Below, one piece after another: positions 1 to 64,000 of a stretch of DNA of 64,000 nucleotides. The stretch's first letter is position 1. Each line of letters begins with the position of its first letter. Where the stretch lies: assembly GCA_947462335.1 (NCBI GenBank), contig OX381715.1, forward strand, positions 44,733,472 through 44,797,471, given 5' to 3'. The DNA comes from Harmothoe impar (Eukaryota > Annelida > Polychaeta > Phyllodocida > Polynoidae). The notes under the pieces are model-generated. The model made no database searches and was not told where the DNA came from. It saw only the letters and a list, made by a program, of their open reading frames with translations. Both the position numbers and the translations under genes were made by a program.

Positions 1-1
1 G

Positions 2-1612
2 CCCTGCAGATTTGCCCATTTCTTGTTTGGCCAGGGCAATGTTTTGCCCCATGACCCTGAAATGGCCGATTTTATTTGGCAGGGAGTTGTAAACGGTTTC
101 AAAATTGTTGACAATAATTGTGAAACCGAGTATTTTTGTAAAAATTATAACTCTATTCTCGAGGAAAATTTTTACTCAGAAATGTGTGACCTAGTTCAGC
201 AAGAGACCCAGGCAGGGTTAGTGACTCAGACAAAAATGAGACCTAGATGTGTCCATGCTTTAGGTGGGATTTCTAAATCGAATGGTAAACTTAGGCCTAT
301 TACAGATTGTAGCATGCCAGAAAAGAAGGCTATAAATAATTTTATGCAGCAAACTTATAAGCCATTTACTTATAATTCAGTTAGCACTGCTGTAAAACTT
401 TTGGATCAAGGTGATCACATGGCTGTTATAGATTTGAAATCAGCCTATAGAACAGTGAATGTGTATGCCCCTCACTGTACCTTTCAGGGTTTCAGATGGA
501 ATTTTGGTTCGGGTTATGAAAATTATGAGAACAACAGGCTATCATTCGGTCTGAGGTGTGCGCCTTATATTTTCAACCAGATATCTGAATTTATAGTGTT
601 GGTGGGTAGAGTATATGGAGTTGGTAAGGTGGTGAATTACCTTGACGATTTCTTGATAATTTGTGACTCTGAGCTGGAGTGTCTTCGCCAGCGAGACCTT
701 TTAATAGAGGTAATGGAATTTTTGGGGTTTAATGTGGCTTTTAATAAAGTCACTTCTCCATGTACTACTACCACTTTTTTAGGGATTACAATAGATTCGG
801 TTAATATGGAACTAACCCTGCCAGAGGAGAAGCTGTTTAAGCTTAATAACGCCTTAGAAGAGTGTATTGGTCAGTCTCATGCTACCAAGAAACAATTGCA
901 AAGCATTGGTGGGTTAATGAGTTTCTGCTCGTCGGTGGTCAGGGGTGGAAGAACTTTTAGTAGGCGCCTCTTTGACTTGTGTGCCAGAGCAAAAGATAAA
1001 GGTTCAATCTTTTTATGTGAAGAAACTAGGAAAGACCTACAGTGGTGGAAACGCTTCTGCAGGTATTTTAATTGTAATTCTTTAATTCCGAAAGATATGA
1101 CAGAATGTCCAATCGTCTCTGATGCTTCAACCAAGGGCTTTGGAGCCTGGTCGGGTACAGATTTCATATATGGTGTGTGGGAAAAAGAATTTTTTCTTAC
1201 TACTGATTGCAATCATAGAGTTCTTCCACCCTTGTTAGACAGACTTGACGTTCATGAAGGCAATATAAATGTGTATGAGTTGTGGCCGGTAGTGCTTGGT
1301 TTGAAGCGCTGGGCCGAAAAGTATGCAAACTCTAGAATTCATTTCATTACCGACAACATGCAGGTCTTAGCTAACCTTAATTCTGGGAGAAGCAAAAATC
1401 ATCTCAGTATGGAATGGCTTAGAGAAATATTCTGGATATGTTTCATATATAACATAGACATTTTCGCTACTTATATTAAATCTGAGGATAATATATTAGC
1501 TGATCAATTATCTAGGCTACCGTATAAGGGTTATATTAATTTGTGTAATAAATCCTTAGCCTTGAATAACATGTGCTGTGTGTCTTTACAGGAAACCTTT
1601 TGTCCCAGCTGA
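2..1612 (+). CDS. Reverse transcriptase-RNase H polyprotein of a YR retrotransposon (5' partial)
   Basis: The frame is open from base 2 and runs out of the window, so the true start is not visible. About 537 codons are present. The RT fingers and palm include VIDLKSAYR near residue 145 and the catalytic box YLDDF near residue 215. An RNase H domain follows, with SDAST near residue 371, an ELWP glutamate near 427, and ITDN near 450. The product copies the element RNA into cDNA and degrades the RNA template. The stop overlaps the recombinase ATG in a TGATG arrangement, so the two proteins may be made by termination-reinitiation. The RT is of the DIRS/Ngaro type rather than Gypsy type, judged from the linked recombinase. 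No key residue appears lost. Confidence 0.9.
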   Translation, partial: PCRFAHFLFGQGNVLPHDPEMADFIWQGVVNGFKIVDNNCETEYFCKNYNSILEENFYSEMCDLVQQETQAGLVTQTKMRPRCVHALGGISKSNGKLRPITDCSMPEKKAINNFMQQTYKPFTYNSVSTAVKLLDQGDHMAVIDLKSAYRTVNVYAPHCTFQGFRWNFGSGYENYENNRLSFGLRCAPYIFNQISEFIVLVGRVYGVGKVVNYLDDFLIICDSELECLRQRDLLIEVMEFLGFNVAFNKVTSPCTTTTFLGITIDSVNMELTLPEEKLFKLNNALEECIGQSHATKKQLQSIGGLMSFCSSVVRGGRTFSRRLFDLCARAKDKGSIFLCEETRKDLQWWKRFCRYFNCNSLIPKDMTECPIVSDASTKGFGAWSGTDFIYGVWEKEFFLTTDCNHRVLPPLLDRLDVHEGNINVYELWPVVLGLKRWAEKYANSRIHFITDNMQVLANLNSGRSKNHLSMEWLREIFWICFIYNIDIFATYIKSEDNILADQLSRLPYKGYINLCNKSLALNNMCCVSLQETFCPS

Positions 1613-2517
1613 TGAATGAACAGCAGAAACTTTTGGATGCTAGTCTGGCAGATACAACCAAACTGACACGAGCAGCTCAATTAAGGAGGTATAATAATTT
1701 TTGTAAATTATTTCATTTGAAGGAGTTTCCTTGCTCTTCAATTCAAGCTCGGATGTATGCTACTTATTTATCCTCCAGAGTAAAACCCGTGTCAGTACGT
1801 AATTATCTCTCTGCTGTTTGGTATCAGTGTAAAATATTAGGTTTCTCAGATTTTTCTATGTGTTTTTTGCTGAAACAACTTTTAAATGGGATTGATAGGA
1901 CTTATGCTTGCTTTAATAGTCCTTCAAGGTATCCTTTATCAGTCATTGAGTTATTGGCTATGTTTAAATTTCTAAACATGCAAAATTCTGAACACAAGTC
2001 GTTTTGGCTTGCAGTGTTGCTGTGCTTCAGGGGCCTTCTGCGGAAATGTCACGTGACCAATACCAGACATTCCTTGACATGTGGGGACATAGATGTATCT
2101 TCGTCCCATGTCACCCTAAAAATTAGGTCTTCTAAAACAGACCAATTAGGTAAATCTCCTTTTAAAATTTTTCTCCACAACATCCCGGGTTCTCCCCTTT
2201 GTGTGAGAAAATTGCTAATTGATTCTATTCGAAATTCTCATAGAAGCTCAGACTTAGTGCATTTGCACTACAATGCCTTTAACTCAAGACTGAAGGATTT
2301 GTCTAAAAGATTGGGCTTGCCTGTCGACAGGATAAGTACCCATTCTTTGAGACATGGGGGGGCTTCTCTTTTGAGGTCCTTGAATGTACCACTGGATTCT
2401 ATCAGGGTACTAGGCAACTGGAAATCCAGTGCTATTTACCGGTACTTGCATGATTCTGATTCAGAATTGTGGTTGATTGATTATGTACCTGTGAAGTATT
2501 TTTCATCTTTAATGTAA
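1612..2517 (+). CDS. Tyrosine recombinase of YR retrotransposon
   Basis: This 301-residue frame starts at the ATG embedded in TGATG. The same frame also opens upstream at non-ATG codons, so the ATG at 1612 is the natural start. The N-terminal half is helical, as in core-binding domains of phage-type integrases. The C-terminal half carries the catalytic set: an arginine in LLRK, HSLRHGG, the GNWKS tryptophan, and a tyrosine in IYRYL near the end. The enzyme would recombine circular cDNA with genomic DNA without target duplication. It lies directly downstream of RT-RNase H and 33 bases before the terminal repeats. The frame is intact. Confidence 0.9.
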   Translation: MNEQQKLLDASLADTTKLTRAAQLRRYNNFCKLFHLKEFPCSSIQARMYATYLSSRVKPVSVRNYLSAVWYQCKILGFSDFSMCFLLKQLLNGIDRTYACFNSPSRYPLSVIELLAMFKFLNMQNSEHKSFWLAVLLCFRGLLRKCHVTNTRHSLTCGDIDVSSSHVTLKIRSSKTDQLGKSPFKIFLHNIPGSPLCVRKLLIDSIRNSHRSSDLVHLHYNAFNSRLKDLSKRLGLPVDRISTHSLRHGGASLLRSLNVPLDSIRVLGNWKSSAIYRYLHDSDSELWLIDYVPVKYFSSLM

Positions 2518-2550
2518 TTATTGCATTATTACATTGTGGTTGGTGTGTTG

Positions 2551-4372
2551 TTGGCCTGGTAATATCTGATACTTGACACCAAACTCACTGACTTCTCAAT
2601 TTGTTCACATGTATATACTCATAGTAATTATATACTCAGAATAATTATATTAATATATAATATATTGTTATTATAATATCAACAGATTATTATATTGTTG
2701 TAAACTATATACCTCCGCTTGGGTAGAAACAAGAATCCTTTATAGGCTGATTAATATATTCGTCAAGTTAACGTACATGTATGACATTTTCTAGTTACCG
2801 GTAGTAACTATGGTAACTCGTTTATATTTGTCTAATATAATCCAAAGCCCACAGCAACTATTTATAGGACAGATCAACGCGGTTGAATCCAAGTATAAAT
2901 AAGCGAGTGGGCGTGGCCGTGGTTCCTGAGCAGCTCACCAGAGGGCGCCCCAGACTGACCTGATTTATGAGCAGCTCTCTGATTGGCTGGGAGTGGCTCA
3001 ATAACAATGCGTCTGATTGGCTGCAGCTCGGGAACCATGGTCACTTCTTCTTGTTGGGCCCATACTATAAATGGGCAGTTTCATGGTTTCATGGCCAGTG
3101 GCCTTTGAATCTCCAGACCGTTCACACCTGTTCACTAATTTTAAATTTTATTTTTAATCTTAAGATTAGAATACAGGTGCTGTTGTAAACGCTATTATTA
3201 TATAAAAATAGGTTTTTGTGGGAATTTTTTACCCAATGGTATCGTTATTGCGTAATAAAGTAGGCTATATTGGCCTGGTAATATCTGATACTTGACACCA
3301 AACTCACTGACTTCTCAATTTGTTCACATGTATATACTCATAGTAATTATATACTCAGAATAATTATATTAATATATAATATATTGTTACTATTACTCAG
3401 AATTAATATATAATATATTGTTATTATAATATCAACAGATTATTATATTGTTGTAAACTATATACCTCCGCTTGGGTAGAAACAAGAATCCTTTATAGGC
3501 TGATTAATATATTCGTCAAGTTAACGTACATGTATGACATTTTCTAGTTACCGGTAGTAACTATGGTAACTCGTTTATATTTGTCTAATATAATCCAAAG
3601 CCCACAGCAACTATTTATAGGACAGATCAACGCGGTTGAATCCAAGTATAAATAAGCGAGTGGGCGTGGCCGTGGTTCCTGAGCAGCTCACCAGAGGGCG
3701 CCCCAGACTGACCTGATTTATGAGCAGCTCTCTGATTGGCTGGGAGTGGCTCAATAACAATGCGTCTGATTGGCTGCAGCTCGGGAACCATGGTCACTTC
3801 TTCTTGTTGGGCCCATACTATAAATGGGCAGTTTCATGGTTTCATGGCCAGTGGCCTTTGAATCTCCAGACCGTTCACACCTGTTCACTAATTTTAAATT
3901 TTATTTTTAATCTTAAGATTAGAATACAGGTGCTGTTGTAAACGCTATTATTATATAAAAATAGGTTTTTGTGGGAATTTTTTACCCAATGGTATCGTTA
4001 TTGCGTAATAAAGTAGGCTATATTGGCCTGGTAATATCTGATACTTGACACCAAACTCACTGACTTCTCAATTTGTTCACATGTATATACTCATAGTAAT
4101 TATATACTCAGAATAATTATATTAATATATAATATATTGTTACTATTACTCAGAATTAATATATAATATATTGTTATTATAATATCAACAGATTATTATA
4201 TTGTTGTAAACTATATACCTCCGCTTGGGTAGAAACAAGAATCCTTTATAGGCTGATTAATATATTCGTCAAGTTAACGTACATGTATGACATTTTCTAG
4301 TTACCGGTAGTAACTATGGTAACTCGTTTATATTTGTCTAATATAATCCAAAGCCCACAGCAACTATTTATA
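2551..4372 (+). repeat. Terminal repeat block, B-A-B-A-B, of the YR element
   Basis: Three direct copies of a unit begin with TTGGCCTGGTAATATCTG at 2551, 3270 and 4023. The first unit is 719 bp and the second 753 bp; the difference is a 34-bp internal duplication in the AT-rich stretch, shared by units 2 and 3. The third unit stops after CAGCAACTATTTATA near 4372. Each full unit splits into a B part (for example 2551-2871) and an A part (2872-3269), so the block reads B-A-B-A-B. YR retrotransposons normally end in B1-A2-B2. An extra B-A copy fits duplication of that block (inference). Identical 73-codon ATG frames at 2967 and 3720 are by-products of the repeat. Confidence 0.85.
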
Positions 4373-4380
4373 TATATTAT

Positions 4381-4915
4381 GTCTAATCTTGTGCTCTTTG
4401 TGGGTGTTACAATGCCCCTTTTTACACAATATGGTACATGTACATTTCTACGTAATTTCTAATTGATCTGCAGTCTATGCAGGAGTTATGTATCATTTCC
4501 AGCCTACTAAATGAAGAAAATGTGTCCATATGGTGATGATTTTGGGTCCTTATGGTGATGCATAATGTTATGGACCTGTCTAATAGATCTGCAGTTTATA
4601 CAGAAGAGATGCATCATTTCCAGCCTACTAAATGAAGAAAATGTGTCCGTATGGTGATGATTTTGGGTCCGTATGGTAATGTGTAATGTTATGGACCTGT
4701 CTAATCTTGTGCTCTTTGTGGGTGTTACAATGCCCCTTTTTACACAATATGGTACATGTACATTTCTACGTAATTTCTAATTGATCTGCAGTCTATGCAG
4801 GAGTTATGTATCATTTCCAGCTTACTAAATGAAGAAAATGTGTCCGTATGGTGATGATTTTGGGTCTGTATGGTCATGCTTAATGTTTTGGACCTGTCTA
4901 ATAGATCTAGGAGAG
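4381..4915 (+). repeat. Higher-order tandem repeat, 318-bp period
   Basis: GTCTAATCTTGTGCTC recurs at 4381 and 4699, a 318-bp offset. Within it, AAATGAAGAAAATGTGTCC recurs at about 4508, 4629 and 4826, giving alternating 121- and 197-bp sub-units. Copies are close to identical apart from small changes. No coding potential. Confidence 0.8.
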
Positions 4916-4963
4916 ATGCATCATTTAAGTCTGCGGTTTACAAAGGATAAGTGTACCTGTTCA

Positions 4964-5023
4964 CTACCTGAGGTACACCTATGGCTACCCAGTGTACCAC
5001 CTAAGGTACACCTATGGCTACCA
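4964..5023 (+). repeat. Short tandem duplication, 33-bp offset
   Basis: Two copies of a segment containing GGTACACCTATGGCTACC lie 33 bp apart, with two or three differences. It is non-coding. Confidence 0.7.
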
Positions 5024-5340
5024 CATCTGAGAACTAAGCATCAGACCATCCCTCGCTCCATATTGCACAGTGTACAGTATTGCCTTTTATAATGACATTT
5101 ATCATAACTGGGGATGGGACAGTGGTGTGGGAAAAAGAAGTGGCCCCTCCTACCCTTTCGAACGGGAGGGGTGCTATTTGTTGCTTTTTTTGTTGTATAC
5201 TCGGAGTGAAGCAAAATCAATCAGAACAAGGAGAAGAAATGGCTTTTTTTATTTTAGAAAAATTAATTAAATGAAGTGTACTGTTGGCGAGAGGTTTGCC
5301 CACACCTGGTGATATGAAAATCCCCCATGTCAAGGGAAGC

Positions 5341-5540
5341 NNNNNNNNNNNNNNNNNNNNNNNNNNNNNNNNNNNNNNNNNNNNNNNNNNNNNNNNNNNN
5401 NNNNNNNNNNNNNNNNNNNNNNNNNNNNNNNNNNNNNNNNNNNNNNNNNNNNNNNNNNNNNNNNNNNNNNNNNNNNNNNNNNNNNNNNNNNNNNNNNNNN
5501 NNNNNNNNNNNNNNNNNNNNNNNNNNNNNNNNNNNNNNNN
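5341..5540. other. Assembly gap (200 N)
   Basis: Exactly 200 N characters, which is probably a nominal size. The right edge falls directly in a GA-rich tract, so the assembler most likely broke on low complexity. Nothing can be said about the missing bases. Confidence 0.98.
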
Positions 5541-6897
5541 GGAGGGAGAGAGGGAGAAGGGAGGGAGGGGGAGAGGGAAGGAGAGGAGGGAGGGAGAAAG
5601 AGAGAGGAAGGGAGATAGAGGAGGAAGGGAGAAGGGAGGGAGAAGGGAGGGAGAGAGGGAGAAGGGAGGAAGGGGGAGAGGGGGGGGAGAAAGAGAGAGG
5701 AAGGGGGATAAAGGAGGAAGGGAGAAGGGAGGAGAAAAGCACAAGAAAAAAGCTAGGGAGGGAGGGAGGGAGGGAGAGGAAGGAAGGAAGGAAGGAAGGA
5801 AAGGAGGGAGGAAAGGAGGGAGGGAGGTGGAAGGGAGAGGAAAGAAGAGAAGGAGGGCAAAAAGAAGGGGGGAGAAGGAGGGAATGGAGGGAGAGAGGAA
5901 GGGAGGGGGAAGGGGAGAGGGAGGGGGAGAGGAGGGAGGTAGAGAGAGGGAGAAGGAAGAGAGAGAGGGAGAAGGGAGGAAGGCAGAAGAGAAGGAGAAG
6001 GGAGGTAGAAGGGAGGGAAGGGTAGAGAGAGGGAGAGGGAAGGAGGAGAAAGGGGGAGGGAAGGAGGGAGGCAATAGGTAGGGAGAGGGTAGGGAGAAGG
6101 GAGGAAGGGGGAGAGGGAGGTGGAGAGGAGGGGGAGAGGGAGGGAGAAGGGGGAGAGAGGAGGGAGGGGAGAGGGGAAGAGGAGGAAGGGAGAAGGGAGG
6201 GGGAGGGAGGGAGGAAGGAGGAGGAGGGGAAGGGAGGGGGAAAGGGGCGAGGGAGGGGGGAGAGGAGGGAGGGAGAGAGAGGGAGAAGGGAGAGAGAGAG
6301 GGAGAAGGAGGATGCAGAGGAGAAGGAGAAGGGAGGGAGAAGGGAAGGAGAAGGGAGGGAGGGGAGAGAGAGGTAGAAGGGGGAGAGGGAGGGGGGAGAG
6401 AGGAGGGAGGGAGAAGGTGGAGAGGAAGGGAGACAGGAGGAAGAGAGAAGGGAGGGAGAAGGGAGGGAGAGAGGGAGGGAGAGAGGGAGAAGGAGGGAGG
6501 GGGAGAGGGAGGGAGAGGAGGGAGGAGAAAGAGAGAGGAAGGGAGATAGAGGAGGAAGGGAGAAGGGAGGGAGAAGGGAGGGAGAGAGGGAGAAGGGAGG
6601 AAGGGGGAGAGGGGGGGGAGAAAGAGAGAGGAAGGGGGATAAAGGAGGAAGGGAGAAGGGAGGGAGAAGAAGGGAAGGAAGGGAGGGAGGGGAGAAAGGG
6701 AGAGGGAAGGAGGAGAGAGAAAGGAGAACAGAGGGAGGGAGGGAGGGAGGGAGGGAGGGAGGGAGGGAGAAGGAGAAAGAGGGGAGGGAGGGAGGGAGAA
6801 GGAGAAGAGGAGGAAGGGAGAAGGGAGTGCGAGGGAGGGAGGAAGGAAGGAGGAGGAGGGGAAGGAGAGGGAGGAAGGAAGGAAGGAAGGAAGGAAA
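5541..6897 (+). repeat. Long GA-rich (GGGA/GGAA) purine tract
   Basis: About 1.36 kb is almost purely A and G on the plus strand, built from GGGAGG, GAGAGA and GGAAGGAA motifs with no fixed long period. Local blocks are duplicated: a segment near 5590-5740 recurs near 6540-6660. All long open frames here, on either strand, are low-complexity artefacts. Pure polypurine runs can form triplex or H-DNA, which may explain the adjoining gap. Confidence 0.95.
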
Positions 6898-7046
6898 TTG
6901 GGAAGGAGAGAGACATGGACATCCTATTTGTTGGATGACCGTTTAGTTACTGGTGAGACAAGGGCGCAAAGCGGTCATCCTTTGTAATATGCATGACCAC
7001 ACTGTCCGGTCATCCTACCTCTAAAGGACCACCATATACTGCCTAG

Positions 7047-7312
7047 GTGCCCCAGCTGCCCACCCCTGCCTCCAGCTGCCCACCCCTGCCCCTGCTACCC
7101 ACCCCTGCCTCCAGCTGCCCACCCCTGCCCCTGCTACCCACCCCTGCCCCCAGCTGCCCACCCCTGCCCCTGCTACCCACCCCCACCCCCAGCTGCCCAC
7201 CCCTGCCCCTGCTACCCACCCCTGCCTCCAGCTGCCCACCCCTGCCCCTGCTACCCACCCCTGCCTCCAGCTGCCCACCCCTGCCCCTGCTACCCACCCC
7301 TACCCCCAGCTT
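7047..7312 (+). repeat. 39-bp minisatellite, C-rich
   Basis: CAGCTGCCCACCCC recurs every 39 bases (7073, 7112, 7151 and so on) and decays towards 7450. Because 39 is a multiple of three, several frames stay open through the array. These frames are not genes. Outside the array, GGATGACCG at 6934 and CGGTCATCC near 6992 form a short inverted pair. Confidence 0.9.
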
Positions 7313-7449
7313 CCCAGTCCTGCCCCTGCTGCCCAGCCCCCCCCCCCCTGCTACCCACCCCCACCCCCGGCTGCCCTCCCCTGCCCCTGCTATCCAACCC
7401 CACCCCTGGCTCCAAAGGCCCGCCCCTGCTACAACCCCCGCCCGCAGCC

Positions 7450-7866
7450 ACTGCTCCCCGCCCCAGGGTGGTCATCCTGTTTACAGGATGCCCAGTGGTA
7501 TGCTGGCGATCAGTCTGTCAATTGGGCATCCTGTAATAAAGGGATGCCCAAAGCTAAAGGGCATACCTATTTTATTGGATGAACACTATTGAGGCGGCTA
7601 TAAGTCGTTTATAAGTCTTTAGTTTTGGGTAACACATTTGTGAATTCGTACCAACCATATTTCCCTGGAGCAAAATGCCATCATATTACCATTAAAAGTC
7701 GCCGATGCCTCATAATATTGCCGTAAATAACAGAGTGAGGCTCAGGTGGCTTCCCAGAAATAGCCTCAACCTTTCCGGGAATGGCAACCTTATAAGCAAG
7801 CTGCAGCAGGGTGGGATGACAGAGGTGTTAGGTTACATCGGATGAGGCGGCTATGGCAAGAGGTAT
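7450..7866. other. No gene found
   Basis: This is unique-looking sequence with short echoes. GAGGCGGCTAT occurs near 7590 and again near 7846, and paired GGATGCCC/GGGCATCC motifs occur near 7486-7550. I see no coding or RNA feature. Confidence 0.5.
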
Positions 7867-9862
7867 GTTCATCCTCGATATCGGAGTTTCTGATTATATA
7901 ATTCCGATAATAGAGTTTAAAACTTCGATATCACCGATAGAAACTCCGATATCACAGTTTCTGTCCATGTTATTCAAATCAAACATCTAGTTGTTTAAAT
8001 TGAAAAACTATAGTTGTTACAATCGGGGAAAACCAGTATGAAACTCCATTTTCAAATGATGATAATGTTCCTATGATCTGAAAATGTAGTTCTGATAACC
8101 GAAACTGGAGCTCTAAAATTTTGATATTGAAGTTTTAAACTCTGATATCAGAATCTTTTACTCCAATAGTTCATTACTCTGATCTGCAATACTGACGTTT
8201 TAGGAAACTCCATTTTCGAGGTGAAAGGGGGAGTTGTAGAACCGTGATGTGTATCAAAAACGTGATGTGTATTAACTACACATCACGGTTGAGCATGTAA
8301 ACATGATGTGCCACATTGAATGTGTATAAAGAAAACTGATGTGTAGTAGCCACCCAACCGTGATGTGTCGTAACTAACGTGATGTGCAGTAACCCAAGGC
8401 AACTTGCAGTAACCCAGTGGGCACAAAATTCAGTTCAATGTTGAATCAACGTTGAAACAACATTGAATCAACATTGTCAACCAGTTTTGAATGTTGATTC
8501 AATGTTTTGTGCCCACTGGGAAGGCACCTGCAACCGTCATCTGTATTAGTAAATGTTATCTGTATCAAACAACATCATCTGTATGATGCTAATCAACATT
8601 GACTATGACTATGTAGGGCTCTCGCAAGTATAGGTCATGGTAGGTCACAGAGTGGTAAATCTGGCCAGAAAAGTCTTTAAAAAAATCCCCAATGAAATAA
8701 AATTTCCCTTAAATGGACAATTTGATGAGAAAAATGTTCTTAAAAGTCGAATTTCAATAAATCTGAGTCTTTTTCTCAAATTGACCAGTTTTTAGAAAAG
8801 TTTACTTTTTTTTGTGACTTTTGACGATTTGCTCATCAAAGTGGCAATTTTTGGGAAACTCGATTTCCCCTTTCCCTTTTGCCATATTGGGGGATGAAGC
8901 AATTTCTCTAGAAGGGTTGAAATTAAGCCCCCCCCCGGGCCCCCACCTGGTCATGGCGCTGAAACCTTTTTTTAACCCCCCCCCCCCCCCAAATCGACCA
9001 CCATGTACCTCTGCTGTCTATATCTGTCAGTACATGCAATTCAATCAGGAAGAGAACAGGTTTGATAAAGATAACGTCAGTGTGTTGCTAAGTTCAATTG
9101 TTTATACCCTATTAACCTCTATACTTATATACTTATTACATTGGTGGCAAGCTTCAGTTCAGTGGACTATTGCAAAGCCTTTTTTTCACATTTGAGTGCC
9201 TACATCTTGTCAATACAATTAATTAATTGACAGCTGGTAGGTTCAGTGCCTTCAGTGGACTGGCAGCTTATTCCAATTCAATCCTAACTAATATATTCCT
9301 TACATTCGTTTTGATTACATATTCAATATAAGGGTAATCATTCATAACTATCTGCTTTGGTTGGGCTCCTATAATGTATACATGTATACCCCGGTCTTGT
9401 AATATTGAAGTAAATACTTCACATAGTCACAAACTCGTGGGACACTTTAGTACTCATAAGAAGAATGTTGCATATTTGTATATAATGATAATTTATTTCA
9501 GCCCTGCCCAGTTGCGCTAGATAATCAATTGTTATGATATTAGTGCTAAGGATTAACTGGTATTTATGAACATAGCTTGTGACATGTCCTTTCAAAAATC
9601 GTAATACCTTTTATGGACACTGTTTACATGACTAACAAATAAACGTATTTGACCATGTGGATGTCATATGAAGAAATTTAAAAAAAAACATATAACGGCA
9701 TATTGATACACATAACCCGATACAGATAACGTTTTTTTAATACATATCACGTTTGGATGGTTAGCCATCACGGTTCTAAGGGAGTTTATAAAAAAAACAC
9801 TAGCTATTATAAAAACAACAACTAGTTATTCAAATACTGAAACTTCAATATCGAGGGTGAAC
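7867..9862. mobile_element. Putative inverted-repeat (foldback-type) element
   Basis: The left end GTTCATCCTCGATATCGGAG at 7867 matches the reverse complement of the right end (GTTCACCCTCGATATTGAAG, ending at 9862). Further in, both arms carry ACCGTGATGTG-like and GATACACAT-like runs in inverted orientation (about 8234-8290 and 9700-9775). The interior has no transposase-like frame. No clear target duplication is seen, so the exact ends are uncertain. A 108-bp MITE lies inside at 8413-8520. Confidence 0.5.
8413..8520. mobile_element. 108-bp palindromic MITE (CCCAGTGGGCAC ends), copy 1
   Basis: It begins CCCAGTGGGCACAAAA and ends TTTTGTGCCCACTGGG, a 16-bp perfect terminal inverted repeat. The interior is made of TTGAATCAACATTG-like palindromic blocks. 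The length is identical to the copy at 62791-62898, and a decayed relative lies at 60383. It is non-coding and would need a transposase supplied in trans. Confidence 0.88.
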
Positions 9863-10256
9863 AACTGGCTTGCCACAGGCTGCCATGCATCCATGGGAGC
9901 CTGAGCAAAAGGGGACAGTACGCCACCGTTGACGTCAGACTGCCTTTGTATTCATACAACATACTGCGCAGTGATGAATGTAGACACAATGATCCTAATG
10001 TAGATGGAGTTGTATCACTGCAGTTAATTTTTTCCTGAGTATTCAATGTTTTGTCCTTTTACGACACAGTGCAGAAGCCAGCATTATTTACCAATTATAT
10101 GTAAACACAAGGGCGGTAAAATATACTGAAAGTTGGGGGGAGGGGGAAACAGGATATAAATTTTCGCTTATTTTGTCCACTTGCTTAGATAAGTATGATC
10201 TTTCAAACAAAAATTGCACCCGGGAAGGAGAGGAATAAATTAATGAAATGGTCAGC
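9863..10256. other. No gene found
   Basis: The short open frames here show no domain, codon or conservation signal. I see nothing assignable. Confidence 0.5.
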
Positions 10257-10660
10257 TTAAAGATGAAAGCCCCTATCCCCCCCCCCCAAATTGAAAACAG
10301 ATTGATGCCTCCTAAAGAAATTACAGATGGTTCCTTAAATGATATAGAATCCATTGGGAAAGAAATTGGGATACCCATGGTATTCTTTATACTGGGATGG
10401 CTAATGCAAGGGGTTACATATTTTCCTCATTTTTCTAATTTCTGGAAGAAACCATTAAAAACCATATATTGTCCACCAAAATATTTTGTAAAAACCATGG
10501 ATATGTGATGTATCTATACTAAGGAACAGGGATAAGAATAAAGGACATACACTTATTGAATCTGATATCTAAGTAGGAAAAACTGACTCATATTTTATTT
10601 CTTGGAATTTTAATATGGTGAAGATTATGGCCATAACTTGGTATTTAGCAAAAATAAGGT
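10257..10660 (+). repeat. Dispersed repeat, copy 1 (second copy at 60980-61445)
   Basis: The segment aligns by eye with 60980-61445 in the same orientation over about 400 bases. Shared anchors include AACCATGGATATGTGATGTA, then CTATACTAAGGAACA, and AAGATTATGGCCATA. Differences are scattered substitutions and small indels. It is non-coding in both copies. The class is unknown; it could be the tail of a DNA transposon or a LINE 3' region. Confidence 0.75.
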
Positions 10661-11090
10661 GGGGGTGGGGGTACCCCGGGGGGGGGCACTGACTCTTTGA
10701 GGGTGAGTGGCAACTGCCGCGGTACCGCCCCCTCATCCTCATACTGGGTGAGCTGAGGGGGTAATTGACCGCCCCTCCTTTTTATAGTGAGGCAAATTGG
10801 TGTGAGTGACCGGCCCTATAATCTGGCTCAGTGAAACCAAAGTCACCTACTTTCATCCCATCTGGGCATCAGGAGCCAGACATAACAACGACAAACTTAC
10901 CAATTAGCCAATTAACACAATCATAAGTTACATGTTTGTGCTCCAAAAAGAACTGTCTAAACACAGGAAACCTCTATCTATGAAGCATTAAACCCCCTAC
11001 TTTCGACTGTATAAGGGGGGTCACCACCCCTCCATTTCATTCGAAGGGGGGCTGACCGCCCCTACTTTTCATCCTCTTTGTCAACCCACC
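10661..11090. repeat. G/C-run repeat resembling the 58338-58750 element
   Basis: It opens with a CCCCGGGGGGGGGCACTGACTC run and contains repeated ACCGCCCC/GGGGGTC motifs. These resemble the ends and interior of the inverted-repeat element at 58338-58750. Boundaries are not clear. Non-coding. Confidence 0.4.
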
Positions 11091-11126
11091 GCTACAGCTC
11101 CCACGGGAGGTGCGGCAGTGGATCAG

Positions 11127-11415
11127 ATAATGTGCCAGTTGCTATAATGCCAGGCATGGAAAGTTTGGAATTGCTGTTGCTAGGTAACAGATTGGTCCTA
11201 GCAATATGTCAATATTTCCATATAATCCCTAGGGCCTGTATACTGGGGGTAGGTATGGTCAACTACCTTCAATTCCCAGCTATCGTGCCGGTTGCTAGGC
11301 ATGGAATGTTTGAAATTGCTGTTGCTACGTCACAGAGTGGTCTTAGCAACATGTCAATAGTTCCAATAGAATCCCCAGAGCCTGTATACTGCGGGTAGGT
11401 ATGGTCAAATACTTT
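11127..11415 (+). repeat. Two-copy tandem duplication of about 145 bp
   Basis: A segment with GGCATGGAAAGTTTGGAATTG, then TGTCAATATTTCCA and GCCTGTATACTG, is repeated with scattered differences from about 11283. The copies look roughly 80 percent alike by eye. Non-coding. Confidence 0.75.
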
Positions 11416-11419
11416 CTGT

Positions 11420-12005
11420 CCCTCTAGGGCAATTGTACTTTTGGGTGATTGACACACATTTCATACAAACCTATAGGATGCTAACGTTTGCCAAACGTTT
11501 GGAAAACGTTTTTTGTTAGCTGGGAGGGCATCTGCTGAATTGGGGTCACACCTGTCAATCTTACAGCAGTGATTGTCATAGCCCAGCCAACACACCCTAG
11601 TGGGCCCTAGGTGGGTCACAGATGGGCTGCCTTATAGGGGCCATATGGGCTGCCCATGTGGGGCCTGCTTCATTTTGACCGGGGCTATCAGGTGAGGCCC
11701 AGAGGGGCTTGCCCAGGTTTGAAGTGGGCTGGCCCTGTTCAGATCTAAGTGGGACCCAGGCGGGCTCCTTTAGTTGGGTAAAACGTAATTGGGGGGTGGG
11801 GGCTGGGGGGACAGACACAACTTTTTTTTTAGCTATAAGCTTAGTTGTTATGTCGTTGATGACCATATGTTAAGAGTAGTTACCAACAAGTATTCCAGTG
11901 GCTCAATTAATTTATCTACATTTAATGTCATCTCTTCCCTTTATTTAAGGAGGAGAAGCAAAATGCATCTTTTGACTAACTAGAACTCTGATCATATTGG
12001 GTGAC
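11420..12005. other. No gene; TGGGCC-rich low-complexity patch
   Basis: The stretch 11585-11770 is a run of variants of TGGGCC/GGCCCA (for example GGCCATATGGGCTGCCC). An AACGTTT-rich palindromic patch lies near 11482-11520. No coding feature. Confidence 0.5.
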
Positions 12006-12009
12006 ACAG

Positions 12010-12267
12010 TCAGAGTTCCTGTAAGTCTGGGCAAGTAGCAATCCACCTTAATAGATCACTACTCATCCCTGGCCAGTAGTACCTCCTCCCCAGTCGTTCC
12101 AGGGAACGCTTCTTCCCAAAATGTCCACTAGTCAGGTGTCCTATCAGAGGCCTAGTTTTGGGACACACCTTAGCAACAGAGTAAACACTGACCTGGATTG
12201 GTTCTAGGTTGGTCACATGGCACCTTGTGAGTTGTAGAGGGAAATCTATCCCCTGGTTTTGTGTCAT
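12010..12267 (-). pseudogene. Integrase N-terminal zinc-binding fragment (family B)
   Basis: The fragment holds GHLTSGHFGKKRSLERL and RRYYWPGMSSDLLRWI, the conserved start of a Gypsy integrase HHCC domain. In family A this region ends with a Cys-x2-Cys pair. Here similarity breaks just after the first cysteine (TCPDLQ), so zinc binding would fail, and the DDE core is absent. It is the downstream end of the truncated element. Confidence 0.8.
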
Positions 12268-12327
12268 ATGCGGTCAAGCAAGGGTCCTCCACACTTCGTC
12301 AGCAAGTCCGCCCGGACCTGCCTCCTA

Positions 12328-14542
12328 CTAGTTAGGTGTCCATGGCAATAATACATAATATCCCTCCGCATCCAGGACCACTTGCCTGACCCTTCTACCA
12401 GATGGATTGATCTTCCATTGGTAGATGACTCCATCCTGGACTTCCAGCTCCGCCCATTGAGCTATCAGTCTCCACATTTCCCGGTTCTCTAGGAAAATCT
12501 CAGGCCGAGGTGGCCTTATCTTCCTAGGTAATAATGACAACAACCGCTTGAGGTTAGGATCCTTTTCCTGGAACATCCGGATAGTTTCCATGGACCATTC
12601 CAGAATCCCTGTTCCCTTGATATCATAGGGAAACTTCGCGCTGGCCATGACAGCCTGATGCTGACCACAGTCATTACAGTTGGCATTTTCACACTTCCTC
12701 ATAGGACGTCTGGAAAGTGCATCAGCATTCACATGCTTTACCCCAGCTCTATGCTGGATCTGACTTTGCTCCAGACCAAACTCAGAAAGGTGCGCAAGCC
12801 AACGCCCAATCATCCCTTCCGCATCCTTGAAATTTAATAACCATCTCAAGGATGAATGATCAGTTCTTAGCGTGAAGTCTGACCCCCAGAGGAAATGCTT
12901 AAACTTTTTGGTGTATACCACCACAGCTAGCAATTCTCTCTTGGTGGTGCAATAATTTCTTTGAGTTTTACTCATGGTATTACTAGCAAAGGCAATGGGA
13001 ACTGCCACTCCTCCTTGGACTTGACTGAGGGCCGCCCCAGTACTTTCACTAGTAGCATTAGTATTGTAACAGGGTAGCTGGATGGGGCTAATTTAGTGGT
13101 AGGTGCCGAAATAAGGGACTATTAAAAGGGGGTGGGTACTAGCTACCCTTTACAAAGGAAGTGAAACAAACACAAAGAAATATATCTAAAGAATATATAT
13201 TGTCTAATAGCAATGATACAAGGAGTACACAAATGCAATAATCGATCAGTGCCTTACCTCAATCCTGTAGTGTCCACTTGTCCTCTCATCCCACTGACTC
13301 TAACCACCAAGCAGAGTCTGTGTCTGTGGGGGTCAATGTGGCTACCAGGGAATCAGGATCAAGTCTGTCTGAGTGGGGGACTGCATGTCCCTTATGATAC
13401 CTTGAGTTACTCAGTACCAGGAATTCAGCCCACCACTCAGTTCTAGGGAAGCCAGGAAGTAGGGTGTTTCTGGTGTAAGGAAAGGGTGGTGGGTGAGAGG
13501 GTGTAGGGTGCAATGACACTCAGCATTGCTTGGTCCCGTTACAGTATCCAATATAAAATGTCCATCCGGTGTGGGATACTTCAGCACCGGAGTCTCAACA
13601 AACAATTTCTTTATTAGTAAAAAAGCTGCTTCCTGTTCCTTACCCCATGGGAACTCCTCCTTCCTATTTCCAGGGGTCCAGTGTGATAAGCACTGGATAG
13701 GATAGGCTACCCGGGAGTTCCCCGGCAGGAAATCTCTATAGTATGAGCAAAATCCTAAAAAGGACCGCACATCCTTAGGACCCCTTGGTACTTCCCGTTC
13801 AGTAACACTCCGGATCTTCTCCGGGTCTGCTTTAACACCTTCAGTAGAAATGATCTGCCCGAGGTAGTTAATATCCTTTTTAAACAAATTACATTTCTCT
13901 GGCTTCAGTTTGAGGCTATTAGACATGATTCGGTTTAAGACTTCCTCTAGATTACTCAGACAACTCGCAAAGGTTTTCCCAAACACTCTCATGTCATCCA
14001 AGTAAACCAGACATTTCTGCCGCAATAAGTCGCTTAACAAAGTTTCCATCATGACCTCAAATGTTGCCGGGGCATTACATAATCCAAATGGCATTACCTT
14101 ATATTCAAACAAACCGATATGACTTCTCCATATCCTCAGGCTTCATGCCTACTTGCCAATAACCAGACTGCAAGTCCAGGGTACAGAACCATCCATTCCC
14201 CCCAAGGGAATCAATGGTTTTGTCTATCCTCAGTAGAGGATACAAGTTCTTCTTAGTCAACCCATTTAACTTCCGGTAGTCTATACAGAATCGTATGGTA
14301 CCATCCTTCTTGGTCACCATACATAAAGGTGAAGACCAAGGGCTCATACTGGGAACGATCACATTATCCCTCAGCATTTTAGCAATCTCCTCCTCAGCTG
14401 CCACCTTCTTCTTGAGGGGTAATCTCAGATAAGGAATCTTTAAGGCGGGGTTATCCCCAGTTTTAATTTCATGCAATACCTTATTAGTTCTCCCCAGAGG
14501 TTCCCCAGGAGCTGCAAAGGCTCTCCTGCATCTCTTCAACAT
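12328..14542 (-). pseudogene. RT-RNase H region of family B pol, interrupted
   Basis: 14542-14105 encodes the RT N-terminal half (MVTKKDGTIRFCIDYRKLNG, LDLQSGYWQ). After a small deletion and frameshift, 14112-13548 continues with MPFGLCNAPATFE and the intact catalytic YLDD. The RNase H start FILDT is cut by a 479-bp insertion (13065-13543). RNase H resumes at 13064 and runs to 12328 with TTKRELLAVVVYTKKF, RTDHSSLRWLL and HVNADALSRR. Family A shows the same order without breaks. The enzyme would have copied the element RNA; it is no longer translatable as one protein. Confidence 0.88.
13065..13543. mobile_element. 479-bp insertion with TG...CA ends and 4-bp target duplication
   Basis: The insert starts TGTAACAGGG and ends CCCGTTACA, with GTAT on both sides (13061-13064 and 13544-13547). 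Removing it and one GTAT rejoins the RNase H reading frame of the host element. TG...CA ends, short inverted termini and a 4-bp duplication fit a solo LTR of another Gypsy family. A MITE is the alternative. It has no coding content. Confidence 0.75.
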
Positions 14543-14824
14543 AGCTTTTAGAGCTTCCTGGTCAACCTCATCCTTTATGGATGACTTTGCTATTCAACCT
14601 CAAATCTTGCTGGCTACCAGTGACCGCCTCCGCAAGTATCACTTTCCTAACTTCAGTGCCTTTTTTAAGATATATTGTGGAGTTTCCGGGGTTGGAAATG
14701 GGTGACACTGTCTATCTGGAATTCCCTACCAGGGTATCCGCAGATTCCAATCCCTTCCTGGATAGCACAGCCACATCAGGCTCAATCACCGCTAATCCCT
14801 GCTGGATTAGCCTCCCTGAACTGA

Positions 14825-15402
14825 TCAACAGGTCATTCCCGGGAGAATCTTCACAGTCTGTGCCACACTGGCTACACTGCTAATTATTCTTAACTTACAG
14901 AATATGGTCATATCATATTGGTGCTCAATCCTCAACTTCCCACTTTTCAGGTTCAATGTCGCTCCGAAAAGTGCTGCAAAATCCAACCCAAGGATACCAT
15001 CATCTTCAATCTTTGCTATGGTCGGGGCCCAGACAAATTCTTTCCCTGCCACAGAGATTATCAGAAAAGTCCTCATTCTAGTACCATCGGCCGTGCATGC
15101 CTTTACCCTCATTGTAAGGTTATCACACATACCTGGCAATAAGCTGATGAACCTCTTAGAGACCATAGAGTGGCTAGCTCAGTGCCCAGGTCAAATCCAC
15201 ATCCTTTCAGGTGTTCCAGACAAGGATGACCTGGGGGAAGCCTGGTTCCTCCAACCTTAACCAACTCCTTGGTTATTGACTCCTCTAAACTGGTACCAGG
15301 TTTCCCATCCGCGCATCCCTGAGCGCCTGTTGTACCAGCCTCCCCAGCCTCATGGTTTCCGGGATGACCAATCCCATCTCCCTTCTTGCTGGATGCATTC
15401 AC
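14825..15402 (-). pseudogene. Protease region of family B pol, active site deleted
   Basis: The segment matches family A protease downstream of the catalytic motif (VKACTADGTRMRT, DDGILGLDFAALF). The region upstream of it matches HLKGCGFDLGT of the pre-protease linker. The piece that would hold the DTG triad has been removed by a deletion near 15170-15185. The protein would have been an aspartic protease cutting Gag-Pol. Confidence 0.75.
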
Positions 15403-15499
15403 TGCTGATGAACCTTCATCACCTGGCTTCTTTCCTCAGGGGTTACCCTACCGCCATCCCTGGTAACCCCCTCTAGTTTTCTAAAACCTCACTCCTCAG

Positions 15500-17400
15500 A
15501 ACCGGTTTCTCTGCTTTGCGATACAAAGTGTCCCTTCACCTGGCACCGGTAACACTGTACAGTGTTACGATCCACCCGTGAGCGACGTCTTGTTTGATTA
15601 TCAAGTTTTTTCATTCATGCGCTTTATCATGGATTCCATTAACTCATTTAACAGGCTTTCAGACACATTTGTTTTCTCTGGAGTGATCTTCTCGGAAACT
15701 TCCCGGAAGACGAAGATGAGCCTGATTTCTGACGTCCTCTAAATTTCAGAGCGTCTAGTCTCTCCTCCCCATCAGATTTTTCCATGGAAGAATCGCCATC
15801 ATCAATGGAATGTTCAATTCCAAAGACGCGCTGACCCCTATTAGCAGGTACCACTCCGGCCAATAGTATTTTCTTTTTGTCATGCTGATCAATAGCCATA
15901 AAGAATCTGCTATTGAAGAGACTCACAACCTCGTCCTTTCACCATTTGCTATGGAAGAACCCGCTTCCCAAGCTCTACCACAGACTTTAGTATGGTCAGG
16001 GTCACTGAGACCACTTATAAATCTCACAAATAGGGACTCTATATAATACTCAGCGTCCCTACTCCATTCAGGTCTGGCCTGTCTTAACAAGCGCTGTAAT
16101 TCCAGACCATAAATCTTAGCAGATTCCTTAGGTTTCTGCGTTATATCTTACCAGGACCATCACTTAACCAGATAATAATTAAAGGCCCCGAGGAACTCGT
16201 CTTTGCTCCAGCAGTATCAGTGACTGATATTCTTCCTTCCAGGGGCGCAAACCCCTATAAGGTTTTGTAACACGTGCAGTTTGCTTAGCTGCATAAGTAG
16301 AATGCACTAATGGACCTGACATGCGTCTGCTCCAGGCCAACAGGTCTGTACCGTCTTGACCTCGGCTGGAGCAATCCAGCCCCATATTACCTGTAGATAG
16401 CAGGGTCCCGATTATGCAATCGGTGCTCAGCAGGGGTCATTGTTACCCTCCTGTTTAACCCCATATGTTTTCTCGGTACTTCATCGGAGGCATTGTTTCC
16501 AACCGACTCTGTAATATCATCAAAGTGCGGACCTTGATATCCTGTCAACCTTACTTTTTGTCTAGGAATAGTTGACGAGTTTTCAGGGACTTCCTGCTTA
16601 TGTCCAATATTCTTACCCTGCTTATTCCCTGAATCATTGGTGACTCCTGGAACAGTGTTGGCAGTAGGAGGCGGATACGAATAAGTAGCGTCAGGACAAT
16701 ACTTATAATTACCTTTTTTGTCATAATCTCCCGAGACTCCATATTGAGCCGGATCATCCCCAGAGAAGGGATTCAGGGAACCATAACTATGATTGCCTTT
16801 CCCATCCCTATATGTATTCCTATAGTGTCTAGAAACCTCTTCCTCGGCAGACATTTCCTTATCATTAAGCACTCTATTGTCCCAGCTGACCTCTGGCTCT
16901 ACTGGTTCCCGGCCTACAGAATGAACAGCTTCATTCCTTCTCCGCGAATCAGTATTCCCACCCTTATATAAAGAGGCTTTAACGTGCAACGAAGCATTCA
17001 CATTCTCAAATGGATCATACTGGGGTGATACCTCGCGTTTACTAGAAAGTAAATCACTACCACCCAAGGCTTCTGGTATGTTTTCAGCCTCCTTTATTCC
17101 CAAAACATACTGCTCATGTTGCTCAGCAACTGTACTTATCTCACTCTGTAAGATCGTTTTCTTGGCTTCCAAGGAACAAATGACTTCCACCTGTAACTTT
17201 CGTTTCAGTTCCGATTCCCTAGTTTCCTCCAGAATCTGTACGCTGGTATCCTAACTATTCCTGACCAACTGGTCCCTGCCTTTCTCAACCTCCTCCTTCC
17301 CTTGCTTCAAGGCATACCATTCCCTTTCGTATTGTTTCAACTCCTTCTCATATTTTTCCTTTAGAGACAGGGGATCAAATCCTGCCATTTCCAGGCGAGT
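15500..17400 (-). pseudogene. Gag remnants of family B, with zinc knuckle
   Basis: Frames at 17190-16387 and 15926-15648 are separated by frameshifts. The first is glutamate/glutamine-rich and coiled-coil-like, then carries EEEVSRHYRN and GNHSYGSLNPFSGDD. Both are shared with the plus-strand copy near 63750-63860, which proves common family membership. Near 15521-15563 the minus strand encodes CYRCQVKGHFVS, a CCHC knuckle whose last cysteine is lost. Gag would coat and package the element RNA. Inactive. Confidence 0.8.
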
Positions 17401-17546
17401 CGATTCAAACTCCCCAGTCACTCAGCTCCGTTCTTGAGCTCTCAGGACTACCACTGGTATCCATTGTCTGTCCAAACAGGACCCCTATTCAGTATAATCT
17501 GAACATATTCCCGAACAATATTCTTGTTCTGCTACCTTCTCTGCTA

Positions 17547-17561
17547 CTGGTCACGGCACCA
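17547..17561 (-). promoter_or_regulatory. Primer binding site, tRNA-His
   Basis: The minus strand reads TGGTGCCGTGACCAG one base after the LTR. The first 12 bases are complementary to the 3' end of animal tRNA-His (ending GTCACGGCA plus CCA). The identical site occurs in the other two LTR elements of the window. Confidence 0.85.
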
Positions 17562-17562
17562 G

Positions 17563-18038
17563 TGTGAGGGTTCATAGTTATTCTAGTTTAAGGAACAACG
17601 AGAACGGCAGTTTCGAGGTGCGAGAATAACATACTTTATTACAAAGTAAATCACGTTCCTGAACAAGGGGAACAATCGGTGTGAAATCAACACACAGCTT
17701 TGGTCACGTTTCTATATGAAATAGGAAACGGTCGGTATGATATCAATATACAGCGTTGTCTGCACAGTTGGACATGGTGAAGTCTATCGTCAGCAGGGCC
17801 TGCACTGACTGCCTTCCAAGTGAACACACAGGTCTTATATAACCACCAGTCCTTTGATCACGTGGCCAGGTGGGAGGGTCGGCCACCCATCTGAGAGCGG
17901 CACACGGTAACCTGGAGAGGACCCGAGTCCTCTCCGGGGAACTGTGTGCACTAGCTCCAGGCAGAGAAGCCGAGTAAACACTAGACGTTACTCGGAAATA
18001 CCGTGTATGAGATTAATATGTAATATCATGCCCCTACA
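17563..18038 (-). repeat. LTR of family B element (5' LTR on the minus strand)
   Basis: It begins TGTAGGGGCATGATATTAC and ends CCTCACA on the minus strand, 476 bp. It contains TATATAA upstream of the presumed start and AATAAA near the end, as expected for an LTR promoter and polyadenylation signal. It aligns along its length with 62111-62585. Confidence 0.9.
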
Positions 18039-18654
18039 ATAATTATTATTTACAGACATTTTGAATTTTGAAGACTGAAATGGTTATCCCTGTGATCTGT
18101 GCATATCCACTATGAAACGATCAATAATGGAGGAGGTGTACATCTGCTAAGTGTATCAATCCTGCTAACTGTAATATCAATTTATGTGTATCAAAATCTG
18201 TATCAAATAAAGGGAAACTAACAATTCTTTCCTTGCTAAGTGTATCAAAACTGTTCCTTCTTAATTAAGGTGGGTAGACCCCATAGTCTAGAAGTAATTC
18301 GATTTCGTCAGGATTTTCGCCATGAGGCCCTATATTATAAGTAGTCTCAAATGGTGAAAAGAAAATAGGGGGAGTCCCGAGCTAGTTTCTGAGATATGGC
18401 TTTGAGTTTACAGTGATCTGTAATAGGATCATGTGGTGGTAGTACATATGTGCATGAATTAGCATCTTAAAGTAATTAACTTTCTCTATAGTTCTCTCAG
18501 GATATAGTCTGTAACCTTTTACACCCAGAAACAATATTTTTAATATAATGGTCCCCTGCATATTTTAAAGGCTTTTGGTGTTTGAAATAAAAAAAATATA
18601 TAAATGGAGCACACAGTCTTGATGTGGTACAGGTATAGCTTTCAGCATGCCTAC
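18039..18654. other. No gene found
   Basis: AT-rich sequence with short TGTATCAAA-type echoes near 18145-18250. Nothing assignable. Confidence 0.5.
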
Positions 18655-18735
18655 TACCAGAGCCCCAGTAGAGTAGGGGTAAAGCGATATACTCACATGC
18701 AAGAGGCCCTAGGTTCAAGCCCTGGTCAGGTATCG
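18655..18735 (+). mobile_element. tRNA-derived SINE head (probable)
   Basis: GGTTCAAGCCC at about 18711 matches the RNA polymerase III B box, with an A-box-like AGTAGGGGTAAAGCG about 35 bases upstream. No acceptor stem closes, so it is not a tRNA gene. Body and tail are not resolved. Confidence 0.5.
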
Positions 18736-18739
18736 CAGG

Positions 18740-21700
18740 GTAGTTTTGACAATTCAATATTTTGACCAACTAGGAAAAATGACCAGGATTGGTAGGTCTG
18801 AGTGTCCTAACCACTCTCCCAAAGACTTTAACCAATAAAGCTCCCGATTTTTGACATGCAATGAACCAGCTTCAGCTATAGGTCTGACAAGGTAGAACCA
18901 CTGCACCCCGCTAGTGCAAAATTTGGCTGCATCACTGAATACACTGTGCAACGACAAAAAAACAGGGGCAGACCTACCTGACTAGACTAAATTGAGGTCA
19001 CTGAATCCCGAAATGATGGTTAAAAAATGTCTGTTTCAAGATGTTCCAACCATGATTAGTTGTCGGTCTACTACTGAATATATGATCCGACCAAGCAGGG
19101 GCAGCATTCATAAAAAATTGTCAATTTTGTTTGCCTGACAGAGATGACATGACTCTTGAGCACATTTAGTGGTAAGAGACCATAAAAACCAGGATTCTAC
19201 ACTGTTATGAATCCCAAAAAGAGTAATACATAGACAGAAAATTTCTCGGATAACCCTCGGATAGATCATTGGTGTTACATCTGTGGTATTAAAATCCTAT
19301 ACCTATAATGTTTTCTTCAGACAAAAATGGTCTAAATGCCAGTTTCTGGTAACCATGGCAGCCATTCCCACAATCAGAATATTGGATATTGGCTCTAGTA
19401 TGGAAATGTCATCAATATCTCAAACCTCAAAACAGGCATTGCAAATTCCTTTCAGAACCAATTTTCTACTAAAAGGTATCCTTGTATGAAGATATTTGAC
19501 CATGAAACCTAATTTTACATGAAACATTAGCCAGATACATTGCTGGAATATGGTCAGAGGTGGTCCTGATGGGGAATACAATAGGAAGACAAGGCAACCA
19601 TTTCTTTTTAGCTCTAATTATATGTTTCAAAGTGTTATCTTATACCTATTTATTCACCAAGAGTACTTATCTCTGTAACAGATCAGTAATAATTATGTCA
19701 ATAATAAGTTAAAAATAAGTTTTACATGAAAAGAAGCATTTTCCTACTTTTTGATCAAATAGTATATATAAGGTCTTCGGTTAGCCTCTCAACTTGTACA
19801 TATATACCTGTCTCAGTAAACAGGCCTGGGGTGACTCACAAACAGCCATGGCTAGTCTGCTTACTATTATGCCAACTAAAACAAGCCCCATTCATAGCTC
19901 TATTCAGATATGCCCCACATTGCCAGACCCGTGACCCTGACTATTGGAGCAGGCGGCCATGTAATGCTCCGTCAACAATGGCAGAGTTTGTTTGGTTTCC
20001 TTTTATAGCAACCAGATCATTGACAATTCATGGACACCGCAGAATACCAGGACCTGCGGCTGTAGGGGAGCGGTGTCGGAGCAGGTGTGGGGTGCTTGTA
20101 TGGGGGAGGAGACTACCAGCAGACTGACACAGTTTGTAGAATGGAGAGTGGTCAATATTGAACCAGATGACATTGTTTGTGAGACAGGATGGGTAGTATT
20201 CATGGCAGCAGGGGTAGTTTGTGACTATGTCACTTACTGGATAGGGTGGGCAATGTATAGGACGCAGTGGGCAACATACAGGGCATGGTGGCAATATAAA
20301 GGACATGATGGGCAATATACACTGAATGCAGAGCATTCTGCTGTGTCCAAAAACGTCTTAAAGGTAGAAACCAGGGTCTACGCATATGGCACCTGGTGGC
20401 AAAAAAAATTAAACTACCTAAAATCATATTTCTCTCCTGTACATGTCCTAACTACTAACCCTTTGTATGCCACATTATGGTGTTCTACACATCTTGTCAC
20501 TGTTTTTTGTTGTTGCTAAAAGATGCGCACTACTCTATTATAGGTGTTTAGACCAACTAGAAAATATTTTGAATAATTCCCAAACCGTATTAATTCATCA
20601 ATGAATCACTATCATTTTGGTAGTAAAATGTATCACATGATCTTATGTACAGATGGATAGGGTTTTGGTTATTATTGGCATATTTATTTTCTGCGTTGCA
20701 AAATATAAAAAAAATACAATTTTCTTGATTTGTGTTTTTATCCTAAATCAGAATTTTCCCATAGCCGACTGTTGTTAAAGACCACATCCGGAGGTTTTTA
20801 ATTGGCAATTTCGCTATTGTAATCAGGTACCTAGCTATGTTAACTGACTTCCTATCTAAAGGTAACTCCTGCAGAGCTATATATATTCATTTATTACTTG
20901 CTTTAGTTGGGGGCCAATCCATGAGACTCATATCCTAAATATCAGTGATTGTGCTGTCCCCAGTGAGAAGCACATGAACTACAGCCCAAATACCCAATGT
21001 GATCTCATATTGGGTGACAACCAACCCAATGGGGAGGCCACCCCATATATTTTCTATAGAAACTACATGCATATGCAAATATCACTTCCTTCCTGGTATT
21101 CTTATTACAAGAGGTAAATCAACAAACTAGCACTAATTTGATGAGAAACCCCTCCTAATCCCTATCTATAAAGGGCCCCAGAAAGTACCCTTTCCCTTGG
21201 AATCATGGTCACACATGCTAGCCAAAACTGGGGGAGTGGCCCCCCTGGGCCCCTGCAGTGGTCAGTCTGTCTGAAGCACTTACCTCCCACTGCACTGTGA
21301 CAACAGTGATGTTCCCACCACCTGGTCAGGACATCAAAAATGGCGGAGGGTCAGTTGAATGGAGGCTAGTTTTCCTGGGCTATTTAGAATGTACACTTCA
21401 TAATAGATAGCTACAATATCTATTCAGACCCCGTGGATATTGAGGGAACAATGATAGGGGCCTAGACATACAGTATTGGGCACCATAAACAGAATGAGTG
21501 AAGTCCTGACCACATTGCTTGATTGTTGTTGTGATGTCTCGTAACACATTTTTGTGATGCCCGTACCATGGTTCTCTTTTGTGTATGATACATACATTTA
21601 GTTAAAATTATACAACCACACAGATATCAAAGCAGGTGGACTATCAAGTCATATTTGTATAGTAATATATTAGAGATGTACCAGCAAAAGCATGCCTGAT

Positions 21701-22690
21701 CCTGTGTATGTTGACTATCAAGGGACAGACTATCAAGACCTGACTGTACAATGTCATGTACGATGCCATGGGGCCCAATACTGTAAACCTATTATGGTCA
21801 ACCTTCATAAGACTCTCAAATTTAACCAAAACATGCCACTATTTAACTCACCATTCAATATGAGTGATGCCCTGTCCTTGTGGACAGAGCATCAACATCC
21901 ACACAGTGATTATGCCTCAGACCTGGCCATCCCTCCCTCCCCCCCCCCCCCCCAATCACTGAGCACTGGCCCTGATCACTCACCATACTTCAATACAGAG
22001 TGTAACAACGGGCAATCCATAGGGCAGTTAACAGTTGTTAGTTTCCCTGCAATGGGGGGGGGGGGGGGGGTATGTGGGTACAACTACATCCCCCCCCCCC
22101 CACACACACACACACACTCTCTCACACATATACTTAGCAACGACCTCTCACAGCAGACCATGTACAGCAGTGCCCCCTTGTGCAAAGTGAGGAAAGCACA
22201 CATTGACCATTTCTGTATTTGGAGGGATTTACTATTTTTGCTAAAACCACGACTTTATTCACATATTTATGTCACATATACTAAAGGATTATTCAAAACA
22301 GTATGTCTGCAGTGGTATATTCTGGTTTTCTCATATTATTCAAACCTCCGGATGTGGTTTTCAAGGGTGTCCTATCTTCAATTGCCAATATATCAAAATC
22401 TAGCAGTATGAAGTATTGTTTTTTTTGCTTTTATTATATCAAAAGTTCTCAAAAGTAATGTAATGCATAGTCATTACTAATGGCTACAAAAAACATCTTC
22501 ACATTTGAGAATATCTGAGGATTCAGAAAAGTAACACTAATTTTTTTAAATCACACTTTTGTGGAATTTCCCCCAAAAATGTCCAGGAATAAGTTATAGT
22601 TATCCTCGTATAAGTGGGATAGACAGTGCCCCCTGGTGATCTCCCCCAGAGGCTCGAGGAACTCTCCACCCTGGGAGGGGAGAAACTCTA
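18740..22690. other. No gene found; scattered simple repeats
   Basis: The open frames here are short, lack domains and contain low-complexity runs (poly-C near 21940 and 22090, CA repeats near 22105). One exact 17-bp inverted pair, ACCACATCCGGAGGTTT at 20781 and its complement at 22342, may be remains of a TIR element but does not extend. Confidence 0.5.
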
Positions 22691-22693
22691 TTA

Positions 22694-24802
22694 TTGGCAA
22701 GCAGCAAGCAAAGCAAGCAGAGCACAGCATTTGGTTTTTTCCTAGTTATTTGCCTAGGTTTCTGCCTAGTTATTGATAGGATGACCGTATGCTTCTGTGG
22801 AGTAGATTACCATGGAAACCGGAGTTGTTGCCCCCAATGCAAAGCGCCCAACCCGGACAAGGGGACCCCCAAGAAGGTCCAGCAGGGGCAAGCCCGGACA
22901 CCGCCGGCATAGGACGGCCATGGCGGCTCCCAGGGCCGGCAGGAGACCGGTGAGGGCAGGCCTACCCAGCCGTCACCCCCGGGCGGTAGACCCCGCCAAC
23001 AGCAAGGAGAGGCCGGGCAGCAGAGCTAGCCAGGATAGAAGCTCTTACCATACAGGAGCGGGACAGGGAAGCCGCATTGAAGCGACAACAACGGCTGAAT
23101 GAAGCCGAGATGGAATTGGCCGGCTTACGTGCGGGTAATAACCTGATCCAGAAGGAGACCAGGCAGGTGGTAGCAGCATTCCGCGGGGCCATTTCTGGCT
23201 ACAACAGCAGCGGACAGGGCGCAGAGGACGCATTCGAGGGGCCAAAAAGCAGCTCAGTGACTCACCAGAGTGCGGATTCACGGCTGGTACCCGGCGGGAG
23301 GCAAGCGGACATGCGGGGACCAGTAACGACTTCTCTACACCGCGGTGAGTCCTCAAACGCGGCCAAGGACGACAACAAATATGGCGGCGCCCACTCTTTC
23401 CCTTCCGGTTTCGCGGCCGAGGGAGACTTGCAAGCAGAATTTCATCGTTTCTTGGCCGATAAATACCGCCAGGAGGGTGAATATGATGCTAAACTGCCGG
23501 GGGTAGCCCCTTCTACCATCGACGACCGCCCAGAGCGAGAGGTGGGCCGCGGAGAGTGAGTGGACACCCTTGATGAGCGAGTGCAGGTTGGTGGTGTGCA
23601 TCTTGGTCGGTCTGGAGGGACCGCTGACACATCCTACCAGGCCTACCTCCTGTGGGTGGGACAGCAACAGCAGCAACAGCAACAGTAGCAACAGTGGGCT
23701 AGGTTGGCAGGGGATGTGACCCCTTCTGCTCAGTCTACTCTACAAAATCAACAGACTCTACAGCAACAGCTACAGCAACGGCTGGGCCAACACAGCTCTG
23801 GCCAGCATCAGCAGCATCAGTCCTACACTTCGGGCCAGCCACTTTCTACTGCACCTCCCCCGGGGTTCTCAAGTTTGCCTTCAGCAGGGGTAGTAGGCCT
23901 GAACATGGGAGCAGCGCACACTTTTACGGCAGGTATAGGCTTCAGCAACATAGGCCTACCGTCAGGTGACGTGAAAGGCCTCTTCAAGAACGTCGCGACA
24001 GGTAAGTCAGCTGCCGAGGGTGATATCCTGGCCTCTCTGTATGCGGCCAATGAGGCTAGTAAGAGGAAAAGGTCCAAGCTATGGATAAGGCCAGATTATC
24101 ACCTCCCAACTGACAAAGAGTACAACGAGATGTCATACAGGGAATTGATCTATGGTATGATAAATGTCACACAAGCCTTGATTATAGCTGATCACCCTGA
24201 TCTGAAACCCCTTGCATACTTAGATCACATGAAGTTCATTGCCCTGAAGGAGATCAAGCCCACTTATTGTATGAAGGCCATATGCCAGTACGATCGGGAA
24301 GTGACTGATAAAGATAATGAAGCAGATCCCTTGGTTTGCCGCAGCAGACCACGGCGCGATGGCCAACAACATGGGCATGGACAAAACTCTAGCCTACATG
24401 AAGATGCAACAAGAGATGGCAAAGCAAATGTCTCTTCTAAACAAGGCCCCGGGCAAGGCACCAGCTAGGCCGTCAAGTCAGGGCAAATTCAGGATCGACT
24501 GCCTCGATCACCTGTGCAAGCGGTTCAACTTTATGGTGTGCTATTGGGCAGTATGCAGTAAACAGCACTCGTGTGCGGTGGCCCGCACGGGGCTCGAGGA
24601 TGCGCACACAACCCCTACAACCAAGGGGGGCAACCTCAGAGCCAGGGTAGTTACCAGAGTCAGCAGCACCCCTACTATGGCCAACAGGGGGGCCAGCAGC
24701 GTAACGCGTGAGGCAAGGACGAGCACGACCCCGCGGGCAGCAAAGCGGATGTCGGCACCTCATGTATGGAAGACATTCACTCTCATACATGTGAAGAGCT
24801 AA
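22694..24802 (+). pseudogene. Gag of a second YR (DIRS/Ngaro-like) retrotransposon, frameshifted
   Basis: Successive frames at 22812-23102, 23077-23559, 23704-24468 and 24317-24802 together look like one broken protein. They show an arginine-rich start, a helical segment, a glutamine-rich stretch (QQTLQQQLQQRLGQ), a conserved block near ASLYAANEASKRKRSKLWI, and a terminal cysteine-histidine cluster. The cluster LCKRFNFMVCYWAVCSKQHSC resembles the CxxFN-C-C-H-C motif at the end of DIRS-type Gag proteins. The following fragment resembles the RT ORF of the 1-4372 element, which supports this reading. Stops and frame changes show it is dead. Confidence 0.65.
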
Positions 24803-25026
24803 TGTGCACAAGTAGTATAGATGCCCTACTAGATATTTATAAAGGTTATATCCCTCTATGGGACATTAACTGCAGACACAGGGTTCAGGGGGTTGTGTCG
24901 CAGTTGAAGCCGGCAGGCTGGAGGGACATGTTGTTAGGGCACGGTGTCATAGATGAAGACTGTCACTTTATATTAGATGGTGTCCTACATGGGTTTAAGA
25001 TGGTTGAAATTTTTTTTTTTTATTAA
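24766..25026 (+). pseudogene. Start of the RT ORF of the same YR element, truncated
   Basis: The 87-codon frame ends with CHFILDGVLHGFKMVE, which lines up with MADFIWQGVVNGFKIVD near the start of the RT ORF in the 1-4372 element. Similarity ends at a poly-T run at 25008-25020, so the RT domain itself is absent. The frame overlaps the tail of the gag remnant. Confidence 0.65.
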
Positions 25027-25303
25027 AACTCAAAATTGAACAGAAATGATTAGCATATTATTGATAGATAATATGATAGTGGAATCTATAAGCTTCAATA
25101 ACCTGGTTAGTTTATTTTCTACCCTGAGATGATTTATCTAGGGGTAAAGTCCCTCACTGAAAGTCGTATCCAAACCACTGTATAGCTGCCATCATTTTTG
25201 GACCCTCTTGCAGAACATTAAGTTGTGAGATCTGCAGGGGGTTTATCTGGGCTCCAATAAAGGGAACTGGGGCCTGCTTCTTTTATCCTTTTTTTTTTTT
25301 TTT

Positions 25304-26600
25304 TTGTTATTGTTTTTTGTTTGTTGTACATTGTATTATTATGTATTTCAAGTTGTTACATTATACCAGCCCTCTAGTGGGAAAATGGATAATTTCTTTC
25401 TACATGTAAAAAAGTTAATGAAGCTAGCCCTGACGGAAAACCTAGAGCAATGGATGTTGGGTGATATAAACATCAACACTCTAAAAGAAGGTATCCCCTC
25501 AAGTGTAGCATTGAGTGATCTTTGTAAATTCAAGGGCTTTCATAAATTGATACATCAGTGTACCCGTCCTTTTGGTAAGACAGTGGCTTGCCTGGACAAT
25601 ATCTTAACTAGTTAACTAGAGCTATTCAAAGATTGGCTTAGTGAAGTAGACTGGCATGATTTTTATGCATATGATGACCCTGATGTTGCTTGGTTGTTTA
25701 TCCTGAATCATATTTTTGAATATTTGGATGTCAATTGCCCATGGGAAACCATATATGTGGTAGATAAGAGAAATAGATGGATGACCGGTGAGATATTGGG
25801 ACTGATAAGGGAGAGAGAGAATGCAGTTGACTGTTTTCTAAAGACAAAGAGGGAGAGGTTCCTCACATTGGCTAAGAGGTTGAGATGCAGGATAACGAGG
25901 GCCATTACATATGCAAAATCTGAGTACATTAAAAACACTCTGGAAGAAAATAAAGACGACCCAAAAAAATTCTGGAGGATCATCAACAGTGTCTTAAAGC
26001 CGGAAACGACAGTGGAACCCCCAATATTAATTGGTGAAGATGGTTTTGTTAAGACTAATCTTGAGTCAGTAGAGTATTTAAATGACTTTTTCTCAAGGAT
26101 TGGAAAAAAGTTGTCAGATAATATGACTGAAAAGGGTAATCCTGAAAAGCAAGTTTTTTCTGAACCGGTAGACTCTGTATATATATGGTAAGATCAAAGT
26201 TGAAAAGGGTTTGGTCAATATTTTGATTGATGATATTAATGTAAATAAGACCTCTGGCATAGAAGGTTTGCGATGTGATGTGTTGAAATGTGCTATGAAA
26301 TTCTTACTGGATCAAATGATGTGGTTATATCAACTGAGCTTTAACCAAGGTATATTCCCAGATGAGTGGAAGTGTGCAAGAGTTAATCCCATCCCCAAGG
26401 TTGGAAATCAGAAATTAATAACTAACTGGAGACCTATTTCATTGTTACCTGTACCCTCAAAATTAGCGGAGAAATTAATGCATATTCATCTTTCAGATGT
26501 ATTAGATAAACAAGAATTTTTGACTGAACATCAGTATGGTTATAGACAAGGTAGAGGCACTGGTGTTATAAGAAGTATAGTGTTTATCTGGATGGGACTA
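25304..26600 (+). pseudogene. LINE ORF2 fragment: endonuclease C-terminus to RT fingers
   Basis: 25304-25615 holds the end of an APE-type endonuclease (MLGDININ, CLDNILTS). 25694-26191 is the linker, with RITRAITYAKSEYI and KKFWRIINSVL. 26211-26603 is the start of the RT: TSGIEGLRCDVLK, ITNWRPISLLPVPSKLAEKL, EHQYGYRQGRGTG. The frame changes between each part, and the RT palm with its catalytic box is missing. The end abuts the repeat that begins near 26590. The LINE clade (Jockey/CR1/L2-like) cannot be fixed by eye. Confidence 0.85.
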
Positions 26601-27730
26601 TGACTAAGCTACTAGAGTGGTCCAAACGACAAGAGACCAATCACAGGCCTCCATTTGGTCACGTGACCGGAAGTGACCTACTTAATCGACCAATCAGAGG
26701 GCTCCCTTTGGGCGGGAAATTCAAAAAGGGTCACGTGACCGGAAGTGACCTTGGTGGGGGGGTCCTAAAGGGGGGAGCGAGAGAAAATTGAAGAAGAGGA
26801 AAATATTTTCTCTATATATAATCGAGATGGGACTATGACTAAGCTACTAGAACGCTCCAAACGACAAGAGACCAATCACAGGCCTCCCTTTAGGTGGAAA
26901 TTTAAATAGACTAATCAGAGAGCTCCCTTTTGGCGGGAAATTCAAAAGGGGTCACGTGAGCGGAAGTGACCTACTTAAGGGTGAAGGGGTCATGTGACCT
27001 GAAGTGACGTACTTAAGGGTGACCTTGACCTTGTTACATAACCGGAAGTGACGTCATACAACCGGAAGAGTTGCAAAAAAATAATGAAACCGTTTCAGAA
27101 TTTGATTACGTTAGGCCACTCAAAAAAAAGTTGTTTCTCATCACCAATTGGTGAAAAATATGACGAGGGCATTTTTTTTACTTGGGCTCGAATACATAGG
27201 AAAATTTGGACTTTTCGCAATCAATTTTCATATTTTAGAAATTCAGAGTGTATTGATCAGTAAAAGTTGCTATAATGCAAGTTATTCCTAGCTGACTGCA
27301 TTACTGACAGCATAAGCTTTAATTTGATACTAAAAAATGCCAATATTTTATCAAATCATAACATTATTTTCATCAAAAATGTAAAAAATGTTTTCCAAAA
27401 TCATGAATTTTTATGATGCGCGCGGTGATGAGAAACAACTCTTTTTTTGAGTGGCCTTATCGAATGCAGACTTGTGATCGACCTCTTGTCGACTTCTATA
27501 GTTCTAGTAAGCACACATCATAAAAAAACTGGTTTTGAGGCAAACTTTTTTTTGCTAATTTTATGAAAAATATGATGAACCAGAGAAATGAACTCGGTGT
27601 CAATTTTTTTCATTAAAAAATGTATATGTAAATCCATACATTTCAGCCTAGATTAAAAAAGAACATCCTCGTCATATTTTTTCAGCTATTTTTTAAGGCA
27701 TCTAACTCTCGTGACCTGTGTGAGACTTGA
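26590..27730 (+). repeat. GGTCACGTGACCGGAAGTGACC repeat, plus-strand copy
   Basis: Two sub-copies start with TGGGACTATGACTAAGCTACT at about 26593 and 26828. They share AGACCAATCACAGGCCTCC and the motif CACGTGACCGGAAGTGAC. The right part (ATCCTCGTCATATTTTTTCA, then CATCTAACTC, near 27665-27710) reappears inverted at 44880-44945. A Harbinger-type MITE sits inside at 27114-27456. Probably a non-autonomous DNA element; ends not fixed. Confidence 0.65.
27114..27456. mobile_element. Harbinger-type MITE, 343 bp
   Basis: The left end GGCCACTCAAAAAAAAGTTG, continuing TTTCTCATC, is the near-perfect inverted complement of the right end (27427-27456); arms are about 28 bp with a one- or two-base indel. 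TTA stands on both sides (27111-27113 and 27457-27459). A 3-bp TTA duplication and termini beginning GG are the mark of the PIF/Harbinger superfamily. The interior has no transposase. Confidence 0.8.
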
Positions 27731-27734
27731 GGCT

Positions 27735-28580
27735 ACGTAGGAAAGGTCATTTTTGAAAGGGTTAGAAATAACATAGCTTCTCGATTCTTTTTCACGTGGG
27801 TAGCCTCGGATCTCTAGATATCAAAACCGTCAAAAATTGGCTTGTTACCTTTTCTACTGCTGGACTTGTAACCGGTAAAGTCTCTTCTGCTGGTGCTGGT
27901 GTAGAGGGTGTGTGTGATTCGTACTCTACTAACTGTTGGTAGTGTGAGTGATTGGGTTTTCTGAAACCACTGTTTTTATATACTACTCCTGAAGGAGATA
28001 AGCCTCTTACTACTGTTTCAATGGTGACTATAGACAAAAAGGCTTGCTAGCTGGCCTTGGCAGCAGGTGGACGGTCGTCGGCTGTTATGAGGATCAGAAA
28101 AAGTCTCTTTACCCGTTAGAGTCGCCTGTTGTTCAGAGGGGTAGCGCTGACAAAAGACTTAAAGAGATTAGTAGTCGTCAATTAAAGGCGCATTACGACA
28201 AGGATGAGCGTTTTAACACCCCTAATTCCACATGATACCTGTACCATCGCACCTTTCTACCAGTGGGACGTCCAACCATCTAAAGACTTAGGCTTTAAAC
28301 TCGACTCGGTCCCTTAGGTCATACTGAGAGGGTAGCGATCCGAAGACCCCTACTGATGAGGGAGGGGGTGAAAATGTCTAAGCCTCACAATTAGAACACC
28401 TGTAATCCTCTTAATACCGGTATGACAATATCTTTTGTTACCTACGTGACGACTGGAAAGGTTTAGGTTGACACAGGGATAATCGGAGCAGGGGGTCTAC
28501 TGGGGGAAAATAGCTTGGGTCAACCAGATTAAGCCACCCTATATAAAGCCGACCGATCTAGGAAAAGGGTACATCACTCC
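27735..28580. other. No gene recognised
   Basis: A 63-codon frame at 28044-28235 has ordinary amino-acid composition but no family I recognise and no extension. A TATATAAAG box lies near 28540. Nothing further can be supported. Confidence 0.45.
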
Positions 28581-28583
28581 TCA

Positions 28584-28830
28584 TTGACCACCACCACCAC
28601 CACCACCACTACCACCACTAGCAACAGTCAACGTCGACAAGGATGGCAACTGTCGCATCAGTCGACAAGGCTGACAACTGTCACAACAGCGACAACAGCA
28701 GCAGGCAACAGCAGCAGCAGTAGTAGTAGCAGCAGCAGCAAGCAGCAGGTAGCAGACAGCAGCAGCAGCAGCAGTAGCACTAGCACTAGCAGCAGTGGCA
28801 CCAGCAGCAGCAGCAGTGGCAAAAAGCATC
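28584..28830 (+). repeat. Trinucleotide repeats (CCA)n and (CAG)n
   Basis: CCACCACCACCACC at 28588-28615, then interrupted CAGCAG/TAGTAG runs at 28690-28830. The threonine/serine-rich open frame across it is an artefact. A (CAA)n run follows at 28963-28982. Confidence 0.9.
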
Positions 28831-28839
28831 TGAGATTGT

Positions 28840-29795
28840 GAAAATAGTTGTCTTGTAGGAAGAATTTTGGGTATTCTCAGTGACTATATATGATAAAATA
28901 AAATGAGTTAAAAGCGGTCTCTTCTGAGACCTTACGCTGCAGCAGTTACCATCCCACAAGACAACAACAACAACAACAACAAAACTGCTTTTTAAATGTG
29001 CTTAAATCCTTTTTTTGTCAGGATGAGGCAGGAATGAAGCCCTCCCTCTCCCTGTTGAGATTATTTGCCGAGCTTGCAACTTTCCATTTCTTCAAGGTAC
29101 CCATGACCATGACGTTGGAGAGAGTAGCTCCTGCAGTCGTGACGTATTGGAGGTAGGAAATTCTTATATGGGCAGGCGGCGTAACTACTGATGTGCACAA
29201 TGCCCAGAACATGAAGTCTGTCACATTGTTGTCAAACCTGTGTCTCTTTAAAGTGGGTATTGGGTGATTAAAAAATGTAACGGAGGTAGTAATTCGTGAG
29301 ATATTTTGTGGATCACACAATTTCTTTGTGTTACTTTATCTAAAATGTGAATTTTCTAAAATACAGCTGCCTGGTGTTACGACTGGCCGGCCCATGCTAC
29401 ATTAGGTATGATTAAATCAGCCCTACCCACGTGGTACAGTGTAGATTGAGACTGTTTGGTTGACAACAAATATGAATTGTGTGACAATGGAATAGTCTTG
29501 TAAGCAATGATGGACCTCCAGCAAGTCTACACGGTGACATGATGGCCGTTCTTTTCTTAAAATAGACATTTGACATGAGGTAAGTTACATGAGGGAAAAC
29601 ATCTTTTAGTGACATGACATAGTGTGTTGCTTAAAATCGACATGAAACACGGTCCGTTCTCAGGGACAACATGGACGTTGATATCGTAAGTGACATGACA
29701 GACACTGTTGCGACATGACATAGTGTGTTGTTTAAAATTGACATGGAACATGTTCGGTAGTTAGGAAAAAAAATAGGACATTGACATTATTGTTT
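28840..29795. other. No gene; degenerate GACATGACATAGTGTGTTG repeats
   Basis: GACATGACATAGTGTGTTG occurs at about 29612 and 29713 with related ACATGA-rich units between 29570 and 29755. The last bases, GTTT at 29792-29795, are the target duplication of the Gypsy element that follows. Confidence 0.6.
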
Positions 29796-30232
29796 TGTAG
29801 GGGCTAGGGTTATACGGGTGTGTTATATGACGAGTGCTGTTGGATGTTGTGTTGCGAGCTCAGTCCGAACCCTTCAGTCCGATGGTAGGTGGCAGCACCT
29901 ACCCCGGGCTTGGGGTATGGACAGAGGTCGCTATAGGCTTCCGGTCTGCGTGTGCGCGCGCAGGCTGGCTGCCTATATATACCCAGCATCTGGCGGTACT
30001 CGTCGGTTACTCTGAGCCACGCTGGTAAGGAGACCCCGTGATCATTACGGCTGATTCGCCTACTGACCCGTTCCGAACTCTATAGGGAGTTCGCACACAT
30101 AGATACTGCTTGTCTAGGTTTTCTGAATAAACCCGATTTGCAACCTGTAACACTTGATCCGAACTGTGTCGACTTTGTTCTTTAATTGATACTCTACCAA
30201 TATCATAAAGAGACAAAGTATCGTTTATTACA
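29796..30232 (+). repeat. 5' LTR, family A
   Basis: 437 bp, TGTAGGGG...TTATTACA. TATATATA at 29974-29981 is the likely promoter box and AATAAA at 30126-30131 the polyadenylation signal, in the order expected for U3-R-U5. The only difference from the 3' LTR that I find is T versus C in CCGAYGGTAGG (near 29882 and 42127). Confidence 0.97.
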
Positions 30233-30233
30233 C

Positions 30234-30248
30234 TGGTGCCGTGACCAG
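30234..30248 (+). promoter_or_regulatory. Primer binding site, tRNA-His
   Basis: TGGTGCCGTGACCAG begins two bases after the LTR. Twelve bases are complementary to the 3' end of animal tRNA-His. CTGGT...ACCAG around it could fold into a small hairpin. Confidence 0.85.
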
Positions 30249-30423
30249 TTCTGAGTGAAACGCAGGTTAGCCTGTGCAGTAGCGCAGACCTCCTGCTCTG
30301 GACGGAGCAGCGAGGTCTCCCGATGAGGCGCCAGCCTTATCACCGGAGGGGTTAGATACCCGCAGGAGTGCGAAGGTTCCATCCAGAACAAGCGCATTTT
30401 TGGGATACAAAGGTCCCGAAATA

Positions 30424-31773
30424 ATGAATCGCTCATTAGATGAAATGAGCCTGTCAATGTTCAACGTTGGTGGGTCAAGATCAGCCGCTCCGAATCCACG
30501 GAGGGCTACCATCTTGGAGGAACGTCGTTTCGACGACATGAGAGAGGCCAGAATACAGGAGCGTGTGCAAATGGCCCAAATGGAGTTGTTGACCATTCAG
30601 AAACAGTCGAATGAATGGAAAAGCAGTCTGATTGCATTGGAAGGTGCAGTCACACATAGAGCTTCCAAAATCAAGGAGAAAGACGCAAGGCTTTCAACTT
30701 TGTTGGAGGAGAACGAGAAGCTGGTGCAATCCCTTAGCAGGGTTCGAGTGGAGTTCGATCAGAAACAGGCTGATCTACAGGGACTCCGTTCCGACTTTGT
30801 CCAGGCAAACACTGAGCTGAATCAGATTTGTGCGGCCCGAGATGCCGTCATCCATGAAGCAGAAGGGACCCGGGCAGAACTTGTTCGGGACACTGAAGAC
30901 TTACGGGAGGTTCGCCGAAGTCTAGTGTCGGAATGTGACATTCTGAAGGCAAAAAGAACTTCTTTGGAGCAGTTTTTGTCAGAGACCAGGGAGAGTATAC
31001 AGGATAGCAGTACCTCGTACGCTTCCGCTGATAATGACAGTCCGAAAGGTCCTCATTACAGGAGTTTTACAGACACCCCAAATCTTCCTATGGGACGTGG
31101 GATGACTGTAGAAGGTGCCTTGTCTACTTCAACGCCAGGACAACCACTAAAGGTTGGCCGGGCAAGGGGTAGAGGTAGGGCGAGTGATTACTCACCTAGG
31201 GTGGGTATCAGTGGTATCCGTCCAATTCCGAAGCAGGTCTTTTCGGCTCCGACATGTGTAAACACGGCGGGCAGGGGAAGGTCATTATCGGAGTTGGTGC
31301 GGAGTCCACGTTCTCAGTTGAAACTGGATGAGCAGCAACTGGATTCGGAACGCTTGAAGAAAGCATCCGAACAAGATAAGGCGGCCAAGACCGACTTAAC
31401 TCCCTCGAGTTTGTCGCAATGGCGAGAATGCCAAGCAAACATACTGTTCAATGAACAGAAAAACTTGGAATTGGAGAGGCGAGATGTGTATCGCAAACAG
31501 CAGGCTGCTCTTGAGCAGCAACAAGAACGCATGAAGGAAAATGCAGCCCTCGCTGAGGAATTAGCAGAGCAGGAGGCGGCGGTTTTGAGAGCTCGACAAG
31601 AAGGGCTCCGAGCGGCCGGTGAAGCTGCGAAAGCTAAATTGGCGGAGGCACAGCAAGAGGAGGAGGCTGAGAAACAGGCCAAGGAACTGGAAAAAGAGAA
31701 AGCGGCGCATCAGCGATTGCTTGCTCTGGCCCAGCAGTGTCAGTATATGACTGACCAGGAGAAAAATTGGTGA
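30424..31773 (+). CDS. gag: Gag, N-terminal coiled-coil part (ends at an in-frame TGA)
   Basis: The first good ATG after the primer site is at 30424. The frame opens at TTG at 30400 but nothing supports that start. It encodes 449 residues before TGA at 31771. Long helical, charged stretches occupy roughly residues 30-190 and 310-445 (for example EELAEQEAAVLRARQEG), separated by a serine/glycine/arginine-rich linker. Coiled coils of this kind would drive Gag multimerisation. The reading frame after the TGA is the same, and no ATG lies near it, so this and the next entry are one Gag gene cut by a stop. The protein would assemble the cytoplasmic particle that holds the RNA. Confidence 0.85.
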   Translation: MNRSLDEMSLSMFNVGGSRSAAPNPRRATILEERRFDDMREARIQERVQMAQMELLTIQKQSNEWKSSLIALEGAVTHRASKIKEKDARLSTLLEENEKLVQSLSRVRVEFDQKQADLQGLRSDFVQANTELNQICAARDAVIHEAEGTRAELVRDTEDLREVRRSLVSECDILKAKRTSLEQFLSETRESIQDSSTSYASADNDSPKGPHYRSFTDTPNLPMGRGMTVEGALSTSTPGQPLKVGRARGRGRASDYSPRVGISGIRPIPKQVFSAPTCVNTAGRGRSLSELVRSPRSQLKLDEQQLDSERLKKASEQDKAAKTDLTPSSLSQWRECQANILFNEQKNLELERRDVYRKQQAALEQQQERMKENAALAEELAEQEAAVLRARQEGLRAAGEAAKAKLAEAQQEEEAEKQAKELEKEKAAHQRLLALAQQCQYMTDQEKNW

Positions 31774-32997
31774 TTCAGTCAAGGTGTGGACCCCACTAAG
31801 GATTTGGTGTCGTATGGTACCTACCAGACCTATCTGGAGAGACAGAATAACTTGCCTACCAGAGGCGCTACTCCGGGGACGACTCCGGGCGCAAAGAGTC
31901 CGAGGAGGGCTCCAAGGAGAACAATTCTGAGTACAGAATTGCAAGAGTTGTACGATACAAACCCAGCAATAGCTGGGATCGGATTGCACAACGTGGGTAC
32001 AGAAAAGGACGCCTCGGCTTCCATTTCTAAATGCCTGGCGATAACCTCTAAAATTAGGGGGTCATCCAACGCTGCTAGACGCATTGCTAGCGAGCCTTTT
32101 CCCTACTGGCAGAAAAACTCTTGGGAAGAGTGGTTGGGAGCCACCGTTGAGGACATCAACCTCAGTGGGTGGGATCAACAGGATGCAATTCCGTACGTCT
32201 GTAAGGGATTGCGCTTGGGGGATGGCCTGATGGCCGTGGAGCAGTGGAAAGATGAATGCGGACCCCGCGGCACTTTCAAACAACTGGTAGAGATCGGAAC
32301 TATCCTATACGGAGACTCCGCTCGGATTGACCCGATGGTCGCTTTTAAGAAGCGAGTGCAAGGCAAGAACGAGGCCCCGAGGGTTTTCGGACTTGCACTG
32401 ATGAGACTCCTGAAGAAGGTACATCCAGCTTCAGGAATCCATGATGCCTTATTCTCTAAGGAATTGTTCTCTCAGTTTGTTGCTGGACTGAGGGACCCAG
32501 AAATACAACATGTGGTGTATGATACCTGGAGAGCAGATACGTCACTAGATGACCTTTTTAAGGCCATCGACATACATGCTCTCAAGAAGTCACTGTTAGG
32601 GGACCGGGTGCCCACCCGGGCCTCGGCCATTATAGAGTGTTCTCCGGAGCAGTCTGATGGTTCGGGCAGTGAGGAAGAGGGAGCGATAGCTTCTGCAGCT
32701 CAGTTTAAGAGGAATGGAAATTCCTCTAAAACGCCGTGGAAAAATAGGAAGCCGGAAGGGGGTGGAAACCCTCCTCCGAAGAAGGAATCATCGGACCAAA
32801 AAGCTCCGATAATGGACGCAGCGTTTTTCACATCGCTGTTTGAGAAGATGACGACTTCCATTCAGGGGGCTACTCAGCCCAACCGGAGGAAGATCAATCG
32901 GCGGACCGCCAAGTGCTATAGGTGCCTGGAGATCGGTCACTTTGCTGCGGAGTGTACGGCTCCGACTCCGAAAGTTCCAGGAAAGGAGGGAAACTAG
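31774..32997 (+). CDS. gag: Gag, C-terminal capsid and zinc-knuckle part
   Basis: 407 codons continue in the same frame as the preceding part, directly after the TGA. The middle (about 32100-32610) is tryptophan-containing and helical (SWEEWLGATVEDINLSGW, DLFKAIDIHALKKSLLG), resembling a retrotransposon capsid domain. A basic linker leads to a single CCHC knuckle, CYRCLEIGHFAAEC, near 32914-32955, which binds RNA. The first in-frame ATG is only near 32230, so without readthrough this part would not be made efficiently. The last codons contain the -1 slippery site. Confidence 0.85.
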   Translation, partial: FSQGVDPTKDLVSYGTYQTYLERQNNLPTRGATPGTTPGAKSPRRAPRRTILSTELQELYDTNPAIAGIGLHNVGTEKDASASISKCLAITSKIRGSSNAARRIASEPFPYWQKNSWEEWLGATVEDINLSGWDQQDAIPYVCKGLRLGDGLMAVEQWKDECGPRGTFKQLVEIGTILYGDSARIDPMVAFKKRVQGKNEAPRVFGLALMRLLKKVHPASGIHDALFSKELFSQFVAGLRDPEIQHVVYDTWRADTSLDDLFKAIDIHALKKSLLGDRVPTRASAIIECSPEQSDGSGSEEEGAIASAAQFKRNGNSSKTPWKNRKPEGGGNPPPKKESSDQKAPIMDAAFFTSLFEKMTTSIQGATQPNRRKINRRTAKCYRCLEIGHFAAECTAPTPKVPGKEGN

Positions 32998-33032
32998 AGG
33001 GGGTGGTCCGAGAAGGCGAGCGGACGACCCCT
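32988..33032 (+). promoter_or_regulatory. -1 programmed frameshift signal between gag and pol
   Basis: The heptamer GGGAAAC (32988-32994) sits in the gag frame as G GGA AAC and is followed at once by the gag stop TAG. Pol is open in the -1 frame. After a 4-base spacer, 32999-33010 can pair with 33021-33032 in a 12-pair stem containing one G-G mismatch and one terminal G-U, with a 10-base loop. A slippery heptamer plus a nearby stable stem is the standard retroviral arrangement; GGGAAAC is a known slippery sequence. Confidence 0.85.
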
Positions 33033-36000
33033 GTATATGATGTACGCCAACATACCAGAGAGGTAGAGCCTAGTGAAATTCCGAAGGCAGGAAGGGAATC
33101 AGGGGTGGCTTCGAGCTTGAGGGGCTCGGATGCCGGCCTGGTTAACATTCCAGTCCAACAGTTGCCCGGCAATGAGGCAGGGAGGCCCATTACGGATAGG
33201 AACGAGGAAGTTGCGGCTGTCACAGACACCGTGTGGGTAGGGAGTACCCAGCTTTCCCCGGATCATCCATGTTTCGACCATTTGAAGAAACATGGCCTTG
33301 ATTTGGCTGCTCCGAAGGATTTTAAACGCTTTACTGTAAACCCGTCTCCGCTGGGGGGGAGGCGGTGGTATGTGTCTGTTACTGTGGCCGGTAGAGCGGG
33401 CGAATTTTTAGTAGATACGGGAGCTAGCCACTCCTTTATCTCCTCTAACTTCTATGCTCTTATGCCGGATAGTCGTGATAACTTCAAAACGAGGGTAAAC
33501 GCCTGTTCGGCCGATGGGTCAAGTATGCAGACGTATGGGCGCGCGTTCATACCGCTCCGAATTGGAGGGAAGGAGTATGTGGCTTCTCCCACCATTGCGG
33601 ATATTGCAGACGACAGTATACTCGGATTGGATTTTTCGGCGTTGTATGACGCGGTCCTGAATCCGGGTACAGGGGTACTCCTGATAGAGCACCCGTACCG
33701 TGCGGTAGAGCGATGTGTGCTCCGACAAGTGTCGACAGTGGCAACGGTGGTCCAAACTGTAAAGATTCCTCCCGGACAGACGTGTGACGTGCTGGTCCGA
33801 AGCAAGGGGCTTAGGAGAGAGGAAGAGGCAGTTGTGGAGCCGGATGTGGCCATGTTGGGTAGTATCGGTTTGACGGGCATGGACACCCTAGTGGGTGATG
33901 GTGCTTGGACCGTAGTGCCGGTTTCTAACCCCGGGTTGGAACCGAAGTATCTAAGGAAAGATACAATACTGGGGAAGGTGTCCACCAGTGAGGCAGTGAT
34001 GCCTGCTGGACAGGTGAGCATGAAGGGTGACCCTTCTCCGACCGCTCTGAGTGAGGGACTTGAGAAAATGATCTCCGAAACGGATTTGACGGATCGGAGG
34101 GATCTCGACTCCCTAAGGAGGCTGGTAGTGAAGTATCAGGATGCATGGCAGGTGGAGGGGGAGCCTTTGGGCCGAACCGACAAAGTGTTGCATTCTATCA
34201 ATACGGGTGATGCACAGCCTTTCAAGATGCCTTACCGACGCTTGCCTTTGGGTAAGAAAGCGGTGGTAGAGGAACAAGTGAAGACCATGTTGGAACAGAA
34301 GGTGATCGTGCCTAGCACTAGCCCCTGGTCCAGCCCGGTCCAGATGGTTACTAAGAAGGACGGGTCTATCCGATTTTGTATCGACTATAGGCGCCTGAAT
34401 GGGGTAACCAAGAAAAATGCATATCCTCTCCCCCGGATTGATGAGACTCTGGACTCTTTGGGTGGGAACCAATGGTTCTGCACCCTTGATTTGCAGTCCG
34501 GATATTGGCAGATCGGGATGAAGGAGGAGGATAAAGAGAAAACGGCTTTTACAAGTCACATTGGACTGTATCAGTTTGAGCTGATGCCCTTCGGGTTGTG
34601 CAACGCCCCGGCCACTTTTGAGGCTATGATGGAAACTCTTCTGAGTGATCTGTTGTGGCGCAAATGTTTGGTATACTTGGATGATGTCATTGTCTTTGGC
34701 AAGACTTTTGAAGAGTGTGCGTTGAACCTCGGAGAGGTTTTGGAACGAATTCGGTCCAATGGCTTGACATTAAAGCCGAAGAAATGTGAACTTTTTCGGA
34801 AGTCCATGGTCTATTTGGGCCGGATCATCTCCACCGAGGGTGTGCAGGCTGATCCGGCTAAATTGGAGACTGTGGAGACTTGGGAAGTTCCAAAAGGACC
34901 AAAGGATATCAGATCCTTTTTAGGGTTCTGTTCCTATTACAGGGACTTCATCCCCGGATTCTCTAGGGTGTCTCAGCCATTACAACGGTTGAGCCATTGG
35001 ACTCCGGGGAGAAAAAAAGAACCCTTCCCATGGGGGATGGAACAGAATGAAGCCTTCAAAGAGATTAAGGCGTTGTTCCGAACCACCCCGGTGCTGAGAT
35101 ACCCTACGGAGAAGGGGCATTTCATCCTTGACACTGATGCGAGCAATGAGAGCATCGGGGCCGCATTGTCCCAAATCCAGGACGGAGTAGAGGTCCCGCT
35201 GGCGTTCGCTAGTAACAGTATGAACAAGGCACAGAGAAATTATTGTACTACCAAGCGAGAGCTGCTCGCAGTAGTGGTGTACACGAAGAAGTTTCGGCAC
35301 TTCTTATATGGAGGAAATTTCACACTCCGTACCGATCATTCGGCCTTGAGGTGGCTCCTTAATTTTAAGGACGCCGAGGGAATGATTGGTCGGTGGTTGA
35401 ATCACCTCAGCGAGTTCGGACTGGAAAACTCTCATATCCAGCACCGAGCAGGCACGAAGCATATTAATGCTGACTGCCTGAGTAGACGTCCGGTACGCCG
35501 TTGTGTGCGTCCGGAGTGTGGGGATTGTGGTGCTCACAATGCTGTGGTAGCGAGTGTGCGTTTGCCTTATGATGGGTTGTTGCAAAACCTGTTGGATTGG
35601 TCCACCGACACTATAAGGACGTACCAGATGGCCGATCCTACCATAGCACGACTGAGGGAGCTTGTCCCTACTGGGGTCTGTCCAGTGAGACCCGAAATAT
35701 CACTGGAAAACCGTGAAATGCGACGTTTCTTGGCTCAGTTCCACGAACTGGAGGTCCGAGACTCGTTGTTGTGCAGGTGGAAGACTTGTCCCAGAAAGCG
35801 GAGGGTGTTACAAATGGTAATCCCTGCTGCTATGAGGAAAGACATCCTGTACTACTGCCACGGCCATTCCACTAGTGGGCATTTCGGAAAGAAACGCTCG
35901 TTGGAAAGGCTGAGTCGGAGATACTACTGGCCCGGCATGTCAGGCGACCTTTTAAGGTGGATCGAGACCTGTCCGGCCTGTTGTTTAGGCAAACCTGGTC

Positions 36001-37163
36001 CTGGATTAGGAAAATTGCCACTGCAACAAGAGCTATTCGGAGTGAGATTTGCTCGAATAGCTGTGGACATTATCAGTGGAGTTAAACCCACTCCAAAAGG
36101 TAATACGTGTATGATGGTGGTCTCGGACTACTATACGAAATACACCCGAGTGTACCCACTCGAGGATCATACCGCTGCTACTTGTGCGGAAGCATTGGTG
36201 AAGGGGTGGATCCTCCATCTGGGGGCTCCTTTGATGTTACATAGCGATCAAGGGAGAGAATTTGAGTCCAAACTATGGACAGCTATGTGCCATCAGTTGG
36301 CTATATGCAAAACTCGGACCAATCCGTACCGGCCACAGTCCGACGGGCAGGTGGAGCGGTTCAATCGGACCTTGATCCAGGTTTTGAAGCCATTAGTGAA
36401 CTCCCATATGGATGATTGGGATGATCAATGCGAATTTGTGGTGCATGCGTATAACAATACGGTCCACACTTCAACAAATTGCACACCGAACCTCTTGGTG
36501 TTTGGAGAGGACTTGATCATGCCGGCGGATTTAGTATTCGGGGTGGTAGGGATCAGTCCGGAAGCACCATGTACGGTGCTGTTTGTGGAATCTCTACGAG
36601 AGAGGTTCAAATTTGCCTACGAAACAGTTAGGGCTCATTTGCTCAAAGCTGCGAATTGGCAGAAGGTGGGTTACGACACCAGATTGAAGTTGCGACGATT
36701 CGTAGTGGGGGATAGAGTGATCCGCCTACACGAACCGCTCTGCAACGTCAAGCTGGCGAATAACTGGGATGGACCGTACACTGTGGTTAAATGTATCAGT
36801 CAAACGACTGTGTTGATTCAGTCCGAAGCAGGACGCATCCGGACGAGCCATGTGGCTCGGTTGCGTGCTTGGGCTGGAAGGGAGCTCACCCCGGAAACGG
36901 AGGTGGAGGAGGGAACTTCGGAGGCTAAATTTGTACCTTTGGAAGGGGTGTCAGTGGATACCCCTAAGAGAGTGGTACGAAAGAAGCTCCGGAAGACCGT
37001 GAAAAAGAAAGTCTCGGCAGGCGAAGGAAGAAGGGCACGGAAAACTAAAATCAAGGCTGGAGTTTTAGTTAAGAACGAGTGTCCTTCGGCCAGGTTACGA
37101 GAGGTGGACGGGAAACCCGTTCGGCGAAGCCCAAGGCTGGTGGCTAGAGGGGCTGTAACCTAG
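32994..37163 (+). CDS. pol: Pol polyprotein: protease, RT, RNase H, integrase
   Basis: Reached by -1 frameshift at 32994; 1389 residues follow. Domains in order: aspartic protease with LVDTGASHSF (DTG aspartate codon at 33414); RT with DLQSGYWQ and catalytic YLDD at 34674-34685; RNase H with FILDTDASNE, TTKRELLAVV and RTDHSALRW (35120-35500); integrase HHCC domain (GHFGKKRSLERL to CPACC, 35870-35985); and the integrase core with VDIISG, HSDQGREFES and QSDGQVERFN giving the DDE triad. WDGPYTVVK near 36765 is the GPY/F motif. The C-terminus is lysine/arginine-rich with no chromodomain. The open frame upstream to 32922 overlaps gag. All catalytic residues are present and no break is seen, so the enzyme set could be functional. 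Confidence 0.95.
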   Translation, partial: LEGVVREGERTTPVYDVRQHTREVEPSEIPKAGRESGVASSLRGSDAGLVNIPVQQLPGNEAGRPITDRNEEVAAVTDTVWVGSTQLSPDHPCFDHLKKHGLDLAAPKDFKRFTVNPSPLGGRRWYVSVTVAGRAGEFLVDTGASHSFISSNFYALMPDSRDNFKTRVNACSADGSSMQTYGRAFIPLRIGGKEYVASPTIADIADDSILGLDFSALYDAVLNPGTGVLLIEHPYRAVERCVLRQVSTVATVVQTVKIPPGQTCDVLVRSKGLRREEEAVVEPDVAMLGSIGLTGMDTLVGDGAWTVVPVSNPGLEPKYLRKDTILGKVSTSEAVMPAGQVSMKGDPSPTALSEGLEKMISETDLTDRRDLDSLRRLVVKYQDAWQVEGEPLGRTDKVLHSINTGDAQPFKMPYRRLPLGKKAVVEEQVKTMLEQKVIVPSTSPWSSPVQMVTKKDGSIRFCIDYRRLNGVTKKNAYPLPRIDETLDSLGGNQWFCTLDLQSGYWQIGMKEEDKEKTAFTSHIGLYQFELMPFGLCNAPATFEAMMETLLSDLLWRKCLVYLDDVIVFGKTFEECALNLGEVLERIRSNGLTLKPKKCELFRKSMVYLGRIISTEGVQADPAKLETVETWEVPKGPKDIRSFLGFCSYYRDFIPGFSRVSQPLQRLSHWTPGRKKEPFPWGMEQNEAFKEIKALFRTTPVLRYPTEKGHFILDTDASNESIGAALSQIQDGVEVPLAFASNSMNKAQRNYCTTKRELLAVVVYTKKFRHFLYGGNFTLRTDHSALRWLLNFKDAEGMIGRWLNHLSEFGLENSHIQHRAGTKHINADCLSRRPVRRCVRPECGDCGAHNAVVASVRLPYDGLLQNLLDWSTDTIRTYQMADPTIARLRELVPTGVCPVRPEISLENREMRRFLAQFHELEVRDSLLCRWKTCPRKRRVLQMVIPAAMRKDILYYCHGHSTSGHFGKKRSLERLSRRYYWPGMSGDLLRWIETCPACCLGKPGPGLGKLPLQQELFGVRFARIAVDIISGVKPTPKGNTCMMVVSDYYTKYTRVYPLEDHTAATCAEALVKGWILHLGAPLMLHSDQGREFESKLWTAMCHQLAICKTRTNPYRPQSDGQVERFNRTLIQVLKPLVNSHMDDWDDQCEFVVHAYNNTVHTSTNCTPNLLVFGEDLIMPADLVFGVVGISPEAPCTVLFVESLRERFKFAYETVRAHLLKAANWQKVGYDTRLKLRRFVVGDRVIRLHEPLCNVKLANNWDGPYTVVKCISQTTVLIQSEAGRIRTSHVARLRAWAGRELTPETEVEEGTSEAKFVPLEGVSVDTPKRVVRKKLRKTVKKKVSAGEGRRARKTKIKAGVLVKNECPSARLREVDGKPVRRSPRLVARGAVT

Positions 37164-37369
37164 CTTGTTTACACAACGAGTGTGGTGTCCTGTGTTGTCC
37201 TATATGTTATATGTATGTTACCAACAGGGGCGCTCAGAGTCAAGAGGAAAAGAATGTAAGAGTGCTCCCCGAGGGTGGTGGACGGATAATCCGGTGGGGT
37301 AATCTTCGATTTCCCATAAATATCCACTAATACTCCTGATGAGCTCTTTATTCGAAGTATATTTTGACT

Positions 37370-37560
37370 TTTGTGAGCCGCCTACGTAGCAGTGTGATCC
37401 CCCGAGCCCGAGCTGCGGGCGGGAAAGGTCGTGACCTGATTAAACAGTAATTGGGTCACACCGGGTAACGGGATCGCGTCCAATCACGCGAGACGCTGCG
37501 CATGCGCTTTGTTTTAAAAACAAAAGCGAGGGAACGCCATATTGATTTTGGGCTCTCCCC
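37370..37560 (+). promoter_or_regulatory. Putative internal promoter for the third ORF
   Basis: This CpG-rich segment lies between pol and the third ORF. It contains CCAAT at 37480-37484, a perfect NRF-1 type palindrome GCGCATGCGC at 37498-37507, and CGCCATATT (YY1-like, CCATNTT) at 37535-37543. There is no classical TATA box. The spacing and order resemble TATA-less housekeeping promoters of animals. The ORF ATG is about 200 bases downstream. That it drives transcription is inference. Confidence 0.5.
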
Positions 37561-37748
37561 GGTCAATAGCGGTGTTGGTCGGCAGCGTGGAAGTTGGTGT
37601 TTTGGACGGCTAGAAGAGGAGAAAAGTCAGTAAAAGAGTTGTAAGCAGTGAGTACTCTTTCCTGGTGCGTCTGAGACAAAGAGGGAGACGGGGAACTTGT
37701 GTTTTCCCCGTCAAAACTCCCGTCGAAAGACACTTTGCCGTAGTGAGG

Positions 37749-40700
37749 ATGGCCGAGCAACAGCTCCGTCAATCCGAACTCACCGGACACTCCGAGGTGG
37801 CATCCGCCACCGAGGAGGCAATGGATGCTCAGAGCCCTAGTGGTGATGAGTTGAGCCAGACACTAGCGGATCTCCGTGTAGATCCGGCCGTGTCCCCGAT
37901 CCGAAAGTCCCCGTCGCCGGACGGCAGCGAGGACTCCGGAGTACTGCTAGGACTCGCCTACACCCAGGTAGCGGCGGATCCTTCCGAGACGACTGCACGT
38001 CCCTCCCGGATATGCAGTCTCAGCATATCACCAAACCTCCAGAAGACGGTTGCTCGCAAACTGTCTATGGGGAGTGGGAGTGATTCCGACACTTCACGTC
38101 CGAGGACGCGCGGTGGGAAGGGTGCTACCCGAGATCGGTCCAAGTCGGCCGATACTAAGGCTAGTACTAAGGCTATCAAACACACTGGTGTGGGGAAGAA
38201 GCCTCCGGGAAAGGACGAGCCTAAAAAGCCCGCTCCGAAGAAGGAAAGTACTGCGAGTACGAAGAAGCCGGGTTCTAAGGCTGCCACTGCAGCGGCCTCC
38301 AAGGATCCGAAGACGGTTGACCCCAAGGCTCCTACTACGAAGGTGCCTAAGGGTCAAAAGAAAGCTGATCCGAAGCCTGGTGCTAAGGACCAGCTGGGGA
38401 AGGGGCCGACGTCCGACAGCACTAAAACTGTCAAGACTCCGGGTCCCAGTAAGTCCAACCTACCGATCCCTGCCAAGGGGAAAGGTAGTGGGAAGGCAGT
38501 TGTAACCAGAGCTGCTCCGACCCCAGCCGTTGACGTGTTGTCCTTCTCGCGAGGGCTGGACAACAGCTCAGCAGTAGCTGCTACAGCCGCTGCGATGGCT
38601 GGTACTAAGGGACATGGGGGAGCCCGTCCGAAAACGGTAGTTCCTCCCGAGGCACCTCGGACCGAGGAAGCTATGGATACATCATCCGCAGCCCATACGG
38701 TCCAGGTAGTGCAGGATGTGCTGTCTAGCATCACCTTCAACCTCCCGACTCCCCTGGAGCCAAGAAAGGAGGTACCCGTTCGGGTGGAGTTACCTCCTCC
38801 AAAAGAGGTACCCGTCCGAGTGGATACTCCTCCACAGTCTACCGAGCCTGCTCTGGAACCATCCAATACCATGGATATTTCGGAGGAAGCCGGGAAACTG
38901 GACCAGGCTGCAGGTGGTGGTCCACCTGGATCGGGGGTGCAAATTCTCGCTCCACATCAGCATGACGCATGGGAGAAGGAGGACGCCGACGTCCCATCCC
39001 TGCTCCGAGGTGCTATCATCGATCAGATGAGCGCCACAGAGGTCAGATCCTTCGATCTGATCCAAATGCGAACCTTCCGGGGGCTGGACGAGTTGTCTGC
39101 CAGGTTCCCGGCTTGGTTCCCAGATCGCCTAACGGCGGCCATGAACGATCTCAGCAAAAAGTCAGAGACAGCTCGCTTAGTTGCTGAGACCGAGGGACGT
39201 CCCGAACTTATCGCGGCCTTGGAGTACGACCTGCAAACTGCAGCGGAATTCCAGACCGTGCATAACCGGCGGGAGAAGAGGAGACATCTGACGCCAGCAA
39301 TGAAGCTGGCTCGGAGTATGGAACAGAAGACCAAAGAGTCCATTCTGGATGCCACTCTGGAGGATGAAATGATCCAACAGAACACGGCCGCGGCTAGGTC
39401 TGCAGACACTAGTCGCATGGAAAAGGCCAATCGGAGGGACCAATACCTACGAGAGACCATCAAGGTAACCTCTCGGAAGGGGGGTCGATCCGACGAGGAG
39501 GTAGAAGCGGTTCTGAAGGGATTGGATGAAAATACAGTCCCGGTCGACGAACTTCAGGTTCTGGTCCGGAATGCACTCCGAGCCAATGCTGCAAGTGGGT
39601 TTAAGTATTTTAAACCCATGTGTGTGAACGACTGCGTCAAGGACAAGCGGGCCTCACACATTCCGGAGGAGGTGAGTCCTGACGGTCTCTCTGATGACGA
39701 GGAGTGGATTAAGACGGATCCACTCGATAAGTCGGTACAGTTGTACCACTTTGAGCTCCTGGACAAGGTCCGAAATGGTAGTACCAAATACCATTCGCCT
39801 TTCCAGAAAGCTAAGTTAGCATGGGCTATGGCTAGATGGCATCCATTTAGCAAGTGCCCCTTTGAGCCTTGTCTGAACATCGACGAGACACTGGAAACGC
39901 CCCGAACTTGGCCTAGCAAGGTTCGGTACGCAAGGCATATTACCCGCTATCATTTGCGTCACTACATGCGGTATGACTGCTTGAGTGTGGGTACAAAGCA
40001 GAGCAAGGGTTGTCCGAATGGTGGCTGGTTCTACACTAGAGCCGATATCATCAGGCATCTTGCTAAGCAGCACGGCTTGGCTCTGGAGGTCGCGGCGGAA
40101 CGCATCCAGACAGCCCATCAGGAAGTCTACTCCCATTTCCCTCCCGTAGTGGGCCGAAATGAGAATCTCGAGGTGGATTTTGGCACCAACGAGAGAGGAA
40201 AGGTCCGGGTCTTTTACAAGGTAAACCCGGACGGCAACTACAACCGGGTTCCGGAAGGTGAGCTCTTCGATGAATTCGAGGAGTACCAGAAGCGTACCAG
40301 CACGCGAAAGGTGCGGCGCGCTCAGAAGAGACCTAGTGGGTCTTCGGAGCAGGCCGACTCTAAAAAGGCCAAAACGGATGAAAGGAAATCCGTTATGGAG
40401 AAGGCGGATCCGGGCTATAAAGGGCCGGCATTCACCTCTCATACGACCGACTGGAAGAAGGGTCCCCAGGGCAGGCCACCTCGGTCTGTTCCGGAGGATC
40501 CGAACTCCAGCACGATGGGGTCCTTCGCAGAGGAGTTCCCCGAAAATGAGATGGTTCCGGGTGATGAGTCGCAGACTCTAACCCAGACCGGTAAGACGAA
40601 GGCTCCAGCAAAGAAAACGCCGAAGCCAGTTCAGACCCCGGATCTCCCACCCGAGACCGCAGAGGAGGGGCGTCTAGTCTTGCGACTGAAGAGCCCTCCT

Positions 40701-41162
40701 TCGTTCCCTCCCGCCGACTTCACTTCCTATGAAGCCGGACAGGAGGCCTTCGGTCAATGGCAAGACAACTTTCATCGGTTGCTTGCTGGCCTGAGTCAGG
40801 AGGTGGCGATGTTGTCCTTAAACACGGTGCATCATCTCCATCAGAGGGAGGTCGCTACCCAGAAGGCAGCGGCTACGGAGTCCGTACAGGAAGAGCGTGA
40901 AAACGCTCGGACTGAACGATGTGCTGCTAAAACCGAAAGGAAGAAGCAAAAGTTGGCAGTTAAGAACGCCGAGGAAAAGCTGGACCACGAACGTCGTCGG
41001 TTCCGAGACTGCTTCGCGCATGAAATGCACGAGTGGGATGGAACTCGGGCTCAAATCGAGCTCTGGCTCCAGGAGCTGACTCTGGCGGAAGCTGCGTCGG
41101 ACTCTGAGGAGGAAGAGGAGCCGGCTAAACCCGGTTCCGAAGACGAGTCGGACTCCGGATAG
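37749..41162 (+). CDS. Third ORF of the Gypsy element: lysine-rich, zinc-finger-like protein of unknown function
   Basis: The ATG at 37749 has a strong context (GAGGATGG); the frame extends 28 codons upstream without another ATG. It encodes 1137 residues. Residues 1-110 are acidic and serine-rich. About 115-270 are lysine/proline/alanine-rich, like a histone H1 tail. About 420-680 are helical. Residues 703-775 hold two C2H2-like units, C-x4-C-x21-H-x4-H and C-x10-C-x14-H-x4-H. A basic nuclear-localisation-like patch (KVRRAQKRPS, KKAKTDERK) follows. About 1015-1105 are coiled coil and the end is acidic. There is no signal peptide or membrane segment, so it is not an envelope protein. I recognise no family. 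A nuclear, nucleic-acid-binding role is inference. Confidence 0.85.
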   Translation: MAEQQLRQSELTGHSEVASATEEAMDAQSPSGDELSQTLADLRVDPAVSPIRKSPSPDGSEDSGVLLGLAYTQVAADPSETTARPSRICSLSISPNLQKTVARKLSMGSGSDSDTSRPRTRGGKGATRDRSKSADTKASTKAIKHTGVGKKPPGKDEPKKPAPKKESTASTKKPGSKAATAAASKDPKTVDPKAPTTKVPKGQKKADPKPGAKDQLGKGPTSDSTKTVKTPGPSKSNLPIPAKGKGSGKAVVTRAAPTPAVDVLSFSRGLDNSSAVAATAAAMAGTKGHGGARPKTVVPPEAPRTEEAMDTSSAAHTVQVVQDVLSSITFNLPTPLEPRKEVPVRVELPPPKEVPVRVDTPPQSTEPALEPSNTMDISEEAGKLDQAAGGGPPGSGVQILAPHQHDAWEKEDADVPSLLRGAIIDQMSATEVRSFDLIQMRTFRGLDELSARFPAWFPDRLTAAMNDLSKKSETARLVAETEGRPELIAALEYDLQTAAEFQTVHNRREKRRHLTPAMKLARSMEQKTKESILDATLEDEMIQQNTAAARSADTSRMEKANRRDQYLRETIKVTSRKGGRSDEEVEAVLKGLDENTVPVDELQVLVRNALRANAASGFKYFKPMCVNDCVKDKRASHIPEEVSPDGLSDDEEWIKTDPLDKSVQLYHFELLDKVRNGSTKYHSPFQKAKLAWAMARWHPFSKCPFEPCLNIDETLETPRTWPSKVRYARHITRYHLRHYMRYDCLSVGTKQSKGCPNGGWFYTRADIIRHLAKQHGLALEVAAERIQTAHQEVYSHFPPVVGRNENLEVDFGTNERGKVRVFYKVNPDGNYNRVPEGELFDEFEEYQKRTSTRKVRRAQKRPSGSSEQADSKKAKTDERKSVMEKADPGYKGPAFTSHTTDWKKGPQGRPPRSVPEDPNSSTMGSFAEEFPENEMVPGDESQTLTQTGKTKAPAKKTPKPVQTPDLPPETAEEGRLVLRLKSPPSFPPADFTSYEAGQEAFGQWQDNFHRLLAGLSQEVAMLSLNTVHHLHQREVATQKAAATESVQEERENARTERCAAKTERKKQKLAVKNAEEKLDHERRRFRDCFAHEMHEWDGTRAQIELWLQELTLAEAASDSEEEEEPAKPGSEDESDSG

Positions 41163-42040
41163 GATTATCCTATTCTAGGAGCCGATTAGGAGAAAGGGGG
41201 GGTATTCTAAGTATACCAACCCTACAAGCAAAACCCTTAGAAAGGGTTTAGGAGTGTCCGGACAGAGGAACGCGGCAGGCTGGCTACGCAAGGATCCAGT
41301 CTGCCAGGTGGTACTGACGGAGGAGGACAAGGAGATCCGGAGGGGACGCTGAACTCGGGACTGGAGCACTTTACCAACATGGATCCGATACACGATGTTT
41401 TTTATATAAACTCTGGATATCAGGACCGAGTGCTCCTAATTATAAGTCCGAAGATCGCCTGGAGGCAGGACTATTTTTTTTTCTCTATTTATCACCTAAA
41501 AAGCTCCCGAGCATGAGCTATGAACTTTCTCGTTCCGGTGAGTAAGAGCTGAACGAAGTAGGTTCTGAAAGCCGGGCGGAATGCAACACCATCAACAGAG
41601 GATCCGGATCTTCGCTACAAAACCATGTATGATGTCTTTTTGTAATAATACTTTAATATGTCTTTAAAACTTTAAAAGAAGTGATATTGTTTATCACTTA
41701 TAAGTATTATTCGTTACGAGTTTAATTATCTCGGGGTCCTGAAGGGACGAAATTTTTTTACTGTGATATTGTACGTTTTCAAGTGTTTGTATACTATATG
41801 TATAGATTAACTCCATCTATCCTAGGGAATGGGGCGTAATTGTCATTACGGTCTATATATGTAGAAATGTGTGTAATTAATACCTTTTTGTGTTCAACAG
41901 TATACGTCATATTGTTTGTAAGGTATAACTTTAATAAACCCCTAAGGTGGTATTTATAAGATAATGCCAGTCCGAAGTGTTTTCGGACTTTAACCTTAAT
42001 TAATTTTTTTACCTCCCGGTTATTATCTGGTAGGGGGTAG
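41163..42040 (+). other. 3' non-coding tail of the Gypsy element with two purine tracts
   Basis: AGGAGAAAGGGGGGG at 41188-41202 looks like a retroviral polypurine tract but lies about 840 bases before the 3' LTR. A weaker purine run GGTAGGGGGTAG abuts the LTR (42029-42040) and is in the normal place to prime plus-strand DNA. TTTAATAAACC near 41930 offers an extra polyadenylation signal. No ORF. Confidence 0.7.
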
Positions 42041-42477
42041 TGTAGGGGCTAGGGTTATACGGGTGTGTTATATGACGAGTGCTGTTGGATGTTGTGTTGC
42101 GAGCTCAGTCCGAACCCTTCAGTCCGACGGTAGGTGGCAGCACCTACCCCGGGCTTGGGGTATGGACAGAGGTCGCTATAGGCTTCCGGTCTGCGTGTGC
42201 GCGCGCAGGCTGGCTGCCTATATATACCCAGCATCTGGCGGTACTCGTCGGTTACTCTGAGCCACGCTGGTAAGGAGACCCCGTGATCATTACGGCTGAT
42301 TCGCCTACTGACCCGTTCCGAACTCTATAGGGAGTTCGCACACATAGATACTGCTTGTCTAGGTTTTCTGAATAAACCCGATTTGCAACCTGTAACACTT
42401 GATCCGAACTGTGTCGACTTTGTTCTTTAATTGATACTCTACCAATATCATAAAGAGACAAAGTATCGTTTATTACA
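42041..42477 (+). repeat. 3' LTR, family A
   Basis: 437 bp, identical to the 5' LTR except for one base. Followed directly by GTTT, the target duplication. Confidence 0.97.
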
Positions 42478-43300
42478 GTTTGTTACATGCGACATAGAGC
42501 ACCGCCGCCATCCCCTCGCCCACTCCACACTTCATCTAGACCCTTAGTATTGCATGATTTCGAAGCTGGACAAAAGTACCATCTGTAATCTTGCTAAATG
42601 GATCTGGAGTTGAATATTTACTGTGACTATGAAAACGTTTTATGAAAGTTATAATACATCTTGAACACTACAATCATTTGTTCTAACCTCTTTAATAGTA
42701 CCTGTCCTGTCACAATATAAAAAGACCCCTCTACCGATCCGTTTAGCAAGATTGATGGGGACAGCCACCAGACAGACAGACATAACCAGGCCGGAGCGTG
42801 GGCGGGCGAGCGGCAGCGAGTCTCTCGCCTTCCTTCCTTCCTTCCTTCCTCCGTCCTTCCTTCCTTCCTCCTGGCAGCCGTTAAATCCACCATCGCAACC
42901 ATCCTTTTATCATAGTAATAATATAAAATTCTACACCTAATCCACTCACATTGTAGGTTTTCAGATTTTCAATATTTTTTTTCCATTTTTAGGGTTCCTA
43001 TCACTGAGTATGTAGCATTAAGTCTCACACAGGTCAACCCTGGAAACAAATTCCCGTGAATTCCCCCTGAATTACACGGGTTGATCTGGAGTCAGTCCCG
43101 GGATTAACCCGGGTTGTATTCCCGTTATATCACGGGATTCCGTGAGCAAAATTTCCCGTTATATCACGGGATTCTTGTAAAGAGGGATGCATGGGTTCGA
43201 ATCCCATACTAGTAGACCTGAATGGTTCTAGTTAACCTTTCTCATGCAATTTATCAAAATATTTCTATAAAACTATCCACTTATATACCTTCTAACCACT
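42478..43300. other. No gene; (CTTC)n microsatellite and CCCGGG palindromes
   Basis: CTTCCTTCCTTCC runs lie at 42829-42870. Between 43030 and 43160, inverted CCCGTTATATCACGGGA-type motifs resemble, in inverted form, sequence at 44680-44810, so the block 43030-44810 may be one composite element. A B-box-like GGTTCGAATCCC lies near 43193. Confidence 0.5.
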
Positions 43301-43309
43301 AACAATCAT

Positions 43310-43440
43310 ACATATGCCTGTCCTAACTGGGATTTGAACCAGCTACCTTCACATCCATAGTCCCGTGCTCTAGGCCCTGACCTACCAGGGCATGTAATTG
43401 GGAGAGGTATATGAACTGTGACTAGAGTGGCTGTTGGCCA
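43310..43440 (-). mobile_element. tRNA-derived SINE, copy 1
   Basis: The minus strand carries AGGTAGCTGGTTCAAATCCC (B box) preceded by TAGGTCAGGGCCTAGAGCACG (A-box region). Copies 2 and 3 lie at 44020-44160 and 44335-44480. No closed acceptor stem. Confidence 0.65.
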
Positions 43441-43444
43441 TATA

Positions 43445-43541
43445 GGGACCTTTAGCAAACCCGAAGTGGCTCATTTAACCCAGACATATCCTATCCTTTC
43501 AGCCCTGCTATATCTGCTATTACGTGCTTGCTAAAGGTCCC
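43445..43541. mobile_element. GGGACC-ended MITE, copy A
   Basis: 97 bp, from GGGACCTTTAGCAA to TTGCTAAAGGTCCC, a 14-bp perfect inverted terminus, flanked by TA on both sides. Non-coding. Confidence 0.8.
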
Positions 43542-43901
43542 TAAAGAGAAAAGCTGCGCATACATGATCAACTAAATAAAATATAACCAGGGAAAAATAG
43601 TGATCATGTAGGATAAATGTAATTTCTGCATCATGTAGCTAATTTGTGTAATCAGATTAAAAAAATTGTTCCAAAAATAGATTTTACCTTTGCGTAATTT
43701 AGGTTAAAACCATAGTCTATAGGCTACATTTACTGTTTAGCCTTATTTGTTTTTATCATACATTGTGTGATGGGCTGGGTAAACTCGTATAAGCTAAAAA
43801 AGAACTACACTCATTATCTTTATGAATATTCCATTCATAGATTCAATGAGCCACGTTGGGTTTGCTTATGGTCTCTCATGTATATCCTGATTTCCTCTTT
43901 A

Positions 43902-44009
43902 GGGACCTTTAGCAAACACGACATAGTTAATTTAACACAGACGTATCCTATACCTACAGCACTGCTACGTCTGTGTTTAATGAGCTACGTCGTGTTTGCT
44001 AAAGGTCCC
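43902..44009. mobile_element. GGGACC-ended MITE, copy B
   Basis: 108 bp, ends GGGACCTTTAGCAAACACGA and its exact complement, flanked by TA. The interior continues the palindrome (ACACAGACGTA/TACGTCTGTGT), so a transcript would fold into one long hairpin. Confidence 0.82.
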
Positions 44010-44019
44010 TATAGTCAGC

Positions 44020-44160
44020 AGCTACTCTATAATACTATGGCACAGTCACCACTAGTCACAGTTCATATACCATTCCCAATACATGCCCCAATAGGTGAGG
44101 GCCTAGAGCACGGGACTATGGACGTGGAGATGGCTGGTTCAAATCCCCATTAGGTCATGC
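44020..44160 (+). mobile_element. tRNA-derived SINE, copy 2 (opposite orientation)
   Basis: Reverse orientation relative to copies 1 and 3, with TGGTTCAAATCCCC at about 44134 and AGAGCACGGGACTATGGA upstream. It adjoins MITE copy B. Confidence 0.65.
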
Positions 44161-44334
44161 ACACAATGATTCCCATCCCTATCTAGATTTGCATTTCTTT
44201 TAAGTGGTAAAGAGGGGTGCTTTGGTTCGAATCCCATTAAAAAAAGATGCACATCTTTCTAGTACATGTGTTCTGTGTGAGTGATTAAAATATTCACATA
44301 AAATTACCCACATATATTTGACCATTTAATACCT

Positions 44335-44480
44335 GCATGTGCTGACTGGGATTTGAACCAGCTACCTTCACATCCATTGTCCCGTGCTCTAGACCCTGAC
44401 CTACCGGGGAATGTGCTGGGAGAGGTATCTGAACTGTAAACAGTGGTGACTGTGCCATAGTATATAGAGTAGCTGTTTAC
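44335..44480 (-). mobile_element. tRNA-derived SINE, copy 3
   Basis: Minus-strand AGCTGGTTCAAATCCCAGTC with the same upstream GGTCAGGGTCTAGAGCACGG as the other copies. A further GGTTCGAATCCC box at about 44225 probably belongs to another decayed SINE. Confidence 0.65.
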
Positions 44481-44879
44481 AAAGACGAGTCCTTTGTATC
44501 TTAATTTTAAAAGGTGTAATCTGAATAGTCAAATGTATGAATGTGTAAATGGTTTATATCATTTCGAGAGTATGTATTCCCTGTGGGGGAGTGTGGTTAA
44601 TAAAAGGGTAATTCTACATTATCTAATGAGCACACTGGGGATTTGAACTCACAATCTCAAACTTCATGTGGGGTAAATCCCGTGATTTAACAGGATTATA
44701 CATGTTAAATCACGTCTTGAAATCTAGGGATATCACAGGAATATTTGCTCACAGAATCGACAAATATTCCCGGGAAAATCTCGTGACTTGTTACCAGGGA
44801 AACACTAATCATTAAATAGGTCACGTGAGTAAGTTACCTTCGAGTTATACAGAAAAATTATTTCAACACTCTCAAAGTG

Positions 44880-45305
44880 CCGTAAGTTGGAGTTAGATGC
44901 TCTAAAAAAATGGCTGAAAACATATGACGAGGAGGTTTTTTTGTAATCCAAGCTTCATTATTTTTTTGCAACCAAACTCTTTGAGCGAGTTCTCTTCTCT
45001 AGTCGATCCCTTTGCTGGAGAGAGAAAATACCTCTCACCCCACCCCCCCGGGAGAGCAAGGGAAGGGAAGGGGAGGGGGCCCCCCCTCCCACCCGCGGCA
45101 GCGGCGGCCTCTGATTGGTCGATTCTTAAGTAGGTCACTCCTAGGTCACCCTTAAGTAGGTTACTTCCGGTCACGTGACCCCTTTTGAATTTCCCGCCCA
45201 AAGGAAGCCCTCTGATTGGTCGATTAAGTAGGTCACTTCCGGTCACGTGACCAAATGGAGGCCTGTGATTGGTCTCTTGTCTTGCGCTTAGTCATAGTCC
45301 CATCC
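44880..45305 (-). repeat. CACGTGACCGGAAGTGACC repeat, minus-strand copy
   Basis: The minus strand starts GGGATGGGACTATGACTAAG, continues through AGACCAATCACAGGCCTCC and GGTCACGTGACCGGAAGTG, and ends with the CTCCTCGTCATATGTTTTCA/GCATCTAACTC block. The same order as 26590-27730 in a shorter form, without the MITE. Confidence 0.7.
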
Positions 45306-45406
45306 CGATACACACTATACTACTGTCATATGTTCTTCAGAGTAGGTTAGAGTAATTCATGTAGGGGTAGCAAGTAGCAAACATAGATATAACAGTGTGA
45401 TCAGTG

Positions 45407-45922
45407 GGGACCTTTTGCGAACCCTTTTTCTGTGTTAAATACATTGTCCTATTCTAACATTTTCTTATTGGTTTAATCTACGGTATCTCTTACTGTTATG
45501 AAGTTATGAAGAAATCATGGCAGAGTTTACCTAAAATCGTTGTCAACTCTCCCAGGCATTATCATTAGGGACCTTTCACAAACCCAACATAGGTTATAAA
45601 GCGTAGACATAATATAAGTTTTTACATTGCCAACAATGCACATAATTATAGGGAGCTACGTCCACCTTTCATGAGCTACGTTGTGTCTGCTAAAGGTCCC
45701 TAATAATTCTGCCATGTGGTTACAATTGAAATGTAGGTATGGACAAGTAAATCCCTCCACATCAGGAATGAGCAGTTAGCTATATCTACAGTTAATGAGC
45801 CACATTGGGGTTTTTAATGACTACTAAGTAGATCTCTATTTGGAATCATTAAATCGACATGGGCCTACACTATAGCCTTTAATAGCACACACCTCAGGTA
45901 TGTCAGATTTGCCAAAGGTCCC
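45407..45922. mobile_element. Probable larger GGGACC-ended element with a nested MITE
   Basis: GGGGACCTTTTGCGAACCC at 45406 and the inverted TTTGCCAAAGGTCCC ending at 45922 look like diverged ends of the same family. A smaller copy lies inside (next entry). Ends are decayed. Confidence 0.45.
45568..45700. mobile_element. GGGACC-ended MITE, copy C
   Basis: 133 bp, GGGACCTTTCACAAACCCAAC to the inverted GTTGTGTCTGCTAAAGGTCCC, flanked by TA. More diverged than copy B. Confidence 0.75.
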
Positions 45923-45929
45923 TGCTATC

Positions 45930-47880
45930 ACCTATCCCCTTTTTGAACAACAGCACAATCATATGCAGTTCATGTCCTGCCAGTTACACATGCACAGATA
46001 GCCCAGCTGCTAGAGTACGACACTATGTAGGCACTTGGATAAATTTTCCAAATTGTGTAGATTCCGTATTTTATTGTGCCATGTTATTGGCCACACTAAC
46101 AGCTTTCCAGAACATATCTACTCATCATTCTATCATAATTAGAAGTGGAGAAATTGACCAGAACAGGGAGGGTTGTGGAAGCAAGTGCCCACTATAGAAA
46201 TGCACAGGGGTACCTGTGAGAGATTGGCACCACTGGAGGGGGTCTATACTATACATGTAGCTGGCGTGTGACCATGCAGCCACTATACCAGTTCTCTACC
46301 TGTATGGATCTCTTTAGGCTGTTATATTATATTTGAGGGTGTGTGTAATACACTATTGGAAAGCTACAATATTTCCCTTTCCATATTGCTATAAGATATT
46401 CTTTAGTTCACATAAGATTTATACGAAACACCCTATTTACATCTTGATGCTGTACAATCCCATGTCATGTAGGCTAGAGCAGTACTTGCAGTGAATCAGT
46501 TTGGGCAGTCTAGAAAACCCCTTGGGCATCCATGTAGGAGGCTGTCGATGGATACACACAATCTTCTGATATGTTAGGACCTGGCTGATTTGTTTTTACA
46601 GATGGCTGGGTAATATTTCAATATTATCTATGGGGTAGAAGAAGACCATCACTTTTCCCAAACTGTCATTTTCCCCCTTTGTTATAAACCTATGTTAAAC
46701 GCCCACTATGAGATACTACTCTTCAAGGGCTTTCCAACATGCTTTTCCATAGTGTCATAGTCCTATCAGGAGCTGAACAATCTGAAAAACCCTGAACCTC
46801 ATCTCAGGCAGACTCCTAAATGCAGAGCCAATTTTGTGTGTCACCCATGGCTGCACTTTGAGACCACGGCAGTGCGTTTTTCAGAGTACCTAACTATGGA
46901 TTGTCAGGTAGTGAGTTCGCCTCCCACATAGGGCCTGTGCCAAATACTTCATAGAAATCTAACAGTCACAGTTGGAGTTGACATCTTACCTAGGTTTTAT
47001 CTTTTGACATAAATATGTAAGTAATATCATGTGGTTTCGAATCCTGTAACCAGCATTTGTTTATCAAAGGCAGGACATATATTGAATTCGATTTAGTAAT
47101 AAAGCACATGTCTAGATAGATGGCTATATACAGAGAGAGAGAAGTAGTAAGTACCTTAACATCATATAAATGATGATAGCCCTCTGTCTATCTTTCTCTC
47201 AATCACACACTAGGCAAATCAATCAGACAGGGTCAGTGCCCCAGTATAAGACGTTTTCCAACCAAAACGAATTGATTGCTACAGGATTCGGACCCACATC
47301 ATAACAATTACATAATGTGGTTGAACGTGAAAATAACCTTTAATTAACCTAAAATTAACATTCACATAACATATATAAACATTGATTATAACGTTTATAT
47401 ATGTTCGATAACGTAAAGCAGCCCTTACATTTAGTCATTATCTTACGTAGTGAAATTACGTTTAAATAACGTCAGTGTGTTTACTGGGAATAGGGCAGAC
47501 ACATCTTCATACATAACGTAGTTGTATAGCGCGTATAGACCTAGTTCACTGAGGAGGATGCTTTTCTCTTTTGGAAAGATATTAAATTCCAAATAATGGG
47601 ATGATGAGTGAACATTAAACATTTTCTTGTTCTAGCTCTAGAATTTACCTTTGTCTGTATCGTTTCTTTATCCTGTTAAAAAGAGTTCCAGAGAGTGGGA
47701 AGTCTAAATTCTAAACTTTTCCTGTAGAAGAGCTTCATTGCCGTTTTTATGAATAAAATTTATGCATCATTCTGACTTGGGAGTATATAAACCACGCAGA
47801 ATTGGTAGACATATTAGGGCTACATATATACGCCATGGTGACAAACTCTTTGGGAGTATATCAACCCCACACGATCATGC
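45930..47880. other. No gene found
   Basis: No frame with domain-like content. AACGTTAT-rich inverted patches near 47320-47480 end with TTTACTGGGA and resemble 60705-60860 (CCAGTGAAAAAAAACACGTT), suggesting another MITE family. Confidence 0.5.
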
Positions 47881-48081
47881 ATCATTGGACGCTAATTGTT
47901 CGTTTGAATTGGCTGGTAATGATTGGAGTAGAACTTTGACATTCACCTACCCGATGGCGGCAAACCAAGACGCAAGATACCCCAGCATCACCTAGGTGCA
48001 TCTACACATGAATCTAGTACAGCTGTGACGTCACTCGGGCGTCCGCACATCTTCTACACCACAAAATTTTGGGTATTTTGA
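47881..48081 (+). repeat. Split direct repeat A1
   Basis: ATCATTGGACGCTAATTGTT starts both A1 here and A2 at 54208. Similarity runs for about 200 bases to TTTTGGGTATTTTGAT, including GTGACGTCACTCGGGCGTCC, which contains a perfect CRE-like TGACGTCA. Confidence 0.88.
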
Positions 48082-48130
48082 TTTCTCCCGTCCTATTTTG
48101 CTGAAAAGCAGCACAGCATTCCTCATAAAC

Positions 48131-49960
48131 ATGCCTCCACGTAAGGGAACATCAGGTAACTACTCCAACTAGGGCGTCTTCACAAAATAAGGCCACGGCA
48201 GTGAAGAAAAACCAGGCGGCCCAACCCGACCCGGGGACGCCGCCCACAACCCCGGCCCCCGCAGTTGACCAGGCCCTCGCTGGATGTGTTGCTGCACTAG
48301 AGACTGATGTTGGTGAGTTAAAAAATCATGTGGGATGGGTCGAGACGATGGCCTCCTCCATGTTAAGCAAACTCACTATCTTGGTTCCTGATAAGACGGA
48401 TGCCCCAGTAACATCGATGCCTGTGTCAGCCCCGGTGTCCATGGCGTCCGTGGTGGTCACTACCATGGCCGAGGCCGTCACAATGACATTGACGCCCTCT
48501 ACCACTGTGACTCCTATACCAGCGGTCACTGTTCTGACCCCGGCTGTCACAAGTGTCAACGATGCCCGCTCTCCCAGAGGCGGCAAGGCCTTGGCGGCGG
48601 CACTCGGACCACAGGTGGGGGCTAGTAGGTATGCTCCATACTACAGCCTGCCCTACCCTCCCCCTCCTGTCTTCCATCATCTGGGGATGTACCCCCTGTA
48701 TCCTCCCCCTGCACCTGGTTCTGTCCTGCCTCCTGTTGGTGTGACTATGCAGGACAACGACGTCATGATCATGATGCAGGCTGCTGCTCCACCTTTGATG
48801 CCCTACGCCCCCCTGCCTGTCAACAGCGCACAGGCCAACATCCCAGGTGTCAACAATCAAGTTCGAGCTCTACTTTCAACCACTGCACATCAGCTGTCAG
48901 GATTTAAAGGTAGACCTACTCACCCCCATCATTACATAACAAGGGGCCCTCAGTGCACAAAGACAACAATAGATTCTCTTACTGTCCCGGAGTATTTGTT
49001 TGGTCTTTTCAGGCTCATGAGGGACCCCCTCACCCCCTGAAGTCCGCCCTAAACTGGCTTTGCACATCTATAATGTTATTGAGGATGCTGCAGAGTTCTC
49101 CTAGGGACAAGTGAGGCAATGGTCAGAAGATGAGCTGACAAAGGTGGCTAATGGTAGGCTCAACTGGATTACCGATACTATGGCCATCCATGACCTAAGG
49201 TCCCAAACCTCCAAGTTCAACAATGGCAAGCTCCACCAGGCTGACGCTACCACTGCCCATCAAAAATCCCAGGGCTCCGCCCAGCACCAGACTGACGCTA
49301 GGAGATGTCCCCCGCATCAGGCTACTAATAGGTAGGATGTACCATGTCCGACCTATAACACAACTTCAGGTTGTAACAAGCAAGATGGCCACATGGAGAA
49401 CGGCAATGGGCAAGGACACCATTACAAGCACTGCCGGAAACATCAAAATGTCCTGTACTCCCATCCTAAGTTGGACCGTAGAAACAGAGGAAAAATTGCC
49501 CAGTCCTTTCGCCACCAGGCCGGACAAGACCGGCCAGCCTACTAATCTCCAGTACCCTAACATGCAGGCTGTCAATGATATGGATGTGAAGTCTACCCAT
49601 CCTACCTCACACCATGCTTGTAAACTGGACCCAACAGTGCCACCCTATGTCTCTATTGCCCTTGGTAATGTTAAAATACCCGGGGCCTCCTTGGTGCCTA
49701 CTACTGCTAATAATCACTCTTGCCCACCTGGTGATGGAAACTTGGCACGGCATGACGAAACTATGCTGGCTCAGACTCTACAAATTCGGGAGAAGAGTGA
49801 TACTGTATCGCAAAGACATTATTCACCTGGCCCATGGCTCGGTTTCTCAGGAGCAGCCTTTGCTCAAGGACGACCCACAACCCCTCTCACTCCAGGTGGA
49901 TGATACTGACCCTTTACCTTTTCAGTGCCATCTCCGCTGTGAGCACAATAAGGACTAAGT
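48131..49960 (+). pseudogene. Gag region of the Ngaro-like element
   Basis: An ATG at 48131 opens a short frame that meets a stop. The main open stretch is 48201-49040 in another frame, rich in alanine, proline, threonine and valine. It ends in a segment (DSLTVPEYLFGLFRLMRDP) continuing past a stop. Near 49360-49450 one frame shows a cysteine/histidine cluster (GCNKQDGH...YKHCRKHQ) like the tail of DIRS/Ngaro Gag. Position between A1 and RT supports gag. Broken by several stops and frame changes. Confidence 0.65.
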
Positions 49961-49994
49961 AACACATGCTGATGTACATGGATCAGAGTTTACA

Positions 49995-52970
49995 TTGGCT
50001 GATGGATTCTCCCCAACCCTGATTGGTCCCACACCTGCTCAGTATGCCCCAACTAGACTTGCATTTTGGCCTACTGTAGCCCCGCATTTATACAATAAGT
50101 TTCCAGAGTATGCCAGCACCTATGCTGCAGTCACTAAGACTGGGATGCCAAACAGACTGGAAGCCTGTATCCCAGTCCCCTCAGGGCTCAACATCAATGT
50201 ATGGGAGGCTGAACTGGCAGGCTACCATGACAAAGAGGTCTGTGAATTTCTAAAGTATGGATGGCCAGTAATATATACTGCTCCTCACCCTCCTACTCCG
50301 TCAGACTCTAACCATGCTTCAGCCCTCCCCTATGTCAAGCAGATCCAGGAGTTTGTTGACCCCTTCAAGGAACCACCTTTCCTCCTGTGGACACATGTAG
50401 CCCCTATAATAACACAGCCCAAGAAGGACTCTGAGGATAAGAGAGTCATCCTAGATCTCTCCTACCCAGAAGGCGCAAGTGTCAACTAAGGCATCACAAA
50501 GAACTGCTTCGAAGGCTGCCATTGACCGTATACACTCCCTCTGTAGAGAACCTAGCGGTAAGAGTCAAGATGCTAGGCCCCACCTCCTATCTATGGAAGG
50601 CGGACCTTTCTCGAGCCTATAGACAGGTCAGGTGTGACCCAGGTGATACCCCCCTTCTAGGTTTCAAGGTCAATGACCTTCTCTATATTGACTTGTGCCC
50701 CTCATTTGGCTGCAGACTTAGCAGTATGGCCTACCAACGCACAACAGCCGTGGTCACTTATATCATGAGGAAGGCCGGGTTCTGGATGCTGGTCTACTTC
50801 GACGACTTTGTCGGAGCAGAACCAACCTATGAACTTGCTATGGAGGCTTATGAGGCATTCATCAAGCTTGCAGTACGCTTAGGCCTACAACTGGCCCCCC
50901 ACAAGTGCCAGCCTCCTGCCAGGTCAATAGAGTGGCTCGGTTTCTTCTAGGACACAGACCTTATGATCCTCTCCGTTCCTGATAGCAAACTCTAGGACAT
51001 CCTTGCTGACTGTACCGCATGGCTCGCCAAAAAGCAGGTGACAAAGAAAGAGATACAGTCGCTCACAGGAAAGTTGGTCCATGTCTCAAAGTGTGTATTG
51101 CATGCCAGGCGCTTCATCTGCAGAATCCTTGATACCTTGAGATCTGCCCCTGACAATGGCCGTGTTCACCTCTCGGTATCCTTTAGAGCAGATGTAAAAT
51201 GGTTCAAAGTGTATGCGCAGGAGTCCAATGGAGTGCACCTACTCCAGCCTGACCTACAGCAGTACACCATAGAATGTGACTCGTCCTTGGTTGCAGGTGG
51301 GGGGAAATAGTGACACTGAATACTACTAGGTATCCCAGGAGGTTTGAAGATATTATTGTTGCATATGTGGAAACTAGTTAGAAACTGTTTTTATATAATA
51401 CAGATCGGTCAAGCAGTTTAGCTTTGGGAGCCATTTGAAAGTGTCATGGTAAGGTCTCGACAAATTTAGCCCCTCTCCTCAAGCTCATTATGCATGCATA
51501 TGATAAGCATTCTGTAACATCTGGGAAGAGGAATAGATGGTGAAAAACTATTGGATACTGATTATAGCATATATCTCCTTATCTCAAGGAAGAGTCAATG
51601 AGTTCATACATCAAGACTCATTTTTAGAGGCCCTCAAAATTGTGATATATTACATGTTAGTCATAGTTTTTGCACAGAGATGTGCAAAATGGTTCAAGTC
51701 TGGTAGTGTCTGATTTTACCAATATGTCAGATACACCTTTGGTTCTCAGGGAATTCCTTCTATATGTAATGGAGACCATGCTTATTTTTTTTCTGTCTTG
51801 GAAAATCAAGGTTAACTTCACAAATATCATTTGAAATTGAGGAAAACAGTAGTTTTCGCATTGTCTCAGAACAGTAAAAATGACCCGAATCCAAATCAAC
51901 ACTACACAACTGTTGTTTAATAATTAAATTTAATTCGCTCATAGGCATAGATCAATATGGTACACATCAGTTCCAGGCAATAATTACCCTTTAAAGGTAT
52001 TACATAATTCTGAGTGATGTGATGAATTTTATGAAATTCCCTGAAATGGCTGAAATTTCACTGGTATGGGGCTACTTGTCTTTTAACATCAACTCATTTA
52101 TACTATTCCTACAACATTACAATATAATTATGTAACTTTTAGGCCCGGTTTGCTGTTGTGGTTTTCTAAGCTGAGAACAAATGCTGGCAATTCATATATA
52201 TTTGTATGGAATCACATGTATGACAATCCCTAGATGTGTATATATAGTTTATGTATAGATGTTGCATGCTATGTGATCTTTATAACCAATATACAGGTGA
52301 CAGCTAACCAGGACTCCCTCGTCGGCGCTGCACACAGCAACGTAGTGTTATTTAGTATACACTCCCATACAGGTTGTCACAGCGTAGTGCTAAACAGTGA
52401 TGCATGAGTCAATGTATATACAACTTAAATTAAAACAAATTTGTGATCTTTCTTACAAATTAGTGGCATAAACTAATATTATAAGGAAATAGATACATAT
52501 CCCATCTAAAGTTATGTGGATGCACCGGGTTGATGCAGTGTTGCATTCAGGAGAAAAGAGGAGTTAATGTATCAGTGCCCCCTCCCCCTTTCCCTTGTAC
52601 TACATGTACTATACATAAGGTGCATGTGTGAGTTCATTTGAGTGAAAATTCATTTCTAAAAGTAGGTGTTTTGGTGAGTTTTTACGTGAGGACACGGCCA
52701 GCGGCGGCCTACTGGGATACCTAGTAGTACTACACTCTCCCCTACAGTGGCCCCCACTGCAGGACACCAATATTACCTCGAGGCAGTCAATCTGGTAACT
52801 GCGTACAGAACACTCAAACCCACATTCTCTGCTGGTATGTTGATACTCATCTACACAGACAATATGTCCTCAGCCTCCTCCCTTAGGTCAGGTCGTACAA
52901 AAGACCCTGCCTTAGCAGCATGTTCAAGACAGCTCTCCCCTGGCCGACACCCTGAGTCGCTATCATGACC
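49995..52970 (+). pseudogene. RT-RNase H of the Ngaro-like element, interrupted
   Basis: 49995-50489 carries the RT entry region (VILDLSYPEGASVN). 50522-50950 carries WKADLSRAYRQ and catalytic YFDDF. After two in-frame TAG codons the same frame resumes with KKEIQSLTGKLVHVSK (51038-51310) and the RNase H start IECDSSLVAGGG. A TIR element then splits it (51323-52727). The RNase H remainder, with YLEAVNLV and IYTDNMSSA, lies at 52747-52968. The product would copy the element RNA. It is dead because of the stops, a frame change near 50490 and the insertion. Confidence 0.88.
51323..52727. mobile_element. 1.4-kb non-autonomous TIR element inside the Ngaro-like element
   Basis: Left end CTACTAGGTATCCCAGGAGG, right end the complement CTACTAGGTATCCCAGTAGG, with TA on both sides (51321-51322, 52728-52729). 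Cutting it out with one TA leaves GAATACTACACTC, which keeps the host reading frame. A TA duplication suggests a Tc1/mariner-like transposase in trans. No transposase frame is inside. Confidence 0.85.
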
Positions 52971-53118
52971 CCCAAATGAAAGCATATGCTGACGCACAAA
53001 TTGCAAGCAGGCACCTAGTCAAGAAGGAGCCTGCACTTCCCACTCCCTTCTTCACTAGAATATGATATCTGTGTCTTAACTCTGCATTATTGTTACAGGT
53101 ACCCCGTTAGGGGATCAA

Positions 53119-54054
53119 GTGGTTGCATCTTATAATGCATCAATATCAAGTGCAACTCAACATAATAGGATAACTCATGCAACTATGTACCTGACGTTTG
53201 CTCTGTACTACGGAGTGGATATACTATCCCCTTCTCTCCTGGACTCATGCCTCTTCCAACAATATTTGGCTAATTCCCTCAAGAGCAACGTCTCAAGAAA
53301 ATGCTACAATTCTGGGGCTGGCATTTGGATAAAAGAGAGAGGTGGGGATCCTACCTTCCTTTACTCACAGGAGGCCAAGGCAGTGGCAAAAGGAGCCCAC
53401 AGACTTTCCCCCTCACTCCCAAACCCAGCCCCAGCCATATCACCAAAGGACCTCATCTCAATCTCCCTCCAACTTGGTACCTCTGTCCATGCCCTCCCTT
53501 AGAGGGCAGCTATGTGTCTAGGTTTCTTTGCCTTCCTGAGGTCGTCTAACTTGTTGTCGCCAACAGCCTTGCTGTGGACTGGTCCCCACACCTTGACACG
53601 ATCTGATATTGTTAGTACTCAAGATGGACTCCACGTCACAATCAGATCCTCTAAAACAATCCTACCAGGAATGACTCCTACTGTGTTACATCTACCTCGA
53701 ATCCAAGGGTCCCCGGTATGTCTGGCGTCAGCCTGGGATGAGTATGAGTCTTCATACCCGGCTCCCCCCTACTACCCAGCCTTCATCCTCCAGGACGGTA
53801 CCTCTCTCACCTCCGCCGCTCTTGTTGAGATCATGAAAACCTCCCTCTATGCGGTTGGTCGCCCATATGCAGCAAAAATAAGATCTCATTCACTAAGACA
53901 GGGTGGGGCCCAAGCAGCTCAAATGGCAGGCTGTGAGAGATCAGAAATCGCCCATCATGGTACCTGGAAATCGGAGGCGGGGCTCAGAGCATATGTACCT
54001 ACGTCAGCCTCATACAAGGTAGGTACCAAGCTAGCGACCTTATTTGCCCACTAA
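53119..54054 (+). pseudogene. Tyrosine recombinase of the Ngaro-like element, one stop
   Basis: One frame runs from 53119 to 54054 with a single TAG at 53500. The N-terminal part resembles a core-binding domain (ATMYLTFALYYGVDILSPSLL). The catalytic set is visible after the stop: arginine in FLRSSNL, HSLRQGG, a tryptophan in HGTWKS, and a tyrosine in LRAYVP. It would integrate circular cDNA. The stop makes this copy inactive unless read through. Confidence 0.88.
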
Positions 54055-54210
54055 AACAAAAACACTGACTATGCCCATGTGCTCTGTATTTATATATGTG
54101 TGTATTTCAAGGTAGAACTTACTACTACTAATTGTTGTTAAAATGTAATTTCATAAACATGTTCACTCGTATATAAAAGCCAATATATTCAAAGAACTTG
54201 TCCAGTTATC
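54051..54210 (+). repeat. Split direct repeat B1
   Basis: CACTAAAACAAAAACACTGA at 54051 overlaps the recombinase stop and recurs at 54497 (B2). The repeat runs about 160 bases to GTTATCATT. Confidence 0.88.
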
Positions 54211-54496
54211 ATTGGACGCTAATTGTTGGTTTGAATTGGCTGGTTATGATTGGAGTAGAACTTTGACATTCACCTACCCAGTGGCGGCAAACCAAGACGC
54301 CAGATACGCCAGCGCCACCTAGGAGCATCTACACATGAATCTGTGACGTCACTCGGGCGTCCGCACATCTTCTACAGCACCAACTTTTGGGTATTTTGAT
54401 CCCGCCCACCAACACCTCATCTAAAAGATGCTAAAAACCTAAGAGGTTAAAAACTTTTATATACTACTGTATCTCTCATAATTCTGTCTTCGTAGA
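54208..54496 (+). repeat. Split direct repeat A2
   Basis: Matches A1 from ATCATTGGACGC to about 54400, including the TGACGTCA motif, and then continues with sequence not found after A1 up to B2. Confidence 0.85.
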
Positions 54497-55452
54497 CACT
54501 AAAACAAAAACACTGACTATGCCCATGTGCTCTGTATTCATATATGTGTGTATTTCAAGGTAGAACTTACTACTACTAATTGTTGTTAAAATGTAATTTC
54601 ATAAACATGTTTCCTCGTGTCTATATATAGACATGAGGAAAGCATTTGACACAGTCCACCATGGACGACTGTTAGACAAACTGGGGTCTATTGGCGCCAA
54701 TACATCAGTCTTAAGATGGTTCTTAACTTAGGCAACAGGGTAGATAACACCCTTGCAAATGGCAAAGTGTCAGATCCAACAATAGTGGCCTTTGGGGTCC
54801 CCCAAGGGTCCATCCTTGGGCCCCTACTTTTTTCAGTGTATATCAATGACATGCCTGAATGTGTAGAGAATTCCTAAGTTTTTTGTATGCTTACGATGCG
54901 GTCATGATTTCCGAAGGCAAGAGAGCTAAGGATCTTACCTGCATTGGTCAACCTGATCTGGACCTCATATTAAACTGGTGCGCCACAAATAGACTTACTA
55001 TAAAAAGTGATAAAACAATGCTTGTAATCTACGTCACCCCTGCAAAAACAGGTGGGGTTATCAACCCCATCTTGAAAATTGGTACTAATGATGTTGAAAG
55101 AGTCCAATCCTTTTGTTATCTTGGCGTAACCCTAGATGAGAATCTTAACATGAAATCGCACATTGCTGGTGTTCGGAAATGTGGTAATTTTAAGGTTAAG
55201 CAAACTCACAGAATACATGACTTGGTCGATAATAACACTTGCCTAATCATATATAAACATTGCACACTACGCACACTGGAATATTGTAATTTTATGATTG
55301 ACAGCGGAACTTTTCTTGACACGAAAAGCATTCAAACCATTCAAAATAGGGGTCTTCTCAACACATGAAAATCGCAGTGTGAACCGTGACTTTGTTTGAA
55401 TAAAAAATCTTACAAATCTTACATCTTACAAAGAACTTGTCCAGTTATCATT
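54497..55452 (+). repeat. Split direct repeat B2, interrupted by a LINE
   Basis: 54497-54620 matches B1; the match resumes at about 55429 (CAAAGAACTTGTCCAGTTATCATT) and ends at 55452. About 20 bases of B are missing at the insertion point. Confidence 0.85.
54630..55425 (+). pseudogene. LINE fragment: RT palm to C-terminus, 5' truncated
   Basis: It begins in RT with DMRKAFDTVHHGRLLDKLG, then stops and a frame change, then GVPQGSILGPLLFSVYINDM and, from 54859, FLYAYDAVMISEG. The usual FxxDD box reads AYDA here, so a catalytic aspartate is lost. The thumb follows (RLTIKSDKTMLVIY, SFCYLGVTLDENLNMKSHI). The 3' end is GAATAAAAAATCTTACAAATCTTAC, a short TCTTACAA repeat instead of poly(A), as in several CR1/L2-like LINEs. 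It could belong to the same family as the 25.3-26.6 kb fragment, but the two do not overlap. Confidence 0.85.
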
Positions 55453-57289
55453 ATGAAAAAGAAGTCTATTCACAAGTGCTGCAACCATGCATCCATTGAC
55501 TTCTTGAAAGGACACCAACCCTGTTGGGTTGGCATGATGCATTCCCAATGATGCACTCCCAAGGCTGCATTCATACATCGTGATGACAAAGGCCAAAGCA
55601 CTAGGCAGTCCCCAAAAGCTGATTGTTTTGCATTGCTAAAGTATTAATATTGATGTTGATGCTTATTTTTGGGTTGTGATGCTATAATGTGATGCTATAA
55701 CCCATTGTTGCTAGGCAACCAACTATTGCAGATACAAAATAAGAATCTTGATGGATTTATTGTATGTGGTCTCTGGGGCATGTATCATCAGAATATGTGT
55801 GGGATCAATATTAACTATAGGAAATTGACTTCTGCATGTTAACCTTGGCTTGGACCGAGAGTGGTACCTGTCACCTGCCAGGCCTGCGTCAGGGACTGAG
55901 CTGAGCAGGGGGTGGGGTTTACTATGGATAGACTCAGGTCCCAAGATTAAAAATCCAAATGACTTTTAATGCATATTAAACACACCTCAAAAAGGGGTAT
56001 GTCTAACTGTTTTCATTATGAAAATGAAGGATGATATGTACGTAATATGTATTTCTAAATGTTATTGTAGTGAAAATGAAGGATGATATGTGCAGTTTAT
56101 GCTATTAAAATACTTCAATTCGTTTTGATTAGTGGGAATGCATTGTTACCAGATTCATAGTAAACGAGTAATTTCATGTCAAAAGAGGCAGACTAAAGGT
56201 ATGCGTTTGACATAAGGTCAAAAAAGAAGGTATGTTTCAGGTAAGATGGGAAGAAAGGGTCGGTAGGTCGTATGTTTTTTTTTGTTTTTATTTAATGTTA
56301 ACATGAAGGTAGTAGCCATCCTCCGTGTAAACCCTATAAATGACCTAAAAAGTGCAAAAATATGAAATTCTCATTAAAATTGCACCGACCCTAGTTTACT
56401 AGGCCTGAAACAAACCCTTTTTTTGGCCTAGGATGAATGTACCCCAGCATAGATAGCTGCCGTTATGGCGTACAGGATGCAGTATGTGGGTTCCGTCCCC
56501 AGCACGCACCCTCTGTGCCCCACATCCCACATCCGGGTCCTGAAGGAGTCTACAAGGCTAGAGGCAGGGATAAGTGCCAGTGGTCCGGGTGTAGCCCCAT
56601 CACATGAAGCCATTGCACTATAAGTATGTACTCTGCTGCTGCTAAAGCTGTCAATAAACAAATTATAGCAGATCGATGCAATTTAGTATATATGTCTTTC
56701 ATGTTTTTGTTTTCAGCTTCGTTTCTTAAATTTGATGTGTACCATTTGAACTAAAAGATAAAAATAAAATAATGTAAAAAATAAATACATACATACATCC
56801 ATACACACACATCCATACACACATCCATGTACACATACACACACACACTTATGTAGAAGCTGCCCGTGACCAGCACCAAGCCGGCTGTACACGCAGGTTC
56901 CCACGCACCGACAGCCTGCTGCCTCCCACTGGCAGCAGGCTCACTATACAGACACATCTACTCAGCTCACAGCATACTACCCGTATCACTATTACTTACC
57001 AGGATCACATGTGGTATGGTGGCTATATACAAGGTATATGTTACTCCACCATTAGTGATGCACTAATAGCTTGTAGGGAAAGCATGAGTGAGCTGTATCG
57101 CTAAATAATGCACGAGCCGAAGGCGAGTGCATTATTAAGGCAATATAGCAAACAAATGCTTTCCCAACAAGCCTTTAATGCGTCTATACCACTATTTCTC
57201 CAAATATATGAATATGATATCGTATGAGGCCTACCTTTTTCAATTGTCCATTTTGTTTCGGGGATCAACTAGCAGACTCGCCAGCAAGT
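55453..57289. other. No gene; CATA/CACA microsatellite
   Basis: ACATACATCCATACACAC-type repeats at 56785-56850. The remaining open frames are short with no domain. AATGAAGGATGATATGT occurs twice (about 56024 and 56075), a local duplication. Confidence 0.5.
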
Positions 57290-57830
57290 GCCATGATTCT
57301 CCCAGTGGTACCAAATACGTAGTGAATAACATCCAAATGTGGCGAAATTAGACCATGACAGGGTTAATCCTTCAATCCGGTACATGCTTAGAGCTCCTTC
57401 TTGATGTTCCCGTGTAGAAATAGCCTTTTAATTGCGTAAATTCCTTATATTTCGACATTTTGCGATTGATACCAGCTCGCCGGTTAGGTTCTCGTGTACT
57501 TAGTAGGACTATGTAAAACTAACACGCCAAAGCCGAGTGACTAATGTGCCCTATGACACTCGAATTGGCGGTGTTGGTTGCGTCAGTCAGTCACGTGATC
57601 TATACCGTCTCCTTGTTTACTACTCCCGGCGTTTTGGTATCGATCGGAAAATGCGGAATTATGAGGATTTTACGCAATTAAAAGGGTAAAACAGCACGGC
57701 ATCATCAATAAGGATATATATATATGTACTGGATTGAAGGAATAAGCCTGACATGCTCTAATTTGGCCACATTTGGATGTAATTCAACATGCATTCACCG
57801 GACCATCAACAAAATCATGGCGACAAGGTA
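57290..57830. mobile_element. Foldback element with long inverted arms
   Basis: About 200 bases at 57290-57500 are the diverged inverted complement of 57620-57825. Anchors are ACATCCAAATGTGGC, ATCCTTCAATCC, CTTTTAATTGCGTAAA and CGATTGATACCA on the left, each found inverted on the right. No transposase. The exact ends are not clear. Confidence 0.75.
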
Positions 57831-57865
57831 AGTCACCGTTGGCTTCTTCCCATATTGAATGTGTC

Positions 57866-57945
57866 GTCTTCATGGCGCATGAGGTTAGGCGCTCGCGTTT
57901 GGCCTCAGCGGCCGGGGTTCGCAACCCGGACGAGTCACACTAATT
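57866..57945 (+). mobile_element. tRNA-like SINE head (probable)
   Basis: GGGGTTCGCAACCCGGAC matches a T-arm/B box, preceded by TTAGGCGCTCGCGTTTGGCC. No acceptor stem pairs, so it is not called a tRNA gene. Confidence 0.45.
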
Positions 57946-58337
57946 TCGTAGCCAAAATGGCTATGCATATCTTTCATTAGGTTGTTAAAATATATAGAAA
58001 CGTCTTAAAAAATTAATTCTGAGCGTGCGTTAGCCTGAGATAACCGCACGGCAAATATCCACTCTCGGCACTGGAAATGCCAGAATTGTGGTATAACTAT
58101 GTACAACCCAACACGAGGAGGCCACGCTGGGTGGTCTAGCTTGGTCTGCCTTTGCCTGTCTCTACAATACATGATCTGCATTCAGCATGCCGGGTCTACA
58201 TGCCATGAAGTTTCACTGTGCATGTGAGAAGTTATTGCTCCAAGGGTAAGACACTCCCACAGAAGATATTATCTTGGTTTGTACAGTTATTGCAGTATCT
58301 TAGGCACTCAACAGCTGCACCATCCTGGCTGCACACA

Positions 58338-58750
58338 CTATGGCCCGGGGGGCTACTCACTCTATGACATTACCCGCCGACTGCCAAACTACTGCCCACC
58401 TGAAAACAGGAGTCACTAAACCACCGCCCTCATAACTGCAAAGGACCACCCCCTGATTCCTTACAGATAGGCCACCGCCCCTGTTATTCCAGGGACCCCT
58501 GTAATAATACATGTATTTCCTGATGCAAATAGTACAGTAAACATGGGATATTCATTGTACTCCATATATTTATCATTTACACCTTACTGAGACCCACTTA
58601 CTGCCCCCTCCTCTACAGTTACTGCACCCTATTTTTGAGGGCGTCGAGAGTCACCGCCCCCTTATTTTGAGTCCCACCGCTACCGCTTCCTTGGGGCGTT
58701 TGGAGGTGGGTAGTCATTTCCAATCTGAGTGACCCCCCCGGGCACTATGG
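58338..58750. mobile_element. Inverted-repeat element with CCCGGGGGG ends
   Basis: CTATGGCCCGGGGGGCTACT at 58338 is complementary to the right end, GAGTGACCCCCCCGGGCACTATGG (58727-58750), with small differences. The interior is rich in ACCGCCCC. Related sequence at 10661-11090. Confidence 0.55.
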
Positions 58751-60382
58751 GTAGACCTATAACCAGTGCACATCTCTTCATTCCCAGAACCCACCGCACT
58801 GATGGAGGTCATCAGATCGTCAGTTACCCAGGGGGTATTTGTAGCCTACTTCCAGCTGGTCAGCTCACTTCCGGCCTGTCTGGCACCAGGGGGCTTTTGA
58901 GGGGGGGGACAAGAAATTATGCTCCTTTTCAACGGAATAGGCTGTGCATTTATATATATGGTTTAAATCGGGGGGGGGGGGCATTATGCGAGGGTGCTTC
59001 AAATGTTCTGCTCACTCTAGACGGGGGGGGGGGGGGCATAAGAAGATTTCATATCTTGGCGCGCGACCCCCACCTCACCTGTTATTAATGGTCACTTCCT
59101 TCACGCATGAAGGCTCCATCAACTCACCGTCCTGCCATCTTGGAAATCAGGCAATTGTTTGCAGGAAGGAAAAGAGGCGAACCTCCCTAGTAAGTTAGTG
59201 TGGACTACCATTAATCATCCACCCAAAGGAATCCATTATCACTAGAAGGGCTAGAGCCTCCTCTACCTAAACCAACACTGTGCCCCATTGAATTTGAGCG
59301 ATAAAGAAAGCATAATTAATCAAAGTGCTCATTTATTTTTATCAGCAGCGGTGGGTTGGTGGCTTTGTGAGAGGAACCAAAAGGATCTGGACCCACACAT
59401 GTACAATGTCATCTCTGAAGTGGTATTCCAGAAACAGGCCGGCATGCAGGATGCGGCTCTACCTCCTAGCCCTATATCGATAGTTTAATTCCGCTCGACC
59501 AGCCACACCTTTCCTGAGCTCCCTCTTTCTTACTGATCTTAGTACATGGAGAGCTTGGTTTATTTAACTGAAAGTTATATATACCAGAACAGATCAAAAT
59601 CGCCCAATTGACCACTAGATTTTCAGAATCTTTCTCAGGCTAGCCACTAGTAATGTTCAGAGTATCCCATCATCAAATATCACTCTTTGTTTTTAGCTGG
59701 GCCATTGATGGTACTTCTACCAATCAGTACTACGGAACCAGAAAAAAATCTGCGCTCTTCTAGTTGTGGGAGGCGATTAAAATATGGGGAAATTTCCCCA
59801 TATTATTATAGCCTATTTCTACTCCCTCAATCCATGGTTAAGCACATGCTGTAGTATAGTATAGGCCTATGTCGACTTTGTGTGTCATTGATGCTATTAT
59901 TTATATGTAGACGTCTATGAGGGGGGTCTTTTTTTCAACCTATTCGGAGAGGGGTCTTCTTTTTTACATTTTCATTTTGCAAAACGCACGTCCCCCTCCC
60001 TGCCATAAATACTGAAAGCTCCCTTATTGGAGTTCATGATCAGTATGACATACAAACATAACATACTGTCCACATTTGAGCGCAAAGTGCTAAAACCAGA
60101 ATATCCAAATATATGTTTGTGCCATGGTTCATGTCATTATGATGTGTAAATATGTGTCATGGTGCGTCAATTAGTGTCATGTTGTGCCACTTACAAAAGG
60201 TGCACGTTCCAGAAACAGACTGTTTCTACTGTTGTGGGGACGTTGTGAGGATGGGAAGAGGGTCACTCTGGGTCACACATGGCGTGATGTAGCCCTTGGT
60301 ACTTTGATACCAATAGGATTAGCCTAATTCAGTAATGGGCATTATGAGCAGCCCCGGGTGTGCACCACGTACAGCCTGCTTG
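58751..60382. other. No gene found
   Basis: Poly-G runs near 58970 and 59025. The overlapping open frames there are glycine artefacts. Nothing else assignable. Confidence 0.5.
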
Positions 60383-60464
60383 CCCAGTGGGCACAAAATT
60401 CCGTTTAACGTTGAATCAGCATTGTTAACCAGCTTTCAATGTTGATTCAATGGTCTGTGCTCAC
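60383..60464. mobile_element. 108-bp MITE family, shortened copy 2
   Basis: Begins CCCAGTGGGCACAAAATTCC, with TTGAATCAGCATTG and AATGTTGATTCAATG inside. The right end (GTGCTCAC) is decayed and the copy is about 25 bases short. Confidence 0.75.
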
Positions 60465-60979
60465 AAAACGGGCTAATATTGCATAGCCAGATGCATATAC
60501 TCATTCCCTACGCTGTAATAAACAAATTTCAAGGGAAATTGTGTATTTTGCAATACTTTGAATATTTGATATTTGGTAACTGGTTATATTGAGCCAGTAC
60601 ATTGGTTTCATTTACCATTTAGAATACTATATAGCTGTTATGATATTACTAAACAAGAAAAATGTGGCTTTGACCACGGTTTGGTTTGCTGATCAAAGCC
60701 GCATTCCCAGTGAAAAAAAACACGTTATTTCAACGCTAGAAATAACATCATCAGAAGGTTTAAAACATTAACCGTCACTGCACTTTCTGAAGGTTTTATA
60801 TACGTCAAAACATGAACTCAAAATAACTTTAAAATAACGTTTGTTAATTACGTTTTTTTGAGGTAGAAAGAAAAAAAAAGTTTCATGTGACCTGAGTAAA
60901 ATCTCTTATATACATATATTTTAGAGCTTTAAATTCAAATTTTTTCCGCATTATCCCAATGACTTTTTATTTCTTAATA
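60465..60979. other. No gene; AACGTTATT-rich patch
   Basis: 60705-60860 contains CCAGTG followed by inverted AACGTTATTT-like blocks, probably a MITE related to 47320-47490. Non-coding. Confidence 0.45.
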
Positions 60980-61445
60980 AAGGTGAAAGTCCCTATTCCC
61001 CCATATTGAAAACAGTTTCAGGCCTCCTAAGAAATTTACAGAGGGTTCCTTAAATACTATAGAATCCATTGGGCAAAAAAAATTTGGGGGTACCCATACT
61101 ATCTTTTGTGCTGCGATGGCTTATGCAAGGGGTCATATATTTTCTTAATTTTTCACATTCCTGGAAGAAACCAGTTAAACCATATATTATCCACCAGATT
61201 TTTTCATATAAACCATGGATATGTGATGTATCTATACTAAGGAACAAGGATAAGAATAAAAAATGCTTGTCGAAAAGTTCTTTTTGGTTTTATTTTGGAC
61301 TTGATGCTTGAAGTAACAGATGACATTTTCGTTTTTGGCCCACACTTATCTAACATAATATCTAAGTAAGAAAAACAGTTTCAGGCCTCATGTAATTTTA
61401 ATATGGTGAAGATTATGGCCATAGCTTGGTATTTATCCAAAAAAA
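60980..61445 (+). repeat. Dispersed repeat, copy 2
   Basis: Second copy of the 10257-10660 repeat, same orientation, with the same anchors (AACCATGGATATGTGATGTA, AAGATTATGGCCATA) and a few extra bases. Confidence 0.75.
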
Positions 61446-61599
61446 AGGAGGGGTACCGCCACTCGTTTCTTCAGAAATTGAACATGAACATGACATACGG
61501 TGGCAAGTGACAAGTCTGTACACACCAGTGTACACCACCACTAGGTAGGAGCATAATGCAGGACTACAGTTTAGCCTCTCCCCAAACCAGTCAGGCCTC

Positions 61600-61670
61600 T
61601 ATAGCTACATGCATAGAGAGCTGGCCCAGAGTGAGAGGTCCCTGGTTCAAATCTTGCCAAGGTATCCTTT
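61600..61670 (+). mobile_element. tRNA-derived SINE head (probable)
   Basis: TGGTTCAAATCTTGCC at about 61641 (B-box-like) with TAGCTACATGCATAGAGAGC upstream. No tRNA fold. Confidence 0.45.
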
Positions 61671-61989
61671 GAGGGAAATAATCTTTCCCACTTAGTTTAG
61701 CATGTATCTTGTCCAAAAGCATGCAGAAAATTCTGCTTTACTTATGCATTTATGATATATTAGAATATGACATAGCTTCATTAGAAATTATTGCTTCTTT
61801 ATGGATATTAGAAACAACATTGATACTGGAGTTGTTCAGAAGCAAGCCACCAGATGGGGCTATGGTGACCATTTGGTGAGGATTTGCTAGTTCCATAAAC
61901 CCTGCCGGTGGGCGAGTGCGTGAATACTGGCTTTAACCCTTAAGCCTACTAACACATCAGTTCATTAGTTGTAGGTCCAATCCTTTGGA

Positions 61990-62063
61990 CCCTTTAATTA
62001 TTTATATGTATATATATCTATATATCTATATATATATATACATATATATGTATATGTATACAA

Positions 62064-62110
<47 letters not shown>
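61990..62110. repeat. (TA)n microsatellite
   Basis: TATATATCTATATATATA-type sequence, pure TA at 62070-62110. It directly precedes the LTR and was probably the insertion target. Confidence 0.9.
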
Positions 62111-62114
<4 letters not shown>

Positions 62115-62585
62115 GGGGCATGATATTACATATTAATCTCATACACAGTATTTCCGGGTAACGTCTGTTTACTCGGCTTCTCTACCTGGAGCTAGTGCAC
62201 ACAGTTCCCGGGGAGGGCGCAGGTCCTCTCCAGGTAACCGTGTGCCGCTCTCAGGTGGGCTGCCGACCCACCCATCTGGCCACGTGACCTAAGAGCCGGT
62301 GATTATATAAGACCCGTGTGTTTACCTGGAAGGCAGTCAGTGCAGGCCCGACTGACGATAGACTTCACTATGTCCAACCGTGCGGACAACGTTGTATACT
62401 AAGACTATACTGACCGTTTCCTATATCCATAGAGAAACCTGATTTACCTGTGTGTATTGATTCTACACTGATCGTTCCCTTTGTGAAGGAACCAAAGTTG
62501 TTTTTGTAATAAAGACTGATATTCTCGCACCTGGAAACTGCCGTGATCGTTGTTCCTTAAACTAGAATAACTACGAACCACCACA
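62111..62585 (+). repeat. 5' LTR, family B, copy 2
   Basis: 475 bp, TGCAGGGGCATGATATTAC to CCACCACA. TATATAA near 62304 and GTAATAAAG near 62507 are the promoter and polyadenylation signals. The second base pair of the usual TGTA start is changed to TGCA. Confidence 0.9.
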
Positions 62586-62586
62586 C

Positions 62587-62601
62587 TGGTGCCGTGACCA
62601 G
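62587..62601 (+). promoter_or_regulatory. Primer binding site, tRNA-His
   Basis: TGGTGCCGTGACCAG, identical to the sites at 30234 and 17547. Confidence 0.85.
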
Positions 62602-62685
62602 TAGCAGCAAAGGTAGCAGAACAAATTAATTGTTCGGGAATATGTTCGGGTTATACTGAACAGGAAGTCCTTAAGTGGACGGACA

Positions 62686-64000
62686 ATGGCTACAGGTGGT
62701 AGCCCGGGAGGCTTAGGCACAGAGCTGAGTGAGGGGGAGTTGGAATCAACTCGCCTGGAGACGGCAGGGGTGGACCCTGTGGAGGGCTTACCCAGTGGGC
62801 ACAGAACATTGAATCAACATTGATAAACGGTTGTCAATGTTGATTCAGTGTTGATTTAACGTTTATTCAACATTGAACTCAATTTTGTGCCCACTGGGTA
62901 AGGCCAGAGCAGAAGAAGAGGAAAGTCCAGGATCTTTCCTGGGTGAGCCCCTATGTAGGGGATGAGAAATTCCAGAGGATGGACTCTACTGGGAGAATGT
63001 CCGATTGGACAAACAGTCAATGGAGGATCAGTATGCTGCATTGACTGAGGAATTGACATCCCTAGTAAAAGAAAGGGATGAGATCCTCTCTGAGAATCAG
63101 AGAACAAAAGGGGCTCTGTTGGAAGAGAGGGAATGGTTGATAGAGGACAACCAGTATATGAAAAAGAAAGTGGCTCAGGAATCGCATGAATTTCAAAAGA
63201 TTCAAGCACGGATTGTTGAGAACCGGAAAGAGAATGAACACTCTGAGTCTCTTAAGGAGAAGTATGAGAAGGAATTGAAACAATACTCCAGAGAATGGTA
63301 TGTCCTGAAACAGGGTACAGAGGAGCTCGAGAAGGTTGGTCAAGGATAATGAATCCACCAGAACGCAAATTCTGGAAGAAACTGAAGAGTTGGAAAGGAA
63401 ACGGAAAGCTCAGGTGGAAGCAGTATGTTCCCTGGAAGCCAGGAAAACTCTCCTGCAGGTTGAATTGACAAAGGCAATAGAAAAACAGGGGGTGGAGGTT
63501 GGAAAGGACCACTTTCCAGCAGAGATGCCTGAAACTGTTCTGGACAACACGCTTACTGGTAGTAAGGTGGAAGCATAACCTCAGTTTGATCCATTTATTA
63601 ATAACAATGGATTGAGGAATGTGGAAGACTCTGTGTATAGAAGCAGAGGGAAGGATTCAAGGAGAGTGAATGTTACCGGGCGCTCTCTTGAACGGGAACC
63701 AGTTAACCAAGACATTATTGGTCAAGTTAACAGGGAAATATCCCCAGAGGAGGAAGTGTCTCGACATTATAGAAATATATTTCGAGATGAAGTGGTGAAC
63801 CATAGTTATGGCTCATTGAATCCCTTTTCGGGGGATGACCTGGCTCAGTATCCGGGGGATTATGATAGCAAGGGCAATTATAAATATTGCCCGGATACCA
63901 CTTATTCATATCCACCGCCGGCCGCTAAAACACACACAGGGGTCAATAAGGACCCTGGGAACAGGCCGAGGGATGATGTGAATAAGGGGTCCCAACAGGG
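62686..64000 (+). pseudogene. gag: Gag of family B, copy 2, broken
   Basis: The ATG at 62686 opens MATGGSPGGLGTELSEG, but the MITE at 62791 brings in a stop. Downstream pieces in different frames (63005-63349, 63336-63578, about 63700-64000) are charged and coiled-coil-like (LVKERDEILSENQRTKGALL). They then match the minus-strand gag (EEEVSRHYRN, NHSYGSLNPFSGDD). The protein would form the particle. Inactive because of the MITE and at least one further frame change near 63340. Confidence 0.8.
62791..62898. mobile_element. 108-bp palindromic MITE, copy 3, inside gag
   Basis: CCCAGTGGGCACAGAACATTG to the inverted TTTTGTGCCCACTGGG, exactly 108 bp as at 8413-8520, with TA on both sides (62789-62790, 62899-62900). 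The empty site reads GGCTTAAGGCC. Confidence 0.9.

Follow-up and report, generated by a model that had tools for sequence, protein, structure and literature searches.

A conserved non-envelope third gene behind pol in a Ty3/Gypsy element of Harmothoe impar, with a predicted internal promoter and a possible nuclear regulatory role

Between pol and the 3′ LTR, a Ty3/Gypsy element of Harmothoe impar carries an intact open reading frame of 1137 residues (ORF3), which raises the question of whether this frame is a working gene and, if so, what its product may do. The window, that is, the whole 64-kb stretch of DNA that was analysed, belongs to a host genome of 1.51 Gb, in which at least 41 close copies of the element, including that of the window, and many divergent ones were found. 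Assignment to Ty3/Gypsy followed from the LTRs, a primer-binding site, a gag with a zinc knuckle and a pol with the order protease, reverse transcriptase (RT), RNase H and integrase, all of these pol domains and the gag knuckle being matched by Pfam. Both LTRs measured 437 bp, differed by a single mismatch at 29883 and were flanked by a GTTT duplication. The gag frame of the window copy was broken by one in-frame TGA at 31771, and 81 of 102 scored gag matches sat in stop-to-stop frames of 873–920 codons. This broken gag had not been mentioned in the preliminary description of the locus, and neither had the predicted internal promoter, the fast change of ORF3 relative to pol or the TCCGA motif. 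The element is organised as follows:

29792-29795 and 42478-42481: GTTT duplication, flanking both LTRs
29796..30232, + strand: 5′ LTR, 437 bp, with TATATATA near 29975 and AATAAA near 30126
30234..30246, + strand: putative primer-binding site TGGTGCCGTGACC, directly after the 5′ LTR (sequence)
30424..32997, + strand: gag, with a helical N-terminal half, zinc knuckle near 32911-32958 and TGA at 31771-31773 (frame, Pfam)
32922..37163, + strand: pol, with protease, RT, RNase H and integrase (zinc and core) (Pfam)
37164..37748, + strand: pol–ORF3 gap, 585 bp, predicted internal promoter
37749..41162, + strand: ORF3, 1137 aa (frame, copies, selection)
41163..42040, + strand: region from ORF3 to the 3′ LTR, 878 bp (sequence)
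41969-41989: inverted pair AGTCCGAA-N5-TTCGGACT, inside the 878-bp region (sequence)
42041..42477, + strand: 3′ LTR, 437 bp

Inspection of the frame and alignment of the LTRs confirmed that ORF3 follows pol between LTRs with one mismatch, as had been noted before. It starts with an ATG at 37749, its stop codon ends at 41162, and no internal stop was present; dinucleotide shuffling of this DNA, repeated 200 times, gave open runs of at most 247 codons. At least four relatives were retrieved from databases (P0001–P0004, known without genomic context), and the start codon was backed by P0003, whose N-terminus aligned with that of ORF3. No relatives were found in bacterial or archaeal genomes, nor in viral contigs, where pol was likewise searched, and none were seen outside retroelements among the loci for part of which upstream sequence was read. 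The following features were located in the protein:

38049..38588, + strand: lysine/alanine/proline-rich, H1-like stretch, residues 101-280 (composition, 17.8% K)
39690..39707, + strand: SDDEEW motif, residues 648-653 (alignment)
39855..39953, + strand: zinc unit 1, residues 703-735, C703-x4-C708-x21-H730-x4-H735 (alignment)
39978..40073, + strand: zinc unit 2, residues 744-775, C744-x10-C755-x14-H770-x4-H775 (alignment)
40326..40373, + strand: bipartite NLS-like motif KRPSGSSEQADSKKAK, residues 860-875 (alignment)
40533..40580, + strand: conserved linear motif EFP...PGDESQTL (alignment), residues 929-944, within a linker predicted as disordered
40719..41015, + strand: long helix predicted at low confidence, roughly residues 991-1089, candidate for a coiled coil (model)
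41001..41069, + strand: conserved C-terminal block F-x2-C-F-x6-W-x-G, residues 1085-1107 (alignment)
41097..41159, + strand: acidic end of ORF3 (sequence)

Composition and alignment with the relatives thus bore out the lysine-rich stretch, the two C2H2 units and the acidic end that had been described previously. Both zinc units were matched in all four database relatives, with the spacing of unit 2 being one residue off in P0001 and P0002, and all eight ligands were kept in 14 of 15 divergent genomic loci, the remaining one having a stop at C708. The SDDEEW motif was the same in the window and the four relatives; among the 15 divergent loci, E651 was changed to K in two and W653 to a stop in one. 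The bipartite NLS-like motif occupied the same place in P0001, P0003 and P0004, while P0002 had such a run elsewhere only. These conserved features, the zinc units and the NLS-like motif in particular, favour the earlier proposal of a nuclear nucleic-acid-binding protein, which stands as a prediction. As for the coiled coil proposed at the same time, it corresponds to the helix predicted at residues 991-1089 by a low-confidence model. Residues 929-944 were also considered as an LC8-type TQT-anchor, for which they are a weak candidate: a [ST]Q[TV] motif was present in 60% of ORF3 shuffles and is thus common by chance, and the prolines before the anchor and the many charges disfavour LC8 binding according to published anchor rules.

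Comparisons with protein and structure libraries revealed no known family. Pfam gave no match to ORF3 at E ≤ 1 and none above the cut-off for P0001–P0004, P0004 showing a weak C2H2 match (E 0.023), and a profile–sequence search of ORF3 against the PDB returned no more than four matches, all at chance level (E ≥ 0.33). Structure models were of low confidence (mean pLDDT 51 with three sequences, 59 for the core with five), and a Foldseek search with the core model found no match in the PDB or BFVD at E ≤ 0.001.

The conditions under which the preliminary description was to fail (other copies lacking ORF3 or showing it unselected, or a host capture in one copy) turned out in favour of a selected gene in close and divergent copies alike. 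With the window copy counted, 33 of the 41 close copies were free of stops and 8 contained them; their pairwise pN/pS was 0.22. All values from these copies are to be read with the fact that they were ranked by protein score, which favours low dN. Among the changes shared by at least two of the 40 other copies, the N/S ratio was 0.61, compared to a neutral expectation of 2.49 for the same change types, and stops numbered 0 versus 2.9 expected. Singleton changes showed an N/S of 0.98 versus 2.1 under neutrality, with 9 stops versus 8.7, i.e., the neutral number. At the 15 divergent loci (54–69% identity over the main blocks, all below 75%), dN/dS was 0.16–0.23 in every case, dS being near saturation, and it was 0.10–0.19 for the zinc core in the 14 loci with finite dS. 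Residues 101-420, which include the H1-like stretch, were among the weakest-constrained segments in these loci (0.20–0.32). Ten of the 15 had one to three stops within the match, so that those old copies are dead themselves. A further list of ORF3 matches, in which some window-family copies of the 41-copy list recur, contained 25 uninterrupted frames out of 42.

The lineage pol was seen upstream of ORF3 in 10 of the 20 loci L009–L028, as well as in the distant locus L062, the one P0002-like locus for which upstream sequence was read; its pol was 65% identical over residues 975-1413 and ended an estimated 0.6–0.7 kb upstream of the ORF3 relative. P0002-like genes in the host genome were stop-free in 42 of 45 matched stretches. 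This conservation and selection in related elements argues for a working gene, neither an envelope nor a chance leftover, and from the sequences ORF3 looks like a real third gene of the element, kept by purifying selection over long evolution. ORF3 changes fast relative to pol. In six loci, the dS of pol was 0.22–0.67 versus 0.92–1.59 for ORF3, a difference which suggests that ORF3 may have been swapped between element lineages.

The 585-bp gap between pol and ORF3 is predicted to be an internal promoter for ORF3, and two candidate sites were located in it:

37498..37507, + strand: NRF1 consensus GCGCATGCGC, the sole GCGCNTGCGC in the 64-kb window
37536..37544, + strand: GCCATATTG, 3′ of the NRF1 site, which we take to be a YY1-like motif

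Within the window, 0.013 occurrences of [CT]GCGCA[CGT]GCGC were expected and one was found, inside the gap; no ATG occurs between 37502 and the ORF3 start. The NRF1 site lay at −249 to −261 before ORF3 in all 40 close copies, including that of the window, and at 12 of the 17 loci compared, among them 7 of the 12 divergent ones. It was off its usual place in five: most of the gap was missing in L018 and L021, about 120 bp of it were left in L014, 390 bp were kept in L012 with the site absent, and in L010 the site was 236 bp upstream of the first of two ORF3 starts. In the distant L062 it was found at gap position 305, compared to 335 in the window element, and the YY1-like site was absent from the L062 gap.

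That ORF3 is an old, genuine third gene is shown by its place after pol, its conservation in divergent copies and purifying selection; that it also has an internal promoter, and that its product is a nuclear accessory protein which regulates the DNA or RNA of the element, is a reading to which we give about an even chance. ORF3 would be transcribed from a promoter in the pol–ORF3 gap, where the NRF1 site lies and no ATG follows it before ORF3, and a promoter of its own would allow the protein to be made separately from the genomic RNA. The product would enter the nucleus via the bipartite NLS, contact nucleic acid with the two zinc units and the lysine-rich stretch, and self-associate via its C-terminal helix. 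As an early nuclear regulator, it may switch on or de-silence the LTR, or export the genomic RNA to the cytoplasm; in either case we infer that it acts on the element itself. A role in transcription or anti-silencing is a serious candidate, to which we give a little less than even weight. Foamy viruses have env, unlike the window element, and their Tas is a known transactivator. They pair an internal promoter with a regulatory gene towards the 3′ end (PMC7828637), an arrangement like the one predicted for the window element. The maize LTR element Grande is likewise similar to what is predicted here, having an accessory gene in its 3′ internal region for a nuclear protein "transcribed from its own promoter", according to a title cited in PMC7264820; by the description available there, this gene lies between pol and the 3′ LTR in antisense, and in a plant host.

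Alternatively, ORF3 could act in a CERV/Rev-like manner, its zinc units binding unspliced genomic RNA and its helix multimerising, with the RNA then being exported, a role that we regard as possible but rather doubtful. According to the accessible part of PMC10309623, CERV, encoded by the Ty3/Gypsy element Cer1 of C. elegans, is nuclear and requires a cysteine loop for RNA foci and export. Its position between pol and the 3′ LTR and its nature as a large non-env gene are those of ORF3, which speaks for this role, and both proteins have a cysteine/zinc motif and change fast, CERV and GAG being described as the part of Cer1 with the highest species specificity (PMC10309623); the NLS and the helical self-association region of CERV have candidate counterparts in the NLS-like motif and the predicted helix of ORF3. 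Nuclear location is shown for CERV and predicted for ORF3; CERV has 517 aa, a spliced mRNA that shares gag exons and a possible C4 finger (PMC10309623), whereas ORF3 has 1137 aa, two C2H2 units instead of a C4 loop, and a gap before it that contains a promoter motif. On the element's RNA strand, 23 of 30 segments of 400 nt folded better than their shuffles with z below −2, compared to 4 of 20 in the flanks, which favours RNA export; such folding extends over the whole element, so that no export element stands out. The folding of the gap (z −4.2) and of the region 3′ of ORF3 (z −5.0), which had looked special, was judged unspecific for the same reason.

Integration targeting, in which the H1-like stretch and the zinc units would dock the pre-integration complex on chromatin, appears unlikely: the lysine-rich stretch, the zinc units and the acidic end would suit it, but such a role would need no separate internal promoter.

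A short motif was further considered as a target of the ORF3 protein. TCCGA occurred 84 times in the element versus 28.6 expected, and 29 times versus 41.7 in the window flanks. Across the element, TCCGA(A) was enriched by a factor of three to five, and in divergent ORF3s by a factor of about two; neither the flanks nor the sampled distant pol showed such enrichment. The motif was spread through coding DNA, LTR and 3′ region and missing from the leader and the gap. An origin as a remnant of CpG decay was rejected, TCTGA and TCTAA not being enriched in the element and TCCAA only slightly (42 versus 30.5), and a longer AGTCCGA special to the LTR and 3′ region was rejected, as the core motif also occurs throughout the coding regions. 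A pair of C2H2 fingers would be expected to recognise some 6 bp of DNA. VANDALs belong to the DNA transposons of plants. The Arabidopsis VANDAL protein VANC, as described in the available text of PMC5735166, is an anti-silencing, non-transposase protein with regions variable between families, and its short motif is strongly enriched in the encoding family and rare in other transposable elements, as TCCGA is enriched in the element and rare outside it within the 64-kb window; most VANC motifs sit in tandem repeats outside coding sequence (PMC5735166), unlike TCCGA. It seems improbable to us that ORF3 plays the part of VANC in an LTR retrotransposon, with a zinc core that would read TCCGAA sites accumulated along the element and so mark the element's own chromatin for expression; under such a system, ORF3 types would diverge without a like divergence of pol and LTR, and lineages with other ORF3 types would use other motifs.

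A divergent envelope protein is very improbable. The post-pol position and the mildly hydrophobic N-terminus of P0002 (11-residue mean 1.77) would fit it, but hydropathy revealed no membrane segment (19-residue Kyte–Doolittle maxima of 0.81 in the window and 0.65–1.31 in the four relatives), the zinc ligands are conserved and no Pfam env family was matched. The 11-residue hydropathy maximum at the N-terminus of ORF3 itself, taken from hydropathy only, was 0.14. An identity as an env-bearing errantivirus or retrovirus-like element was rejected by the same membrane and Pfam results, and the earlier view of ORF3 as not env-like was upheld. A host exon captured lately in the window copy only, for which one could cite that no Pfam or PDB match reveals an origin, is scarcely credible and was refuted by the copy number (41 close and many divergent copies, with the lineage pol upstream as given above); ORF3 may still stem from an ancient host capture.

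Whether ORF3 is something undescribed, as the preliminary description had suggested, has a twofold answer: no description of the family was found in the literature searched, but a large non-envelope post-pol gene for a nuclear protein is of a known kind, as seen in CERV of Cer1 and, by paper title, in Grande. Bdelloid rotifer LTR elements likewise carry non-envelope third genes in animals; in the available text of PMC5408684, these encode GDSL lipases, DEDDy exonucleases and transmembrane or coiled-coil proteins, in contrast to the window ORF3 with its lack of Pfam matches. A conserved gene family, unmatched in the libraries and literature searched, thus joins the few nuclear accessory proteins of LTR retrotransposons, and its predicted NRF1 promoter is maintained between element lineages with pol just 65% identical. 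Since many divergent and often uninterrupted ORF3 copies are present in one genome, this genome lends itself to a parallel comparison of cis motif, promoter and protein, and if TCCGA were the target of ORF3, one could test directly whether a retrotransposon recognises itself.

The third gene of the Ty3/Gypsy element, ORF3, encodes a protein without a match in Pfam or PDB, and lies in the following setting:

C13:44733472-44797471, the window, within a 1.51-Gb assembly
29796-42477, the Ty3/Gypsy insertion; its LTRs, 437 bp long, are identical except at one base
37749-41162, ORF3, 585 bp after pol

A GTTT duplication accompanies the insertion, as does a stretch resembling a primer-binding site, and no ORF3 match was found in the window outside the insertion. 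The gag frame of the window copy contains one in-frame TGA, at 31771. Of 102 gag matches scored across the genome, 81 occupy stop-to-stop frames 873-920 codons long; we conclude from the reading frames that gag normally forms a single frame, with about 860 codons counted from its ATG at 30424, and that gag of the window copy is broken. The RNA strand of the element was predicted to fold more stably than dinucleotide shuffles (z < -2 in 23 of 30 400-nt windows; 29796-41795, plus), compared with z < -2 in 4 of 20 flanking windows.

Several other elements were observed in the window. A decayed related Gypsy copy lies on the minus strand (12028-17250); its pol pieces are 35-89% identical to the element pol (main blocks, 53-71%) and end in the integrase zinc domain. 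An open frame at 1570-2517 matches a tyrosine recombinase of the phage integrase family (Pfam E 5.9e-7) and perhaps derives from a DIRS-like or Crypton-like element. A frame series at 48129-54054 resembles a DIRS-like element, with RT-like and recombinase-like words recognized by eye; at E<=0.01, none of its three checked pieces matched Pfam. A non-LTR-like reverse-transcriptase fragment (26172-26603; Pfam E 2.5e-5) scored below the curated cut-off. Repeats at 43315-44463 contain GGGATTTGAACC, the complement of the tRNA B box, and are presumably tRNA-derived SINEs.

By its sequence relatives, ORF3 is a gene family. The matches listed when 5.8 billion proteins were searched included four relatives (P0001, P0002, P0003 and P0004), all database proteins known from protein sequence alone; P0001 was 34% identical to ORF3 across 95% of residues 430-1137, and P0002 26% identical across 48%. 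In the alignment of ORF3 with the four, SDDEEW, CPF, C708, H730, H735, H738, C744, H770, H775, F1085, F1089, W1096 and G1098 were invariant. The second cysteine of zinc unit 2 was found in every relative, its spacing differing by one residue in P0001 and P0002.

With ORF3 as the query, at least 41 copies at 98-100% identity were found in the genome, the window copy counted, a lower bound, as these are the scored part of 8,040 first-look candidates; 33 were stop-free, and the remaining 8 had one or two stops. The 20 loci L009-L028 were drawn from 42 matches to P0003 (25 stop-free within the match). Fifteen of them shared less than 75% identity with the window ORF3 (54-69% in the main blocks), and ten of these divergent loci contained 1-3 stops and are thus old copies. 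When the divergent gene L024 was used as the query, the best 41 matches, itself aside, spanned 70-94%, 26 of them being stop-free. P0002 retrieved a different ORF3 group, with 45 matches, of which 42 were stop-free within the match and 31 lay in frames of at least 980 codons. At one of these 45 loci, L062, for which 2 kb upstream were read, a pol ends that is 64.7% identical to the window pol over residues 975-1413; because the ORF3-like match there starts at P0002 residue 387, the gene should begin about 0.6-0.7 kb after the pol end.

Pol of the window lineage was present within the examined stretch at 10 of the 20 loci L009-L028, and at seven of the other ten fewer than 650 bases were examined before the first aligned ORF3 residue. 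No pol was found in the 0.98 kb upstream of ORF3 at L026, and the first 264 residues of ORF3 are missing at L009. At L010, the ORF3 start (about the first 141 residues) is duplicated in tandem. At L013 and L018, a shortened pol leads almost straight into ORF3, as if internally deleted derivatives had retained the gene.

Changes relative to the window copy that recurred in at least 2 of the 40 other close copies comprised 64 synonymous, 39 nonsynonymous and no stop changes, that is, an N/S of 0.61 against 2.49 for neutral changes of the same types, and 0 stops against 2.9. Singleton changes (114 synonymous, 112 nonsynonymous) gave an N/S of 0.98 against 2.1, with 9 stops against 8.7 expected. 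Pairwise pN/pS among the 41 copies was 0.22. Ranking by protein score, as was done for these copies, lowers N, and the divergent loci therefore weigh more. In all 15, whole-ORF3 dN/dS was 0.16-0.23, with 0.10-0.19 for residues 601-800 (14 loci with finite dS) and 0.20-0.32 for residues 101-420, values that are rough because dS is near saturation. Seven of the eight zinc ligands were retained in 15/15 divergent loci and C708 in 14/15, the remaining locus having a stop there.

Six divergent loci provided both genes; there, pol (pieces of 56-365 codons) showed a dN of 0.018-0.054 and a dS of 0.22-0.67, compared with 0.18-0.32 and 0.92-1.59 for ORF3. The gap between pol and ORF3 was 77-89% identical (nine divergent loci, each with 268 bp or more aligned), the LTR 84-90% (13 of 15 divergent loci containing part of it) and the region 3' of ORF3 72-80%, compared with 66-76% for aligned ORF3 DNA. 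Judged from these alignments, ORF3 is therefore the fastest-changing part; the same pattern would be expected if element lineages had exchanged ORF3.

The gap contains the sole NRF1 consensus of the window, GCGCATGCGC, 251 bp upstream of the ORF3 ATG, with no ATG in between. The consensus is given as GCGCNTGCGC in PMC10810270, and 0.013 matches to [CT]GCGCA[CGT]GCGC were expected in the window, against 1 found. The site lay between -249 and -261 both in 40/40 close copies with enough upstream sequence, the window copy counted, and in 12 of the 17 other loci with a placeable ORF3 start (7/12 divergent ones), L027 being counted in both sets. Of the five loci without it at the usual place, most of the gap is missing from L018 and L021, about 120 bp are left in L014, L010 has the site 236 bp upstream of the first of two ORF3 starts, and L012 retains 390 bp without the site. 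At L062, the site lies at gap position 305, compared with 335 in the window (chance occurrence in the L062 gap, 0.00016), and is followed by TATATAA; the two gaps share only short aligned blocks, including two of 24 bases at 96-100%. A YY1-like site follows the NRF1 site in the window lineage and is absent in L062. The NRF1 site is predicted to mark ORF3's own promoter.

From dinucleotide frequencies, 28.6 occurrences of TCCGA/TCGGA would be expected in the element and 41.7 in the window flanks; 84 and 29, respectively, were observed. TCCGAA was seen 38 times in the element, compared with 7.4 expected. TCCGA/TCGGA was absent from the 191-base leader and from the gap. TCCGA(A) enrichment was about three- to five-fold across the element (29796-42040) and about twofold in divergent ORF3s. 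When gag, pol and ORF3 were shuffled synonymously, TCCGA proved the most enriched 5-mer of all (76 observed, 33.2 expected, z 9.0), across all phases with both strands combined. Because it was picked out from many words, replication matters: enrichment was seen in 20/20 other ORF3 loci (z 3.1-6.6), which are related and hence non-independent tests, and in 14/15 divergent loci more than half of the sites lay at non-window positions. No enrichment was found in L062 pol (2 sites, 2.2 expected) or in the decayed Gypsy copy at 12-17 kb (4 sites, 5.2 expected). Existing sites were retained at 0.34, compared with 0.178 for other CpG 5-mers, and more often in 5/5 phase classes (4-8 sites each); CGAGC and GCCGC were retained as well or better, TCCGA ranking third of 51. 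A lineage-specific mutation bias could explain this pattern as well as selection.

A nuclear regulator, translated from a transcript separate from genomic RNA, would fit the features of ORF3: its zinc units, its lysine-rich stretch, a bipartite NLS-like motif that the window ORF3 and three of the four relatives have in the same position, and a long C-terminal helix, the last from a low-confidence structure model. The ORF3 family itself was not found in the literature searched, most subscription papers being outside its reach. The Grande element reportedly encodes a nuclear protein that is expressed from a promoter of its own; for ORF3, nuclear location and promoter are both predictions. According to PMC10309623, a comparable gene, CERV of Cer1, can be required for genomic RNA export, a role shown for CERV. 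Similarly, PMC5735166 describes how VANC, a transposon protein, can locate its own family through dispersed motifs. Taken by analogy with these precedents, the kind of gene that ORF3 may represent is already known.
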